Shown: in pieces, positions 1-50,614 of the stretch
How the letters are laid out: each line of letters begins with the position of its first letter
Numbering within the stretch: the first letter of the stretch is position 1
NCBI GenBank assembly: GCA_024697185.1
Contig: JAILGB010000008.1
Location: 1-50,614, forward strand
DNA: 50,614 nt
Origin: Opitutales bacterium
GTDB taxonomy: Bacteria > Verrucomicrobiota > Verrucomicrobiia > Opitutales > UBA953
Direction of reading: 5' to 3'
Made by a program: the position numbers and the translations under genes
Notes under the pieces: model-generated
Database searches by the model: none
What the model saw: the letters and a program-made list of their open reading frames with translations, nothing else
What the model was told of the DNA's origin: nothing

Positions 1-764
1 GATCCGACAATCTTGCCCAAACTGCCGCCGTTCACCGCATCGTCGATGTGAATGTTCACATAAAAAGACTGGGAGCCCGCACCGCTGCGCGTCATAAGCG
101 TCGTCGTCGCGCTGTCACCGTCGGATTTAACGTTGTAAAGATATTGGATCAACGAATTTGAGCCGGGGGCGGGATTTGACGACGCATCATAATCGGCGAA
201 ATTAAGCGACGAACCGGCCTTCATCGTGACCGAAGCGCCCGCCATCCGCGATGTCAAGCCTAAGGTGTTATTGAGCGTTCCGTAACCCAGCCAGGTGTTG
301 ATTTGGCTTTTGACCGACAAACTTTTGCCTTCGTTAATAACAATCTCACCGCTTGACCAAGCAGGGATACCGGCAGAAATAGCCAACGCACCGCCGAGAG
401 TGGTCACGATTGCGCCTTGATAGTAAGACGAGGCGTTCGCCCACGGTCCCGTCCAACGGTTGAGACGGTCGCCGACCAAAAGCTCTGCCCAGGTAATCTC
501 CGTCCCCGGTATGAGATCAATAAGCTGTCCGTAACCGGTAATGTTTTCGCGGACGTATAGATAATCCGTATCCACCGACAAAGTTCCGCCGGTACCCGAC
601 AGCCGGATATCGCGGGAAGACCAAAAGCCACCGTCGATTCGCTCTTTGGCGCTGATGGTGTCTCCGGTGTTGATCGTAACGGCTGTCACCGCCGCTGTTG
701 CAGAGATTGCCGTTCCCGCGAAGAGGGATGCTGCCGCAAAGAAAAGTGTTTTTGAAAACTTCAT
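1..764 (-). CDS. Secreted surface/autotransporter-type protein, N-terminal part
   Basis: Open reading frame from an ATG at 764 running off the left edge of the window, so only about the first 254 residues are visible. It begins MKFSKTLFFAAASLFAGTAIS, a clear Sec signal peptide with cleavage likely near ATAA. The exported part is rich in Gly, Ser, Thr and Asn with short alternating hydrophobic stretches (for example GGTLSVDTDYLYV and GSSLNFADYDAS). This is the look of the beta-helical passenger proteins (autotransporter-associated beta-strand repeats, often with a PEP-CTERM tail) common in Verrucomicrobia. No domain can be named with certainty and the C-terminus is unseen. No good Shine-Dalgarno precedes the ATG. 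It lies 55 bp downstream of the PEGA-like secreted gene and may share its transcript. One GGGAACG copy sits inside the signal peptide codons (AGT). Confidence 0.75.
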   Translation of the reverse strand, partial: MKFSKTLFFAAASLFAGTAISATAAVTAVTINTGDTISAKERIDGGFWSSRDIRLSGTGGTLSVDTDYLYVRENITGYGQLIDLIPGTEITWAELLVGDRLNRWTGPWANASSYYQGAIVTTLGGALAISAGIPAWSSGEIVINEGKSLSVKSQINTWLGYGTLNNTLGLTSRMAGASVTMKAGSSLNFADYDASSNPAPGSNSLIQYLYNVKSDGDSATTTLMTRSGAGSQSFYVNIHIDDAVNGGSLGKIVG

Positions 765-819
765 GAGGATTGGGATTTAAAATTTATGAAAAGTAAAAAA
801 TCAAAGTTGTCTGTCGCGC

Positions 820-2019
820 TTATTGTTGGCTGTCGTCTTCCCTTTTGATGAGTCCGACGAGCGAGAGTGAAAAATGCTCGCCTTCTTCGATCGCCTCTTC
901 CTTGGCGGGAGGTGTCAGGAGACTTGCGGTCGCCGTCGTTCCCGCCACTGTCGAGATCTTGACGGGAACATCGCTTTTGCCGGCGCGTTTGAGCATATAA
1001 GCCGCTCCCGAAACAAGTTCGCCGGCGCCTTCGGACATCGTCAAAACCAAACGGTCGCCCGCCAGCGCCATTTCGACAGAGCCGACGGGAACGACATTTT
1101 TGGGAGCAGCCGGAGCTGCGGGAACGGCGGGAGCCGCGGGAACGGAATTCGGAGCCGCCGCCTGGCGATTGGATTCGAGAGCCGCCCAATCGAGCAGTTC
1201 GCTGGCTTTGTCCGAATTTTCCAAAATGGCGGGAACGGCCTTGAATGCGCCGCGCCACACGGGAACGAGGGCTTCGTCCAGCGGGAACGCGATCTCCACG
1301 CGCCGCACGCCGGGTTTCAGATTTTGCAGTTCGCGGGCATTTTTCAACTCCACTGCGGCGCCGTCCACCTTGATGACTGCCGCCGGCTGGCGCGCCAGTG
1401 CCAACGCCACATCGCTCAACACGATCTTGCCGTCGGGAACGTCAACGGGAATACGGCCGCGAAGGTCAAAACTGACGCGCGCCGGCTTGCCGCGTTCGAG
1501 TTTCACGCGCTTGAGCTCGACGCCGTAGAGCGACGAACGCGCCTCGATCGTCAAATCGCTGCCGATCTCATATTCTCCCGAAACCAGCGAACCGCGCGAC
1601 TTGTGCTCGCCATTGACAAAAATCTCCGTGTCGGTCGGCAGGCAGGTCACGATCAGCTCGCCTTTTTTCATCTTGAAGACCGGCGACAACTTTTTCGCCG
1701 CGCCCGAACGCAGGACAACATCGTCCAAAACCGCCGGTTCCGCCGCGTTTTCGTTTTCAAAAACAAAACGGTATGTTCCCGCATAAAGCGTGTTGTCCAA
1801 AATCAAAAGCCCGTCCTCGGGCACCGAGCCGACGCGCACGCGCTGGCCGTTAAACTCCTGAAAAATCGTCGTTCCCGGCAAAGTCTGCACCACGACAACC
1901 GCGGGAACGCCCGACGCCTCCTGACCGCAAAGCTCCGCCGACGCCGCAAAAACACCCGCAAAAACCGCAAAAGGCGCGAGAAGACCATTGAGAAAAATTT
2001 TCTTCAAAAAATTTAGCAT
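820..2019 (-). CDS. Secreted protein with PEGA-like domain
   Basis: About 399 residues. I take the ATG at 2019 rather than an in-frame start 57 bases upstream, because the protein then begins MLNFLKKIFLNGLLAPFAVF, a signal peptide ending near ASAELCGQ. Residues roughly 110-180 (GELIVTCLPTDTEIFVNG, then GEYEIGSD and a GKPARVSFDL end) resemble the PEGA surface domain. Residues about 280-310 form a Pro/Ala linker built of VPAAP-type repeats, encoded by several tandem copies of the GGGAACG motif. A small beta-rich domain follows and the end is acidic. The role is unknown; a cell-envelope or extracellular location is inferred from the signal peptide. It is upstream of and co-directional with the left-edge surface protein gene. 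Confidence 0.7.
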   Translation of the reverse strand: MLNFLKKIFLNGLLAPFAVFAGVFAASAELCGQEASGVPAVVVVQTLPGTTIFQEFNGQRVRVGSVPEDGLLILDNTLYAGTYRFVFENENAAEPAVLDDVVLRSGAAKKLSPVFKMKKGELIVTCLPTDTEIFVNGEHKSRGSLVSGEYEIGSDLTIEARSSLYGVELKRVKLERGKPARVSFDLRGRIPVDVPDGKIVLSDVALALARQPAAVIKVDGAAVELKNARELQNLKPGVRRVEIAFPLDEALVPVWRGAFKAVPAILENSDKASELLDWAALESNRQAAAPNSVPAAPAVPAAPAAPKNVVPVGSVEMALAGDRLVLTMSEGAGELVSGAAYMLKRAGKSDVPVKISTVAGTTATASLLTPPAKEEAIEEGEHFSLSLVGLIKREDDSQQ

Positions 2020-2137
2020 AAATACGCAAAGGGGGTTATCTTCCTCTATTACACCTTTTTTGGCCGTCGTTGTCAAACATTAAAACGCTCGCGCGCGCAC
2101 GCGAGGCGGCAAAAATCCCGACAATTTTCCCGGGCAC

Positions 2138-2177
2138 AAAAAAAGCGTTCCCGCCAAATCCGACGGAAACGCTTTTT
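2138..2177 (-). terminator. Rho-independent terminator of rbr
   Basis: Inverted repeat AAAAAGCGTTCCCG / CGGAAACGCTTTTT with one mismatch, followed on the minus strand by a run of T. It lies 18 bp past the rubrerythrin stop codon. The left arm contains a CGTTCCC motif copy. The A/T-rich arms would also let it work in the plus direction. Confidence 0.8.
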
Positions 2178-2194
2178 GTCCGGCAAACGCCTTT

Positions 2195-2770
2195 TTACCA
2201 GTTTTCGCCCAAGAGCTCAAAATGCGCTTGCGGATGGGCGCAGGCGGGACAAAGCACCGGAGCTTCCGAAGCTTCGCAGATGTAACCGCAGTTGCGGCAG
2301 CGCCACCAAACTTTGCCGTCTTTCTTGAAGACCTCGCCCTTTTCGAGATTGGCGAGCAGTCCCAGGTAGCGTTTCTCGTGCTGTTTTTCCGCGATCGAGA
2401 CATTGCGGAACACTGCCGCGATCTCGGCAAAACCTTCCTGCTCCGCGATATCCGCAAACTTGGGATAATCGCAAGACCATTCGCCGTGTTCGCCCGCGGC
2501 GGCAGCCTTCAAGTTTTCCGCCGTCGTGCCGATCACGCCCGCCGGGAACGCCGCGACAATCTCGACTTCGCCGCCCTCAAGAAACTTGAAAAAGCGTTTC
2601 GCGTGCTCTTTTTCCTGATTTGCCGTTTCCTCAAAAATCGCGGCGATCTGCACAAATCCCTCACTCTTTGCCTTGGAAGCGAAATAAGTGTAGCGATTGC
2701 GCGCCTGTGATTCTCCCGCAAAAGCGTGGAGGAGATTTTTTTCGGTCTGAGTACCTTTCAATGATGCCAT
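2195..2770 (-). CDS. rbr: Rubrerythrin
   Basis: 191 residues from the ATG at 2770, which is preceded by AAGGAAAAAT; an in-frame ATG 72 bases further upstream is rejected because it lies beyond the promoter -10 box. The N-terminal four-helix ferritin-like domain (residues 1-140) shows the di-iron ligands in ESQARNRY and EKEHAKRFF, and again in EQEG and EKQHEKRY. The C-terminal rubredoxin domain has two CxxC pairs (CRNCGYIC and CPAC) for one Fe(SCys)4 site. Rubrerythrin reduces hydrogen peroxide in the cytoplasm of anaerobes, using electrons from rubredoxin or NAD(P)H enzymes. It is a single-gene unit with a terminator at 2138-2177 and a promoter overlapped by a Fur/PerR-type box at 2808-2822, so peroxide or iron control is likely. 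Confidence 0.95.
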   Translation of the reverse strand: MASLKGTQTEKNLLHAFAGESQARNRYTYFASKAKSEGFVQIAAIFEETANQEKEHAKRFFKFLEGGEVEIVAAFPAGVIGTTAENLKAAAAGEHGEWSCDYPKFADIAEQEGFAEIAAVFRNVSIAEKQHEKRYLGLLANLEKGEVFKKDGKVWWRCRNCGYICEASEAPVLCPACAHPQAHFELLGENW

Positions 2771-2807
2771 ATTTTTCCTTTTGTTAGGGTTACTGTGTTC
2801 GTATCTT

Positions 2808-2838
2808 TTAGAATAATTCAAAAATACTGGGAAATCAA
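2808..2838 (-). promoter_or_regulatory. rbr promoter with overlapping Fur/PerR-type box
   Basis: On the minus strand: -35 TTGATT (2833-2838), a 17-bp spacer, -10 TATTCT (2810-2815). The 15-bp operator TTTGAATTATTCTAA (2808-2822) is a 7-1-7 inverted repeat with one mismatch and covers the -10 box. The B. subtilis PerR consensus is TTATAATNATTATAA. A bound repressor would block RNA polymerase. The same -35/-10 pair and near-identical palindrome recur at ahpC. Confidence 0.7.
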
Positions 2839-2888
2839 GCATAAAATTTATGGCGGCGGGAACGAAATTTTCTTAAAATTTTTCTATT

Positions 2889-4037
2889 ATGATCATTCTT
2901 GAAAAACCGCTCGTATCACAGGAGCTGAAAGCCTATCTCCAAGCCTCCAAAACGCCGGTTCTCGACAACGCCTATGCGCGTGAAATCCTCGCGGGAACGC
3001 CCGGCTGCCGCCTCACCGGAGACGCGGAGGCGCGGGAACGGATCGCCGGCGGCGAACGCCTTTACACCGTTTCCGAAAACGCCCTCGAATGGGTTTTGCA
3101 AAATATCGATGATCCCTGTTCCCGCCGCGTCATCGACACGATGAAAAACAAAACGGCGATGCGGCAGATCCTCCAAAGCGCCTATCCCGATTTTTTCTTC
3201 CGGGAAATCAGCGTCGAAAAGCTCGCGGAGCTTGATTTTGACACGATTCCCGTTCCCGTCGTTCTGAAGCCGTCCGTCGGATTTTTTAGCGTCGGCGTCT
3301 ATACGGTCCGCGACAAAAACGACTGGCAGAACGCTCTCGACGACATTCAAAAAAGTTCCGGAAACTGGAAAAAACTTTATCCCGAAAGCGTGCTCGCCAA
3401 GCAAAACTTCATCCTCGAAAAATACATCGACGGGGACGAATATGCCGTGGACGTCTATTTTGACGGCGACGGGAACGCCGTCATCCTCAACATCCTCAAA
3501 CACGATTTTTCGTCCGCGAGCGACGTTTCCGACCGGCTCTATTACACATCAAAAAAAGTGATTCTCGAAAATCTCGAGCCCTTCACGGCGTTTTTCAATC
3601 GCGTCAACAAAAGCCTCGGCGCGCGCAACTTTCCCGCCCACGTCGAGCTCCGCGTCGAAGACGGAAAAGCCGTTCCCGTCGAGTTCAACCCGATGCGCTT
3701 TTCCGGCTACTGCACAACCGACGTCTCGCTCTTCGCCTACGGATTTCGCACCTACGATTTTTACCTCAACGACAAAAAACCCGACTGGGAAAAAATCCTC
3801 AGCGGCAAAGACGGCAAAATCTACGCGATGATCCTCCTCAACAAACCCGTTCCCTGCCCAGAGGTGAAGGATTTTGACTACGACAGCCTCTGCAAAAAAT
3901 TTCAAAAAATTCTCTGCCTCCGCAAAAGCGACTGGCAAAAAAACAGCGTCTTCGGATTCCTCTTTGTCGAAACCGACAATCCGCAGGAACTCGACTATAT
4001 CGTCAAGTCCGACCTTCTCGAATTTTGTAAAATCTAA
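2889..4037 (+). CDS. ATP-grasp family ligase, substrate unknown
   Basis: 382 residues. The ATP-grasp fold is recognisable from PVVLKPSVGFFSVGVY (phosphate-binding strand and loop, about residues 135-150), FILEKYIDGDEYAVDVYFD (about 175-195) and HVELRVEDGKAVPVEFNPM (about 255-275), the last holding the Mg-ATP ligands E and N. The N-terminal 120 residues would be the pre-ATP-grasp domain; the last 90 residues are not recognised. ATP-grasp enzymes join a carboxylate to an amine, thiol or alcohol through an acyl-phosphate, but the substrate cannot be told from sequence. It is a lone gene, divergent from rbr. A TAAAAT box lies 9 nt before the ATG with no Shine-Dalgarno, so the transcript may have almost no leader. 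Confidence 0.85.
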   Translation: MIILEKPLVSQELKAYLQASKTPVLDNAYAREILAGTPGCRLTGDAEARERIAGGERLYTVSENALEWVLQNIDDPCSRRVIDTMKNKTAMRQILQSAYPDFFFREISVEKLAELDFDTIPVPVVLKPSVGFFSVGVYTVRDKNDWQNALDDIQKSSGNWKKLYPESVLAKQNFILEKYIDGDEYAVDVYFDGDGNAVILNILKHDFSSASDVSDRLYYTSKKVILENLEPFTAFFNRVNKSLGARNFPAHVELRVEDGKAVPVEFNPMRFSGYCTTDVSLFAYGFRTYDFYLNDKKPDWEKILSGKDGKIYAMILLNKPVPCPEVKDFDYDSLCKKFQKILCLRKSDWQKNSVFGFLFVETDNPQELDYIVKSDLLEFCKI

Positions 4038-4045
4038 TCGAAACC

Positions 4046-4061
4046 CGTTCCCGCGGGAACG
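4046..4061. repeat. Perfect palindrome of two GGGAACG-type motifs between convergent genes
   Basis: CGTTCCCGCGGGAACG is a perfect 16-bp palindrome. It is followed within 35 bp by two more direct motif copies (GCGGGAACG and CGGGAACGG). It sits in the 78-bp gap between the convergent ATP-grasp and sulfatase genes, where a bidirectional transcription stop would be expected. There is no long T-run, so a terminator role is only suggested. Confidence 0.6.
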
Positions 4062-4115
4062 GCGGGAACGCCATTTTCGGGAACGGGGATTTTTGAAAGG
4101 CGCGGGAACGGGAAA

Positions 4116-5636
4116 TCAGATTCTCCCGCCGGTGAGGCGGAGCATTTTTTCGCGCATTTCGCGCAGCTTTTTAGGATTTTTTTCGGCGAGATTGTTGCGC
4201 TGCCCGACATCTTTGACGATTTCAAAAAGCATTTCTTTTTCTGAAAACCCTGTTTCGTTGCCGGTCTCCCAGGCGACTTTCGGGGAACCCGGATGTGCGG
4301 GGATATAGATGTAGTCGCCTTCCCTGTATGCCAAGCGTCCCATGGATTGGACGATAAAATTTTTGCGGCCTTCCTTTTTGTTTTTGCCGAGCAGGACATC
4401 GAGATGGTTTTCAGAGTCCGTTCCCGCGGGAACGTTCCCGCCGACAAGTGCGGCGAGGCTGGCAAAAAAATCGAGTTGCGACACGGGAACGTCCGATGTT
4501 CCCGGCGCGATTTTTCCCTGCCAGCAAACGACGAACGGCACATGGGTCCCGCCCTCAAAAAGGCTGTATTTGCCGCCGCGCAACTTCCCTGTCGGGCTGT
4601 AGTTTTTTGCCTTGGCGAGCGGGATCGCGTCGTCGATGTAGCCGTCATCCAGGACCGGACCGTTGTCGCTGGTGAAAATGACGATCGTGTTTTTGTCGAG
4701 ACCGTTTTTCTCAAGGCAGTCGAGCAGTTCGCCGACTTGGGCGTCGGCTTCGAGAATCACGTCGCCGCGCGGACCGAGTCCCGATTTTCCGGCAAATTTC
4801 GCATTGGGCAGACGCGGCACGTGCGGCTGGTGCAACGCATAATACATAAAAAACGGCTCGCTTTTGTTGGCTTCGACAAATTTTAGCGCCTCCCGCGAAA
4901 AAATCTCCGCCATCTTCTCGTCAACCCAGCGCGCCGCCGCGCCGCCCTTCATAAAACCGATGCGCGAAACGCCGTTGACGATACTGTCCGCGTGACCGTG
5001 CGAAGGATGCATTTTCAAAACTTGGGGATGCGTGCGGCCTGTCGGCTCCCCAGGGAAATTTTTGCGGTAACTGACAAAAATCGGATCGGCGGGATCGCGG
5101 TTGACGACATAGCCGTTTGAAAAATACACGCAGGGCACGCGGTCGTTGGTCGCCGCCATGATGTAGGAATGTTCAAAACCGATTTCCGCGGGGCCCGGCG
5201 TCACTTTTTTGTTCCAGTCGGAATCGCCCTTGCCGAGCCCGAGGTGCCATTTGCCGATCGCGCAAGTCTTGTAGCCGTTGTCGCGGAACATGGTCGCGAT
5301 CGTCGGCCGGTCCGTCGGAATGATCAGCGGCGAATCCCCCGGCAAAACTTCAACGCGATTGCGCCACGGATAAACACCCGTCAACAAACCGTAACGGCTC
5401 GGCGAACTCGTCGCCGAAGAGCAATAGCCGCGCGTAAAACGCAAACCGCGCGCGGCAATCCTGTCGATGTTGGGCGTCTTTAACGGCGAACCGTAAGCCG
5501 AAATCTCCCCATAGCCCAAATCATCGGCGATCACGATGATGACATTGGGCTTGGAAGCGTTCCCGTGAGCCGCCGCGGGAACGGCAAAACCGACCAAAGC
5601 AGCCGTCGCCGCCATTGCAAAAAACGATTTTTCCAT
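4116..5636 (-). CDS. Secreted sulfatase (arylsulfatase A family), serine-type active site
   Basis: 506 residues from the ATG at 5636; a TTG two codons upstream is less likely. Signal peptide MEKSFFAMAATAALVGFAV..AAA. Metal ligands are in IIVIADDLGYGE near residue 40. The nucleophile motif S-S-P-S-R (about residues 77-81, followed by YGLLTG) matches the C/S-x-P-x-R sulfatase signature. In it the serine would be converted to formylglycine, normally by a radical-SAM maturase (anSME/AtsB), which is not in the window. Further landmarks are GKWHLG, HQPHVPR and TSDNGP. The enzyme would remove sulfate esters from a glycan in the periplasm or outside. Length and order fit the family. It is monocistronic and has several internal motif copies. 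Confidence 0.92.
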   Translation of the reverse strand: MEKSFFAMAATAALVGFAVPAAAHGNASKPNVIIVIADDLGYGEISAYGSPLKTPNIDRIAARGLRFTRGYCSSATSSPSRYGLLTGVYPWRNRVEVLPGDSPLIIPTDRPTIATMFRDNGYKTCAIGKWHLGLGKGDSDWNKKVTPGPAEIGFEHSYIMAATNDRVPCVYFSNGYVVNRDPADPIFVSYRKNFPGEPTGRTHPQVLKMHPSHGHADSIVNGVSRIGFMKGGAAARWVDEKMAEIFSREALKFVEANKSEPFFMYYALHQPHVPRLPNAKFAGKSGLGPRGDVILEADAQVGELLDCLEKNGLDKNTIVIFTSDNGPVLDDGYIDDAIPLAKAKNYSPTGKLRGGKYSLFEGGTHVPFVVCWQGKIAPGTSDVPVSQLDFFASLAALVGGNVPAGTDSENHLDVLLGKNKKEGRKNFIVQSMGRLAYREGDYIYIPAHPGSPKVAWETGNETGFSEKEMLFEIVKDVGQRNNLAEKNPKKLREMREKMLRLTGGRI

Positions 5637-5773
5637 ACGCAAAAAACAAAGTTGAAAACTTGTCGCGGGAACGCGGTTTTAACGACAAAATCCCGCAGGG
5701 TGACAAAAACCATTTTACACGATATGACAAAAAAAATTAATTTATTTTTCCTCAAAAACCGCACAAAATCCAC

Positions 5774-5810
5774 TTGTATCCCCAGCAAAACTTTATTAAA
5801 ATGATTCTAA
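5774..5810 (+). promoter_or_regulatory. ZIP gene promoter with overlapping Fur/PerR-type box
   Basis: -35 TTGTAT (5774-5779), 17-bp spacer, -10 TAAAAT (5797-5802). The 15-bp palindrome TTAAAATGATTCTAA (5796-5810) is a 7-1-7 repeat with one mismatch and covers the -10 box, as at rbr. It ends 10 nt before the ATG at 5821. Confidence 0.65.
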
Positions 5811-5820
5811 AATTCTTAAA

Positions 5821-6618
5821 ATGTCTGAAACCTTAAAATTATTCCTCGGGCTTTTGATTCCTTTTGCGGGAACGACGGCGGGTGCCGCCTGCGTTTTTTT
5901 CCTGCGGCGGCGGATGGGTGACAATCTGCAAAAAAGTCTGCTGGGTTTTGCCGCCGGCGTGATGGTCGCCGCCTCGGTTTTTTCGCTGTTGTTGCCGGCG
6001 ATTGAGGATTCGTCGGACTTGGGCAAGTGGGCGTTTTTCCCGGCGGCGGCGGGAACGGCGCTCGGACTCAGTTTTTTGCTGGTTTTGGACAAAATCATCC
6101 CTCACCTGCACGCCAATGCCGCGCGACCCGAAGGTTTTGACGGCGTTCCCGTAAAACTCAGCCGTTCGGCACTGCTTTGTTTTGCGATAACACTCCACAA
6201 TATTCCCGAAGGCATGGCGGTCGGCGTCGTTTTTGCGGGGGCAATCGGCGGTGATCCCAGTGTCTCCGTCGCTGCAGCCTTTACCCTCGCCGCCGGGATC
6301 GCGATCCAAAATTTCCCTGAGGGCGCCGTCGTCTCAATGCCGCTCCGCACTGCGGGAACGAGCCGCAAAAAAGCGTTTTTGCTGGGCACTCTCTCCGGGC
6401 TGGTCGAACCTGTCGCCGCCTTGCTCACAATCCTGCTCGCCGATCTTGTCGCCGCCGCCCTTCCTTATCTGCTTTCGTTTGCCGCGGGAGCGATGCTCTA
6501 TGTCGTCGTCGAAGAACTCATCCCCGAAGCCTCCGAAGGCGAACACTCCAATCACGGGACTGTCAGCTTCGGTGTCGGATTCATCCTCATGATGATCCTC
6601 GACGTCGCCTTGGGATAA
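5821..6618 (+). CDS. ZIP-family divalent metal transporter (ZupT-like)
   Basis: 265 residues with about eight hydrophobic segments. The family signatures are HNIPEG (residues 126-131, TM4) and QNFPEG (163-168, TM5), which form the metal path in ZIP transporters. A short His-containing cytoplasmic loop (PHLHAN, about residue 95) lies before TM4. It would import zinc, iron or manganese across the inner membrane; which metal cannot be told. The Fur/PerR-like operator on its promoter suggests iron or manganese, or peroxide-linked metal control. It is a single gene, followed immediately by the left end of the integrated island. Confidence 0.9.
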   Translation: MSETLKLFLGLLIPFAGTTAGAACVFFLRRRMGDNLQKSLLGFAAGVMVAASVFSLLLPAIEDSSDLGKWAFFPAAAGTALGLSFLLVLDKIIPHLHANAARPEGFDGVPVKLSRSALLCFAITLHNIPEGMAVGVVFAGAIGGDPSVSVAAAFTLAAGIAIQNFPEGAVVSMPLRTAGTSRKKAFLLGTLSGLVEPVAALLTILLADLVAAALPYLLSFAAGAMLYVVVEELIPEASEGEHSNHGTVSFGVGFILMMILDVALG

Positions 6619-6636
6619 TCCGCGTTCCCGCAAAAC

Positions 6637-6682
6637 TCAGATTTTTTCCAAAACCGCGACATTCTCAATATGGCGCGTTTGC
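6637..6682 (-). pseudogene. Displaced native 3' end of rlmD (left attachment repeat)
   Basis: Read on the minus strand this is the end of an rlmD-type gene: RHIENVAVLEKI then TGA at 6637-6639, followed by a GGGAACG copy typical of this chromosome. It repeats 10020-10062. The two copies are identical over 38 bp (6645-6682 and 10025-10062), extending to 43 bp with one mismatch (6644 T, 10024 C). This is the footprint of site-specific insertion into the 3' end of rlmD: the gene body now lies 3.4 kb away at 9921-11297 and its original last codons were left here. Confidence 0.85.
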
Positions 6683-6808
6683 TCTGAATTGATGATGTGC
6701 ATCAAGCAACGATGCCGGAGACTCCATCGGGAGCAGGTCATTAAGCGCATCCAGTATCTCTCTGATGACTCCTACATATCCAATGTAATTATCCCAGTTG
6801 CGCGTCAT
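6665..6808 (-). CDS. Small ORF at left end of island
   Basis: 47 codons starting MTRNWDNYIGYVGVI and ending inside the left repeat (TGA at 6665-6667). It overlaps the 29-codon ORF at 6789-6878 in another frame. A single-base shift near 6795 would join the two into one product of about 75 residues following the DUF262 gene. It may be a truncated or frameshifted second gene of the defence operon, or two coupled micro-ORFs. No family recognised. Confidence 0.35.
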   Translation of the reverse strand: MTRNWDNYIGYVGVIREILDALNDLLPMESPASLLDAHHQFRANAPY

Positions 6809-6878
6809 TAGCTTTGACGCAGTTTTCAAATTTCAATATATGCTCAACAAGCGTGTCGTAATCGGCTATCGTCGGCAT
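6789..6878 (-). CDS. 29-residue ORF directly after the DUF262 gene
   Basis: ATG at 6878, 4 nt after the TGA of the DUF262 gene, with AGGGGTGATTTC in front that could serve as ribosome-binding site. The peptide starts MPTIADYDTLVEHILKFENC and ends at TAA 6789-6791. It may be the 5' part of a broken gene continuing in another frame at 6665-6808. Function unknown. Confidence 0.35.
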   Translation of the reverse strand: MPTIADYDTLVEHILKFENCVKANDAQLG

Positions 6879-6882
6879 GAAA

Positions 6883-9800
6883 TCACCCCTTAATATATGG
6901 CACGATCACATCGTAAAACTTCCTTGTCCACTCTGCATGGAATTTTGCCATCTGAGGCCAGTCATCCTCATTTTCGATACTCACATTATCCAACTGGATA
7001 AACACCTTAGAGGCCTTAATATCATCGCCACGGTTCCACTGAAGCTCCGTGCCAAGCTTTGATTCGATTTCTGCCTTGTGCTGATAAAGATCATCAAAGG
7101 CCGCCTTATTCTCATCCTTGTCAGCTCTAGCAAATAACACCTCGGATCGCGCTGAATCGAAATTCGCTACGCAGCACAGATAAAAGCCTCCAATGCCAAA
7201 GAATCCTTTAATACAGTTGTCCGTGCTCGGATTGACATTGGTGAAAGAACCGGGATTCCCGTGTGCTTCCTGAATCTGCGTCAAAGCATAAGTCCAGTAT
7301 CGTTTCCTGATTTCAAACCTTGTCTCCGAGGATTTACCACTCAGACTCAATCGTTCACCAGCTAAAGAAAGTGCTGTTGTGATCCGGTCAAAGTGGTCGA
7401 TGATCCAGTCAAATATCTTCGGCTGCTCTACAAGATTAAAGGCGTCAGCCTTCTCCTCGATGACAATGGAGCGTGTGGCTCCGGTCGACTTGGAATAATC
7501 CCAATTCAGGCTCTCGCCAAATTCAGACTCTATCTGGTCTTTTAAATCCTTCAGGCGATTATAGGTATCCACATTGTAGGTGTAGATGCCCATCTTTATT
7601 CGCTTGCCATAAGGAATGGAGAAGAAAAGATGGTAACCATTTGCACCGATATGGACATTGTAATATGTGCGTCCGGAGGCCTTCTGCTTGGCAATATCGC
7701 CTGATCTACCATGCTCATTCGCATAGTTTACAAATGAAGTCCAGAATTGCAGTTTTTGATCTTCACCAGAACCCTCTGCGACATCTTCGGTTTCCGGAGC
7801 CGCTGCAGTCGATTCTTCCAAATCCTCCGGGATTTCGCGACCATCCTTAACAAATGAAATGCCGATCAACTTCTCCAACTGCTCCTCATCGAATTGCAAA
7901 TTCCAGCGTTCCTGCATGAAGACGAGGAGTTTTTCTGTCCTGCTGTAAATCTCAAAGGCCGTCCAGTCTGGGAGCTTGGAAACTTCTATTTCCGAATGCG
8001 AGCCGTTTTCGTATCCGCGACGTCCTGTTGTCTTGGAACGCTTCTTGTCCTCAAAGCTGTCATTCTGAAGAGCAGAGTTTACGCTCTGGCTTAACGGGAG
8101 AAGGTTTCCAAGCGCTCCCGAAAGCATCTTGATTTCGGCATTTTTAAACTGCCGGAACATATTACGCCAATAGAACTTTGTCGGCGTCTGCGGGAGTATA
8201 TGCTCAATGGACACCTTGTCTTTTTCGGATTTCGTAAACATCGACCACGTACAGAATCGATCAATGTTATTCTTTTCGGCCAGCTTGGCCTCATACTCAT
8301 AGAAGAAGTATCTCAGGCTGTTCCAATCATAATAGCCGTTTCCAGTCGAGAAGTATTTCTCAATTCTGGTGACGAAGTTCTGCGTGGCAAAATCCACATC
8401 GTTTGTGGTTCTGTCATAGATTTCCTCACAAAGCTCATCCACGTCTTTTTCTTTTACATATACCTGACGGGCAGCACGATAATAATCACTGCTGCCGTAG
8501 GAGGCATTGAAGTTTCCTAAGCGGAATGCAATAAAGATAAAGCGCTCAATAGCCTCAAGGATTTTTATCCTGCTATTTGTGGTAATATCCCTTCGACCAA
8601 TAATCGCTGTAACCAGCGGCCTAAAATGGCCAATGCCTATACGGTTAAGCCGGTCAACACGCTTTTGCTCATCTGGCGAAAGATTGACGCTCTCGAACGG
8701 GAAATAGGTGTCATACCAATACTTCGCCATATCCTTGAGGCTATTCACATAGTCCTCGATCTCTTTCGGCCGGAGCTTGGATACTTCTATGGTCTCAGGT
8801 TCTTCAACTTCAACTGGCTCAGTGTCCTCAGTATCTGTCACATCATCGCTTATAACTGATTCAGACTCTGCCTCAACAAGCACTGGCGTCTTTTCAAATA
8901 TACCCTTAGAGGAAAACTTACTCAGCAGGAACTTGATGTAATCGTCTCCACGCTTACGGGAATACCTGAAGTAGATAACCCAATGCGCACGCAGGAAATC
9001 ATCATCAGAAAGAGGAACATTCTTATTCCTTCCAAGCTGGTAGTAAACCTCTTTCCACGCATCATTAATTTTCTTACGAAGCGCAGACTTATCCTTCTCA
9101 TCAAACACCTCATCATCATAGAGTGTCGTTAGATAGATCAATCTGTTCTTCAGCAGTTCGAGGTTTGTCAGCTTCTTACCTCTGTTGTTCATGGTTTCAA
9201 AGGCCACAAACACATCGTAATCGTCGTCGATCTCATGGAGGTTGAACATCAAACGTTGTGTCAACTTTTTGTACAGAGTGTTTACTGCCTCAAGGCCATC
9301 TGCGCCGGATTCCTCGTACAACTTTCGAATGTTCTCGGCAAAGAAGTTCTTGGCGAATTTCAGGTTTTTGGTATAGTAGGTTTCGTTCACAGCGCCGGAA
9401 TACGGCTCCTCGAAAACCTTATATTTCATATATTCCGCGCTGGGATTATCAACCTCATAACCGAAGAGGTATGTTGTCACCACTCCATTAGGAGGTCTTT
9501 TCCTGCATATGTACTTTGAAACGATCTCCTCGACCGTCTCATAGCCCAGCGTAATTTCTTTATCGGACTTGTCCTTGTTTTCTTCCAGACCGCGCACAAA
9601 TCTAACGATTTCATTCAAGAGGATCACAAACGTGGTAATACGCTGCTGACCATCAACGATATGGCAAGGCTTATACCCGTTTTCCACAAGCCAGAGATCC
9701 TCACCCCAGCTTACGGTTTCCTTGCTTTTCAACGGCTTTAAAGACAGAAGACCCGTGTAATGGTAGCGATCAGACTGCAGATTCACAAGGTCATCCCAGA

Positions 9801-9906
9801 AATCCACGAGCTGCTGCTGCAACCAAGCGTAGCCTCGCTGATAGTCCGGTATCCGGAATAATCTATTTTGGAAAAGCAGCGACAACGGCTGCAGCTCATT
9901 TGCCAT
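6883..9906 (-). CDS. DUF262-DUF1524-(DUF4268)2 protein, GmrSD-like anti-phage nuclease
   Basis: 1007 residues from the ATG at 9906, chosen because GGAGGAATTACACT precedes it; the longer frame to 10002 runs through island-edge DNA. The N-terminal DUF262 domain shows IPDYQRGYAW (residues 19-28) and the signature DGQQR (85-89), which in GmrS/ParB-like domains binds and hydrolyses nucleotide. Near residue 600, IEHILPQTP followed by GNLLPLSQSVN is the DUF1524 His-Me-finger nuclease (GmrD part). The last 290 residues look like two tandem DUF4268 units: each opens with FW or YW, carries a LxxxxxEIES helix plus LxWxR-type strand, and ends in a Trp/Phe helix. GmrSD cleaves modified phage DNA; a similar single-chain role is inferred. 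There are no GGGAACG copies in 3 kb, unlike the flanking genes. The gene is the main cargo of an island bounded by direct repeats. Confidence 0.85.
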   Translation of the reverse strand: MANELQPLSLLFQNRLFRIPDYQRGYAWLQQQLVDFWDDLVNLQSDRYHYTGLLSLKPLKSKETVSWGEDLWLVENGYKPCHIVDGQQRITTFVILLNEIVRFVRGLEENKDKSDKEITLGYETVEEIVSKYICRKRPPNGVVTTYLFGYEVDNPSAEYMKYKVFEEPYSGAVNETYYTKNLKFAKNFFAENIRKLYEESGADGLEAVNTLYKKLTQRLMFNLHEIDDDYDVFVAFETMNNRGKKLTNLELLKNRLIYLTTLYDDEVFDEKDKSALRKKINDAWKEVYYQLGRNKNVPLSDDDFLRAHWVIYFRYSRKRGDDYIKFLLSKFSSKGIFEKTPVLVEAESESVISDDVTDTEDTEPVEVEEPETIEVSKLRPKEIEDYVNSLKDMAKYWYDTYFPFESVNLSPDEQKRVDRLNRIGIGHFRPLVTAIIGRRDITTNSRIKILEAIERFIFIAFRLGNFNASYGSSDYYRAARQVYVKEKDVDELCEEIYDRTTNDVDFATQNFVTRIEKYFSTGNGYYDWNSLRYFFYEYEAKLAEKNNIDRFCTWSMFTKSEKDKVSIEHILPQTPTKFYWRNMFRQFKNAEIKMLSGALGNLLPLSQSVNSALQNDSFEDKKRSKTTGRRGYENGSHSEIEVSKLPDWTAFEIYSRTEKLLVFMQERWNLQFDEEQLEKLIGISFVKDGREIPEDLEESTAAAPETEDVAEGSGEDQKLQFWTSFVNYANEHGRSGDIAKQKASGRTYYNVHIGANGYHLFFSIPYGKRIKMGIYTYNVDTYNRLKDLKDQIESEFGESLNWDYSKSTGATRSIVIEEKADAFNLVEQPKIFDWIIDHFDRITTALSLAGERLSLSGKSSETRFEIRKRYWTYALTQIQEAHGNPGSFTNVNPSTDNCIKGFFGIGGFYLCCVANFDSARSEVLFARADKDENKAAFDDLYQHKAEIESKLGTELQWNRGDDIKASKVFIQLDNVSIENEDDWPQMAKFHAEWTRKFYDVIVPYIKG

Positions 9907-9920
9907 AGTGTAATTCCTCC

Positions 9921-11297
9921 TTACCCGACAACTCCGTCCGTAGTCGAGCTCGTCTGTGTTAATTGCATGTGAGACTTTATCCCGGATAGCTGTCCGGTAC
10001 ATATCCAGTCTCTTGAACTGATTCTTTCCAAAACCGCGACATTCTCAATATGGCGCGTTTGCGGGAACAAATCAAAGGGCTGGACGGTTTTGAGGGCATA
10101 TTTGCCGCTCGCGAGCAAAAACTGCAGGTCGCGCGCCTGGGTGTCGGGACCGCAGGAAACGTAAACGATGCGCTTGGGAGCAAAGTCCAAAAGCTGCGTC
10201 AAAAACGCCTCGTCGCTGCCCTTGCGCGGCGGATCCATAATCACGGCGCACTGATCCGGCGGGAACGGGACCTGCGCGAAAATGATTTCCGACGATCCCG
10301 CGACAAATTCGCAATTCCCAATGCCGTTCCCGCGGGCGTTTTCGCGGGCGTTGACAACAGCGTCTTCGCTGACTTCGACCCCCAAGACGCGTTCAAAAGA
10401 TTTTGCCGCCGACAAGGCGAAAAGTCCGCTCCCGCAATAAGTATCGACCAAAAAGCGGCAATCGCCGTTCCCGCGGGCGGCTTCGACGCCAAAGCGGACA
10501 AAATCGGGCAAAATAAAAGGATTGTTTTGGAAAAAATCGCCCGCGACAAAATGCAAGGTCAAATCCCCGACGCGTTCGGAAACTCTGCTTTTGTGATCGG
10601 TGACGACCCCTTCGAGCGTCTCGCGTAAGAGCAATGTCGCCCCGCGCTTGAATTCCCCGCGCGCCATTTTTGCCCGCGCGCCGTCACGAACAGCCGGAAG
10701 CGCACGATTGATCGCCTCCGTCGCAATGGGACAAGCGGGAACGTCGATGATTTTTCGGGCACTGCCGGCCGCCAAAAAACCGATCGGGAAATTTTCCTCG
10801 CCCTGTCGCGGGCGTTCGAAATGCGGCGTGATTTTGGAGCGGTAAGCCCATTGTTTGGGCGACGCGAAGCACGGTTTCAGCGTTCCCGCGGGCAAATCGA
10901 TTTTGCCGATACGCGTCAAAAGTTCCTCGATTTGCCGCGTTTTCCATTCGAGTTGGGCGGCATAACTGAGATTTTGATATTGGCAGCCGCCACAACGGCC
11001 AAAAAGCGGGCATTGCGGCTCGACGCGCTGCGGCGAAGCCTTGAGAACCCGGATCAGATCGGCGCGGGAAAAGTGCTTGGAGTTGTGCCAGACGCTCGCC
11101 AGAACGCGTTCGCCGGGAAGCGCTCCCGCGACAAAGACAACCCAAGATTCGCCCGTGTCGAGCCCGATACGGCCGACGCCTTCACCGAGATTGGTCAGCG
11201 AAGAAATCTCAATTTCAATTTCCTGATGATACGCGAACGGCTCCGCCTTGAATTTTGGCGGAGCTTTGCGCGCGGGACCCGAAAAATCTGTTTTCAT
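9921..11297 (-). CDS. rlmD: 23S rRNA (uracil) methyltransferase, RlmD/RumA family, C-terminus altered by island
   Basis: 458 residues. TRAM domain at about residues 25-90. The [4Fe-4S] cysteines are C96, C102, C105 (CPLFGRCGGC) and a fourth near 186 (VPACPIA). The SAM-binding motif is LVDTYCGSGLF; the active site is MDPPRKG and YVSCGP with the catalytic Cys. It methylates a uracil C5 in 23S rRNA, or possibly tRNA (TrmA-type); RlmD-type is favoured by the Fe-S cluster. The native protein would end RHIENVAVLEKI; here the frame passes through the right repeat (ERI) and continues about 32 residues into island DNA (SSRDWICTG...) before TAA at 9921. It is last gene of the run from lpxR, 3 bp after rluD. 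Confidence 0.9.
   Translation of the reverse strand: MKTDFSGPARKAPPKFKAEPFAYHQEIEIEISSLTNLGEGVGRIGLDTGESWVVFVAGALPGERVLASVWHNSKHFSRADLIRVLKASPQRVEPQCPLFGRCGGCQYQNLSYAAQLEWKTRQIEELLTRIGKIDLPAGTLKPCFASPKQWAYRSKITPHFERPRQGEENFPIGFLAAGSARKIIDVPACPIATEAINRALPAVRDGARAKMARGEFKRGATLLLRETLEGVVTDHKSRVSERVGDLTLHFVAGDFFQNNPFILPDFVRFGVEAARGNGDCRFLVDTYCGSGLFALSAAKSFERVLGVEVSEDAVVNARENARGNGIGNCEFVAGSSEIIFAQVPFPPDQCAVIMDPPRKGSDEAFLTQLLDFAPKRIVYVSCGPDTQARDLQFLLASGKYALKTVQPFDLFPQTRHIENVAVLERISSRDWICTGQLSGIKSHMQLTQTSSTTDGVVG
10020..10062 (-). repeat. Right attachment repeat of the island, inside rlmD 3' end
   Basis: Direct repeat of 6640-6682 (38 bp exact, 43 bp with one mismatch). It encodes the last residues of the conserved RlmD core (RHIENVAVLER). 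The gene is intact across the junction but acquires a new tail. No integrase gene lies between the repeats. Confidence 0.85.
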
Positions 11298-11300
11298 CGC

Positions 11301-12254
11301 TTAATATCCGGTGATGCGCGAACCGAATTTTTCGCGCAGGAACGTGGCGAGATTTGAAAAATCTGTCGGCGGGAACGCGGTCAGGTCGAGCATTTGTCCG
11401 CTAACCGGATGTTCAAATTTCAAATGCCAGGCATGGAGCATCACTCGCGGGAGCGGCCAGCCTTCGTGACGGTGGACGACTTTGCCGTAAACGCGATCGC
11501 CCAGGATCGGATGGCCGATATGCGCCAAATGGACGCGGATCTGGTGAGTGCGTCCCGTGTGAAGCACACAACGGACGAGCGCGGCGTCCTTGCCGAATTT
11601 TTCCAAAACAAACCAATCCGTCCAAGCGGATTTGCCCTCTTCGCGGATCGCCATTTTGACGCGATTGTTGGGATCGCGGTCGATGGGCGCCTTGATCGAT
11701 CCCGCGAGGAGATCGGGCGCTTTATCGACGAGCGCGATGTATTCTTTGTGGATTTCGCGTTCTGCAAATTTTTCGACCATGGCGTGATAGGCGAAATCGC
11801 TTTTGGCGAAGACGATGAGGCCGCTGGTTTCCTTGTCGAGACGGTGCACGACGCCGGGACGGAGTTCGCCGCCCGCCATTGCCAGTTTGCCGCCGGTATG
11901 GTGGAGCAATGCGTGAACGAGGGTGTCGTCCGCCGTTCCCGCGCCGGGATGGGTGACCATGCCGGCGCTTTTGTTGATGACGATCAGGTCTTCGTCTTCA
12001 AAAAGCACATCGAGCGGGATCTCGACGGGAACGACGCCGGGACGGCTTTCTTCGGGGATTTCGACGCGAAGCTTGTCGCCGGCAGAAATTGCCGTCTTGC
12101 GCGTGAGCGCCGTTCCCGTGACTTCGTTCCTGACACAGCCGGCATCCAGCATTTTTTGCCACTGCGAGCGGGAACGGTCGGGAAAAAGTCCGGCGAGCCA
12201 CTTGTCCGCCCGCTCATTTTTTACGCCTTCCGGCACTTCAAAAAATTCACTCAT
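11301..12254 (-). CDS. rluD: 23S rRNA pseudouridine synthase, RluD family
   Basis: 317 residues from the ATG at 12254; the nine codons further upstream in frame overlap the intergenic gap and are not needed. An N-terminal S4 RNA-binding domain (about residues 5-75, RADKWLAGLFPDRSRSQWQK) is followed by the RsuA/RluA catalytic domain. The latter has GVVHRLDKETSG carrying the catalytic Asp, and later TGRTHQIRVHLAHIGHPI and GDRVYG. It isomerises specific uridines of 23S rRNA (helix 69 in E. coli RluD). Its neighbour rlmD, 3 bp away, modifies the same rRNA, so the pair forms a ribosome-modification unit. Confidence 0.93.
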   Translation of the reverse strand: MSEFFEVPEGVKNERADKWLAGLFPDRSRSQWQKMLDAGCVRNEVTGTALTRKTAISAGDKLRVEIPEESRPGVVPVEIPLDVLFEDEDLIVINKSAGMVTHPGAGTADDTLVHALLHHTGGKLAMAGGELRPGVVHRLDKETSGLIVFAKSDFAYHAMVEKFAEREIHKEYIALVDKAPDLLAGSIKAPIDRDPNNRVKMAIREEGKSAWTDWFVLEKFGKDAALVRCVLHTGRTHQIRVHLAHIGHPILGDRVYGKVVHRHEGWPLPRVMLHAWHLKFEHPVSGQMLDLTAFPPTDFSNLATFLREKFGSRITGY

Positions 12255-12271
12255 AAAAACTGCCGCCGGCC

Positions 12272-13366
12272 TCAATACCAAACGATATAAAATTCATCCT
12301 GCAGCCGCTTGAGATATTCGTCGCGTTCCTGGAAAGATTCGCTCGCGCGAATTCCGTTTTCGAGCTGTTGGCGCACATCCTTGAGGGCGGTCGTTCCCGC
12401 AGCGCGCCGGTCGTGAACCTTGAAGATGACGAACATGCGGCGGCCGCTGCCGTCAGTGAGTTCGAGCAGGTCGCTCACCTGACCGACTTCCGTCGCCTTG
12501 AGCGTCTCGACAACGGCTTCCGAAAGGTCCTCCAGTGCCGTCCAGCCGACATAGCCTCCGGCGGAACGATAGTCGTCGCGACTGTGGATTTTTGCCGTTC
12601 CCGCAAAATCATCGGGATTTTTTTTGAGCCGTGCCGTCAACATCTTGGCGGCGCGCATGACAGAGTCCTCGCCCTCGCTCGCTCCCGCAAAAATCACGAT
12701 TTGGGAATACTCCGCACTTTCGGGCTGCTTAAATTTTTTAGCCTGCTGGTGATACGCCCTGAAAACATCCATCGGCGAAACGTCGTCCGGCAAATTCTTC
12801 TGCAGCATCCAATTCACATTTTGCTCGATAACCCGTTCTTTGAGACGCTGGCGGTCGGCGAGCGGATTGCTGCCGATCTTGCGGAGATATTCCAAATATT
12901 TGCCGCGATCGCCGTCAAAATCCTCCTCGATGCGGGCGTTGACACGATCATTGAGATAATCCTCGGGAACGACGGAACCCTGATTCTCAAAGTCGCCGAC
13001 AAAAAGATACATTTCCGTATAGCGGCGCAGCGTTTCCGCAATCAGCTCGGCGTATTTTTGCTGAAACTCCTCGCCCGACTTGGTGTCGCGCCGCAGCGCC
13101 AAAACCGCCCGCGCCGTTTCCCGGCGCACATCGTCCGCCGAGACCAGTTTGCTATCGATGATCGCTCGCGGGAACTCGCGGTTGCCCACTTTAAACTCGA
13201 GGGCTTCACGCTCCGCACGACTGAGCGATTCGATTTGCCCGCGCGAGATCTTGGCATGCACCAATTCCTCCGGCGTCGCCGCAAAAAGCGCCGTTCCCGC
13301 CAAGGAGAAAACAAGCCCCGCGGGAACAAAAATCTTTGCCGCCTTCAGAAAATTCATCCTCCTCAT
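12272..13366 (-). CDS. Periplasmic parvulin-type peptidyl-prolyl isomerase (SurA/PpiC-like)
   Basis: About 364 residues. Two starts are possible: ATG at 13366 (MRRMNFLKAAK...) or the internal ATG at 13357. I keep the first for its two arginines before the hydrophobic signal segment IFVPAGLVFSLAGTALFAA; the AGGAGG between them would sit too close to serve the second. A helical N-domain (chaperone-like) is followed at about residues 215-320 by the parvulin/rotamase core: SAEYSQIVIFA, GYVGWTALEDLSEAVVETL and VFIVFKVHDR-type strands. Such proteins assist outer-membrane protein folding. The C-terminal helix is short and ends EFYIVWY. It is fourth gene in the lpxR-rlmD run. Confidence 0.82.
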   Translation of the reverse strand: MRRMNFLKAAKIFVPAGLVFSLAGTALFAATPEELVHAKISRGQIESLSRAEREALEFKVGNREFPRAIIDSKLVSADDVRRETARAVLALRRDTKSGEEFQQKYAELIAETLRRYTEMYLFVGDFENQGSVVPEDYLNDRVNARIEEDFDGDRGKYLEYLRKIGSNPLADRQRLKERVIEQNVNWMLQKNLPDDVSPMDVFRAYHQQAKKFKQPESAEYSQIVIFAGASEGEDSVMRAAKMLTARLKKNPDDFAGTAKIHSRDDYRSAGGYVGWTALEDLSEAVVETLKATEVGQVSDLLELTDGSGRRMFVIFKVHDRRAAGTTALKDVRQQLENGIRASESFQERDEYLKRLQDEFYIVWY

Positions 13367-13419
13367 TATAACGAAAAATTTTGCGTTCCCGCAAGGCGTC
13401 AAATCGCCCCCTTGCGCTT

Positions 13420-14400
13420 TTATGCCGCGCGGCGTTCCCGCCAGCGGTCATAGGCACGAAAAACGCTCGCGATAATCGTGCCCGAGATGCTGTGCCAAAC
13501 GCAGGAAATCGCACAGGGCAGAACGGCGAGCGGGAACGACGCCGCAAAAAAATTCGACGCCAAAACTGTCCCCAGACCGGCGTTCTGCATTCCGACCTCG
13601 ATGGAAATCGTGCGTTTTTTTGCCGTCGGGAAACGACAGGCGACGCCGACAATCCAACCGAACAGATAGCCGAGCGCGTTGTGACAAAACGCCACCGCAA
13701 ACGCGAGCCCGAAAAGCGCCAGACCGCCCGCGAGCAAATGCGCCTGCACAGCCGCAATCACTCCGCCGACGATCAAAGAAAGGCAGATAACGCTCACGCC
13801 GGGCATCAAAGCCTGGATCGTGCCGAAGCAGCGGCGTTTTGAAAATGCATAATTCAACAAACAACCCAAGCCCACGGGAACGACCGTCACCGTCAAAATA
13901 TTGAAGAACATCGGCCAAAAGTCAATTGCGACAATCGTTCCCGCGAGATCTTGCATCAGCCAAGGCGTCATCGCCGGCGCCAAAAGCGTCGAAACGCAGG
14001 TCATCCCCACCGAAAACGCCACATCGCCGCGACAAAGATAAGCCATAATATTGCTCGAAACACCGCCCGGACAACAGCCGACAAGCATCAGCCCCAAAGC
14101 CAGCGCCGGCTCCAAACCGAAAACTCGCACCAAAATCCAAGCCAGACCCGGCATAATCACAAACTGCGCCGCCGCTCCCGCCAAAAAATCCCACGGACGA
14201 CGCGCCACCACCGCAAAATCACGCATCGAAAGCGTCAAGCCCATCGTCAGCATGATAACACCCAAAATCAAGGTTTGAACATTGCCGTGAACCCAGGAAA
14301 AAAGCGCGGGAACGCAAAATCCCAAAAGCGTCACCGCCGTCACGACCGGCGTCGCAAAATCCGCCAGAGACTTGCTCAAAAATTTTAAAAACGAAACCAT
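13420..14400 (-). CDS. BASS-family sodium-dependent transporter
   Basis: 326 residues from the ATG at 14400, which has the strong ribosome-binding site GGGAGGGAGAAAAA; the longer upstream frame is an arginine-rich shadow over tsaB. About ten hydrophobic helices. Bile acid:sodium symporter family landmarks are LMLVGCCPGGVSSNIMAYLCRGD (opening of the crossover region) and EVGMQNAGLGTVLA, which form the two discontinuous helices at the sodium and substrate site. The substrate could be a bile acid, pantoate, pyruvate or another organic anion and cannot be told. Inner membrane. Placed between tsaB and the parvulin gene. Confidence 0.9.
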   Translation of the reverse strand: MVSFLKFLSKSLADFATPVVTAVTLLGFCVPALFSWVHGNVQTLILGVIMLTMGLTLSMRDFAVVARRPWDFLAGAAAQFVIMPGLAWILVRVFGLEPALALGLMLVGCCPGGVSSNIMAYLCRGDVAFSVGMTCVSTLLAPAMTPWLMQDLAGTIVAIDFWPMFFNILTVTVVPVGLGCLLNYAFSKRRCFGTIQALMPGVSVICLSLIVGGVIAAVQAHLLAGGLALFGLAFAVAFCHNALGYLFGWIVGVACRFPTAKKRTISIEVGMQNAGLGTVLASNFFAASFPLAVLPCAISCVWHSISGTIIASVFRAYDRWRERRAA

Positions 14401-14419
14401 TTTTTCTCCCTCCCGAAAA

Positions 14420-15094
14420 TCATGCGCCGCGATGCCTGCCGGGCGTCCATTTGGCATACGTCGCCGCCGAAGCCGTATTGATCGCATCCGGCAAAGCGCC
14501 GCAATCGCGCAAAAGTTCCGGACAGTCTGCAAAAACCGCCGGATCCGCCCGCAAAAGTTCCAAGGGATCAATCGGCGTTCCCGCCAAGGGGAAAACCGCC
14601 CGGCGCTGCGGCAAGACAAAAACCTGTTCCGGCAAAGCGGACAATTCCTCCGTCTTCAACTCCAAAAAATGTTCCGCGGGAACGCCGTTTTCATCCGCCG
14701 CCAGCACATTCCAACAGTTCATCCGCGACTCCGCGACAACGGCAAAAGGCGCGTTCCCGCCGGCATTCAACCCCGCACGCAAAATCAAACGCGCCGCCAA
14801 AGAAAGACTTTGAAACGCCAAAACCGGACGTTCCCGCAAAACCGCCGCGGCGCGAATCGCCATCGCCGCAATGCGAATCCCCAAAATCGAACCCGGACCC
14901 TCGCAAAACAAAAAACCGTTCCCGCCAAAACCGGGAGCCGCCGACGCGACCGCCGCAAAAAGCCCTTCAAGCGCGGGACGGCGGTCGATCTCAAAACATT
15001 TCCAAGCCCGACCTGTCGCATCCAGCGTTCCCGCCGCCACGCCCTGCGGACAGGACGCATCCAGCAAAACAAAATCCCCGAGATCCCTTTTCAT
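14420..15094 (-). CDS. tsaB: TsaB-like tRNA threonylcarbamoyladenosine protein
   Basis: 224 residues from the ATG at 15094, which overlaps the TGA of lpxR (TGATG), so translation is probably coupled. The fold is ASKHA-like. The best landmark is FCEGPGSILGIRIAAM, which matches the GPGSFTGLRIG motif of TsaB, followed by a helix as in the family. TsaB pairs with TsaD and TsaE to make t6A37 on ANN-decoding tRNAs; it has no activity alone. The N-terminus (VLLDASCPQGVAAG) is shorter and less conserved than usual and no other tsa genes are nearby, so the assignment is moderate. Confidence 0.65.
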   Translation of the reverse strand: MKRDLGDFVLLDASCPQGVAAGTLDATGRAWKCFEIDRRPALEGLFAAVASAAPGFGGNGFLFCEGPGSILGIRIAAMAIRAAAVLRERPVLAFQSLSLAARLILRAGLNAGGNAPFAVVAESRMNCWNVLAADENGVPAEHFLELKTEELSALPEQVFVLPQRRAVFPLAGTPIDPLELLRADPAVFADCPELLRDCGALPDAINTASAATYAKWTPGRHRGA

Positions 15095-16029
15095 CAAAAC
15101 ACAAACGAAAGCCGCGCCCCCGTATAGGCGAAATAAAGATGATCCGCCGAGACGAAATCCTTGCGGCGGAAATGTTCGCCGACCGTCAACAGATAACGTT
15201 CGCCAAAAAGCACCGCAACTCCGAACGAAAGTTCAAAACTGAACGGATAGGGCGTAATGCCGGTATCGTCCCGGAAATCGCGCAGCATCTCACCGCCTAG
15301 CGTCACATCGTAGGCGACCGCATCGACATGAAAATCGACAAAGGCGTAATAATAATTTTTTGTCTCCGCAGGAACAAAAACCGACGCCGTTGTATAGCGC
15401 ATCGAACGGTAGCCCAGATCCCTAGGAAGATTTTTGCCCCAGCGCCATTGGACACCGAGAGACGCCACATCGCGAACCGTGCCGAGCGAAAGATATTGCC
15501 GTGTGAGCAAATCGCTCGCGTAGCCGTCGCCGGGCGTTCCCGCCAGCACAAAACGCTGACCGAGCTCCAGCTGCAAATTGATGCCCGGCTGGTCGCGCAC
15601 CTGACTGCCCCAACCGCTCAGCGGAGCCTCGCCGATCAGATTGTGATAATCGCGCTGCGTGCCGTGAGCACCCGAAGACGGACCGATAACACCCGCCTGA
15701 AGCTCCACGGAAAAATAACGATCGGGCGCAAAAAATTCCGTCAGACCGCCAGACAGATAAAGATAGCCGCAATACGGATGATCCCCGCGCGGCGCGGCGA
15801 GAGTGTTGTGGTTCGCCGGAGAATAAATTTCCTGACCGAAACTCGCGAAATAAGTCCTGCCGGAATTTTTTTCATCGGCAAAACTGAACGAACAACGCGT
15901 GTGATTGGTGTAATATTTGTCGGACCAGCGAAAATCGTTGTCATCCCAAATGCTAAAAACCGAAGACGCCGAAAACGCAGGAATCATCGTTCCCGCCGAC
16001 AAAAAAAGCACCGGTAAAAATTTTCGCAT
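15094..16029 (-). CDS. lpxR: Outer-membrane lipid A 3-O-deacylase, LpxR family
   Basis: 311 residues. Signal peptide MRKFLPVLFLSAGTMIPAFSA. The mature part has alternating beta-barrel strands and ends in the aromatic LSFVF typical of outer-membrane proteins. LpxR/DUF2219 landmarks: DNDFRWSDKYYTNH near the N-terminus, YSPANHN, HPYCGYLYLSGG, GVIGPSSGAHGTQRDYHNL (with the catalytic-region Gln/His) and GWGSQVRDQPGINLQLE. LpxR removes the 3'-acyloxyacyl group of lipid A in a calcium-dependent way, lowering immune recognition. Its presence argues for an LPS-bearing outer membrane. First gene of the minus-strand run down to rlmD. Confidence 0.88.
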   Translation of the reverse strand: MRKFLPVLFLSAGTMIPAFSASSVFSIWDDNDFRWSDKYYTNHTRCSFSFADEKNSGRTYFASFGQEIYSPANHNTLAAPRGDHPYCGYLYLSGGLTEFFAPDRYFSVELQAGVIGPSSGAHGTQRDYHNLIGEAPLSGWGSQVRDQPGINLQLELGQRFVLAGTPGDGYASDLLTRQYLSLGTVRDVASLGVQWRWGKNLPRDLGYRSMRYTTASVFVPAETKNYYYAFVDFHVDAVAYDVTLGGEMLRDFRDDTGITPYPFSFELSFGVAVLFGERYLLTVGEHFRRKDFVSADHLYFAYTGARLSFVF

Positions 16030-16173
16030 CTGCCTTTATGATAGTCCCAAAAAAGCGTTCCCGCCACAAAAAATAACGCGTTCCCGGCAAAAAAAATCCG
16101 CAGAAATAAATCTTTATAGAACGGGATTTTCTTAAGGCGCAGAAAGGAAATAAACAAACGATAGCCTTGTTTT

Positions 16174-16223
16174 TTAGAATTATTCTAATTTTTATTGATT
16201 TTTCAAATTTTTTTGTTTATTCT
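16174..16223 (+). promoter_or_regulatory. ahpC promoter with perfect Fur/PerR-type palindrome
   Basis: TTAGAATTATTCTAA (16174-16188) is a perfect 7-1-7 inverted repeat. It lies 6 bp upstream of -35 TTGATT (16195-16200), which is followed after 17 bp by -10 TATTCT (16218-16223). The predicted leader is about 95 nt. The rest of the 295-bp gap 16030-16324 is AT-rich and contains two motif copies near 16055-16085 that belong to the lpxR side; no further gene is seen. Confidence 0.7.
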
Positions 16224-16324
16224 TGGGATTGTGCAGGGGGAAACCTGTGCCTGTGAAAACAGAAAATATTTTGGAAACTCCAAATCACAAAAATAAGCAA
16301 AACAAATAGAAAGAATAAAATAAA

Positions 16325-16888
16325 ATGTCACAAATCAATAAGGAAATCGCCGATTTTTCGGTGCAAGCTTATCAAAACAACGCCTTCAAAACCGTCAGCA
16401 AGTCTGACATTATGGGCAAATGGAGCGTCTTCTTTTTCTATCCGGCGGACTTTACATTTGTCTGCCCGACGGAGCTCGAAGACCTGCAAAATGCTTACGC
16501 GAAATTTCAGGCTGCCGGCTGTGAAATTTATTCCGTAAGCTGCGACACTCATTTTGTCCACAAAGCCTGGCACGACCACTCCGAGCGGATTTCGAAAATC
16601 ACCTATCCGATGCTCGCCGACCCGACTCACGCTCTCGCCAAGGATTTTCAAGTCCTCATCGAAGACGCCGGCCTCGCCGAACGTGGCACGTTTATCGTCA
16701 ATCCCGAAGGCAAAATCGTCGCCTACGAAATCAATGCCGGCAATGTCGGACGCAACGCCGACGAACTCTTCCGCAAGCTCCAGGCCTGCCAATTTGTCCA
16801 CGAACACGGCGATGAGGTCTGCCCTGCAAAATGGACTCCCGGCGCGGAAACGCTCAAACCGTCGCTCGATCTCGTCGGACAACTCTAA
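16325..16888 (+). CDS. ahpC: Alkyl hydroperoxide reductase subunit C (typical 2-Cys peroxiredoxin)
   Basis: 187 residues, the usual AhpC length. The peroxidatic cysteine is C47 in FYPADFTFVCPTE; the resolving cysteine is C166 in EVCPAKW. It reduces hydrogen peroxide and organic hydroperoxides in the cytoplasm; the disulfide is re-reduced by AhpF-type proteins, and the next gene, 33 bp on, is exactly such a reductase. The upstream palindrome predicts PerR/Fur-type control. The coding sequence contains no GGGAACG copies, unusual for this chromosome, perhaps because it is highly expressed and conserved. Confidence 0.97.
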   Translation: MSQINKEIADFSVQAYQNNAFKTVSKSDIMGKWSVFFFYPADFTFVCPTELEDLQNAYAKFQAAGCEIYSVSCDTHFVHKAWHDHSERISKITYPMLADPTHALAKDFQVLIEDAGLAERGTFIVNPEGKIVAYEINAGNVGRNADELFRKLQACQFVHEHGDEVCPAKWTPGAETLKPSLDLVGQL

Positions 16889-16921
16889 AATATAAAAATT
16901 CCCTTCCGCAGGAGAAATTCT

Positions 16922-18562
16922 ATGCAAAACTTTTATGACGTCGTCATCGTCGGAGGCGGACCCGCGGGTCTGACGGCCGCCATCTATCTCGCTCGAGCCT
17001 GCTATCGTGTTCTGGTCGTCGAAAAAGAAAAATTTGGCGGTCAAATCACTATCACAGACGAAATCGTCAATTATCCCGGAGTCGTAAAAACTTCCGGTGA
17101 AGCGCTCACAAAAGAGATGCAGCGTCAGGCAGAAAGTTTTGGTGCGGAATTTCTCCTTGCGGAAGTAAAGAGTCTCGAAGTCTCCGGCGATGTCAAAAAA
17201 ATTCATACGTCGCGCGGAGATTTTGAGGCCTTTGGCATCCTCCTCGCAACGGGAGCGCACCCGCGTATGATCGGGTTTCCCGGAGAGGCGGAATATCGCG
17301 GTCACGGTGTTGCCTATTGTGCGACCTGTGACGGGGAATTTTTTGCGGGGAAAGATGTTTTTGTCATCGGCGGAGGTTTTGCGGCGGCGGAAGAATCGGT
17401 TTTTCTCACCAAATATGCGCGCCATGTTACCGTTTTAATCCGCAAGGACGATTTTTCCTGCGCCGCGCAAAGCGCAGAAGCCGCCAAAACACACCCCAAG
17501 ATTGAGATCGTCTGCAATGCAGTCGTCGAAAAAGTCGAGGGGGATTCGCTTGTAAGGAAAATCACTTATCGCAATACAAAAACGGGAACGACAACGACAT
17601 TTGTCTCACCGGACGGCGGGAACATCGGCGTTTTCGTGTTTGCCGGCTATGAACCGGAAACATCACTCGTCAAGGGGCTTTGCGAGCTCAGCCCGGACGG
17701 CTATATCGTGACCGACAGCCAGCAAAAAACGTCCGTGGACGGTGTCTATGCCGCCGGTGACGTTTGTATCAAAAACCTTCGTCAAGTCGTAACCGCTGTC
17801 AGCGATGGAGCCTTGGCGGCGACAGAGCTTGAAAAATGGGCGGCCGCCCAACAAAAGAAAACCGGGCGCAAAGCCCAAATTCCGGCGCACGGGAACGCGA
17901 ATTCCGAGGCGACAGTCGCGGGAACACCGGCGGAGACAGTCGTTCCCGACAAGCAAAACAGTCCCTTTGACGCACAGATGCTGGCACAACTCCAAGCGGT
18001 ATTTGCCCGTATGAACACCTCACTTGTGCTCAAACTAAGTCTCGACGACCGACAAGTTTCACGGGAACTCGAAACATATATGAACGCCCTCGCTGCCGCG
18101 ACGGACAAACTCCGCATCGAAGAAGACGGCCCGGATGCCGTTCCCGCCCAAGAACGCCCCTGCGTGCGCGTCTGCCGGGAAGACGGCTCTTGGACGGGAC
18201 TCGCTTTTCACGGCGTGCCCGGCGGCCACGAATTCACTTCGTTCATCCTCGGACTTTACAATGCGGCAGGACCCGGACAAGCGATCGACGACCTTGTAAA
18301 GACACAACTTGCAGCCGTCACAAAAGCGACAAATTTTAAAATCATGGTCTCCCTCTCCTGCACGATGTGTCCCGACCTCGTCGTCGCCGCACAACGGATG
18401 GCATCGCTCAATCCCAACATAACGGCGGAAATCTACGACTTGGCGCACTATCCGGCGCTAAAAGAAAAATATCAGGTGATGAGTGTGCCCTGCTTTGTCA
18501 TCAACGACGGACCGGCACATTTTGGCAAAAAAGATATTGCAGCCCTTTTGAAACTGATTTGA
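16922..18562 (+). CDS. Thioredoxin reductase fused to a C-terminal AhpF-N-type domain
   Basis: 546 residues, ribosome-binding site AGGAG 10 nt before the ATG. Residues 1-305 are a TrxB-like flavoprotein: FAD site GGGPAG (11-16), redox pair CATC (133-136), NAD(P)H site VIGGG (148-152), second FAD site VYAAGD (275-280). Residues 305-350 are a linker containing three motif copies. Residues 355-546 resemble the tandem thioredoxin fold of the AhpF N-terminal domain, with the active pair CTMC (480-483) in SLSCTMCPDLV and the cis-Pro in SVPCF. In classical AhpF this domain is at the N-terminus, so the order is permuted. It would pass electrons from NAD(P)H to AhpC, encoded just upstream. Confidence 0.9.
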   Translation: MQNFYDVVIVGGGPAGLTAAIYLARACYRVLVVEKEKFGGQITITDEIVNYPGVVKTSGEALTKEMQRQAESFGAEFLLAEVKSLEVSGDVKKIHTSRGDFEAFGILLATGAHPRMIGFPGEAEYRGHGVAYCATCDGEFFAGKDVFVIGGGFAAAEESVFLTKYARHVTVLIRKDDFSCAAQSAEAAKTHPKIEIVCNAVVEKVEGDSLVRKITYRNTKTGTTTTFVSPDGGNIGVFVFAGYEPETSLVKGLCELSPDGYIVTDSQQKTSVDGVYAAGDVCIKNLRQVVTAVSDGALAATELEKWAAAQQKKTGRKAQIPAHGNANSEATVAGTPAETVVPDKQNSPFDAQMLAQLQAVFARMNTSLVLKLSLDDRQVSRELETYMNALAAATDKLRIEEDGPDAVPAQERPCVRVCREDGSWTGLAFHGVPGGHEFTSFILGLYNAAGPGQAIDDLVKTQLAAVTKATNFKIMVSLSCTMCPDLVVAAQRMASLNPNITAEIYDLAHYPALKEKYQVMSVPCFVINDGPAHFGKKDIAALLKLI

Positions 18563-18595
18563 CACGGGAACGCCATTTGGCGGGAACGCAGTTTT

Positions 18596-18633
18596 CCGCG
18601 GGAACGGGATTTTTCGCGTTCCCGCGGTTTTTT
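18596..18633 (+). terminator. Terminator built from two inverted motif copies
   Basis: Perfect 11-bp stem CCGCGGGAACG / CGTTCCCGCGG followed by TTTTTT, 34 bp after the reductase stop codon. Five motif copies lie in about 80 bp here. It ends the ahpC operon. Confidence 0.88.
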
Positions 18634-18684
18634 GCGTTCCCGAAATGCCCACTATATATTTCTCGCGCGCGGGAATGATAAAAT

Positions 18685-18692
18685 GCTATAAT
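18685..18692 (+). promoter_or_regulatory. panD extended -10 promoter
   Basis: GCTATAAT with the preceding T gives the extended -10 form TGCTATAAT; TATAAT is at 18687-18692. No good -35 is visible, as is usual for extended -10 promoters. The ATG follows after 22 nt, with GGGGA in between as a weak ribosome-binding site. Confidence 0.55.
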
Positions 18693-18714
18693 TAGGGGAC
18701 AATAAAAAATACCT

Positions 18715-19107
18715 ATGAACATTTCCATGCTCAAAAGCAAAATTCACCGCGCTGTCGTCACACAGGCGGAGCTCGACTATGTCGGCAGCATTACCATTGA
18801 CGCCGAACTGTTGAAAAAAGCGGGGATTTTGGAATATGAAAAAGTCCAGGTCGCGGATGTCCAGACCGGTGCGCGTTTTGAGACTTACACCATCGCGGGA
18901 ACGCCGGGCAGCGGCGTCATCTGCATCAACGGAGCCGCCGCCAAGCTCGCCAATGTCGGCGACCGCGTCATCATCATGGCTTACGCCGACATGACGCCCG
19001 AAGAAGCCGCGTCCTTCAAGCCGACGGTCGTCTTCGTGGACGACAAAAACCAAGTGCGGCGCGTCAGCCGCTACGAAAAGGCGGGAACGCTTTTTGACCT
19101 CGACTAA
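18715..19107 (+). CDS. panD: Aspartate 1-decarboxylase
   Basis: 130 residues. The start aligns with E. coli PanD, which also has a methionine at residue 5. Self-cleavage site G24-S25 in YVGSITID yields the pyruvoyl cofactor on Ser25; the proenzyme ends in a variable tail. It makes beta-alanine for pantothenate and CoA. Other landmarks are the [21 protein letters not shown] core and the Lys/His pair in KSKIHRA. It is a single gene with its own promoter and is followed by further motif copies near 19085 and 19115. No other pan genes are nearby. Confidence 0.96.
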
Positions 19108-19198
19108 GCTCGCGGGAACGCCGCTTTTATCTCGCCCGTTCAAAAACCTTCAACTAAAATAAAACCCTATTCAAAACCTCATTTTTCAGATTTTCAAA

Positions 19199-21619
19199 AT
19201 GACAAAGTTCTGTTGCACCTCCTCAATCTTCCTTTCCCTCGCCCTCGCTGGCTTCGCCAAGATGCCGGCTCTCGACGGCTTTAGCTACGGGAACAGCAAT
19301 GCTCCGACCGGCAACGAGTGGGATCCCGCGCGCGATGTCAACTGCGTCGGCAATCTCGCCCTCAACAAGGAAATGCCCCGGGCGACCTTCACCTCGTTCC
19401 CGGATATGGAAAGCGCACGAAAAATCCTGCCGGAATTTTCAAAATACGTTCTCTCGCTCAACGGGGACTGGAAATTCAACTGGGTCAAAAAACCGCAGGA
19501 CCGCCCGCAAAATTTTTACAAGACGGATTTTGACGTCTCCGGCTGGGATACGATTCCCGTCCCCTCCAACTGGAACATTGTCGGGCTCTCCGAAAAAGGC
19601 AACGGCCATCACAAATACGGATTACCGATTTACGTCAACCAGCCGGTCGTTTTTGAACACAAAGTCCAAGTCGGCGACTGGAAGCTCGGCGTGATGCGCG
19701 TTCCCGCCGACAAACGCCGCCTGACTTACGAATACCCCAATGAAGTCGGTTCGTATGTCAAAGAAGTCGCCGTTCCCGCCGATTGGGACGGCCGCGAGAT
19801 TTTTATCGCCTTTGACGGTGTCGATTCCTTCTTTTATCTTTGGGTCAACGGACAATATGTCGGTTTTTCGAAAAACTCCCGCGATCCCGCCCGTTTCGAC
19901 ATTTCAAAACTCGTCAAAGCCGGCGAAACGGCGCGAATTGCCGTCGAAGTCTATCGCCACAGCGACGGCTCCTTCCTCGAAGCCCAGGACATGTTCCGCC
20001 TCCCGGGCATCTTTCGCGATGTCTCGATTTATTCGACACCCAAAACGCAGATCCGCGATCTCGTCGCCAAGCCCAAGGGCGATGTGATGAACGTCACGGT
20101 GGACATTCGCAACTTTGACAGTGCCTGCGAGGATTGCGAGATCGTCTGTTCGCTGTTCCCGCAAACGGAACTTTACAGCGACGATTTTGCAAAAAATCCG
20201 GCTGCCGTCGTCACCGTTCCCGCGGGAACGCTCAAAGCCGGCGAAAACAAGGAATTGCCGACGCTAAAAATGCACATCGAAAACCCCTTGCGCTGGTCTG
20301 CCGAAGAACCGAATCTTTATTTGTTGACGGCAGAACTGAAAAAGGGCGGCGAAACGCTCGAGGTCGTTTCTGCCCAAGTCGGTTTTTGTGAAGTCGAAAT
20401 CCGCAAAAACCAAGTGGACGAATACGGCAAAACCGGCGATTATTTTTATGTCAACGGCAAAACCGTCAAGCTCAAGGGCGTCAACCGCCACGAATCGCAT
20501 CCCGAACGCGGCCACGCCCTCACCCGCAAGGATATGGAGGACGAAATCAAGCTGATGAAGCGCGCGAACATCAATCACGTGCGCAACTCCCACTATCCCG
20601 ACGCGCCTTATTGGTATTACCTCTGCAACAAATACGGCATCTATCTCGAAGACGAAGCCAATATCGAGTCGCACGAATACTACTACGGCGACGCTTCGCT
20701 CTCCCATCCCGTGGAATGGCGCGCCGCACACGTCGCCCGGGTGATGGAAATGGTCCATCGCAACGTCAACCAGCCTTCGGTCGTCATCTGGTCGCTCGGC
20801 AACGAAGCCGGCCCCGGACAGAATTTTAGCGCCGCCTACACGGAAATCAAGACCTTTGACACGACGCGCCCCGTCCAATACGAACGCAACAACGCCATCG
20901 TCGATATGGGTTCAAACCAATATCCTTCCGTCGGATGGGTCATCGGGACCGCCCGCGGAGACAGCGGCCGCAAATATCCGTTCCATATTTCCGAATACGC
21001 CCACTCGATGGGCAACGCGATGGGCAACCTCAAAGACTATTGGGACGCTATCGAGACCTCCAACTACATCGTAGGCGGAGCGATCTGGGACTGGATCGAC
21101 CAATCCATTTACAACTGGGACGCGGAGACGGGAACGCGCTATCTCGCCTATGGCGGGCAGTTCGGCGATTTTCCCAACGACGGACAATTCGTGATGAACG
21201 GCATCATCTTCGGCGACCACAGCCCGAAACCGCAATATTTTGAAGTCAAAAAAGTCTATCAAAATGTCGGCGTCAAAGCGCTCGACAACGAGACGGGAAC
21301 GGTCTCGATCTTCAACAAAAACTATTTTGTCAGCCTCGACGAATACGAAGTCGCCTGGGAACTGAACGAAAACGGAAAACAAATCGCCGCGGGAACGCTC
21401 GATGTCGGAACAATCCTGCCGAGAAACGAAAAAATCGTCAAGCTGCCGATCGCGGGAACGCCGTTCAAAGCGGACGCGGAATATTTCGTGACGCTTTCGT
21501 TCAAACTCAAAAACGACCGCTATTGGGCGCCGGCGGGCTATGTGCAGATGGCGGAGCAAATCCTGATCCGCCCGGCGACAGCAAAGCCCTCGCTGCTCGA
21601 AAAATCCCAAAAACGCTAA
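19199..21619 (+). CDS. Secreted beta-galactosidase large subunit (GH2, LacL-like)
   Basis: 806 residues. Signal peptide MTKFCCTSSIFLSLALAGFA. Domains in order: GH2 sugar-binding (about 85-275, LNGDWKFNW, FDGVDSFFYLWVNG), immunoglobulin-like (280-395), TIM barrel (400-690), and the LacZ domain 4 beta-sandwich to the end (YVQMAEQILI). Acid/base E536 in SLGNEAGPG, nucleophile E599 in HISEYAHSMGNAMG, and conserved HESHPERGHAL. The chain stops where full-length LacZ would continue into the small-chain domain; that domain is a separate exported protein encoded 25 bp downstream. Together they would form a LacLM-type enzyme outside the cytoplasm that cleaves terminal galactose from host or plant glycans. 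Confidence 0.9.
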   Translation: MTKFCCTSSIFLSLALAGFAKMPALDGFSYGNSNAPTGNEWDPARDVNCVGNLALNKEMPRATFTSFPDMESARKILPEFSKYVLSLNGDWKFNWVKKPQDRPQNFYKTDFDVSGWDTIPVPSNWNIVGLSEKGNGHHKYGLPIYVNQPVVFEHKVQVGDWKLGVMRVPADKRRLTYEYPNEVGSYVKEVAVPADWDGREIFIAFDGVDSFFYLWVNGQYVGFSKNSRDPARFDISKLVKAGETARIAVEVYRHSDGSFLEAQDMFRLPGIFRDVSIYSTPKTQIRDLVAKPKGDVMNVTVDIRNFDSACEDCEIVCSLFPQTELYSDDFAKNPAAVVTVPAGTLKAGENKELPTLKMHIENPLRWSAEEPNLYLLTAELKKGGETLEVVSAQVGFCEVEIRKNQVDEYGKTGDYFYVNGKTVKLKGVNRHESHPERGHALTRKDMEDEIKLMKRANINHVRNSHYPDAPYWYYLCNKYGIYLEDEANIESHEYYYGDASLSHPVEWRAAHVARVMEMVHRNVNQPSVVIWSLGNEAGPGQNFSAAYTEIKTFDTTRPVQYERNNAIVDMGSNQYPSVGWVIGTARGDSGRKYPFHISEYAHSMGNAMGNLKDYWDAIETSNYIVGGAIWDWIDQSIYNWDAETGTRYLAYGGQFGDFPNDGQFVMNGIIFGDHSPKPQYFEVKKVYQNVGVKALDNETGTVSIFNKNYFVSLDEYEVAWELNENGKQIAAGTLDVGTILPRNEKIVKLPIAGTPFKADAEYFVTLSFKLKNDRYWAPAGYVQMAEQILIRPATAKPSLLEKSQKR

Positions 21620-21644
21620 CCTTTACGACTTGGAGAAATCTACA

Positions 21645-23378
21645 ATGAGCCAAAAATTTAAGTTCGCCCTTCCCGCCTTGTTCGCCGGACTCGCCCTGAG
21701 CACCTTCGTTCCCGAAGGCCTCGCCGCGACAAATCCGATGACCTTGCTCGAAAAACCCGAAAACTACATTGTCACGGGAACGCAATTCACCGCGACTTTT
21801 TCAAAAAGCACGGGAACGCTCGAAAGTCTCGTTTACAACGGCAAAGACATCATCGCCGGCGGGAACGGTCCCAAAATCAACGCTTATCGCGCCATCATCA
21901 ACAACGACGGCTGGGCTTACGGCAAATGGTTTGACAACGGACTCTTTAACCTCAAACAGCATGTTGTCGGCAAACCCGCCGTCAGCCTCGACGACAACGG
22001 GACAATCACCCTCTCCTTCGTCGTGCGCGCCCAAGGGACAAATGCCGGCAAACTCAAAGGCGATCCCCTGATCCAATACGGCAGCGCCACCAACGGCGTT
22101 CCCGTAAAAATCGAGCTCGGCAGAGAACTCGGCGGGAACGACCTCGAGTTCGTCACCCACCAGATTTGGACCGTCTATCCCGACGGCTCCGTCGAACTCG
22201 CCGCCAACATCAGCTCCAACAAAGCGGAATTCGACCTGCCGAGACTCGGCTACAAACTCGACGTTCCCGCGGAATTTTCAACATTCACCTACTACGGACG
22301 CGGACCTTGGGAAAACTACAAAGACCGCAAATCCGGCTCCTTTGTCGGCATCTACAGCGCAAATGTCGCCGATGAATTCATCCCCTACACCAAACCGCAG
22401 GAAAACGCCAACCACGAAGATGTGCGCTGGTGTGCTCTGACAGACGAAGACGGCGACGGCGCGATTTTTATCGCCTCGGAAAACACCTTCGCCGCACAAG
22501 CCCTGCCCGTCACGGCAAACGATCTGCTCCTCGCCTCCAATCCTTACAAGCTTGAAGAAAAAATCAAAAACACGACGGCGACAACTCTCAATCTCGATGC
22601 CGGCGTGCGCGGACTCGGCGGAGCCAGTTGCGGTCCCGACACCGAAAAGCGCGACAAGGTTTTTGCCGTCCCGACAGATTTCGGATTTATCATCCGCCCG
22701 CTCAACGCCAATGACGATATGAGTGATGTCGCCAATGTCGCTCCCGCGGGAACGGTGCCGATTTCCATCACGCGCAATCTCGCCGGAGCCGTCAGCGTCA
22801 GCTCCAAAAAAGCGGACAACATCTTTGTCTCCGTCAACGGAGCACCCGCGCAAAAATACACGGGAACAATCCCCTTCAAAAACGGCGGGACAATCGCGGC
22901 GTTTTTCCAACAAACGCCCAATATCCAAACGGAAATCTCGTTCCCGAAGATCGAAAAGATCCGCACAGCCGTTGTTTTCGCCAGCTCTGAAAACGGCGGG
23001 AACGAAACCGCCAACAACCTCACCGACAACGATCCTTCGACGATTTGGCACACCGCCTATTCCGTCACTCAAGCGGACTATCCGCACTGGATCGATTTTG
23101 ATATCGGCGAAGTCAAAAAAATCAAGGGCGTCAGCTACCTCCCGCGTCAGGACGGCGGCAACAACGGCGATGTGAAAGCCTACGAAATCTATGTCAGCGA
23201 CGACGGCAAAACTTGGGGAGCGCCTGTCGCAAGCGGCGATTTCTCCTCCGACAAAGCCGAAAAGAAAATCATCTTCCCGCAAGCGCTGACGACGCGTTAT
23301 GTGAGATTCCGGGCGCTATCCTCCCAAAACGGGCAGATTTTTGCCTCCGGAGCGGAATTTTCAGTCCTTGAAGATTAA
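21645..23378 (+). CDS. Secreted beta-galactosidase small-chain domain with discoidin (F5/8C) module
   Basis: 577 residues from the ATG at 21645, with GGAG 10 nt upstream; the in-frame TTG five codons earlier is not needed. Signal peptide MSQKFKFALPALFAGLALSTF. Residues about 30-320 are the Bgal_small_N domain (LESLVYNGKDIIAGG, INAYRAIINNDGW, FTYYGRGPWENYKDRK, HEDVRWCALTDEDG, RGLGGASCGPDT). A short bacterial repeat-like segment follows, and residues about 430-577 form a discoidin/F5-8C-type carbohydrate-binding module (NGGNETANNLTDNDPSTIWH, WIDFDIGE, YEIYVSDDGKTW, RYVRFRALS). It supplies the substrate-site lid normally at the C-terminus of LacZ. Translated from the same message as the large subunit; a terminator follows. 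Confidence 0.88.
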   Translation: MSQKFKFALPALFAGLALSTFVPEGLAATNPMTLLEKPENYIVTGTQFTATFSKSTGTLESLVYNGKDIIAGGNGPKINAYRAIINNDGWAYGKWFDNGLFNLKQHVVGKPAVSLDDNGTITLSFVVRAQGTNAGKLKGDPLIQYGSATNGVPVKIELGRELGGNDLEFVTHQIWTVYPDGSVELAANISSNKAEFDLPRLGYKLDVPAEFSTFTYYGRGPWENYKDRKSGSFVGIYSANVADEFIPYTKPQENANHEDVRWCALTDEDGDGAIFIASENTFAAQALPVTANDLLLASNPYKLEEKIKNTTATTLNLDAGVRGLGGASCGPDTEKRDKVFAVPTDFGFIIRPLNANDDMSDVANVAPAGTVPISITRNLAGAVSVSSKKADNIFVSVNGAPAQKYTGTIPFKNGGTIAAFFQQTPNIQTEISFPKIEKIRTAVVFASSENGGNETANNLTDNDPSTIWHTAYSVTQADYPHWIDFDIGEVKKIKGVSYLPRQDGGNNGDVKAYEIYVSDDGKTWGAPVASGDFSSDKAEKKIIFPQALTTRYVRFRALSSQNGQIFASGAEFSVLED

Positions 23379-23389
23379 AAAAACAAAAG

Positions 23390-23421
23390 CTCCCGGGAAC
23401 GACTCCCGGGAGTTTTTTTTT
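23390..23421 (+). terminator. Terminator of the beta-galactosidase operon
   Basis: Stem CTCCCGGGA / TCCCGGGAG with loop ACGAC, followed by nine T. The left arm and loop contain GGGAACG. Confidence 0.92.
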
Positions 23422-23450
23422 GTTCCCGTCAAAATCCACCTCCCAGCGCA

Positions 23451-24032
23451 ATGACCGTCACGTCTTCCCTTTTGCTCGGTTTCGCTCTCGCCGTCGATGC
23501 GATGCTCGTCGCGTTCGCCTACGGCTTGATTTTAAACGGCAGACGCTGGAACGCCGCATTTTCGTTGGCGGGAACGAGCGCATTTTTTCAAACGGCAATG
23601 CCGGTCGCCGGCTTTTTTATCACCTCTTTTGCTGACGCCTACATCGCCGGCATGGCGCCGCTAATCTCGGCAGTCGTCTTTTGCGCCCTTGGCGGGAACG
23701 TCATTTTTAACACTTGCCGCTCCCCAAAATCCGCCGCTGGCGGGAACGCCGCCGATTGCCCGCTCCGTTTGAAAACATTGCTCGGGATCGGGATCGCGAC
23801 TTCGATCGATGCGCTCGTCTGCGGCGCCGGGATTCGTTGCGAGACTTTGGGCGACGACAGCGCGGGAGCGGAAATGCTTTTAACGGCGACCGTCATCGGG
23901 CTCACCACATTTTTTTGCGTCTTCCTCAGTTTTTGGGCAGCCAGAATTTTTAGAGCGTTCCCGCAAAAAATCGCCGGGACCGCCGCCGGGCTCATTTTGA
24001 TCGCCATGGGGATCTTTGCGCTCGTCCGCTAA
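23451..24032 (+). CDS. mntP: MntP-family manganese efflux pump
   Basis: 193 residues, six hydrophobic helices in two similar halves, as in MntP. Landmarks are LGFALAVDAMLVAFAYG (TM1, with the conserved Asp) and LLGIGIATSIDALVCGAGI (start of the second half, with Asp). It exports excess manganese across the inner membrane. Only about 30 bp separate it from the preceding terminator, so there is no room for a yybP-ykoY riboswitch. Four motif copies fall inside the gene. The cytoplasmic loop (GGNAADCPL) is motif-derived. Confidence 0.85.
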   Translation: MTVTSSLLLGFALAVDAMLVAFAYGLILNGRRWNAAFSLAGTSAFFQTAMPVAGFFITSFADAYIAGMAPLISAVVFCALGGNVIFNTCRSPKSAAGGNAADCPLRLKTLLGIGIATSIDALVCGAGIRCETLGDDSAGAEMLLTATVIGLTTFFCVFLSFWAARIFRAFPQKIAGTAAGLILIAMGIFALVR

Positions 24033-24053
24033 AAACCGCTGCGGGAACGCGCA

Positions 24054-24839
24054 TTATTCGCCCGTCACAACGAGGCCGTCGTAAGCGAGATGAATATCTT
24101 CGGGCAGTTGGGCATCGACGCTCGCATGATTGACGGAGCGCGTCAAGTGAGTGAAATACGTTTCCTTGGCGCCGAGCTCCTGGGCGATTTTGACAGCCTT
24201 GGCGATGTGCAGGTGCGTCGGATGCGGTTTTTGGTGAAGGGCGTCGAGCACCAGCAAATCCGCACCGCGCGCAAGGCGCATCGCCTCCGGTGTCAGGTCG
24301 TGACAATCGGTATAATAGGCGATCCGCCTGCCCGTCGCAGCTTCGGTAAAAACAAGCCCGAGCGTCTGAACACGGCCATGCGGCAGCAAACAAGTCTGCA
24401 CGCGCGTTCCCGACGGCAAAACAAATTCCTCCGGCGCGACAAAAGTCTGCAAAGCCATATAACCGTCATGAGAACGCGCCCGGATCGCATAATCAAAAAT
24501 CATCTCGACGCGCCGGCAACCCTCCCATGTCGAATAAACGGGAATGGCGTTCCCGTCGCGGGAACGGCAAAATTGACGCAAATCGTCCATGCCCAAAATG
24601 TGATCCGAATGTTCGTGCGTCAAAAAAAAGTAATCGACCGCGGGAACGCCGTAAGCCAAACACGCCATGCGGAATTCCTGCCCGGCGTCGATTTGAAGAT
24701 GCGCCCCGTCGATTTCCAAATGCGCGCAACAGCGGTTGCGCCAGTTGCGGCGATCGTTCAAATCGAGCGTCGGCGGAACCGGCTCCAAAATCACGGGAAC
24801 GCCTTGCGAGGTGCCGGTGCCAAGAAATGTCAGTTTCAT
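24054..24839 (-). CDS. MBL-fold metal-dependent hydrolase (PhnP-like)
   Basis: 261 residues. Metallo-beta-lactamase fold: start MKLTFLGTGTSQGVP, metal ligands THEHSDH (about residues 74-80), a later His in CLLPHG, Asp in YYTDCHDL, and a final HxT-type helix region (YFTHLTRSVNH). Similar to the PhnP/phosphodiesterase and lipoyltransferase-associated group of hydrolases acting on cyclic phosphodiesters, but the substrate is not known. It is third in the purM-pyrC-MBL operon, 3 bp after pyrC, which hints at a nucleotide-related substrate. Confidence 0.82.
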   Translation of the reverse strand: MKLTFLGTGTSQGVPVILEPVPPTLDLNDRRNWRNRCCAHLEIDGAHLQIDAGQEFRMACLAYGVPAVDYFFLTHEHSDHILGMDDLRQFCRSRDGNAIPVYSTWEGCRRVEMIFDYAIRARSHDGYMALQTFVAPEEFVLPSGTRVQTCLLPHGRVQTLGLVFTEAATGRRIAYYTDCHDLTPEAMRLARGADLLVLDALHQKPHPTHLHIAKAVKIAQELGAKETYFTHLTRSVNHASVDAQLPEDIHLAYDGLVVTGE

Positions 24840-24842
24840 TTT

Positions 24843-25853
24843 TTATACGATCCGCCAAGGCAAACGCGTTCCCGCAAAAAGGGGAATCACCTGTTCGCCC
24901 GACGGCAAATCAAAAGCTGCGGGAACGTCCGACGGCTCGTTGACAAGAGTCAGATTTTTTTGCGGGACATCCAGATGATAAATCCGTCGGGCGTTATCGC
25001 TGACAAAGGCTTGCAGTTTGTCGAGCGCGCCGTGGCGGTCAAAAAGATCCGCCAACGCCGGCAAAAGCACCGGTCCCGTGAAACAGCCGCCGAGCGCCGC
25101 GGCGCTTTCCTTGTTGCTGCGCGGATGGGGCGCCGAATCGCTCCCGAACATAATTTTCGCGTTCCCGCCGAAAACCGCAGCACGAATGGCTTCGCGATCC
25201 CGCGGCAGTTTTACGATCGGTTTGCAAAAAAGGTGTGGATTAAGTTTGCCGCCCGCCAGATCGTCGAGGGTGAAAAGCAAATGATGGAGCGTCACCGTCG
25301 CGTAGAGGTTTTCAAATTCGTCGAGCAGCGCGAGCGTCCGGGCGTCCGAAATGTGCTCCATTACGATTTTCAGGCGCGGGAACGCCTTGGCAAGCTGGCG
25401 GTAAACCGGCAAAAATTCCGCTTCGCGTTCGAGCACGAAACCATTGCTCTCGCCATGAATCAGCAAGGGGACATCCAGCGCCTGCATCGCTTCGAGCGCG
25501 GGAACGATCGCGTCAAAATTGGAAATTCCGTTTTCCGAATTGGTCGTGACGCCTGCCGGATAAAGCTTCATCGCAAAAAAATGCGGATTTGCCTTTGCCT
25601 CCTCAATATCGCTTGCGCTTTGGGTGTTCAAAAAAAGCGTCATCAGCGGACGGAAAGCCGTTCCCGCGGCTGCCGTTATTTTTTGGGCGTAAGCGTCCAT
25701 CGCGGGAAGCGTTTCGATGGCGGGAACGAGATTCGGCATCACAACGGCTCCGGCAAATTGCGTTCCCGCCACAGCCGACGCCGTTTCGCAAAGACTGCCT
25801 GCCCGCAAATGCAGGTGCATATCCAGCGGCGAAGACAGTGTCAGCGATTTCAT
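24843..25853 (-). CDS. pyrC: Dihydroorotase
   Basis: 336 residues, the type II (E. coli PyrC-like) length. Metal ligands are in DMHLHLRAG (residues 11-19). The carboxylated lysine is expected in AMKLYPAG, and the catalytic Asp in FGSDSAPHPRSNKE. It closes carbamoyl-aspartate to dihydroorotate in pyrimidine synthesis. It begins 4 bp after purM ends, so the operon couples one purine and one pyrimidine step. Many motif copies lie within the gene. Confidence 0.95.
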   Translation of the reverse strand: MKSLTLSSPLDMHLHLRAGSLCETASAVAGTQFAGAVVMPNLVPAIETLPAMDAYAQKITAAAGTAFRPLMTLFLNTQSASDIEEAKANPHFFAMKLYPAGVTTNSENGISNFDAIVPALEAMQALDVPLLIHGESNGFVLEREAEFLPVYRQLAKAFPRLKIVMEHISDARTLALLDEFENLYATVTLHHLLFTLDDLAGGKLNPHLFCKPIVKLPRDREAIRAAVFGGNAKIMFGSDSAPHPRSNKESAAALGGCFTGPVLLPALADLFDRHGALDKLQAFVSDNARRIYHLDVPQKNLTLVNEPSDVPAAFDLPSGEQVIPLFAGTRLPWRIV

Positions 25854-25857
25854 CTTT

Positions 25858-27069
25858 TTAATATTCGATCACTTCGCCCGAGGCGGCGGTGACGACAACC
25901 TGGTTGACGGCGGGATCGGTCGAAGCTTCGGTGTAGCCGATTTGTTGCGCTTGGATTTTCAAACTCTGCGCCAACTGCAAAACCGCGGGAACGTCCTTCG
26001 GCTCGACATAGACCTCCAAACGCTGTCCCATGTTATAAACGCGATGCATTTCGGCGTTGTCCGTCTTGGAGGTCTCTTGAATCGCCTTGAAAATCGGCGG
26101 AGTCGGCAAAAGATTGTTTTTGACATAACGCACGCCCTGACCGAAGCGGATGCACTTTGTCAACGCACCGCCGGAGTTGTGGATAAGTCCGAACACCGAC
26201 TGCAGCGGCAGTTCTTTGAGCAGGCGCAAAACAAAGGGCGCATAAGTGCGAGTCGGCGACAGCAACGCCTTGCCGACGGTCAGCGTCGAGCCCGGCAATT
26301 TGTCTTCCAGACGATAAGGCCCGCAGTAAACAAATTCCGACGGGATGTGCGCGTCAAAGGTTTCCGGATATTTTTCGGCGTAATATTTGCAGAGCATTTC
26401 GTGACGCGCCGAAGTCAGTCCGTTGGAGCTGATGCCGGAATTTTCAACGGTTTCGTAGGCGCAAGTTCCCGACGACGCCAGAGCGACAATCGCCAATCCC
26501 GGGCGGATGCGGCTCGCGTCGATAACTTTGTCCCGGCGCAAAATTGCCGTTGCGCACGAATCGACGGTGCAAGTAGGCGTCAGATCGCCCACGTCCGCAG
26601 TTTCGCCGCCACCCGAACGGATATCCACTCCGTAATCGCGCAGGAGCTGCAAAAATTCCTCATTGCCCTGGATCAAATGCGCCAAGACTTCGCCGGGAAT
26701 GGATTTTGCGTTGCGATTGATCGTGCTCGAAATCAAACAGTTGCCCGTGACGCCGATGCAGAGCAGATCGTCGATGTTCATTACGATACTGTCTTGGGAG
26801 ATCCCGCGATAAACCGACGCGTCGCCCGTTTCCTTCCAATAAAGATAAGCCAGCAGAGACTTCGTTCCCGAACCGTCCGCATGTGTCGTCGCACAAAATT
26901 CGGGATTGTTCGTCAAAAAATCGGGTGTAATCTTGCAAAAAGCGCCCGGAAAAAGTCCTTTGTCGATCTTGTCCACGACGGCGTGAACCTCATCTTTGGA
27001 CGAAGAGACGCCGCGAGCGGCATAACGCCCGTTCGAGCCCGACAAATTCTTATCATTCGCGTTATCCAT
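25858..27069 (-). CDS. purM: Phosphoribosylformylglycinamidine cyclo-ligase (AIR synthase)
   Basis: 403 residues from the ATG at 27069; the upstream in-frame codons overlap the promoter. Landmarks: GRYAARGVSSSKDEVHAV, ATTHADGSGTKSLLAYLYW (ATP/metal binding), SIVMNIDDLLCIG, RSGGGETADVGD and HNSGGALTKC. It converts FGAM to AIR using ATP in purine synthesis. It is longer than E. coli PurM (345) and nearer the Bacteroidetes/PVC type. It is the first gene of the operon purM-pyrC-MBL. The -10 box ends 7 nt before the ATG and there is no ribosome-binding site, predicting a leaderless message. Confidence 0.88.
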   Translation of the reverse strand: MDNANDKNLSGSNGRYAARGVSSSKDEVHAVVDKIDKGLFPGAFCKITPDFLTNNPEFCATTHADGSGTKSLLAYLYWKETGDASVYRGISQDSIVMNIDDLLCIGVTGNCLISSTINRNAKSIPGEVLAHLIQGNEEFLQLLRDYGVDIRSGGGETADVGDLTPTCTVDSCATAILRRDKVIDASRIRPGLAIVALASSGTCAYETVENSGISSNGLTSARHEMLCKYYAEKYPETFDAHIPSEFVYCGPYRLEDKLPGSTLTVGKALLSPTRTYAPFVLRLLKELPLQSVFGLIHNSGGALTKCIRFGQGVRYVKNNLLPTPPIFKAIQETSKTDNAEMHRVYNMGQRLEVYVEPKDVPAVLQLAQSLKIQAQQIGYTEASTDPAVNQVVVTAASGEVIEY

Positions 27070-27076
27070 AGTGAAA

Positions 27077-27105
27077 ATTATAAGTCGCGGGAACGGCTTT
27101 CTCAA
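27077..27105 (-). promoter_or_regulatory. purM promoter, leaderless arrangement
   Basis: On the minus strand: -35 TTGAGA (27100-27105), 17-bp spacer, -10 TATAAT (27077-27082), then TTTCACT and ATG. Transcription would start at or next to the A of ATG. A motif copy lies in the spacer. Confidence 0.7.
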
Positions 27106-27138
27106 CGGCATTTTTTGAAAACGGATTGTCGTTCCCGC

Positions 27139-27175
27139 AAAAAAACGTTCCCGCAAACGACTGTCTGCGGGAACG
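27139..27175 (-). terminator. Terminator of the SSS transporter gene, built from an inverted motif pair
   Basis: On the minus strand CGTTCCCGCA ... TGCGGGAACG (10-bp perfect stem, 10-nt loop) followed by TTTTTTT. It lies 24 bp after the symporter stop codon. A third motif copy follows. Confidence 0.88.
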
Positions 27176-27198
27176 GCTTTGAAAATGCCTCTCGGAGA

Positions 27199-29361
27199 TT
27201 ACCAGCAGAGAGCGTAGAGCGCCAGTGTCGCGACGACGACGAAAGCACCGAAGGCTTTTGCCGGTCCCGAACCTTCGAGAGCGACCTCGTTTTTGGCGGG
27301 GACTTCGACTGCCTTACCGCCGCGCGCCGCGTTCCAGGCGGTGAGCAGCGCACCGATAACGATACAGACGATCAGGCAAATCGACATACGGTTGAGGAAC
27401 GCCATCTCAGGCGCCGTCAATTTGAGCGCGCCGTAGAGAACCGCGTTGACGAGAATGCCGAGCCAGCCGTAAACGCGCGGGCATTTGGGCACAAAGAATC
27501 CGAAGAGGAAGACGCTGAGCACGCCCGGCGAAATAAAGCCTTGGAACTCTTGGATAAAGTTGAAAATGCCGCCGAAGACCGGGCTGTTCAAGAACGGAGC
27601 CAGACCCAACGCGATGAGCACGCAGACGACGACCCCGATTTTGCCGACGGTGACAAGGCGCTGCGGCGAGGCATTTGTGGCGAGCTTGTTGTAAATGTCC
27701 ATCGTGAAGATGGTCGAGGCGGAGTTAAGCATCGACGCGAGCGAAGAGACGACTGCACCGAAAAGCGCCGCGAGCACGAACCAGGTGATGCCCGGCTTCA
27801 TCAGTTTCTTGAGCAATGTCGGGAACGCCGCATCATAGTCGAAGCCGACGAGTTTTTGCGAAACGAACATATCTTTCTCGCGGGCTCTCGCGCCATCGAC
27901 GAGGCATTGGTTCAAATTCGCTAAGTTTTGAGCCACAGGAATGCGCTGGGCGAGCGTCGTCGAGGAGTCGGCGACATCCGCTTCGAGTTCTTCGATCGCT
28001 TTTGCGATGCCCGGCAAAAGCACGGAAGCCGGGAGCGTTTCCTTGTTGATGGTGACTTGGAGATTGTTTTTCAAGGCTTTTTCAACATTGCCGACAATCA
28101 GTTCTTTGCCCTTTTCGCTGTTTTGCATCAAAAATTCGCCGGTGACGAAATAAATCGTTTTGGGCTCTTTCTCGGCATCCTTTTGAACAATTTCGATTGC
28201 CGCGTTGTTTTTCGTATCCGCACTGACTTTCAAATCATCGCGGAACAGATTGTAGGCGAGGATGCCGGGGATTACGACGACGAACGGGATGAGGAGTTTG
28301 AGGAACGCCGCGAAAACAATACCCAGCTGTCCTTCCGCAACAGATTTGGACGCGAGGGTGCGCTGCATGATGTATTGGTTTAAACCCCAGTAGAAGAAAT
28401 TGGGAATCCAAAGACCGAGCAAAAGCGCCGTCCATGGAATCGACGGGTCGTCCCACGGACGGATCATGTGCAATTTGCCGCCGATGGAATTCATACCGCT
28501 GACGGCATCGCCGGCATTGAGCTGGAGGAAGCGGTCGATACCGCCGGCATTGCTGAGGCTTTCCACCGTCGCGCCGGAATTGGCGGAGGCGGATTCGATC
28601 AGATGCGCCGGATCCGCGGTCCCGAGAGCCTTGATCGCAAAGTAAGCGACGACACCGCCGCCGAGAATGAGCGCCGAACCCCAAATCAAATCTGTCCAGG
28701 CGCAGGCTTTCAAGCCGCCGACAAAAACATAGACCGCCGCACAAAACGCGATGATGATGCAGCCGATAAGAATGTTCCCGTCAACAAGACCGCCCAAAGT
28801 GTAAACGCCGCCGGCGATCGTATTAAAATCAACACCGGTCACGCCCTCGGCGCCAAAGAAGAACACCGCGATGCATTTGGCTCCGGCAAAAATAACGCCC
28901 GCCGTCGGGACGCCGACAAGGATCAAGAGCGTGCAAACCGCCATAATCGAGCGGGACGCCACATTGAAGCGCGTTTCGAGGAATTCCGGAATCGTATAGA
29001 CACCGCAACGCAAAAGTTTTGGCAAGAAGAAGAACGCCACAACGACAAGCGTGATCGCAGCCAGCCATTCATAGCCAGCAATTGCGAGACCGAGCCAGTC
29101 GGCTGCCTGACCCGACATTCCGACAAATTGCTCCGTCGAGATGTTGGCGGCGATCAAAGAAAAGCCGACAAGCCACCAGGACAGTCCGCGACCGGCGAGA
29201 AAATAGTCTGCCGCGTTGGATTCCTTCGCTTCGCCCTCCTTGGCCTTGGGAGGACGCGCCTTGTAGATGCCGAGACCGATGACCGCCACGACCGCGACCA
29301 CAAAGAGAATCGCGTCAAGCATACTCATCGGATTTTCATTAGCGAGTATCGTATTTAACAT
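27199..29361 (-). CDS. Sodium:solute symporter (SSS/SGLT family)
   Basis: 720 residues from the ATG at 29361; an inner ATG (MSMLDAILF, at 29328) is also possible. SSS family core: FLAGRGLSWWLVGFSLIAANISTEQFVGMSGQA (TM1-2 with sodium site), GVYTIPEFLETRF, KACAWTDLIWG, NQYIMQRTLASKS, and LASMLNSASTIFTMDIY (TM8). It probably imports a sugar or similar organic solute with sodium, which would fit the glycosidase genes nearby, but the substrate is not shown. Residues about 374-520 form a hydrophilic insert of about 130-150 residues between two membrane helices (after GILAYNLF, before DAAFPTLL), where most SGLT-type proteins have a short loop. Only one motif copy in 2.1 kb. Confidence 0.9.
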   Translation of the reverse strand: MLNTILANENPMSMLDAILFVVAVVAVIGLGIYKARPPKAKEGEAKESNAADYFLAGRGLSWWLVGFSLIAANISTEQFVGMSGQAADWLGLAIAGYEWLAAITLVVVAFFFLPKLLRCGVYTIPEFLETRFNVASRSIMAVCTLLILVGVPTAGVIFAGAKCIAVFFFGAEGVTGVDFNTIAGGVYTLGGLVDGNILIGCIIIAFCAAVYVFVGGLKACAWTDLIWGSALILGGGVVAYFAIKALGTADPAHLIESASANSGATVESLSNAGGIDRFLQLNAGDAVSGMNSIGGKLHMIRPWDDPSIPWTALLLGLWIPNFFYWGLNQYIMQRTLASKSVAEGQLGIVFAAFLKLLIPFVVVIPGILAYNLFRDDLKVSADTKNNAAIEIVQKDAEKEPKTIYFVTGEFLMQNSEKGKELIVGNVEKALKNNLQVTINKETLPASVLLPGIAKAIEELEADVADSSTTLAQRIPVAQNLANLNQCLVDGARAREKDMFVSQKLVGFDYDAAFPTLLKKLMKPGITWFVLAALFGAVVSSLASMLNSASTIFTMDIYNKLATNASPQRLVTVGKIGVVVCVLIALGLAPFLNSPVFGGIFNFIQEFQGFISPGVLSVFLFGFFVPKCPRVYGWLGILVNAVLYGALKLTAPEMAFLNRMSICLIVCIVIGALLTAWNAARGGKAVEVPAKNEVALEGSGPAKAFGAFVVVATLALYALCW

Positions 29362-29434
29362 AAGATTGAGGTTATTGGAGTTATTGATAAAATGGGACAA
29401 ATCTTGGCGGGAACGCCGTTTAAAGGAATGCAAA

Positions 29435-29462
29435 ACGCACGGGCTTTTCCGTTCCCGTGCGT
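29435..29462 (-). terminator. Hairpin after pilC
   Basis: Perfect 9-bp stem ACGCACGGG / CCCGTGCGT with a 10-nt loop, one arm side containing CGTTCCC. It is followed on the minus strand by only four T, so it is a probable but weak intrinsic terminator. It lies 11 bp past the pilC stop codon. Confidence 0.6.
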
Positions 29463-29473
29463 CTTTTCACCCG

Positions 29474-30691
29474 CTAACCGGCCATTCGTTGGATGACCGA
29501 AATAATCGGCAGGAACATCGCCACGACGATCGTTCCGACGATTGCCGCCAAAAACACGATCAGCAAGGGCTCGATAATCGAAGTTAGCGCGCCGACGGCG
29601 TTATCGACCTCTTCGTCATAGTTGTCCGCAACGCGGGAAAGCATCTCCGGGAGCTGGCCGGTCTCTTCGCCGACCTGCACCATCGAACAGACCATCGGCG
29701 GGAACACTTTTGACTGCTCGAGAGGCATATAGAGCGTCTCGCCATCGCGAATGCGGTCGTGAACCTTCATCAGCGCATCCTGCAATACGGGATTGGAAAG
29801 CGTTTCCGTCGTGATTTTCATCGACTGCAAAATCGGAACGCCGGACGCCATCAATGTTCCGAAGGTGCGCGAAAAACGCGACACGGCGACGATTTGAAGG
29901 AACGAGCCGATTTTGGGCATATGGAAAAGAAGGCGCGAAAAACCGTCCGAAACTTTTTTGACCTTGAACGCCATACGGATAAGAACAATAAGCGCCACGA
30001 TAACAATAATCGTCGCAATCAAGTGTTCCCGCAAAATGTTGCCGATCGACATGACGAAGTCCGTCAAAGCCGGCATTTGTCCGCCCTGGGAAGCGATCAT
30101 CGACTGGAAGCTCGGGACGACGAATGTCAGCAAGACGTAAACGATGACAAACGCCACGGTCACGACGACGGACGGATAAACCATCGCCGACTTCACTTTT
30201 TTCTTGATCTTGTCCGCCTTTTCCTGGAAGGTCGCCAGACGGTCGAGCACCGTATCGAGCACACCGCCCGCTTCGCCCGCCTTGATCATGTTGACATAAA
30301 GATGGTCAAACATTTTGGGATATTGCGAAAAGGCGTCGGAAAGGGAATTGCCCGACTGGATCTGGTCGCAAATATTGGTCAGCGCCGTTTTAAAGTTGGG
30401 ATCGCGCTCCTGTTCGCAAAGAATCTGGCAGGCGCGCAAAAGGGGCAGTCCTGCCTGCAAAAGCGTCGCCAACTGACGCGTGAACACCGTCAATTGCACG
30501 CTCGTGATTTTCTTATTGTAGGCCTGTCCCTTCTTTTTGGAACTTTTGACGAGTCCAGTCTCCTCGATTGAGGAAACCATCAAACGGCGCGACGCCAGTT
30601 GCGAACGCGCCACATCTTCATTTGACGCCTCAATCGTTCCCGTGGACTGCCTGCCCGTGGCGTCAATTGCTTTATATTTAAATTTTGCCAT
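29474..30691 (-). CDS. pilC: Type IV pilus/type II secretion inner-membrane platform protein PilC
   Basis: 405 residues, typical PilC/GspF length. N-terminal cytoplasmic part (MAKFKYKAIDATGRQSTGTIEA), then two T2SSF domains (about 70-195 and 275-400) each with FTRQLATLLQAGLPLL or FSRTFGTLMASGVPIL, and three membrane helices (near 170, 225 and 380). It forms the platform rotated by the PilB and PilT motors. It has its own promoter (30733-30761) behind a hairpin at 30776-30812, so it can be expressed apart from the ATPase genes. Pilin, secretin and PilM-Q genes are not in the window. Confidence 0.93.
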   Translation of the reverse strand: MAKFKYKAIDATGRQSTGTIEASNEDVARSQLASRRLMVSSIEETGLVKSSKKKGQAYNKKITSVQLTVFTRQLATLLQAGLPLLRACQILCEQERDPNFKTALTNICDQIQSGNSLSDAFSQYPKMFDHLYVNMIKAGEAGGVLDTVLDRLATFQEKADKIKKKVKSAMVYPSVVVTVAFVIVYVLLTFVVPSFQSMIASQGGQMPALTDFVMSIGNILREHLIATIIVIVALIVLIRMAFKVKKVSDGFSRLLFHMPKIGSFLQIVAVSRFSRTFGTLMASGVPILQSMKITTETLSNPVLQDALMKVHDRIRDGETLYMPLEQSKVFPPMVCSMVQVGEETGQLPEMLSRVADNYDEEVDNAVGALTSIIEPLLIVFLAAIVGTIVVAMFLPIISVIQRMAG

Positions 30692-30732
30692 AAATTTTTG
30701 CTGGGGATTGTCAAGAATAGGGGTTTGTTTTT

Positions 30733-30761
30733 ATTATAATCGCTCGACTAAAACAAATCAA
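30733..30761 (-). promoter_or_regulatory. pilC promoter
   Basis: On the minus strand: -35 TTGATT (30756-30761), 17-bp spacer, -10 TATAAT (30733-30738). The predicted leader is about 35 nt. Confidence 0.75.
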
Positions 30762-30775
30762 TTTTTTAAACTCCC

Positions 30776-30812
30776 GGGAACGCCGTTTTCCACGACAGTC
30801 TGCGGCGTTCCC
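30776..30812 (-). terminator. Inverted motif pair between pilB and pilC
   Basis: 10-bp perfect arms GGGAACGCCG / CGGCGTTCCC around a 17-nt loop, starting 9 bp after the pilB stop codon and upstream of the pilC promoter. It is followed by TTTAAAAAATT on the minus strand. Likely a terminator or attenuator. Confidence 0.6.
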
Positions 30813-30820
30813 GTGACGAT

Positions 30821-32500
30821 TTAGGTGTATTTTAAAACTTCCTCGATTGTCGTATGGCCGTCAAAGATACAGCGCAAGCCGTCCTGGCGCAGGGTCCGCA
30901 TGCCGTTTTCCACCGCCTTTTGTTTTAAGACCAGCGTCGGCGCCCGATGGGTGATCAGGTCGCGGATCGCGTCGGTAATCATCATCAGTTCGAAAAGTCC
31001 CTGCCGTCCCTTGTAGCCGGAACGGTTGCAGACGGAACAGCCGCGACCGTAGTAGAACTGCTTGTCGGCGATTTCGATCGGATCGACATTGAGCATTTTG
31101 ATCACCGCCTGGTCGGGTTCATAGGCGGTACGGCAGTTTTTGCAAATATGGCGCAGGAGCCGTTGTCCCAAAACGCCTTCGAGAGACGCCGCGATCAAAA
31201 AGGGTTCGATGCCCATATCGACAAGACGTGTGACGGCGCCCGGAGCGTCGTTGGTGTGGAGGGTCGAGAGGACGACGTGTCCCGTCAGCGCCGACTGGAC
31301 GGCGATGCTGCCCGTCTCCTGGTCACGGATTTCTCCCAACATGATGATGTCCGGGTCCTGACGAAGGAAGGAACGCAGCGCGGAGGCGAATGTCAGCCCC
31401 ACCTGGTGGTTGATCTGCACCTGCATGATGCCTTCGATTTCATATTCGACAGGGTCTTCCGCAGTCAAGATTTTGACATCGACGGTATTGACCTCTCGCA
31501 AGGCGGAGTAAAGGGTGGTCGTTTTGCCCGATCCCGTCGGTCCCGTCACCACAAAAATGCCGTTGGGACGGTTGACGAGTGAACGGATGCCGGTCATGAT
31601 TTCGTCCGTCATCGTCAAATTTTCGAGATCCAGATTGACAACGCCCTTGTCCAAAATACGCAAGACGACGGACTCGCCGAACTGTGTCGGGAGCGTCGAA
31701 ACACGCAAATCGATGGCGCGGCCGCCGACGGTCGTCTTGATACGTCCGTCCTGCGGGATACGTCGCTCTGCGATGTTGAGACCCGACATCACTTTCACAC
31801 GGGCTGTCACCGCGTTGGCGAGCGATGCCGGAGGAGGCGCCATCTCATAAAGCGCGCCGTCGATACGGTAGCGGATCCGGAACTCGCCCTCAAACGGCTC
31901 GAAGTGAATATCGGACGCCTTCGCCTTGACCGCTTCCTGCAAAACCACATCGACAAAGCGAATGATCGGAGCCTGGTTGGCGGAGTCGTTCAGGGCGTTC
32001 TCGTCGTCGCCCGCAAAATTGAGCCCTGAGAGTTCGCCGATGACATTGTCGAGAGAATTGTTCAATTCCCCATAATACTTGACAATCGCATTTTCGATCA
32101 GGACGGGATCGCCCACCAAAAACTCGACATCAAAATGCAAAACAAAGGAAAGTTCCTCCCCGATTGAAAAATTGAAGGGATCTTTGGCGAGAAAACTGAT
32201 TTTGTCCGGAGAAGAGCGCACAGGCAAAATTCCGTATTTGTGCGCCTGCTCCTGATTGATCAGTTTCAAGAGGCGCGGCTCGATATCTTCCGGGACTTGC
32301 ACCATGCAATCGACACCCAAGTGCGCCGCCACTAGTTCCAGCAAATCGTCGCGCGAAATATAGCCGTTGTCTTCGAGGACTTCAGAAAACGGTTTGCCGG
32401 TCTCAATATGTTCCGTCCAGGCTTCATCGACCTGCGACTTCGTGGCCTTTTGGGAATCGACGATGAGCGTCGTCAAAATTTCACTGTGTTCGTCAAACAT
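30821..32500 (-). CDS. pilB: Type IV pilus extension ATPase PilB/GspE family (copy 1)
   Basis: 559 residues. N-terminal MshEN/T2SSE_N domain (residues 1-150), then the ATPase: Walker [16 protein letters not shown], Asp box [15 protein letters not shown], Walker [18 protein letters not shown], His box [16 protein letters not shown] zinc site of two CxxC pairs ([12 protein letters not shown] and [14 protein letters not shown]) is typical of PilB/GspE. It powers pilus assembly from the cytoplasm. It follows pilT by 36 bp. It has no GGGAACG copy in 1.7 kb. A second, similar gene lies at 33643-35361. Confidence 0.92.
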
Positions 32501-32536
32501 AATTCAATTTCACAAAAAAGTTATCGTCAAAACGCG

Positions 32537-33622
32537 TTAGTAGCCGATTTCACGCAATTTTTGGCGCATCTCGTCGGGAACCTGCGCGTAGGTGATCGCC
32601 TCGGAGGCGTCGATGACGCCGTCGCTGACGAGCGAAAGGAGGTGGCCGTCGAGCGTCCGCATGCCGAGAGCGCCTCCCGTCTGGATTTCGGAAGTGATCC
32701 GATAGGTTTTGTTGTCGCGGATAAGTGCGGCGGCGGAATCCGTATTGATCATGATCTCGTAGCCGGCGACGCGACCGCCGTTTTTGCGACGGCAGAGCAC
32801 CTGGGAGATCACGGCGACCAATGAGGACGCCAGCTGCATGCGAATCTGTTCTTTTGTATCCGCCGGGAACGCGTCAACAATACGGTCCACGGTTCGCGCC
32901 GCGCCCGTCGTGTGCAATGTCGCGAAAACCAGGTGACCTGTTTCCGCCGCCGAAACCGCAGCCGTGATCGTCTCCAAGTCGCGCATTTCGCCGACAAGGA
33001 TAATGTCCGGGTCCTGGCGCAGCGCTGCGCGGATCGCCTCCGAGAAGCTGCCGACATCGCGCCCGATTTCGCGTTGCGTCACCACAGAACGTTTGTGGTC
33101 GTGAAAATATTCGATCGGGTCTTCGATCGTAATGATATGCCGCTCCTCGTTTTCGTTGATCCAGTTGAGCATCGACGCGAGCGTCGTCGTCTTACCCGAG
33201 CCCGTCGGTCCCGTCACCAAAATCAGCCCGCGCTGGCGGCGCAGCAGGGATTTCACCTTGTCCGACAAGCCGAGTTTCTCGAGCGAAAACATATTGTTCG
33301 GAATCTGGCGCAAAACAATCCCGTAGGCGTTTTCGTCGCCGTTCCCGCTGCGCGCCTTGAAACAGCTCACACGAAAACGTGCCTTGGCGCCAAACGAAAA
33401 ACCGAAATCGCAACCGCCCGACTCCTGCAGGCGTTTCAAATGATGTTCCGGGGTGATCTCTTTGACAAAAGCTTCCGTCTCCGCCGGAGTCAGCTTAGGG
33501 CCGTCCACCGGCAACATGCTCCCGGAGATACGCAAAACCGGAGCCTGATCGACGTGCAAATGCAAATCGGAGGCTTTTTCCTGAACAACCAAATCCAAAA
33601 GTTCTGTAAGTGTATAATTCAT
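32537..33622 (-). CDS. pilT: Type IV pilus retraction ATPase PilT
   Basis: 361 residues, usual PilT size, lacking the long N-domain and zinc site of PilB. Starts [25 protein letters not shown]. Walker [16 protein letters not shown], Asp box [21 protein letters not shown], Walker [17 protein letters not shown], His box [21 protein letters not shown], and the C-terminal variant of the AIRNLIRE motif. PilT retracts pili, the step that pulls DNA across the outer membrane in competent bacteria. Placed between two pilB-type genes, 20 bp after the upstream one. Confidence 0.94.
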
Positions 33623-33642
33623 CGTAAAAAAACAAATTCGGA

Positions 33643-35361
33643 TTATTCGACGTCCACCGTTGTCGAGAGCACCTCTTCAACGGTCGTTATGCCCGCGACA
33701 ATTTTGCGGATGCCGTCTTCGCGCATCGTGCGCATACCGAGGTCGCGCACTTTGTGGCGCAGATCGACAAGCGTCGCATTTTGGTAAATCATCTCCTGGA
33801 TCTCCTCATTGACCATAAAGAGTTCAAAAACGCCGCGACGGCCCTTGTAGCCCGTATTGTGGCACTTGACGCAGCCCTTGCCTTTTCTGAAATTCGAGTC
33901 TGTCAAATCGCCGGCTTCGAGTCCGATGGAAATCAGCTCTTTTTCCGACGGCGTATAAGGCGCGCCGCATTCCGGGCAAATGCGCCTGACCAGGCGTTGT
34001 GCGAGCACACCGCGCAGGGACGCGGACACGAGGAAGGGCTTGACACCCATATCGACCAAACGCGGGATCGCGCCCGGAGCGTCGTTGGTGTGAAGCGTCG
34101 AAAAGACCATGTGACCTGTCAAAGAGGCGTTGACCGCAATCTCCGCCGTCTCCAAGTCACGGATTTCACCGATCATGATGATATTGGGAGCCTGACGCAA
34201 CATCGAACGCAAGGCGGAAGCGAACGTCATTCCCACTTCGCGCCGCACCTGCACCTGGTTGATGCCCTTCATCTGGTATTCGACAGGATCTTCAACCGTA
34301 ATGATTTTCCGGTCGGGCTGGTTGATATAGTTCAACGCCGAATAAAGCGTCGTCGATTTACCCGAGCCCGTCGGTCCCGTCACCAGGAAAATGCCGTCCG
34401 CGCCCGTGATGATTTTCATGAAGACTTCCTGGTCGTCCGAGAAAAATCCCAGTTCCGGGAGACCCAGTTTCAAGCCTTCCTTGTCCAAAATACGCATGAC
34501 GATCGATTCGCCGTAAACCGTCGGGAGTACCGAGACACGCAAGTCCACCGCCTTGCTCGCCACCTCGATTTGAATACGCCCGTCCTGAGGAATGCGCTTT
34601 TCAGCCAGGGAAACATTCGCCATCAACTTCAAACGCGCGACAATCGACGCCTGCAAACGCTTGGGCGGATTTTCGACTTCCTGCAAAACGCCGTCGATGC
34701 GGTAGCGGACCCGGAAACGCTTTTCCAAAGGCTCCATGTGAATATCGGAGGCTTTTCGTCTGATCGCCTCCGTGATCAGCAAATTGACATAGCGGATAAT
34801 CGGCGCATCGTCCGCCGACGCATTTTTTTCATCGTTGCCGGGAATCGAAACCGTGCTCCCGTCGCCAAAAATTTCCTGCAGGGCGGCGCTGCCCATTTCG
34901 CCCGAATTGTCGTAGGCGGCGACGATCGCGTCCTTAATTTCGTCGGGCGGAGCCAGCTGCACATTGATCTGCACTTTCAAGAGACGCGACAACTCATCGA
35001 CCATATCCGTGTCGAGCGGATCGCCGACGACGAGCAAAAGGGTGTTCCCGTCAAGCTGCAGCGGCAAAACATTATACTGCTCCGCGCGCGGTCTGCCCAC
35101 GAGTTTGAGCGCTTCCGCCGTCGGCTGGACATTTTTGAGATCCGGCGCCAGCTCCATGTCCAGCTCGCTCGCCATCAGCCCGGTAATCTCCTTCCATGTC
35201 GTATAGCCTTTTTCGACCAGCAGATCCAAAATCTTGGAATCGATTTTATCGGCCAACACACCGCTGCCTTCCACATCTTGGCGAGCGACATCGATCACGT
35301 CCGGCGTTACAACTTCACGGTCTTGAAGCAACTGAATTACAAAATCGTCAGCGGAAATCAT
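33643..35361 (-). CDS. Type IV pilus/type II secretion ATPase PilB/GspE family (copy 2)
   Basis: 572 residues, same architecture as the 30821-32500 product: MshEN-type N-domain, Walker [31 protein letters not shown], Walker [33 protein letters not shown], zinc pairs [15 protein letters not shown] and [14 protein letters not shown]. It is first gene of the ATPase transcript (pilB2-pilT-pilB1). Two extension-type motors beside one retraction motor and one platform protein suggest either two pilus/secretion machines sharing PilC or alternative motors. It is also free of GGGAACG copies. Confidence 0.92.
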
Positions 35362-35446
35362 AAAATAAAATCAAATAAAAACGGCCACAAAGGGGTTGCG
35401 ACCCAAAAGCAATTTGCAACTGCCCTATTAGTTTAGACGCAAGCAT

Positions 35447-35478
35447 CCGTTCCCGCAAATACAAATTCACGGGAACGG
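35447..35478 (-). repeat. Inverted motif pair after apbE
   Basis: Arms CCGTTCCCG / CGGGAACGG (9 bp, 14-nt loop), 4 bp beyond the apbE stop codon, without a T-run. It is probably a transcript-end hairpin. The remaining part of the 121-bp gap 35362-35482 shows no gene. Confidence 0.6.
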
Positions 35479-35482
35479 CTAT

Positions 35483-36256
35483 TTATCCGATGACCGCAGC
35501 CGCCGTCGCCAGTGCGTCCGCCCGCGCCGCCGAAGCCGACCGCGCCCTGAACGTTTTGGCGGGAACGGCGAGCAGTCCTGTCCGTGGATCCACGAGATGG
35601 ACGGCTTGAAATTGCGTTCCCGAAGATGCGATCGCCCCGTTGGCGAGCGCTTCCTCGCCCGCCTCCGTGCCTATCCGCCAATGCGCCCTGCCCGCGGGAG
35701 CGTCGAGCGCCAAAATCGTCGAACCGCCCGCGATCAGCAATGCGCGCGGGAACGACCATTCCCGCAAAACTTCCGCCATTTTGTCGAGCGCAAAACCTTT
35801 GCCGATCCCGCCGAGATCGATTTTTTTGCCGACGGCAACACACTCCACCTCCTGCTCTGCGGGATGAAGCGCAAATTTCCCATAGCGGTAATTTTCATAC
35901 GCCTCGCGCCATGCCGGCATTTCGTCACAGCGGACATTCCCGTTTTTTTTGTAAAAATCAACTAACGTTCCCGCAGAGGCGTCAAAGGCGTTTTTTGTCT
36001 CCTCCGCCAACGAAAAGGACAGCTGCAGACACTCGAAAGTCTCCGCCTGCACCCACGCGCGCTGTCCCTGCGGCAGAGCGTTGATCAGCGAAACGTCGCT
36101 TGAGGCGACAAAGCGGCTCAGCCGGCGCTCCAAACTTTGCATGACGGAAAACGCCTCGTTCGCCGCCTGCCCGGCTTCATCCGCCCGGGAAGGATCCGCG
36201 TCGATCCGCAAGGTCCAACGCGTCGCCATCGCAATCCGGGTAAAATCGAGCAGCAT
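35483..36256 (-). CDS. apbE: FAD:protein FMN transferase (ApbE family)
   Basis: About 257 residues from the ATG at 36256; a GTG at 36334 is also in frame but would overlap the upstream aroG stop by 44 bp. Family landmarks: MATRWTLRID near the start, SRFVASSDVSLINA, the FAD/Mg region IDLGGIGKGFALD (about residues 150-165), a GGS motif (LLIAGGSTILAL), and a late DPRTGLL. It attaches FMN to threonine of Nqr/Rnf subunits and related proteins. Most ApbE proteins are exported lipoproteins, but no signal peptide is visible here, so a cytoplasmic form or a missed start is possible. It is 34 bp after aroG. Confidence 0.85.
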   Translation of the reverse strand: MLLDFTRIAMATRWTLRIDADPSRADEAGQAANEAFSVMQSLERRLSRFVASSDVSLINALPQGQRAWVQAETFECLQLSFSLAEETKNAFDASAGTLVDFYKKNGNVRCDEMPAWREAYENYRYGKFALHPAEQEVECVAVGKKIDLGGIGKGFALDKMAEVLREWSFPRALLIAGGSTILALDAPAGRAHWRIGTEAGEEALANGAIASSGTQFQAVHLVDPRTGLLAVPAKTFRARSASAARADALATAAAVIG

Positions 36257-36290
36257 TTTTTCGGACAAGGCGAAATCCGCGTTCCCGCGG

Positions 36291-37361
36291 CTAATGGCTG
36301 CGACGTTCCCGCACCGCGTCGGCGAGGTCTTCACAGATCGCCGCGGTGTCTTCCAAATTGATGCAGGCGTCCGTGATCGACTTGCCGTAAACGCAATGGG
36401 CGGGATCGTAATCCTGACGGCCTTCGACGAGATTGCTCTCGAGCATCACACCCGCGATAGCCCGCGAACCTTTTGCAATCCGCGCCGCGAGTTCCCGCGC
36501 GACAAGCGGTTGGCGTCTGAAATCTTTTTTGCTGTTCCCGTGAGAGCAGTCGATGATGATATAGGGCGGCAAACCGGCCTTGTTCAAACGCGCCACGACA
36601 TCGTTCACAAATTCGTCCCCGTAATTGGGTCCCGTCGTTGTGCCGCCGCGCAAAATGACATGCGTATCATGATTGCCCTCCGTTTCAAAAATCGCAACGA
36701 CACCATCCTTGGTCACCGACGGGAACCAATGCGAATGGCGCGACGCGCTGACCGCATCCACAGCGACCTGTGTCGAACCGTCCGTCCCGTTTTTGAACCC
36801 GATCGGCATCGACATGCCGGACGCCAGCTCACGATGGATCTGACTCTCCGTCGTGCGCGCGCCGATAGCGCCATAGGCGACGAGGTCCGAAATGAACTGC
36901 GGGGTGATCGGATCCAAAAACTCCGTCGCCGTCGCCACACCCGCCTCCGCCAGATTGCAAAGCAGACGGCGCGCAATCGTCAAGCCGCGATTGATCTGAA
37001 ACGTCCCGTCGATAAAAGGATCGTTGATCAAACCTTTCCAGCCGACAACCGTGCGCGGCTTTTCAAAATATGTCCGCATCAAAATCACCAGTTCCCCGGA
37101 ATGGCGCGCCGACAAATCCTTTACAAAACGGGCATATTCCTCCGCCGCCTCGATATTGTTGATCGAACACGGCCCCGTAATCACGAGCAAACGGTCGTCT
37201 TTGCCGTTTAAAATATCACTGATGACCGCACGGGCGCAGGCGACCGTCTTGCGCGCCGTCTCACTCGCAGGAAGCTCGTCCAACAGATACGCCGGCGTCA
37301 ACAAAGGCTTTTTTCTCAAAATGCGCGTATCGTCTGTCGTCAGTTTTTTTTCTTCACTCAT
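36291..37361 (-). CDS. aroG: 3-deoxy-7-phosphoheptulonate (DAHP) synthase, class I AroG type
   Basis: 356 residues from the ATG at 37361. Landmarks LLVITGPCSINN, RTYFEKPRTVVGWKGLINDP, IGARTTESQIHRELASG, GFKNGTDG and IIIDCSHGNSKKD carry the PEP, metal and erythrose-4-phosphate ligands. It catalyses the first step of aromatic amino acid synthesis. The N-terminal extension is of the feedback-regulated E. coli AroF/G/H type. The promoter box ends 8 nt from the ATG, with no ribosome-binding site, which suggests a leaderless transcript. The neighbour apbE may be co-transcribed. Confidence 0.95.
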   Translation of the reverse strand: MSEEKKLTTDDTRILRKKPLLTPAYLLDELPASETARKTVACARAVISDILNGKDDRLLVITGPCSINNIEAAEEYARFVKDLSARHSGELVILMRTYFEKPRTVVGWKGLINDPFIDGTFQINRGLTIARRLLCNLAEAGVATATEFLDPITPQFISDLVAYGAIGARTTESQIHRELASGMSMPIGFKNGTDGSTQVAVDAVSASRHSHWFPSVTKDGVVAIFETEGNHDTHVILRGGTTTGPNYGDEFVNDVVARLNKAGLPPYIIIDCSHGNSKKDFRRQPLVARELAARIAKGSRAIAGVMLESNLVEGRQDYDPAHCVYGKSITDACINLEDTAAICEDLADAVRERRSH

Positions 37362-37369
37362 AGTGTTTG

Positions 37370-37398
37370 AGTCTAATTTAATTTGACGCACAATTCAA
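37370..37398 (-). promoter_or_regulatory. aroG promoter, leaderless arrangement
   Basis: On the minus strand: -35 TTGAAT (37393-37398), 17-bp spacer, -10 TAGACT (37370-37375), then CAAACACT and ATG. Confidence 0.55.
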
Positions 37399-37407
37399 AC
37401 ATTTATC

Positions 37408-37442
37408 GCGGGAACGGCGCGAGTTCCCGTCGGCGTTCCCGC
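37408..37442 (-). repeat. Inverted motif pair between aroG and tRNA-Phe
   Basis: Arms GCGGGAACG / CGTTCCCGC, 9 bp perfect, 17-nt loop that itself contains GTTCCC. It lies between the tRNA terminator and the aroG promoter. Confidence 0.65.
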
Positions 37443-37445
37443 AAA

Positions 37446-37472
37446 ACAAAAAACCGGTCCTTGAGGACCGGT
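37446..37472 (-). terminator. tRNA-Phe terminator
   Basis: Stem ACCGGTCC / GGACCGGT with a 4-nt loop, followed on the minus strand by TTTTTT. It begins 6 bp after the tRNA 3' end. Confidence 0.9.
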
Positions 37473-37477
37473 CAAAA

Positions 37478-37553
37478 TGGTGGTCAGGGGCGGAATCGAA
37501 CCGCCGACACGGGGATTTTCAGTCCCATGCTCTACCGACTGAGCTACCTAACC
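37478..37553 (-). tRNA. tRNA-Phe (GAA)
   Basis: 76 nt including an encoded CCA. The acceptor stem GGTTAGG / CCTGACC has one G-U pair; the D-arm contains AGCTCAGTCGGTAGAGC; the anticodon loop is CTGAAAA with anticodon GAA; the T-arm is GGCGGTTCGATTCCGCC. All arms fold. It is monocistronic with its own terminator. Confidence 0.97.
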
Positions 37554-37639
37554 ATTGCGTTTTTCTATTAAACAAAAAAAACTTCAAATCGTCAAGCATT
37601 TTCAAGCAAGATTGAAAAATGCCGTTCCCGCGACGGCGG

Positions 37640-38362
37640 CTATTCGAGTTCAAAAATGCAGGAAACCCGCACGGTTATTTTTTGATCGTCCGCCGAAATC
37701 GGGGTTGAGACGCCGCGCGCCATTTTCAAGTTCATATTGTCATAAAAGGCTTCCGCGGGAACGGCGGAATTGCCGTCGGCGATCCTTAAAACTTTTCCCA
37801 GCTTTGCTCCGGCGGTCGTCGCCATCTGTCCGGCGATCTCGCGGGCGTTTTCAATCGCGGCGTTTCGCGCCTGTTTTTGAGACTCTTCGATGTTTTCCGC
37901 CAAAAAAGAAATGCTGTAAACGTTGTTCACGCCGGCTCCGACCGCCACATCGATCGCCTCGCCCACGCGGCTGAGGTCCCGCAAGACCAGACGGATGGAG
38001 TTATCGACGACAAATTCCTCGATACCGCCGGAGGAAAAACTGCTCTTTGACGATCTTGTCTGCCGATAAACGCGGTAATTGATCGTCGTAATCGACTCGG
38101 GAGAAAAGCCTTTTGCAATCAGTGCCTCTCGCACCTTCGTCGTCAGCACCGCATTGTCGCGCACCGCCCGCGAAGCCGAGGGGTCGCGGGTTTCGACCGC
38201 CATGCGGATCGTCGCCATATCGCTTTTCATAAATACCGTCCCCTCGCCTTCGACGGCGACGCTGCGGACGGGAACGCTGTTTTCTGCGGCAAACGCCATC
38301 GGCGCCAGCGTCATCGATGACAGCAAGAGACAAATCGGGAATAATTTTGTAATCTTTTTCAT
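37640..38362 (-). CDS. SIMPL-domain (DUF541) periplasmic protein
   Basis: 240 residues. Signal peptide MKKITKLFPICLLLSSMTLAPMAFA. The SIMPL domain covers most of the rest: VRSVAVEGEGTVFMKSDMATIRMAVET, VLTTKVREALIAKGF, TINYRVYRQ and SISFLAENIEESQKQARNAA are typical of this oligomerising family. In E. coli the homologue YggE is linked to oxidative stress protection; a general function is not known. A strong ribosome-binding site AAAGGAGG precedes the ATG. It is downstream of hisA by 43 bp and may be the last gene of the rsmI-hisA unit. Confidence 0.88.
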   Translation of the reverse strand: MKKITKLFPICLLLSSMTLAPMAFAAENSVPVRSVAVEGEGTVFMKSDMATIRMAVETRDPSASRAVRDNAVLTTKVREALIAKGFSPESITTINYRVYRQTRSSKSSFSSGGIEEFVVDNSIRLVLRDLSRVGEAIDVAVGAGVNNVYSISFLAENIEESQKQARNAAIENAREIAGQMATTAGAKLGKVLRIADGNSAVPAEAFYDNMNLKMARGVSTPISADDQKITVRVSCIFELE

Positions 38363-38405
38363 TTCGGGGGTTCCTCCTTTAAAATAGCGTCACCGTTCCC
38401 GCGAA

Positions 38406-39134
38406 TTATTTTGCGATCGCCAAAAGATCGCTCAAATCCACGCGTTTTTCATAAATCGCCTTGCCGACGATCGCGCCGTCAAGATTGGCGTAGTTTTCCG
38501 CCAGTTTTCGGATTTTCAAAATATCTTCTCGGCAGGAAACTCCGCCGGAGGCGATGACGTTTGCCGCGGTCGCGCCGAGCATTTCTTCCAACGCTGCAAA
38601 ATTGGGTCCCTTCAACATCCCGTCTGTCGCGATGTCCGTATAAATAATTGTTTTTACGCCCGCAGCCGCCATCGTTCCCGCGAGCTCTGTCGCGCGCCGC
38701 GCCGTCACGTCCACCCAGCCGCGCACGGCGACAAATCCGTCTTTTGCGTCGATCCCGACGGCAATTTTTTCGCCGCCAAAATTTTTGACCAGATCGGCGA
38801 CAAAGGCGTCATCGTATGCCGCCCGGGTCCCGATGATCACGCGGGCCGCTCCCGCCGCCAAGACGCTCTCGACATCCGCGAGCGTGCGCAGACCACCGCC
38901 AAATTCGACTTTCAAACCCGTTCCCGCGATCCGTTTCAGCGCCTCGATATTTTTGGGTGCGCCGTCAAAGGCTCCGTCCAGATCCACCACGTGAATCCAC
39001 GATGCGCCGGCGGCGGCAAAGGCTTTCGCCGGACTCGCCGGATCTTCAAAATATGTCGTTTTGTCTTCTGCGACGCCCTGTTTGAGGCGCACGCATTGTC
39101 CGCCTTTGATATCAACCGCCGGATAAATATTCAT
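38406..39134 (-). CDS. hisA: ProFAR isomerase (HisA)
   Basis: 242 residues. TIM-barrel isomerase; catalytic Asp in MNIYPAVDIKGGQCVRL (residue 8), and second Asp in IIYTDIATDGMLKGPN. Phosphate loops are in VEFGGGLRT and VIASGGVS. It converts ProFAR to PRFAR in histidine synthesis. It lies 30 bp after rsmI, and no other his genes are present in the window. Confidence 0.95.
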   Translation of the reverse strand: MNIYPAVDIKGGQCVRLKQGVAEDKTTYFEDPASPAKAFAAAGASWIHVVDLDGAFDGAPKNIEALKRIAGTGLKVEFGGGLRTLADVESVLAAGAARVIIGTRAAYDDAFVADLVKNFGGEKIAVGIDAKDGFVAVRGWVDVTARRATELAGTMAAAGVKTIIYTDIATDGMLKGPNFAALEEMLGATAANVIASGGVSCREDILKIRKLAENYANLDGAIVGKAIYEKRVDLSDLLAIAK

Positions 39135-39164
39135 AATAAGAAGACTAACGGGCGAAACTTGTTT

Positions 39165-39884
39165 TTACAACTCAAAATCGGCGGGAGCGATCAGGACGAC
39201 AAATTCCCCCTTCAAATTTTTTCCGGTCATCTGCGGCAAAATATCGGCGATCGTTCCCGTGAGAACCGTCTCGTGGAGTTTTGTCAGTTCGCGCGCAAAA
39301 CAAACGACGCGTTGCGGACCGAGGATTTCGTGAATTTCCTCCGCAAAAGCGCGGATCCTGTGACAGGACTCATAAAGCGCCAGCGTCATTTTTTCATCGC
39401 GGAGTTCTTCCAAAAAACGCCGGCGCGCCGCGGTCTTGGGCGCCAAAAAACCGTAAAATGCGAATGCGTTGGTCGGCAAACCGCTCGCCGACAGCGCGGC
39501 GATCAGCGCACAGGGACCCGGGATTGTCTCGACGGCGAGCCCGCGGCGACGGCATTCCCGCACCACTCGAAAACCCGGATCCGACAAGGTCGGCGTTCCC
39601 GCGTCGCAAACCAATGCGATATGCGCTCCCGCCGCGATCCGGTCCGCGATTCCCGCTGCCGACGCCTGTTCGTTGTGGTCGTGATAAGCGAGCAGAGGAC
39701 GCGCGATCCCGAAACGCCGGAGCAGATTTCCGCTCGTGCGCGTATCCTCGCAGGCGATGCAGTCGGCGCTCGCCAAAACCGCCTTCGCCCGCGGCGACAA
39801 ATCTTCCAGATTGCCGATTGGCGTCGCGACCACGCTCAATCGCGCCCCTTGCGACGTTCCCGCAAAATTTTCCTCTGCTTCCAT
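39165..39884 (-). CDS. rsmI: 16S rRNA (cytidine-2'-O) methyltransferase RsmI
   Basis: 239 residues from the ATG at 39884. The ATG three codons upstream (39893) lies in the -10 box of the predicted promoter, so the downstream one is chosen; it gives a leaderless start. Landmarks LSVVATPIGNLEDLSPRA, CEDTRTSG, HDHNE, LVCDAGTPTLSDPG and GPCALIAALSASGLP place it in the tetrapyrrole-methylase fold. It methylates the 2'-OH of C1402 in 16S rRNA with SAM. It is the first gene of the rsmI-hisA(-SIMPL) unit. Confidence 0.94.
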   Translation of the reverse strand: MEAEENFAGTSQGARLSVVATPIGNLEDLSPRAKAVLASADCIACEDTRTSGNLLRRFGIARPLLAYHDHNEQASAAGIADRIAAGAHIALVCDAGTPTLSDPGFRVVRECRRRGLAVETIPGPCALIAALSASGLPTNAFAFYGFLAPKTAARRRFLEELRDEKMTLALYESCHRIRAFAEEIHEILGPQRVVCFARELTKLHETVLTGTIADILPQMTGKNLKGEFVVLIAPADFEL

Positions 39885-39892
39885 AAGTTTCA

Positions 39893-39921
39893 TTAATATT
39901 TTAGGACCTCAAGAATGTCAA
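39893..39921 (-). promoter_or_regulatory. rsmI promoter, leaderless arrangement
   Basis: On the minus strand: consensus -35 TTGACA (39916-39921), 17-bp spacer, -10 TATTAA (39893-39898), then 8 nt to the ATG at 39884. Confidence 0.65.
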
Positions 39922-40040
39922 GAAGTTAAAACGGAGCGCCGCGCGGGAACTTAAACAAAAAAACCTTAAATCCTAAAATCTGTGGATCTTAAAAAAATCC
40001 CATTCCCGCCGTTCCCGCAACGCGTTCCCGTGTTGAAGAT

Positions 40041-40069
40041 TTGCTTAAAAAATTCACTTATCATAAAAT
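40041..40069 (+). promoter_or_regulatory. bioD promoter
   Basis: -35 TTGCTT (40041-40046), 17-bp spacer, -10 TAAAAT (40064-40069), 9 nt to the ATG at 40079. The leader is nearly absent. No BirA-type operator seen. Three CGTTCCC-like copies lie just upstream (40005-40030). Confidence 0.55.
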
Positions 40070-40078
40070 TTTTAATAA

Positions 40079-40771
40079 ATGAGCAAAAAATCCGTCTATT
40101 TTATTACCGGGATTGATACGGGTGTCGGCAAAACTTTTGTTACCGGGCTGATGGCGCGCTTTTTGGAAAAGCGCGGTCTTGACTGGATCAGTCTCAAAAT
40201 GGTTCAAACCGGCAATACGGGATTTTCGGAGGATTTGGATCTGCACCGTTCGTTTTGCGGCGGTCGGTCGTTCCCGGAGGATGGAGCCGGGCTTACCGCT
40301 CCGCAGATTTTTGCGTTCCCGTCCTCTCCGCGCCTTGCCGCCCGGCTTGAAAAGCGCAATGTGGATCTCGTCGCCATCGATCATGCGGTTGCGGAGTGTT
40401 CCCGCCGGCACGACATTGTTCTTGTCGAGGGCGCGGGCGGTCTTTGTGTTCCTTTGACGGGCGATTGTCTCTCGATTGATTTTGCCGCGGCTCGCGACTG
40501 GCGGACGGTGCTTGTCACTTGCGGGCGTCTGGGTGCGATCAACCACGCCCTGCTCTCCCTCGAAGCCCTGCGTTCCCGCCAAATGCCGCTCGCGGGTGTC
40601 GTCCACAACTTTTATCCCGACGCCGATCCGATTATTGACAATGACACCGTCGGCGAAATCCGCGAACAGCTTCAACGCTCCGGAATGCCCGATGTGCTCG
40701 TCCGCGTCCCGCAAATCAATCCGGAGCTCCCGTTGCCGGACATCGATTTTTCATCCATTTTTAATCTTTGA
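40079..40771 (+). CDS. bioD: Dethiobiotin synthetase
   Basis: 230 residues. P-loop ITGIDTGVGKTFVTG (residues 9-23), K in SLKMVQTG, metal/substrate strand VLVEGAGGLCVPL, and RLGAINHALLSLEAL. It closes DAPA with CO2 and ATP to dethiobiotin. bioA follows 5 bp after the stop codon; enzyme order in the pathway is BioA then BioD. bioB and bioF are not in the window. Confidence 0.93.
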   Translation: MSKKSVYFITGIDTGVGKTFVTGLMARFLEKRGLDWISLKMVQTGNTGFSEDLDLHRSFCGGRSFPEDGAGLTAPQIFAFPSSPRLAARLEKRNVDLVAIDHAVAECSRRHDIVLVEGAGGLCVPLTGDCLSIDFAAARDWRTVLVTCGRLGAINHALLSLEALRSRQMPLAGVVHNFYPDADPIIDNDTVGEIREQLQRSGMPDVLVRVPQINPELPLPDIDFSSIFNL

Positions 40772-40776
40772 TTCCC

Positions 40777-42090
40777 ATGACCGCCGAGAAAATCCTGCAA
40801 ATCGACCGCACGCATATCTGGCATCCCTACGCCTCGATTGTCAATCCGCCACCTGTCGAAATCGCCGTCCGGGCGCGCGGGCTTGAAATCGAGCTCGCCT
40901 CCGGGGAACGGCTTTTGGATGCGGTTTCGTCCTGGTGGTGCGTCGCCCACGGGCACAATCATCCGGCAATCGTCGAAGCGATCCGCCGTCAGAGCGAAAA
41001 AATGACCCATGTCATGTTCGGCGGTTTTACGCATGAGCCGGCAGCCCGGCTTGCCGAACGCCTCGCCGCCTTTGCGCCGCCAGGTCTCGACCGTGTCTTT
41101 TTTGCCGACAGCGGTTCGATCGCCGTGGAGGTCGCCACCAAAATGGCGGTTCAATACCAACACGCCCTCGGGCGTTCCCGCCGCACAAAACTGGTCGCGC
41201 TCAAAGGCGGTTATCACGGCGACACCGTCGGCGCGATGGCGTTGAGCGATCCCGACGGGATGCACACGCTTTTTCGCGGGATCATGCCGCAGCACTTTTT
41301 TGCCGAACAGCCGCGCACGCGTTTTGACGGCGTATGGCAGGCGGAAGATTTTGAATCCCTGCGCCAAATCGTCGATCGTCACAGCGAACAGATCGCCGGC
41401 ATCATCTGCGAACCCGTTTTGCAGGCAGCCAACGCGATGTGGCATTATCATCCGCAATATCTGCGGGAAATGCGCCGGCTCTGCGACGAACGCGGACTGC
41501 TCCTGATTTTTGACGAGATCGCCGCCGGATTTTATCGCACCGGTCCGCGCTGGGCGCAAAACCACGCCAGCATCCGTCCCGACATCATGTGCGTCGGCAA
41601 AGCGCTGACCGGCGGGGCAATCACACTCGCGGCAACGCTCGCGGACAAAAATGTCGCGGGAACGATTTCCGCGGGAACGCCGGGCGCGTTCATGCACGGT
41701 CCGACCTATATGGCGAATCCGCTCGCCTGCGCCGCGGCTTGCTCCTCGCTCGAACTTTTTGAAAACAACGACTACGAGACAAAGGTTCGCGGGATCGAAA
41801 CGCTTTTCAAACAAGGTCTCGCCCCGCTCGCCGCGCTGCCCAATGTCCGCGACGTGCGCGTGATCGGCGCCTGCGGGATCGTCGAAACCCGCCGCCTGCC
41901 CGCTCCCGACGACATCCGGCGCGTCATTCACAAACACGGCGTCTGGCTGCGGCCGTTTTCAAACTTTATCTATTCGTTCCCGCCGCTTGTCGCGACTGAA
42001 ATCGAAATCCGTCGCATCATCGATGCCATCGCCGAACTCGCCGCCTGTCCGCCCGGTCCCGTCATCGACGACGGCGGTTTTCACGAATAA
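40777..42090 (+). CDS. bioA: Adenosylmethionine-8-amino-7-oxononanoate aminotransferase
   Basis: 437 residues from the ATG at 40777; a TTG three codons upstream is within the bioD stop region. Class III aminotransferase: HIWHPYASI at the start is the BioA signature, followed by SSWWCVAHGHNHP. PLP contacts are in LLIFDEIAAGFYRTG and the Schiff-base lysine in CVGKALTGG. HGPTYMANPLACAAA also fits. It uses SAM as amino donor to make DAPA for biotin. It forms a two-gene unit with bioD, closed by the hairpin at 42112-42135. Confidence 0.95.
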   Translation: MTAEKILQIDRTHIWHPYASIVNPPPVEIAVRARGLEIELASGERLLDAVSSWWCVAHGHNHPAIVEAIRRQSEKMTHVMFGGFTHEPAARLAERLAAFAPPGLDRVFFADSGSIAVEVATKMAVQYQHALGRSRRTKLVALKGGYHGDTVGAMALSDPDGMHTLFRGIMPQHFFAEQPRTRFDGVWQAEDFESLRQIVDRHSEQIAGIICEPVLQAANAMWHYHPQYLREMRRLCDERGLLLIFDEIAAGFYRTGPRWAQNHASIRPDIMCVGKALTGGAITLAATLADKNVAGTISAGTPGAFMHGPTYMANPLACAAACSSLELFENNDYETKVRGIETLFKQGLAPLAALPNVRDVRVIGACGIVETRRLPAPDDIRRVIHKHGVWLRPFSNFIYSFPPLVATEIEIRRIIDAIAELAACPPGPVIDDGGFHE

Positions 42091-42111
42091 AAAACTCGAC
42101 AACAAAAAGCG

Positions 42112-42135
42112 CGTTCCCGCGGCTTTGCGGGAACG
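42112..42135. terminator. Bidirectional terminator of inverted motifs between bioA and mcrC
   Basis: Perfect 9-bp stem CGTTCCCGC / GCGGGAACG, 6-nt loop, flanked by AAAAAGC on one side and GCTATTTT on the other. It sits in the 46-bp gap between convergent genes. Confidence 0.8.
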
Positions 42136-42136
42136 G

Positions 42137-43450
42137 CTATTTTGTCACGAAGGCGACAAATCTGTTTTCCTCGGCGACGATTTTTTGACAAAAGTCGCGA
42201 TAATCGGCGGCGTCCTGCGGGATCGCGAGCGCGCAGGTAAAAATCGAGCCGCCCTGCCCGTTGAGTTCGCCGAGCCGTTTTTCATCGCTCGAGGCTTTTT
42301 CCGACGGGAAGAGAAATTTCCCGTTCCCGCAGTCGAGCACATGCATATAGGCGATCATCTGCTGCAAATCGGCGGAGTCGGGATTTTTTTTATCAAAGTT
42401 TTTGTATTTGGCGTCAAAGACGGTGCCGTTCCCGTAAAAATCCGGATAAAACCGTCCGATGTTCCCGGCGCGAAACGGGCTGAATCCGCCGCTCTTCTCT
42501 TTGTTTTGCGTGTGGGTGATCCCGTTCCCGCAAGTTTTCAAAAGCGTCCAGAGATATTCTTCCCAAAGCCAGGCTCCGTCAAAGAGCAAGCCGTAAATTT
42601 TTTTGTCCGAGCGCTCATAACGCAGTTTTTCGTGCATCAAAATCCAGCGGCAAAGTTTTCGTAGCGGCTCATAGTTTACAAAAAACGGCGAGCGGATCGG
42701 GTGGCGCGTCCGGGCGAGAACTTTGTCGCGCTCGAAACGGTTGTAGTCGGATGTGGCGTCGATAATTTGTTTTGCCGCCGCGCGCACATCAGGATCGCGG
42801 TCAGCGAGCTGCCGGCAAATCCTGTTCCCGCGAAGCTGTTCGAGCGTGTGGCGCACAAGCTGCGTTACGGCGTTGTCAAAACTGTGTTCCCGCGTCTTGT
42901 AGGCGACTTTGCCGCAAAAGGGAATGTTTTTTCGAATATGCCGCGAAACGTCGATGACTCCGCGCACGCGGGCGTCGTCGTATTCAAAACGCCGGTATTC
43001 CTTGTAAAGTCCCTGCGACAAGGCGCGTTTGAGATAAAACGGAAAAAGCAGCGGCAAAAAATCAAAAATGCGTTCCCGCGTCAGTCCGGTGGGCAAATCA
43101 AAAAAATTGATATGACAGACTTTTTGCAGCATATAATGCAAAAAGAAATCCGTTCCCGCCGCGCCACCTTGGGCAAAGCGCGAACAAATCGTCCACGACG
43201 TGTTCCCGCGGGCGACAAAACCCATAATGTCGCCCGTTACAAAACGGCTCACCCCGGCATTGTGCGAGACTCTGAAAACATGTTCGCTCTCGATACGATC
43301 CTTTGTCTCCGGCGGGAACAGCAAAAGCGTGTCGTTCCCGCGGATCAAGTCGCCGATCGTCCTGCCGCCGATATAATCGCAGTTCCCGCGATCTTCCTCC
43401 GGGAGCCGCATCTGCTCGTCGCCGTTATCTTTCAGAGCGATATCACTCAT
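42137..43450 (-). CDS. mcrC: McrC-family subunit of a 5-methylcytosine-type restriction system
   Basis: 437 residues, McrBC component with nuclease domain. The N-terminal half is beta-rich (YIGGRTIGDLIRGNDTLLLFPPE), followed by the family segment RVRGVIDVSRHIRKNIPF. The C-terminal PD-(D/E)xK site is FYPDFYGNGTVFDAKYK, with QQMIAYMHVL as the following helix. With McrB it would cut DNA carrying modified cytosines. Its start overlaps the mcrB stop by 8 bp (translational coupling). Unlike the DUF262 island, it contains many motif copies, suggesting longer residence in this chromosome. Confidence 0.87.
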   Translation of the reverse strand: MSDIALKDNGDEQMRLPEEDRGNCDYIGGRTIGDLIRGNDTLLLFPPETKDRIESEHVFRVSHNAGVSRFVTGDIMGFVARGNTSWTICSRFAQGGAAGTDFFLHYMLQKVCHINFFDLPTGLTRERIFDFLPLLFPFYLKRALSQGLYKEYRRFEYDDARVRGVIDVSRHIRKNIPFCGKVAYKTREHSFDNAVTQLVRHTLEQLRGNRICRQLADRDPDVRAAAKQIIDATSDYNRFERDKVLARTRHPIRSPFFVNYEPLRKLCRWILMHEKLRYERSDKKIYGLLFDGAWLWEEYLWTLLKTCGNGITHTQNKEKSGGFSPFRAGNIGRFYPDFYGNGTVFDAKYKNFDKKNPDSADLQQMIAYMHVLDCGNGKFLFPSEKASSDEKRLGELNGQGGSIFTCALAIPQDAADYRDFCQKIVAEENRFVAFVTK

Positions 43451-45386
43451 CGTTCAATTCGCCAAAATACGCCTTCTTCAAGTCTTCAAGCCTGTCCCCG
43501 CACTGCTCGTTCCCGCGAAGATATTCATGCAAAAGCGACGAGAGTTTCAAGTCCCACAAACGCTCCAAATCCTCCGCCGTCGTCTTCCCCAAAAAATAGG
43601 ACGCGCCGATGCAAAAAGCTTCGCCCAGTTCCGGAATCCCTCTGATCGCCGCATTCAAACGCTCCATTCTTTCGCGCGCCTCTCCGGAGATCCCCATATT
43701 GTCGGCGCTTTGCCCCGCCGTAATCTCCTCAAAGACAAAACGGCGCCGCATTGCAAAATCCATACTCTCGACACTGCGGTCAATGTCGTTCATCGTGCCG
43801 ATAATATAGACGTTTTCGGGAAGATAAAAACCGTCGGCAAAAGCATCGGACGGCTCGACAAGATTTTGATACTGCGTCGATACTCTTCCTTTTTCACCGC
43901 GATAACCCGGATCGATCGCAAAAAACAACTCGCCAAAAATCTTCGACAATTCCCCGCGATTGATCTCGTCGATAATCATCACAAAAGGCTTTTTGTCCAC
44001 CTTGGCGACGGGAACGCCGGAAGATTTCAAACGGGAACCCTTCAGCTCTTGGACAATCGAGAACACATACGAATCCGCCTGCGTGGCAAATTTTCGCCCG
44101 AAATGCTTGCGAATATCTTTGACACGATTTACGGGAACGGCTTTTGCCAAAAGCTCGATGATCTCTTCGCCGGAAACCGCCACGCGCGGCGTTTTTTCAT
44201 TTTGTCCGTTGTTGACGACAATGGCGTTCCCGCGGGACTCGACGATCTTAAATTCGCCACCGCTGATCAGTTTGTAGGAACGATTTTCCTCAATCGACTC
44301 ATCGACAAATTCCTGAAATTTTTCCGACCAAGACGATTCTTTGTCCCATTCTTCGGAACTTTTTTGAGAGTCGCTCAAATTCTTTTTAGCCCGACGGCAA
44401 AAATCCTTGAAGATACCGTCACGGCGTTCAAAGCCGATCGCGTTCCCGTCACTTTTTACCGGGCGCAAGCCCTCGACAAAATCCGTGTAGTCATAACTCG
44501 GATGAAACTGGACAAAAGCGATTTCCTCGTCACCGCAACCCATCGCCCTCGCAATCTCCTTCGCAAGATAAGTCTTCCCCGTTCCCGGAGTACCGTGCAA
44601 AATCAAATTTTTTGATTCCTCAAGCAAATCAATATAAGGCTTGTATTTGCCAAAATCCGTTCCCGCCGGAGCCTGACCGGCAAGTTCAACATTATGGGCG
44701 CGACGGTATGCCAAATCTGAAAATTCCGCGAACGATTTGAATTTCGAATCCGGAGATTTCATTCTTTTTTCGACTTCATTTAAAATTGCTTTGTAATCTT
44801 GAAAGCCGTTCATGTGTTTAGGGACATTTATTCCCATTTTTTCAAGAAGTCTTTGATTTTTACCGTCCAAGGCTAAAAATCTGTCGGGAGCGATCCAAAA
44901 AAGGGGCATTGTGTCCATCGCCCTCCGACTATGAAACATCTCCTCATCGCAATATTCCTCCAATTTTTTCTCATCATTTTGAAGGACGGCTTCAAAAATT
45001 CCCCAATATCTTTTACCCCTCTTGCTCCAAGATTTACTATTTTCAGATGTATAAAAACTGTTTTGATTATTTAAAATCGGAATTCCTAGAAAATCGTTTG
45101 GAACGTCTGCGTTGATTTCAAATTTTTCTTTAAAGTAGGCGGCAATTTTTTTTCGCGCTTTTTCTCTTATGTCGCGATTAAAAATTCCAAAAATACTGAA
45201 GGGATCGATTTCCGGATTTTCCAATCCCGGTCCTCCTTCAGGATTAAATTTCAAATATTTTATATATTCTTCAGGCAGTCCATAGACGATTTTCATCAAA
45301 TCTTTTCGTCTGTCTTTGTAGCTGAGGATTTTTTGTGCCAATTCTTTGTAGAACGGGATCCATGTAAATTTATTATTTTCCATCAT
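43443..45386 (-). CDS. mcrB: McrB-family AAA+ GTPase subunit of a restriction system
   Basis: 647 residues. The first 240 are a poorly conserved domain that probably recognises DNA or its modification. Walker A LILHGTPGTGKT (261-272), AFVQFHPSYDYTDFVEGLRP, Walker B VMIIDEINRGELSKIFGELF, and the McrB-type TMNDIDRSVESMDFAMRRRF. McrB is a GTP-driven motor that recruits McrC. The 5' 600 bases are clearly more AT-rich and free of GGGAACG, while the AAA+ part has several copies, so the target-recognition part may have been replaced separately. No Shine-Dalgarno is visible. Confidence 0.88.
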   Translation of the reverse strand: MMENNKFTWIPFYKELAQKILSYKDRRKDLMKIVYGLPEEYIKYLKFNPEGGPGLENPEIDPFSIFGIFNRDIREKARKKIAAYFKEKFEINADVPNDFLGIPILNNQNSFYTSENSKSWSKRGKRYWGIFEAVLQNDEKKLEEYCDEEMFHSRRAMDTMPLFWIAPDRFLALDGKNQRLLEKMGINVPKHMNGFQDYKAILNEVEKRMKSPDSKFKSFAEFSDLAYRRAHNVELAGQAPAGTDFGKYKPYIDLLEESKNLILHGTPGTGKTYLAKEIARAMGCGDEEIAFVQFHPSYDYTDFVEGLRPVKSDGNAIGFERRDGIFKDFCRRAKKNLSDSQKSSEEWDKESSWSEKFQEFVDESIEENRSYKLISGGEFKIVESRGNAIVVNNGQNEKTPRVAVSGEEIIELLAKAVPVNRVKDIRKHFGRKFATQADSYVFSIVQELKGSRLKSSGVPVAKVDKKPFVMIIDEINRGELSKIFGELFFAIDPGYRGEKGRVSTQYQNLVEPSDAFADGFYLPENVYIIGTMNDIDRSVESMDFAMRRRFVFEEITAGQSADNMGISGEARERMERLNAAIRGIPELGEAFCIGASYFLGKTTAEDLERLWDLKLSSLLHEYLRGNEQCGDRLEDLKKAYFGELNDE

Positions 45387-45472
45387 AGAAAAAAATTAAT
45401 GTTAAAATGAGAAATAGGGTTTTCCTAAGTTCCATTTTAATAGAGTCCAAAAAAAAAAACGCAACAACTTTT

Positions 45473-45506
45473 GCGTTCCCGTCTATTTTTATTTTAGCGG
45501 GAACGC
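45473..45506 (-). terminator. Inverted motif pair after tlyA
   Basis: Arms GCGTTCCCG / CGGGAACGC (9 bp, 16-nt loop) beginning 4 bp beyond the tlyA stop codon. A run of ten T follows about 23 nt further on the minus strand (45450-45459). Confidence 0.6.
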
Positions 45507-45510
45507 GGTT

Positions 45511-46263
45511 TCAGGCGTTTGTTTTTTTGGCGCAAAAGAGGTATTCGACGTTCCCGTCTCCGCCGTGGATTGGGGATTCGCAAAGGTTTTGGAGGCAAAA
45601 TCCCGGCAATGTTGTTTTGCAAAAATCGAGGATTTCGCGGATGACGCGGTCGCGGATTTTTTGGTCTTTGATGATGCCGCGGACGGCGGAGACTTCTTCG
45701 CGTGTCGCTTCAAACTGGGGTTTGATGAGCATAACGAGGAGTCCGTTTTCTTTGACGCGGTTCCAGGCGGGAACGAGGATCAGTTTGAGCGAGATAAAGG
45801 AAAGGTCTCCGACGACGAGGTCGTATTGTTCCCGCGGGAGTTCGACGGTGTCGAGGTTTCGCGCGTTGATTTTTTCGAGGTTGGTGACGCGCGGGTCTCG
45901 GCGGAGTTTTTCGTGGAGTTGTCCGTGTCCGACATCGATGCAGGTGACGTCTGCGGCTCCGTGTTGGAGGAGGCAGTCGGTGAAACCGCCGGTCGAGGCA
46001 CCGACATCGAGGGCGTGCGTTCCCGCGACATCGAGTTTAAAATTTTCAATCGCCCCGAGCATTTTTTCGCCGCCGCGGGAGACGAATCTCGGGGGTGTCT
46101 CGACAAAAAGTTCTGTCGTGTCGGGCAGCATTTGCGAGGGTTTTTGAACGAGGGCATCAGGGCCGCTGCGCACTTTTCCAGCCATAATGAGGATTTTTGC
46201 CTGGGAGCGCGAAGCCGCTTTTCCCTGCAAGAACAAGAGTTCGTCCGCCCTGATTTTTTTCAT
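45511..46263 (-). CDS. tlyA: TlyA-family rRNA 2'-O-methyltransferase
   Basis: About 250 residues from the ATG at 46263, one base after the mutS stop (TGAGATG); the much longer upstream frame is a shadow of mutS. N-terminal S4 domain (KKIRADELLFLQGKAASRSQAKILIMAG). FtsJ-like methyltransferase: ALDVGASTGGFTDCLLQHGA (SAM motif), VTCIDVGHGQL, and VVGDLSFISL. Known TlyA enzymes methylate 16S and/or 23S rRNA. Translation is likely coupled to mutS. Confidence 0.93.
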   Translation of the reverse strand: MKKIRADELLFLQGKAASRSQAKILIMAGKVRSGPDALVQKPSQMLPDTTELFVETPPRFVSRGGEKMLGAIENFKLDVAGTHALDVGASTGGFTDCLLQHGAADVTCIDVGHGQLHEKLRRDPRVTNLEKINARNLDTVELPREQYDLVVGDLSFISLKLILVPAWNRVKENGLLVMLIKPQFEATREEVSAVRGIIKDQKIRDRVIREILDFCKTTLPGFCLQNLCESPIHGGDGNVEYLFCAKKTNA

Positions 46264-46264
46264 C

Positions 46265-48844
46265 TCAAAAATTGAAAAAAAGTTGTCCGTTGTCCTTTTT
46301 GGGGGGTGGCGGCAGAACGGCTTCGGGGGCTTCGGCGACAAAATCGATATTTTTTTCCTCCGGTTTTTCGTGGGCGGGAACGGGATTTTCGTCTTCGATA
46401 TTGATTTTTGTCGATTGGGTTTCGAGTTGGGCGAGGATTTCTGTTGCCCGGTCGATGACTTTTTGGGGGAGTCCGGCGAGTCTTGCGACGTGAATACCGT
46501 AGGAGCGCCCGATGGATCCGGGGATGACCTGTCGGACAAAGACGATTTCCTGGTTCCACTCTTTTACCAGCACGCAGTAGTTTTTGATGCGCGGCAATTT
46601 TGAGGCGACGCGGGTGAGTTCGTGGTAGTGGGTCGCGAAAAGGGTTCTCGGTCCTGCTTCGGCGTTCCCGTGGATGTATTCGACGACGGACCATGCGATC
46701 GAGAGGCCGTCATAGGTTGAAGTTCCTCTGCCGATTTCGTCGAGGATGACCAAGCTTTTTTCTGTCGCGTTGTTCAAGATGTTGGCGGTTTCGTTCATCT
46801 CGACCATGAATGTCGAGTTCCCGCGGGAGAGTTCGTCGCTGGCGCCGACGCGGCAAAAGATGCGGTCGGCAACGCCGATGCGGGCTTTTTGCGCGGGAAC
46901 GTAGCAGCCGATTTGGGCGAGCAGCGCGATCAGGGCGACTTGGCGGATGTAGGTTGATTTTCCCGCCATGTTGGGGCCGGTAATCAGGGCGATTTGGACT
47001 TTGTCCGCCTGCAGGGAAGTGTCGTTGGGGACAAATTGCCCGAGGCGTCCCGTTCCCGCGAGGACTTGTTCGACGACGGGATGTCTTCCCTGCCCGATTT
47101 CGAGAACGCCGGAATCGTCGAGTTGCGGTTTGCAATAGTTCCATGTCTCGGCGAGCACCGCCCAGCCGGCAAAAATATCGACTTGCGCGAGCGCGGAGGC
47201 GGTGTTTGCGAGGCTGTCCGCCGCCGCGATGATTTTTTCGACGATCCCGTCATAAATCTCGCGGGAACGCTGATTGTAACGTTCTTCGGAATGGAGGTTT
47301 TCCTCTTCCTTCGCCTTGAGTTCGTTGGTCGAATAGCGCTCGGCGCCGACTAAGGTTTGCCGGCGGTCAAAGTAGTCGGGGACTTTGTCCTTGTTGGCTT
47401 TGGAGACTTCGATTGACCAGCCGAATGTGCTGGTAAAGCAAAGGCGCAGATTGCCGATGCCCGTTTCCCGGATCAGGCGCTGCTCGTATTCGTTGAGCCA
47501 TTGGTTGATGCGGGATTTGGCGTTTCGATATTCGTCGAGCTGTTCGTCGTAGCCTTCGCGAATGACGGTTTTGTCCGTTCCCGCGAGTTCGTCGATGAGG
47601 GCGGATTCGAGCAAATGCAAAAGCTCCGCGTGTTCGTCGATATTTGTCAAAAGCCGGTCCAGCGGACTGGGCGAGAAATGCGACAGCTCGTTCTTTATCT
47701 GCGGGACATGCCGGAGGCTTTCCCGAATCGCCGCCAGGTCGCGCGGCAATTTGCTCACGGATTTCATCCTGCCCAAAATGCGCGGCAAATCGCGGACATA
47801 CGCCAATTCGTCGCGAATCCGCCCCGTCGCCGAGGGCATTTTGAAAAATTCCTCAACGCAATTTTGGCGGAAACGGATTTGCTCCAAATCGCGCAAAGGC
47901 ATCGCCAGCCAGCGTTCGAGCATGCGCGCTCCTTCCGCCGTCCGCGTATAGTCGATCGCATCCAAAAGCGAACCGGAACGCGTATTGGCGGCGGAACGAA
48001 AAATCTCCAAGTTTCGGACGGACGCGGGATCGATAAACAAAACCTCGCCGTTGCGAACCTCCGTAATTTTTTTGAGACATTTGGGCTGCTCGCAAAGCAT
48101 ATCCGACAGATAATAAATCAAAGCGCCCGCAGGGCCGAGAGCCGGATGCTTGGAGGCGATCCCGAAGCCCGCCAGCGAATTGGTCGCCAAAGTCCGTATG
48201 ACTTTTTCCTCACCCGTCAAAACGCCAAATTTCCAATCCTCAAGCCGCGTCACCATGCTCCACGACAGCAACGGCGACAAATGCGCGGGAACGCTGCCCT
48301 CGCGCCACGCCTCGGGAATAAGGATTTCCGTCGGGCGCAAACCCGTCAGGAGCGAAAGCAGCTGCGATTTGTCCTTAGCTGTCGAGATAAAAAATTCCCC
48401 TGTCGTCGCATCCGCCCAAGCCGCCGACAAGCCGGACGCGTCCTCGTTGAGCGCCAAAATATAATTGTTGGACTTGGAATCCAGCTGTGCTTCTTCAAAT
48501 GTCGTTCCCGGCGTAATGATGCGGACCAGCGCGCGATTGACCAAATGCCCCGGGCGCGGAGTCTCCGTTTGCTCACAAATGGCGATTTTGATGCCGACCT
48601 TGAGCGCCTTGCTGAGATAGGTGTCGATCGCGTGGTAAGGAATGCCCGCCAGCGGCGCACCGCCGCGCTTGGTCAGTGTAATCCCCAAAAGCTCACTCCC
48701 GCGAACGGCATCGTCCTCAAACATTTCATAAAAATCACCGCAACGAAAAAGCAACAGCGTGTTCGGCGGCACTTTTTCGCGAAACTGCCAATACTGCTCC
48801 AACATCGGAGTTCGCTTGGGCGAGACTTTTTCTTCTCTTGCCAT
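46265..48844 (-). CDS. mutS: DNA mismatch repair protein MutS
   Basis: 859 residues, normal MutS length. N-terminal mismatch-binding domain with the F-x-E-type motif (LLFRCGDFYEMFEDDA, residues 28-43; the mismatch-recognising Phe-Tyr-Glu is FYE). Connector, lever and clamp domains follow, then ATPase Walker A TGPNMAGKSTYIRQVALI (about 620), Walker B region SLVILDEIGRGTSTYDGLSIA, and FATHYHEL. It starts mismatch repair. A mutS near candidate uptake sequences is of interest because MutS limits recombination between diverged DNA. tlyA follows directly. No clear promoter before it. Confidence 0.97.
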   Translation of the reverse strand: MAREEKVSPKRTPMLEQYWQFREKVPPNTLLLFRCGDFYEMFEDDAVRGSELLGITLTKRGGAPLAGIPYHAIDTYLSKALKVGIKIAICEQTETPRPGHLVNRALVRIITPGTTFEEAQLDSKSNNYILALNEDASGLSAAWADATTGEFFISTAKDKSQLLSLLTGLRPTEILIPEAWREGSVPAHLSPLLSWSMVTRLEDWKFGVLTGEEKVIRTLATNSLAGFGIASKHPALGPAGALIYYLSDMLCEQPKCLKKITEVRNGEVLFIDPASVRNLEIFRSAANTRSGSLLDAIDYTRTAEGARMLERWLAMPLRDLEQIRFRQNCVEEFFKMPSATGRIRDELAYVRDLPRILGRMKSVSKLPRDLAAIRESLRHVPQIKNELSHFSPSPLDRLLTNIDEHAELLHLLESALIDELAGTDKTVIREGYDEQLDEYRNAKSRINQWLNEYEQRLIRETGIGNLRLCFTSTFGWSIEVSKANKDKVPDYFDRRQTLVGAERYSTNELKAKEEENLHSEERYNQRSREIYDGIVEKIIAAADSLANTASALAQVDIFAGWAVLAETWNYCKPQLDDSGVLEIGQGRHPVVEQVLAGTGRLGQFVPNDTSLQADKVQIALITGPNMAGKSTYIRQVALIALLAQIGCYVPAQKARIGVADRIFCRVGASDELSRGNSTFMVEMNETANILNNATEKSLVILDEIGRGTSTYDGLSIAWSVVEYIHGNAEAGPRTLFATHYHELTRVASKLPRIKNYCVLVKEWNQEIVFVRQVIPGSIGRSYGIHVARLAGLPQKVIDRATEILAQLETQSTKINIEDENPVPAHEKPEEKNIDFVAEAPEAVLPPPPKKDNGQLFFNF

Positions 48845-48985
48845 AAAACGATGATAACAAAAAGATTTTGGCTCCGCGAAAAAATTTTAAAAAAGAGCCG
48901 TTCCCGCGAGATAGTTCATATTAAAAAATAACAATGGTTATTTTACTATCATTTCAAAATATCCTATACCTTATTAACATCATTT

Positions 48986-49588
48986 TTATTTTATTTTTGT
49001 TAATGGATAATACCAAACACTCCCTGTTAATGTCATTAAGATGGAAAGCGGCACATCAACAAACACTGCATCGAGAATGGCGACCGCACAACGCGTTCCC
49101 GACTCATTCACCTCTTTTCGGACAAGAGGAATCGCAGGAGGCGAATCATTAAAACTCAAGCCGAACTCCAAACAATCTTTTATCTCGTCTTTTGGAACAG
49201 GAATCTCACAGCAAGAAGCACAAACCTGCGGATCTGAATTATATATTTCAAAAACAGCAAGCGGACTGCCATCGCCATAAGCAAATTTATTCATTTTTAC
49301 AAAAACAAAGTCTCGCGAATCTGTTTCACGCTCCGAATAATAAGCCCCTCCGGCTCCTGAAAACGGAACGGCAATTTTTGCAAAAGTATATTTTTTAGAA
49401 TATGGAATTACCGGACATTTTAAAATAATCTCGCCATTAACAGAATAGGATGATACAGATTTCGAAGGAACGGCAAAATAATAAGAATTCCCTGATTCTG
49501 AAATATTTTTTGATGTTTGAGATATGGCAATACAAGCAGAAGAAAAAGAACTTATAATAGCCATAAATAAAAAAATAAAATATCTCAT
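48986..49588 (-). CDS. Putative lipoprotein, unknown function
   Basis: About 200 residues from the ATG at 49588, giving MRYFIFLFMAIISSFSSACI with a lipobox-like SSAC; a longer frame from 49663 is less likely. The body is beta-rich with Cys pairs (SDPQVCASCCEIPVP) and ends VDVPLSILMTLTG plus a short tail, similar to small YceK-type lipoproteins whose C-terminus reads FAxVDxPLSxVxDTxxLP. That likeness is only suggestive. The DNA is AT-rich with a single motif copy, unlike the chromosome to the left. Same type and orientation as the next lipoprotein gene. The 141-bp gap to mutS (48845-48985) is AT-rich with one motif copy and no gene. Confidence 0.65.
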   Translation of the reverse strand: MRYFIFLFMAIISSFSSACIAISQTSKNISESGNSYYFAVPSKSVSSYSVNGEIILKCPVIPYSKKYTFAKIAVPFSGAGGAYYSERETDSRDFVFVKMNKFAYGDGSPLAVFEIYNSDPQVCASCCEIPVPKDEIKDCLEFGLSFNDSPPAIPLVRKEVNESGTRCAVAILDAVFVDVPLSILMTLTGSVWYYPLTKIK

Positions 49589-49683
49589 TACTATCGCCTG
49601 ATACTGATTCAGATTGTTTGTCGAATAATTCGAAATTCGGGATTTGCCACAACTAGTCAACATATTTATACCTTACTCTCTCA

Positions 49684-49737
49684 TAGTCTTAGGGTGTAGA
49701 CTCCCCAATAATAGTCTCAGGGTAGACCCCCCAATAA
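49684..49737. repeat. Imperfect tandem duplication at a gene end
   Basis: Two adjacent units of 28 and 26 bp (49684-49711 and 49712-49737), each reading TAGTCT-AGGGT-AGAC-CCCCAATAA with small differences. The duplication lies over the stop codon region of the 49689-50210 gene and doubles part of its C-terminal codons in a shifted frame. Confidence 0.8.
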
Positions 49738-50210
49738 ATGAAATAAACATTTCTCTCTAAAATATCTTCCACTTCATTCAAAATGGTAGAGGGTAAATAT
49801 TCCGTCTCCAGGTGCTCAACAACTGTTTCTGGAAAAATTTTTGCCCAACGTTCTCCAATCTCAGAATGTTCTCCAATCCTCAAATGTTTATCCTTTAAAA
49901 AAGCATCTCCCTCCATAGGAACTAAATGAAAGAGTATATCTCCAGCCCTTAATCTTTTATCGGTGGATTCAAGAATCTCATATTTGGCCAATAAGAAAAA
50001 CGAACAAGGTGAAGAGGATGATAACTCCCGAGAGTACCAAATACTTCCTCTATCAAGAGTATTAATTCTTATACAAATCTCAGACTCAGACAAGAATGTC
50101 CGTGGCGCGTTTCGGGGAATCTGTCTATTGTGAATAAAATCTTTTTTAAGATCTGCGTAAGATGAACATCCGCAAACAACAAGAGATAAAAAAATAAAAA
50201 GAATTCTCAT
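49689..50210 (-). CDS. Putative lipoprotein, unknown function
   Basis: 173 residues from the ATG at 50210, preceded by GGGTGAT; an upstream ATG at 50318 would add 36 non-signal residues. MRILFIFLSLVVCGCSSYAD is a lipoprotein signal with lipobox VCGC. The remainder is a mixed alpha/beta domain without recognised motifs, ending with a charged helix and EDILERNVYFIYWGVY. AT-rich, no GGGAACG copies. Its last codons are affected by the tandem duplication at 49684-49737, which probably replaced the original terminus. May be co-transcribed with the lipoprotein gene at 48986. Confidence 0.65.
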   Translation of the reverse strand: MRILFIFLSLVVCGCSSYADLKKDFIHNRQIPRNAPRTFLSESEICIRINTLDRGSIWYSRELSSSSPCSFFLLAKYEILESTDKRLRAGDILFHLVPMEGDAFLKDKHLRIGEHSEIGERWAKIFPETVVEHLETEYLPSTILNEVEDILERNVYFIYWGVYPETIIGESTP

Positions 50211-50271
50211 ATCACCCAAATCTTTCCTGTGGATCGTTGAGGAAAATATCGATCTACATATCCCCTTTTTA

Positions 50272-50439
50272 TCATTCCTGTATGTCCGGTGTCCGCAAAA
50301 AAGCGATTTTATTTTCATTTTCTATGCATTTACGAGGCATCATCTTAAACACGTTGGACTCTAAATATTTATTTGAGTTTCCTTTTTCGGGGAAAAATCG
50401 TTCCATGTCGTAAATGATTTTAAAATCTGCATTTTCCAT
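50272..50439 (-). CDS. Small unknown ORF upstream of the lipoprotein genes
   Basis: 55 codons, MENADFKIIYDMERFFPEKG at the start, ending TGA at 50272-50274. AT-rich and of similar composition to its neighbours. The same frame stays open for 11 codons before the ATG (back to TAA), so it could also be a gene remnant. No family recognised. Confidence 0.3.
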   Translation of the reverse strand: MENADFKIIYDMERFFPEKGNSNKYLESNVFKMMPRKCIENENKIAFLRTPDIQE

Positions 50440-50514
50440 TTTTTTTAATCGATTTTCCGGCCAGTCTTCTGTTTAAACTCCATTTACCGGCGAACGCCTT
50501 ATTCGAAAACGAAG

Positions 50515-50614
50515 TCTTGCGCATGGCTGAATCACGACAGAGTAAAAGCGGAATTGAGAGGTTTCGAGAGGAAAGTCCCAACACGCTTCCCATCGGCCGT
50601 TGTTTTTCACAAAG
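50515..50614 (+). ncRNA. rnpB: 5' part of RNase P RNA, cut by the window edge
   Basis: GAGGAAAGTCC (50568-50578) is the universally conserved P4-proximal sequence of bacterial RNase P RNA. It is preceded, as expected, by a short P3-like hairpin CGGAATT-GAGA-GGTTTCG (50549-50566) with a GNRA tetraloop, separated by one A. Short P3 stems of this kind are known in Chlamydia. No coding frame covers it. The start point is approximate and the right part lies outside the window; sequence after position 50578 does not show other landmarks I can confirm. Confidence 0.5.

Follow-up and report, generated by a model that had tools for sequence, protein, structure and literature searches.

A GmrSD-type restriction gene between direct repeats at the 3′ end of rlmD in an Opitutales bacterium

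How does an orphan restriction gene come to lie within the 3′ end of rlmD, between two copies of that gene's last codons, with no integrase beside it? We examined this locus in a 50,614-nucleotide stretch of an Opitutales genome (GCA_024697185.1, contig JAILGB010000008.1; the whole stretch is hereafter called the window) and compared it with related genomes and with mobile elements at the same site. We conclude, with a probability of roughly 0.78, that the insert is an att-flanked, recombinase-free cargo segment derived from elements targeting the H-[VI]-E codons of the rlmD (rum) 3′ end.

Structure and content of the insert

The homologous part of rlmD, a 23S rRNA uracil methyltransferase gene (Pfam PF05958) whose product is 66–75% identical to those of genus relatives, occupies positions 10020–11297 of the minus strand, with the gene body at 10063–11297 and the right copy of a direct repeat (10020–10062, minus strand) forming its in-frame 3′ end (QTRHIENVAVLERI) and the attL-side junction. 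The left copy (6640–6682, minus strand), at the attR-side junction, encodes the same peptide (QTRHIENVAVLERI) with LEKI where the right copy reads LERI, and is followed by the native rlmD TGA, the repeat stopping exactly ahead of it. The two copies agree at 42 of 43 positions at a spacing of 3380, share an uninterrupted 38-nt core (6645–6682 and 10025–10062), and enclose 3.3 kb within a block of about 3.4 kb when the repeats are included (6640–10062). A sequence-only reading of the locus had described this arrangement, with the last rlmD codons present twice, 3.4 kb apart, as 38-bp repeats and the native LEKI-TGA surviving at the left end, and had named a paralogous duplication within one gene family as the finding that would overturn it; a chance paralogous repeat is ruled out, as the repeat consists of the last rlmD codons, which are single in relatives. 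The insert is also foreign in composition, with a G+C content of 45.4% against 53.9% for the rest of the window, and is devoid of the heptamer GGGAACG, which has 190 copies in the window and of which 13.4 would be expected in the insert from the density outside (the minimum in equal-length windows outside the insert is 2). Both properties, including an expectation of about 13 heptamers, agree with what had been read from the letters.

The sole supported gene between the repeats is an intact GmrSD-type restriction gene (6883–9906, minus strand; 1007 aa) encoding GmrSD_N, GmrSD_C and DUF4268 domains. DGQQR of the DUF262 part was located by a motif check within IVDGQQRITT, and the three GmrD motifs of the DUF1524 part, EHxxPQ, L-G-N-L and NxxFxxKK, were read off the translation as IEHILPQ, LGNLLPLSQSVN and NDSFEDKK, following published definitions (PMC4619093). 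The protein thus shares domains, signature motifs and single-chain form with the GmrSD type IV enzymes, along with DUF4268, which most often goes with GmrSD domains (PMC4619093). On this family likeness in sequence it probably acts as a type IV enzyme on modified phage DNA (PMC4619093), glucosylated hydroxymethylcytosine being one example of such a modification, with the GmrS part predicted to use NTP and the GmrD HNH part predicted to cut.

At its other end the insert is read together with rlmD, whose frame continues beyond the right repeat through 33 element-encoded codons (9921–10019, minus strand) to a stop just ahead of the GmrSD gene. RlmD function should persist despite the insert, because the native end is nearly intact and merely bears a 33-residue tail. 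The GmrSD gene starts 14 nt past the extended rlmD stop on the same strand, with the ribosome-binding site AAGGAGG, and no excess of promoter-like sites was found; given this short gap, shared strand, good ribosome-binding site and ordinary number of promoter-like sites, the gene is probably transcribed by read-through from the rlmD promoter. Two micro-ORFs had also been listed in the interval. Both exist as open frames, but the 54-aa frame (6665–6829, minus strand) ends inside the repeat and is probably not a gene, and searches with it and with the second, 29-aa frame gave no meaningful match, so that both were dropped as genes and as remnants of an integrase. Of the earlier description as a defence island, the defence-type gene stands and the word island is generous for one gene.

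No recombinase gene lies between the repeats, nor does any conjugation or mobilisation gene, and the host genome yielded no match to the large serine recombinases (PF07508). The genome does encode two Xer-like tyrosine recombinases and, with no large serine recombinase among its genes, a resident integrase is ruled out as the mover. The sequence-only reading of an rlmD-site insertion carrying a GmrSD-like gene and lacking an integrase is borne out. The lack of such an enzyme in the genome supports the view that the insert is at present immobile and would move only if a recombinase specific for rlmD came into the cell. An assembly or binning artefact, which might be suspected in a draft genome of 32 contigs, is exceedingly improbable, since both flanks and both junctions lie on one contig, the repeat consists of host sequence that differs from that of genus relatives, and the genome is 97% complete with 0.08% contamination.

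Empty sites in relatives and a half-site at the left border

RlmD is present in all eight genus genomes and in 76 of 79 family genomes. Empty sites in relatives had been proposed as a check on the insertion, and such sites were found: in a comparison that took one genome per species, and in which some contigs stop 0.4–3 kb from rlmD, 63 further rlmD 3′ ends from other species (7 genus and 56 other family genomes) could be read with downstream DNA, and all are single and intact, the frame closing a few codons after a conserved TRH[IV]E. Of 373 genomes in the order, just one yielded the GmrSD gene (E ≤ 1e-60), and the insert is therefore recent on that scale.

The insert lies at the H-[VI]-E codons of the rlmD 3′ end, the integration site of the rlmD (rum) element family, and an attP-type half-site (CATCAATTCAGAGCAAACGCGCCATATTGAG, 6664–6694, minus strand) crosses the border between the element and the left repeat. 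In phages and elements of Bacillota, copies of the rlmD tail carry the half-site ACATCAAT-N9-TCGAGCCAY-RTNGAR, and its part ACATCAAT-N9-TCGAGCCAY stands directly before the core in the orphan tails of a Lachnospiraceae locus (L023), a metagenome-assembled genome labelled Coprothermobacter (L025) and a 27-kb viral contig (L126, one base off), and once in the Streptococcus suis prophage phi-SsuFJSM5_rum (L060). The left junction of the window has the form CATCAAT-N9-ACGCGCCATATTGAG and reads TCATCAAT-TCAGAGCAA-ACGCGCCAT, so that the half-site of the family stands at the element end of the insert with 3 mismatches among its 17 defined bases. This likeness was first noticed by eye and then tested. 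A match with 3 mismatches in 17 is weak alone, because such a match turns up somewhere in 25 of 100 shuffled windows. With a profile built from 14 Bacillota-type sites, the left junction scored 19.7 bits and ranked first of about 101,000 window positions, the next scoring 3.7 and the host's own rlmD site in the same register −21 on the full half-site profile. The shared core supplies part of the 19.7 bits, and the columns outside the repeat were therefore scored separately; on these alone the left junction, a position set beforehand, ranks 64 of 101,130, and the host's rlmD site, aligned likewise, gives −35. The arm of one Bacillota-type site (L192) agrees with the left junction at 11 of 12 non-repeat bases (best-of-20-sites null 4e-5).

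Scans of other sequences place the half-site beside rlmD tails. The exact form ACATCAAT-N9-TCGAGCCAY, which was not loosened, has 17 matches in viral contigs, 10 of them with an rlmD-type tail behind; when the RTNGAR core was added, in a pattern loosened to admit the window, 10 matches were left, precisely those with the tail. The pattern, likewise loosened to admit the window, occurs in 8 of 392 genomes of the order to which L023 belongs (L192 being among the later sites), with an rlmD-type tail at six of the seven loci read. Across 388 genomes of the phylum to which the window belongs it has a single occurrence, the one described here. The repeat core had no match in the viral contigs, and the canonical P′ arm ATTGATGT, the mirror of ACATCAAT, was not seen by eye in the right junction. 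A short half-site thus links an orphan restriction gene without an integrase to mobile elements of a defined family, and it offers a means of finding lone recombinase-free cargo blocks.

Related cargo and elements at rlmD

The 3′ end of rum is a known integration site, used with an 18-bp core by phi-m46.1 (PMC4288039) and with a 14-bp att and serine integrases by S. suis ICEs (PMC9815147), in line with the earlier mention of streptococcal ICEs at this site. Elements at rlmD are seen mainly in Bacillota, with large serine recombinases where the enzyme has been seen. GmrSD relatives with 88–91% amino acid identity occur in Lachnospiraceae (L023), Agathobaculum (L024), the Coprothermobacter-labelled genome (L025) and the 27-kb viral contig (L126), a Bifidobacterium boum relative reaches 85%, and plasmid relatives of the protein all fall below 60% (best 47.5%). 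Copies of the rlmD tail lie downstream of GmrSD in L023, L025 and L126, placing the same cargo lineage at like sites in Bacillota. DNA likeness to the relatives (blastn, about 80%) is confined to the GmrSD gene, and no DNA outside that gene is shared with the Bacillota relatives except the half-site. The window's RlmD is about 40% identical to the Lachnospiraceae copy, and this low identity, together with gene content, suggests a host outside Bacillota; the rRNA-methylase site rlmD is thus in use outside the lineage where its elements are common.

The surroundings of these genes differ among loci. In L025, an intact rlmD end (2–199) is followed by a glyoxalase-like gene, a GNAT gene, a frameshifted GmrSD gene and, near position 4954, another rlmD 3′ end; in L126, two serine recombinases lie upstream of a DUF262 gene, a type I restriction system, GmrSD and an orphan rlmD tail; and in the S. 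suis phi-*_rum prophages a 61% GmrSD relative lies directly behind the serine-recombinase pair. Serine recombinase genes are found near half-site copies in L179, L183, L200 and L202, and recombinase-free, att-flanked segments in L025 (4.8 kb), L060 (4.2 kb, with aminoglycoside nucleotidyltransferase genes), L200 (1.7 kb) and L205 (5.7 kb). These segments agree with the published notion of streptococcal CIMEs and microCIMEs, 1.2–13 kb in length, which keep both att sites and cargo without recombinase and transfer genes (PMC7563491).

Several of these loci have features of their own. The resistance segment of L060 is flanked by near-identical, geneless and microCIME-like stretches of 116 bp (9475–9591 and 13691–13807), each between two att cores. 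The L205 segment (13717–19450) holds one gene for a 1586-aa protein with a SMEK domain and a weak P-loop match, a candidate defence gene with no PADLOC match, and the L200 segment (17639–19366, reverse complement) holds one RhuM-family gene (PADLOC candidate PDC-S05). L201 (435 and 17669, reverse complement) is a 17-kb rlmD element with type I restriction, DUF262-like and phage-type genes. Like the window insert it has the host tail duplicated at either end, and none of its open frames was noticed to encode a recombinase.

Compared with CIMEs, the window insert has the same att flanks, in the form of direct repeats at a known site, carries cargo, and likewise lacks recombinase, conjugation and mobilisation genes, but it is single rather than in tandem with an ICE or IME, lies at rlmD in a lineage whose site is otherwise empty, and may descend from a phage or an ICE; as to the ICE or IME ancestry of CIMEs, the contexts of its close cargo relatives are phage-like (L126) or undefined. 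With phi-m46.1, phi-SsUD.1, ICESsuYS64 and the S. suis prophages it has the site and conserved codons in common (14–18-bp core), but those elements possess recombinases, together with genes for phage functions or conjugation, that the insert lacks, and the att arm of the S. suis prophages differs from the window's. Because it lacks a large serine recombinase gene, we do not file the insert as a full rlmD serine-recombinase element. A further parallel is offered by pseudo-SCC elements at staphylococcal rlmH, in which recombinase-free cargo lies at the 3′ end of a 23S rRNA methylase gene and is moved by serine recombinases in trans; the gene, recombinases and att sequences are others, and the parallel is one of analogy only. 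On the best reading, the insert is a cargo segment, akin to a CIME or a pseudo-SCC element, that belongs to the rlmD serine-recombinase family but lies outside the family's usual hosts, and so adds a member to a known kind of element.

Junction tails and routes of arrival

Ordinary integration leaves the element's tail (P′) in the rlmD-side junction, so that the two tails differ; L200 and L205 show this pattern. Both tails in the window instead match the host tail with no more than a single base of difference: to the left of the core, the left copy carries bases of host type (ACGCGCC in place of TCGAGCC), and the right copy, where a single foreign integration should leave P′, is host tail as well. 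We count this against the best reading. Like tails at both ends are also seen in L201, L025 and L060. Those of the window could stem from a previous stay of the segment in this same species, from capture of a tail, from insertion by homologous recombination, or from conversion of one copy by the other. A self-standing new class of element, duplicating about 40 bp of target and having no recombinase gene of its own, would suit a repeat that ends exactly ahead of the native stop and the host tail in both copies in the window and L201; we consider it very unlikely, as the half-site ties the insert to recombinase-bearing elements and L200 and L205 show the unlike tails of ordinary integration.

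The tails also bear on a second alternative, in which a circle of the segment entered by homologous recombination through a captured rlmD tail (Campbell-type), or the segment passed between strains by natural transformation on the rlmD flanks, the site-specific step belonging to its history. Such entry would explain why the repeats are host-specific and why host tail stands in both junctions, and duplicated tails exceed 100 bp in L060 and L025 and the tail repeat of L201 is nearly identical; but 43 bp is short for RecA-type recombination and the half-site is still in register, and we judge this course unlikely.

Under the preferred reading, an rlmD-specific serine recombinase would have placed the segment in trans, a dependence that its neighbours suggest. 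The segment may have arrived as part of a larger element whose remainder was later lost, or may itself have moved, through accretion followed by loss of its partner. Decay in place, a sub-case of the preferred reading, supposes a full rlmD-type prophage or conjugative element deleted down to its attR-proximal GmrSD gene. L126 and the S. suis prophages do combine recombinases, other cargo and GmrSD in one larger element, with GmrSD nearer the attR end, and the window keeps that end only; no recognisable remnant of other element genes lies between rlmD and GmrSD, however, the host tail is cleanly copied at the right junction, and recombinase-free segments with both junctions occur elsewhere, which leaves decay quite possible at somewhat below even odds. 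The satellite, decayed element or element mobilised in trans of the sequence-only reading are accordingly narrowed, by half-site and cargo, to the rum/rlmD serine-recombinase elements of Bacillota, within which both decay in place and movement of the segment in trans are compatible with the data.

More tentatively, and at well below even odds, the rlmD 3′ end may be a landing pad for a cross-phylum trade in cassettes, in which blocks lacking a recombinase and holding one to five co-directional genes, mostly for defence or resistance, would each end in the same att half-site, be transcribed from the rlmD promoter and be mobilised in trans by the rlmD-specific serine recombinases that passing phages and ICEs bring with them; the window block would then be a lone cassette in a distant host. 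The survey of streptococcal CIMEs was, by its own method, blind to lone recombinase-free blocks (PMC7563491).

Outside the insert, the heptamer GGGAACG is a feature of the window in its own right. It follows C in 188 of 190 cases (CGGGAACG), occurs 190 times over both strands against 12 expected, and often forms inverted pairs 9 bp apart (CGTTCCCGCGGGAACG), for example at 4046/4055, 4419/4428 and 20215/20224, which brings to mind an uptake or terminator signal. Two more stretches of about 2 kb (30813–32864 and 33347–35447) also lack it and may be other foreign DNA, and positions 13501–15500 have an AT skew of about 0.40 and a GC skew near −0.25, far from their surroundings.
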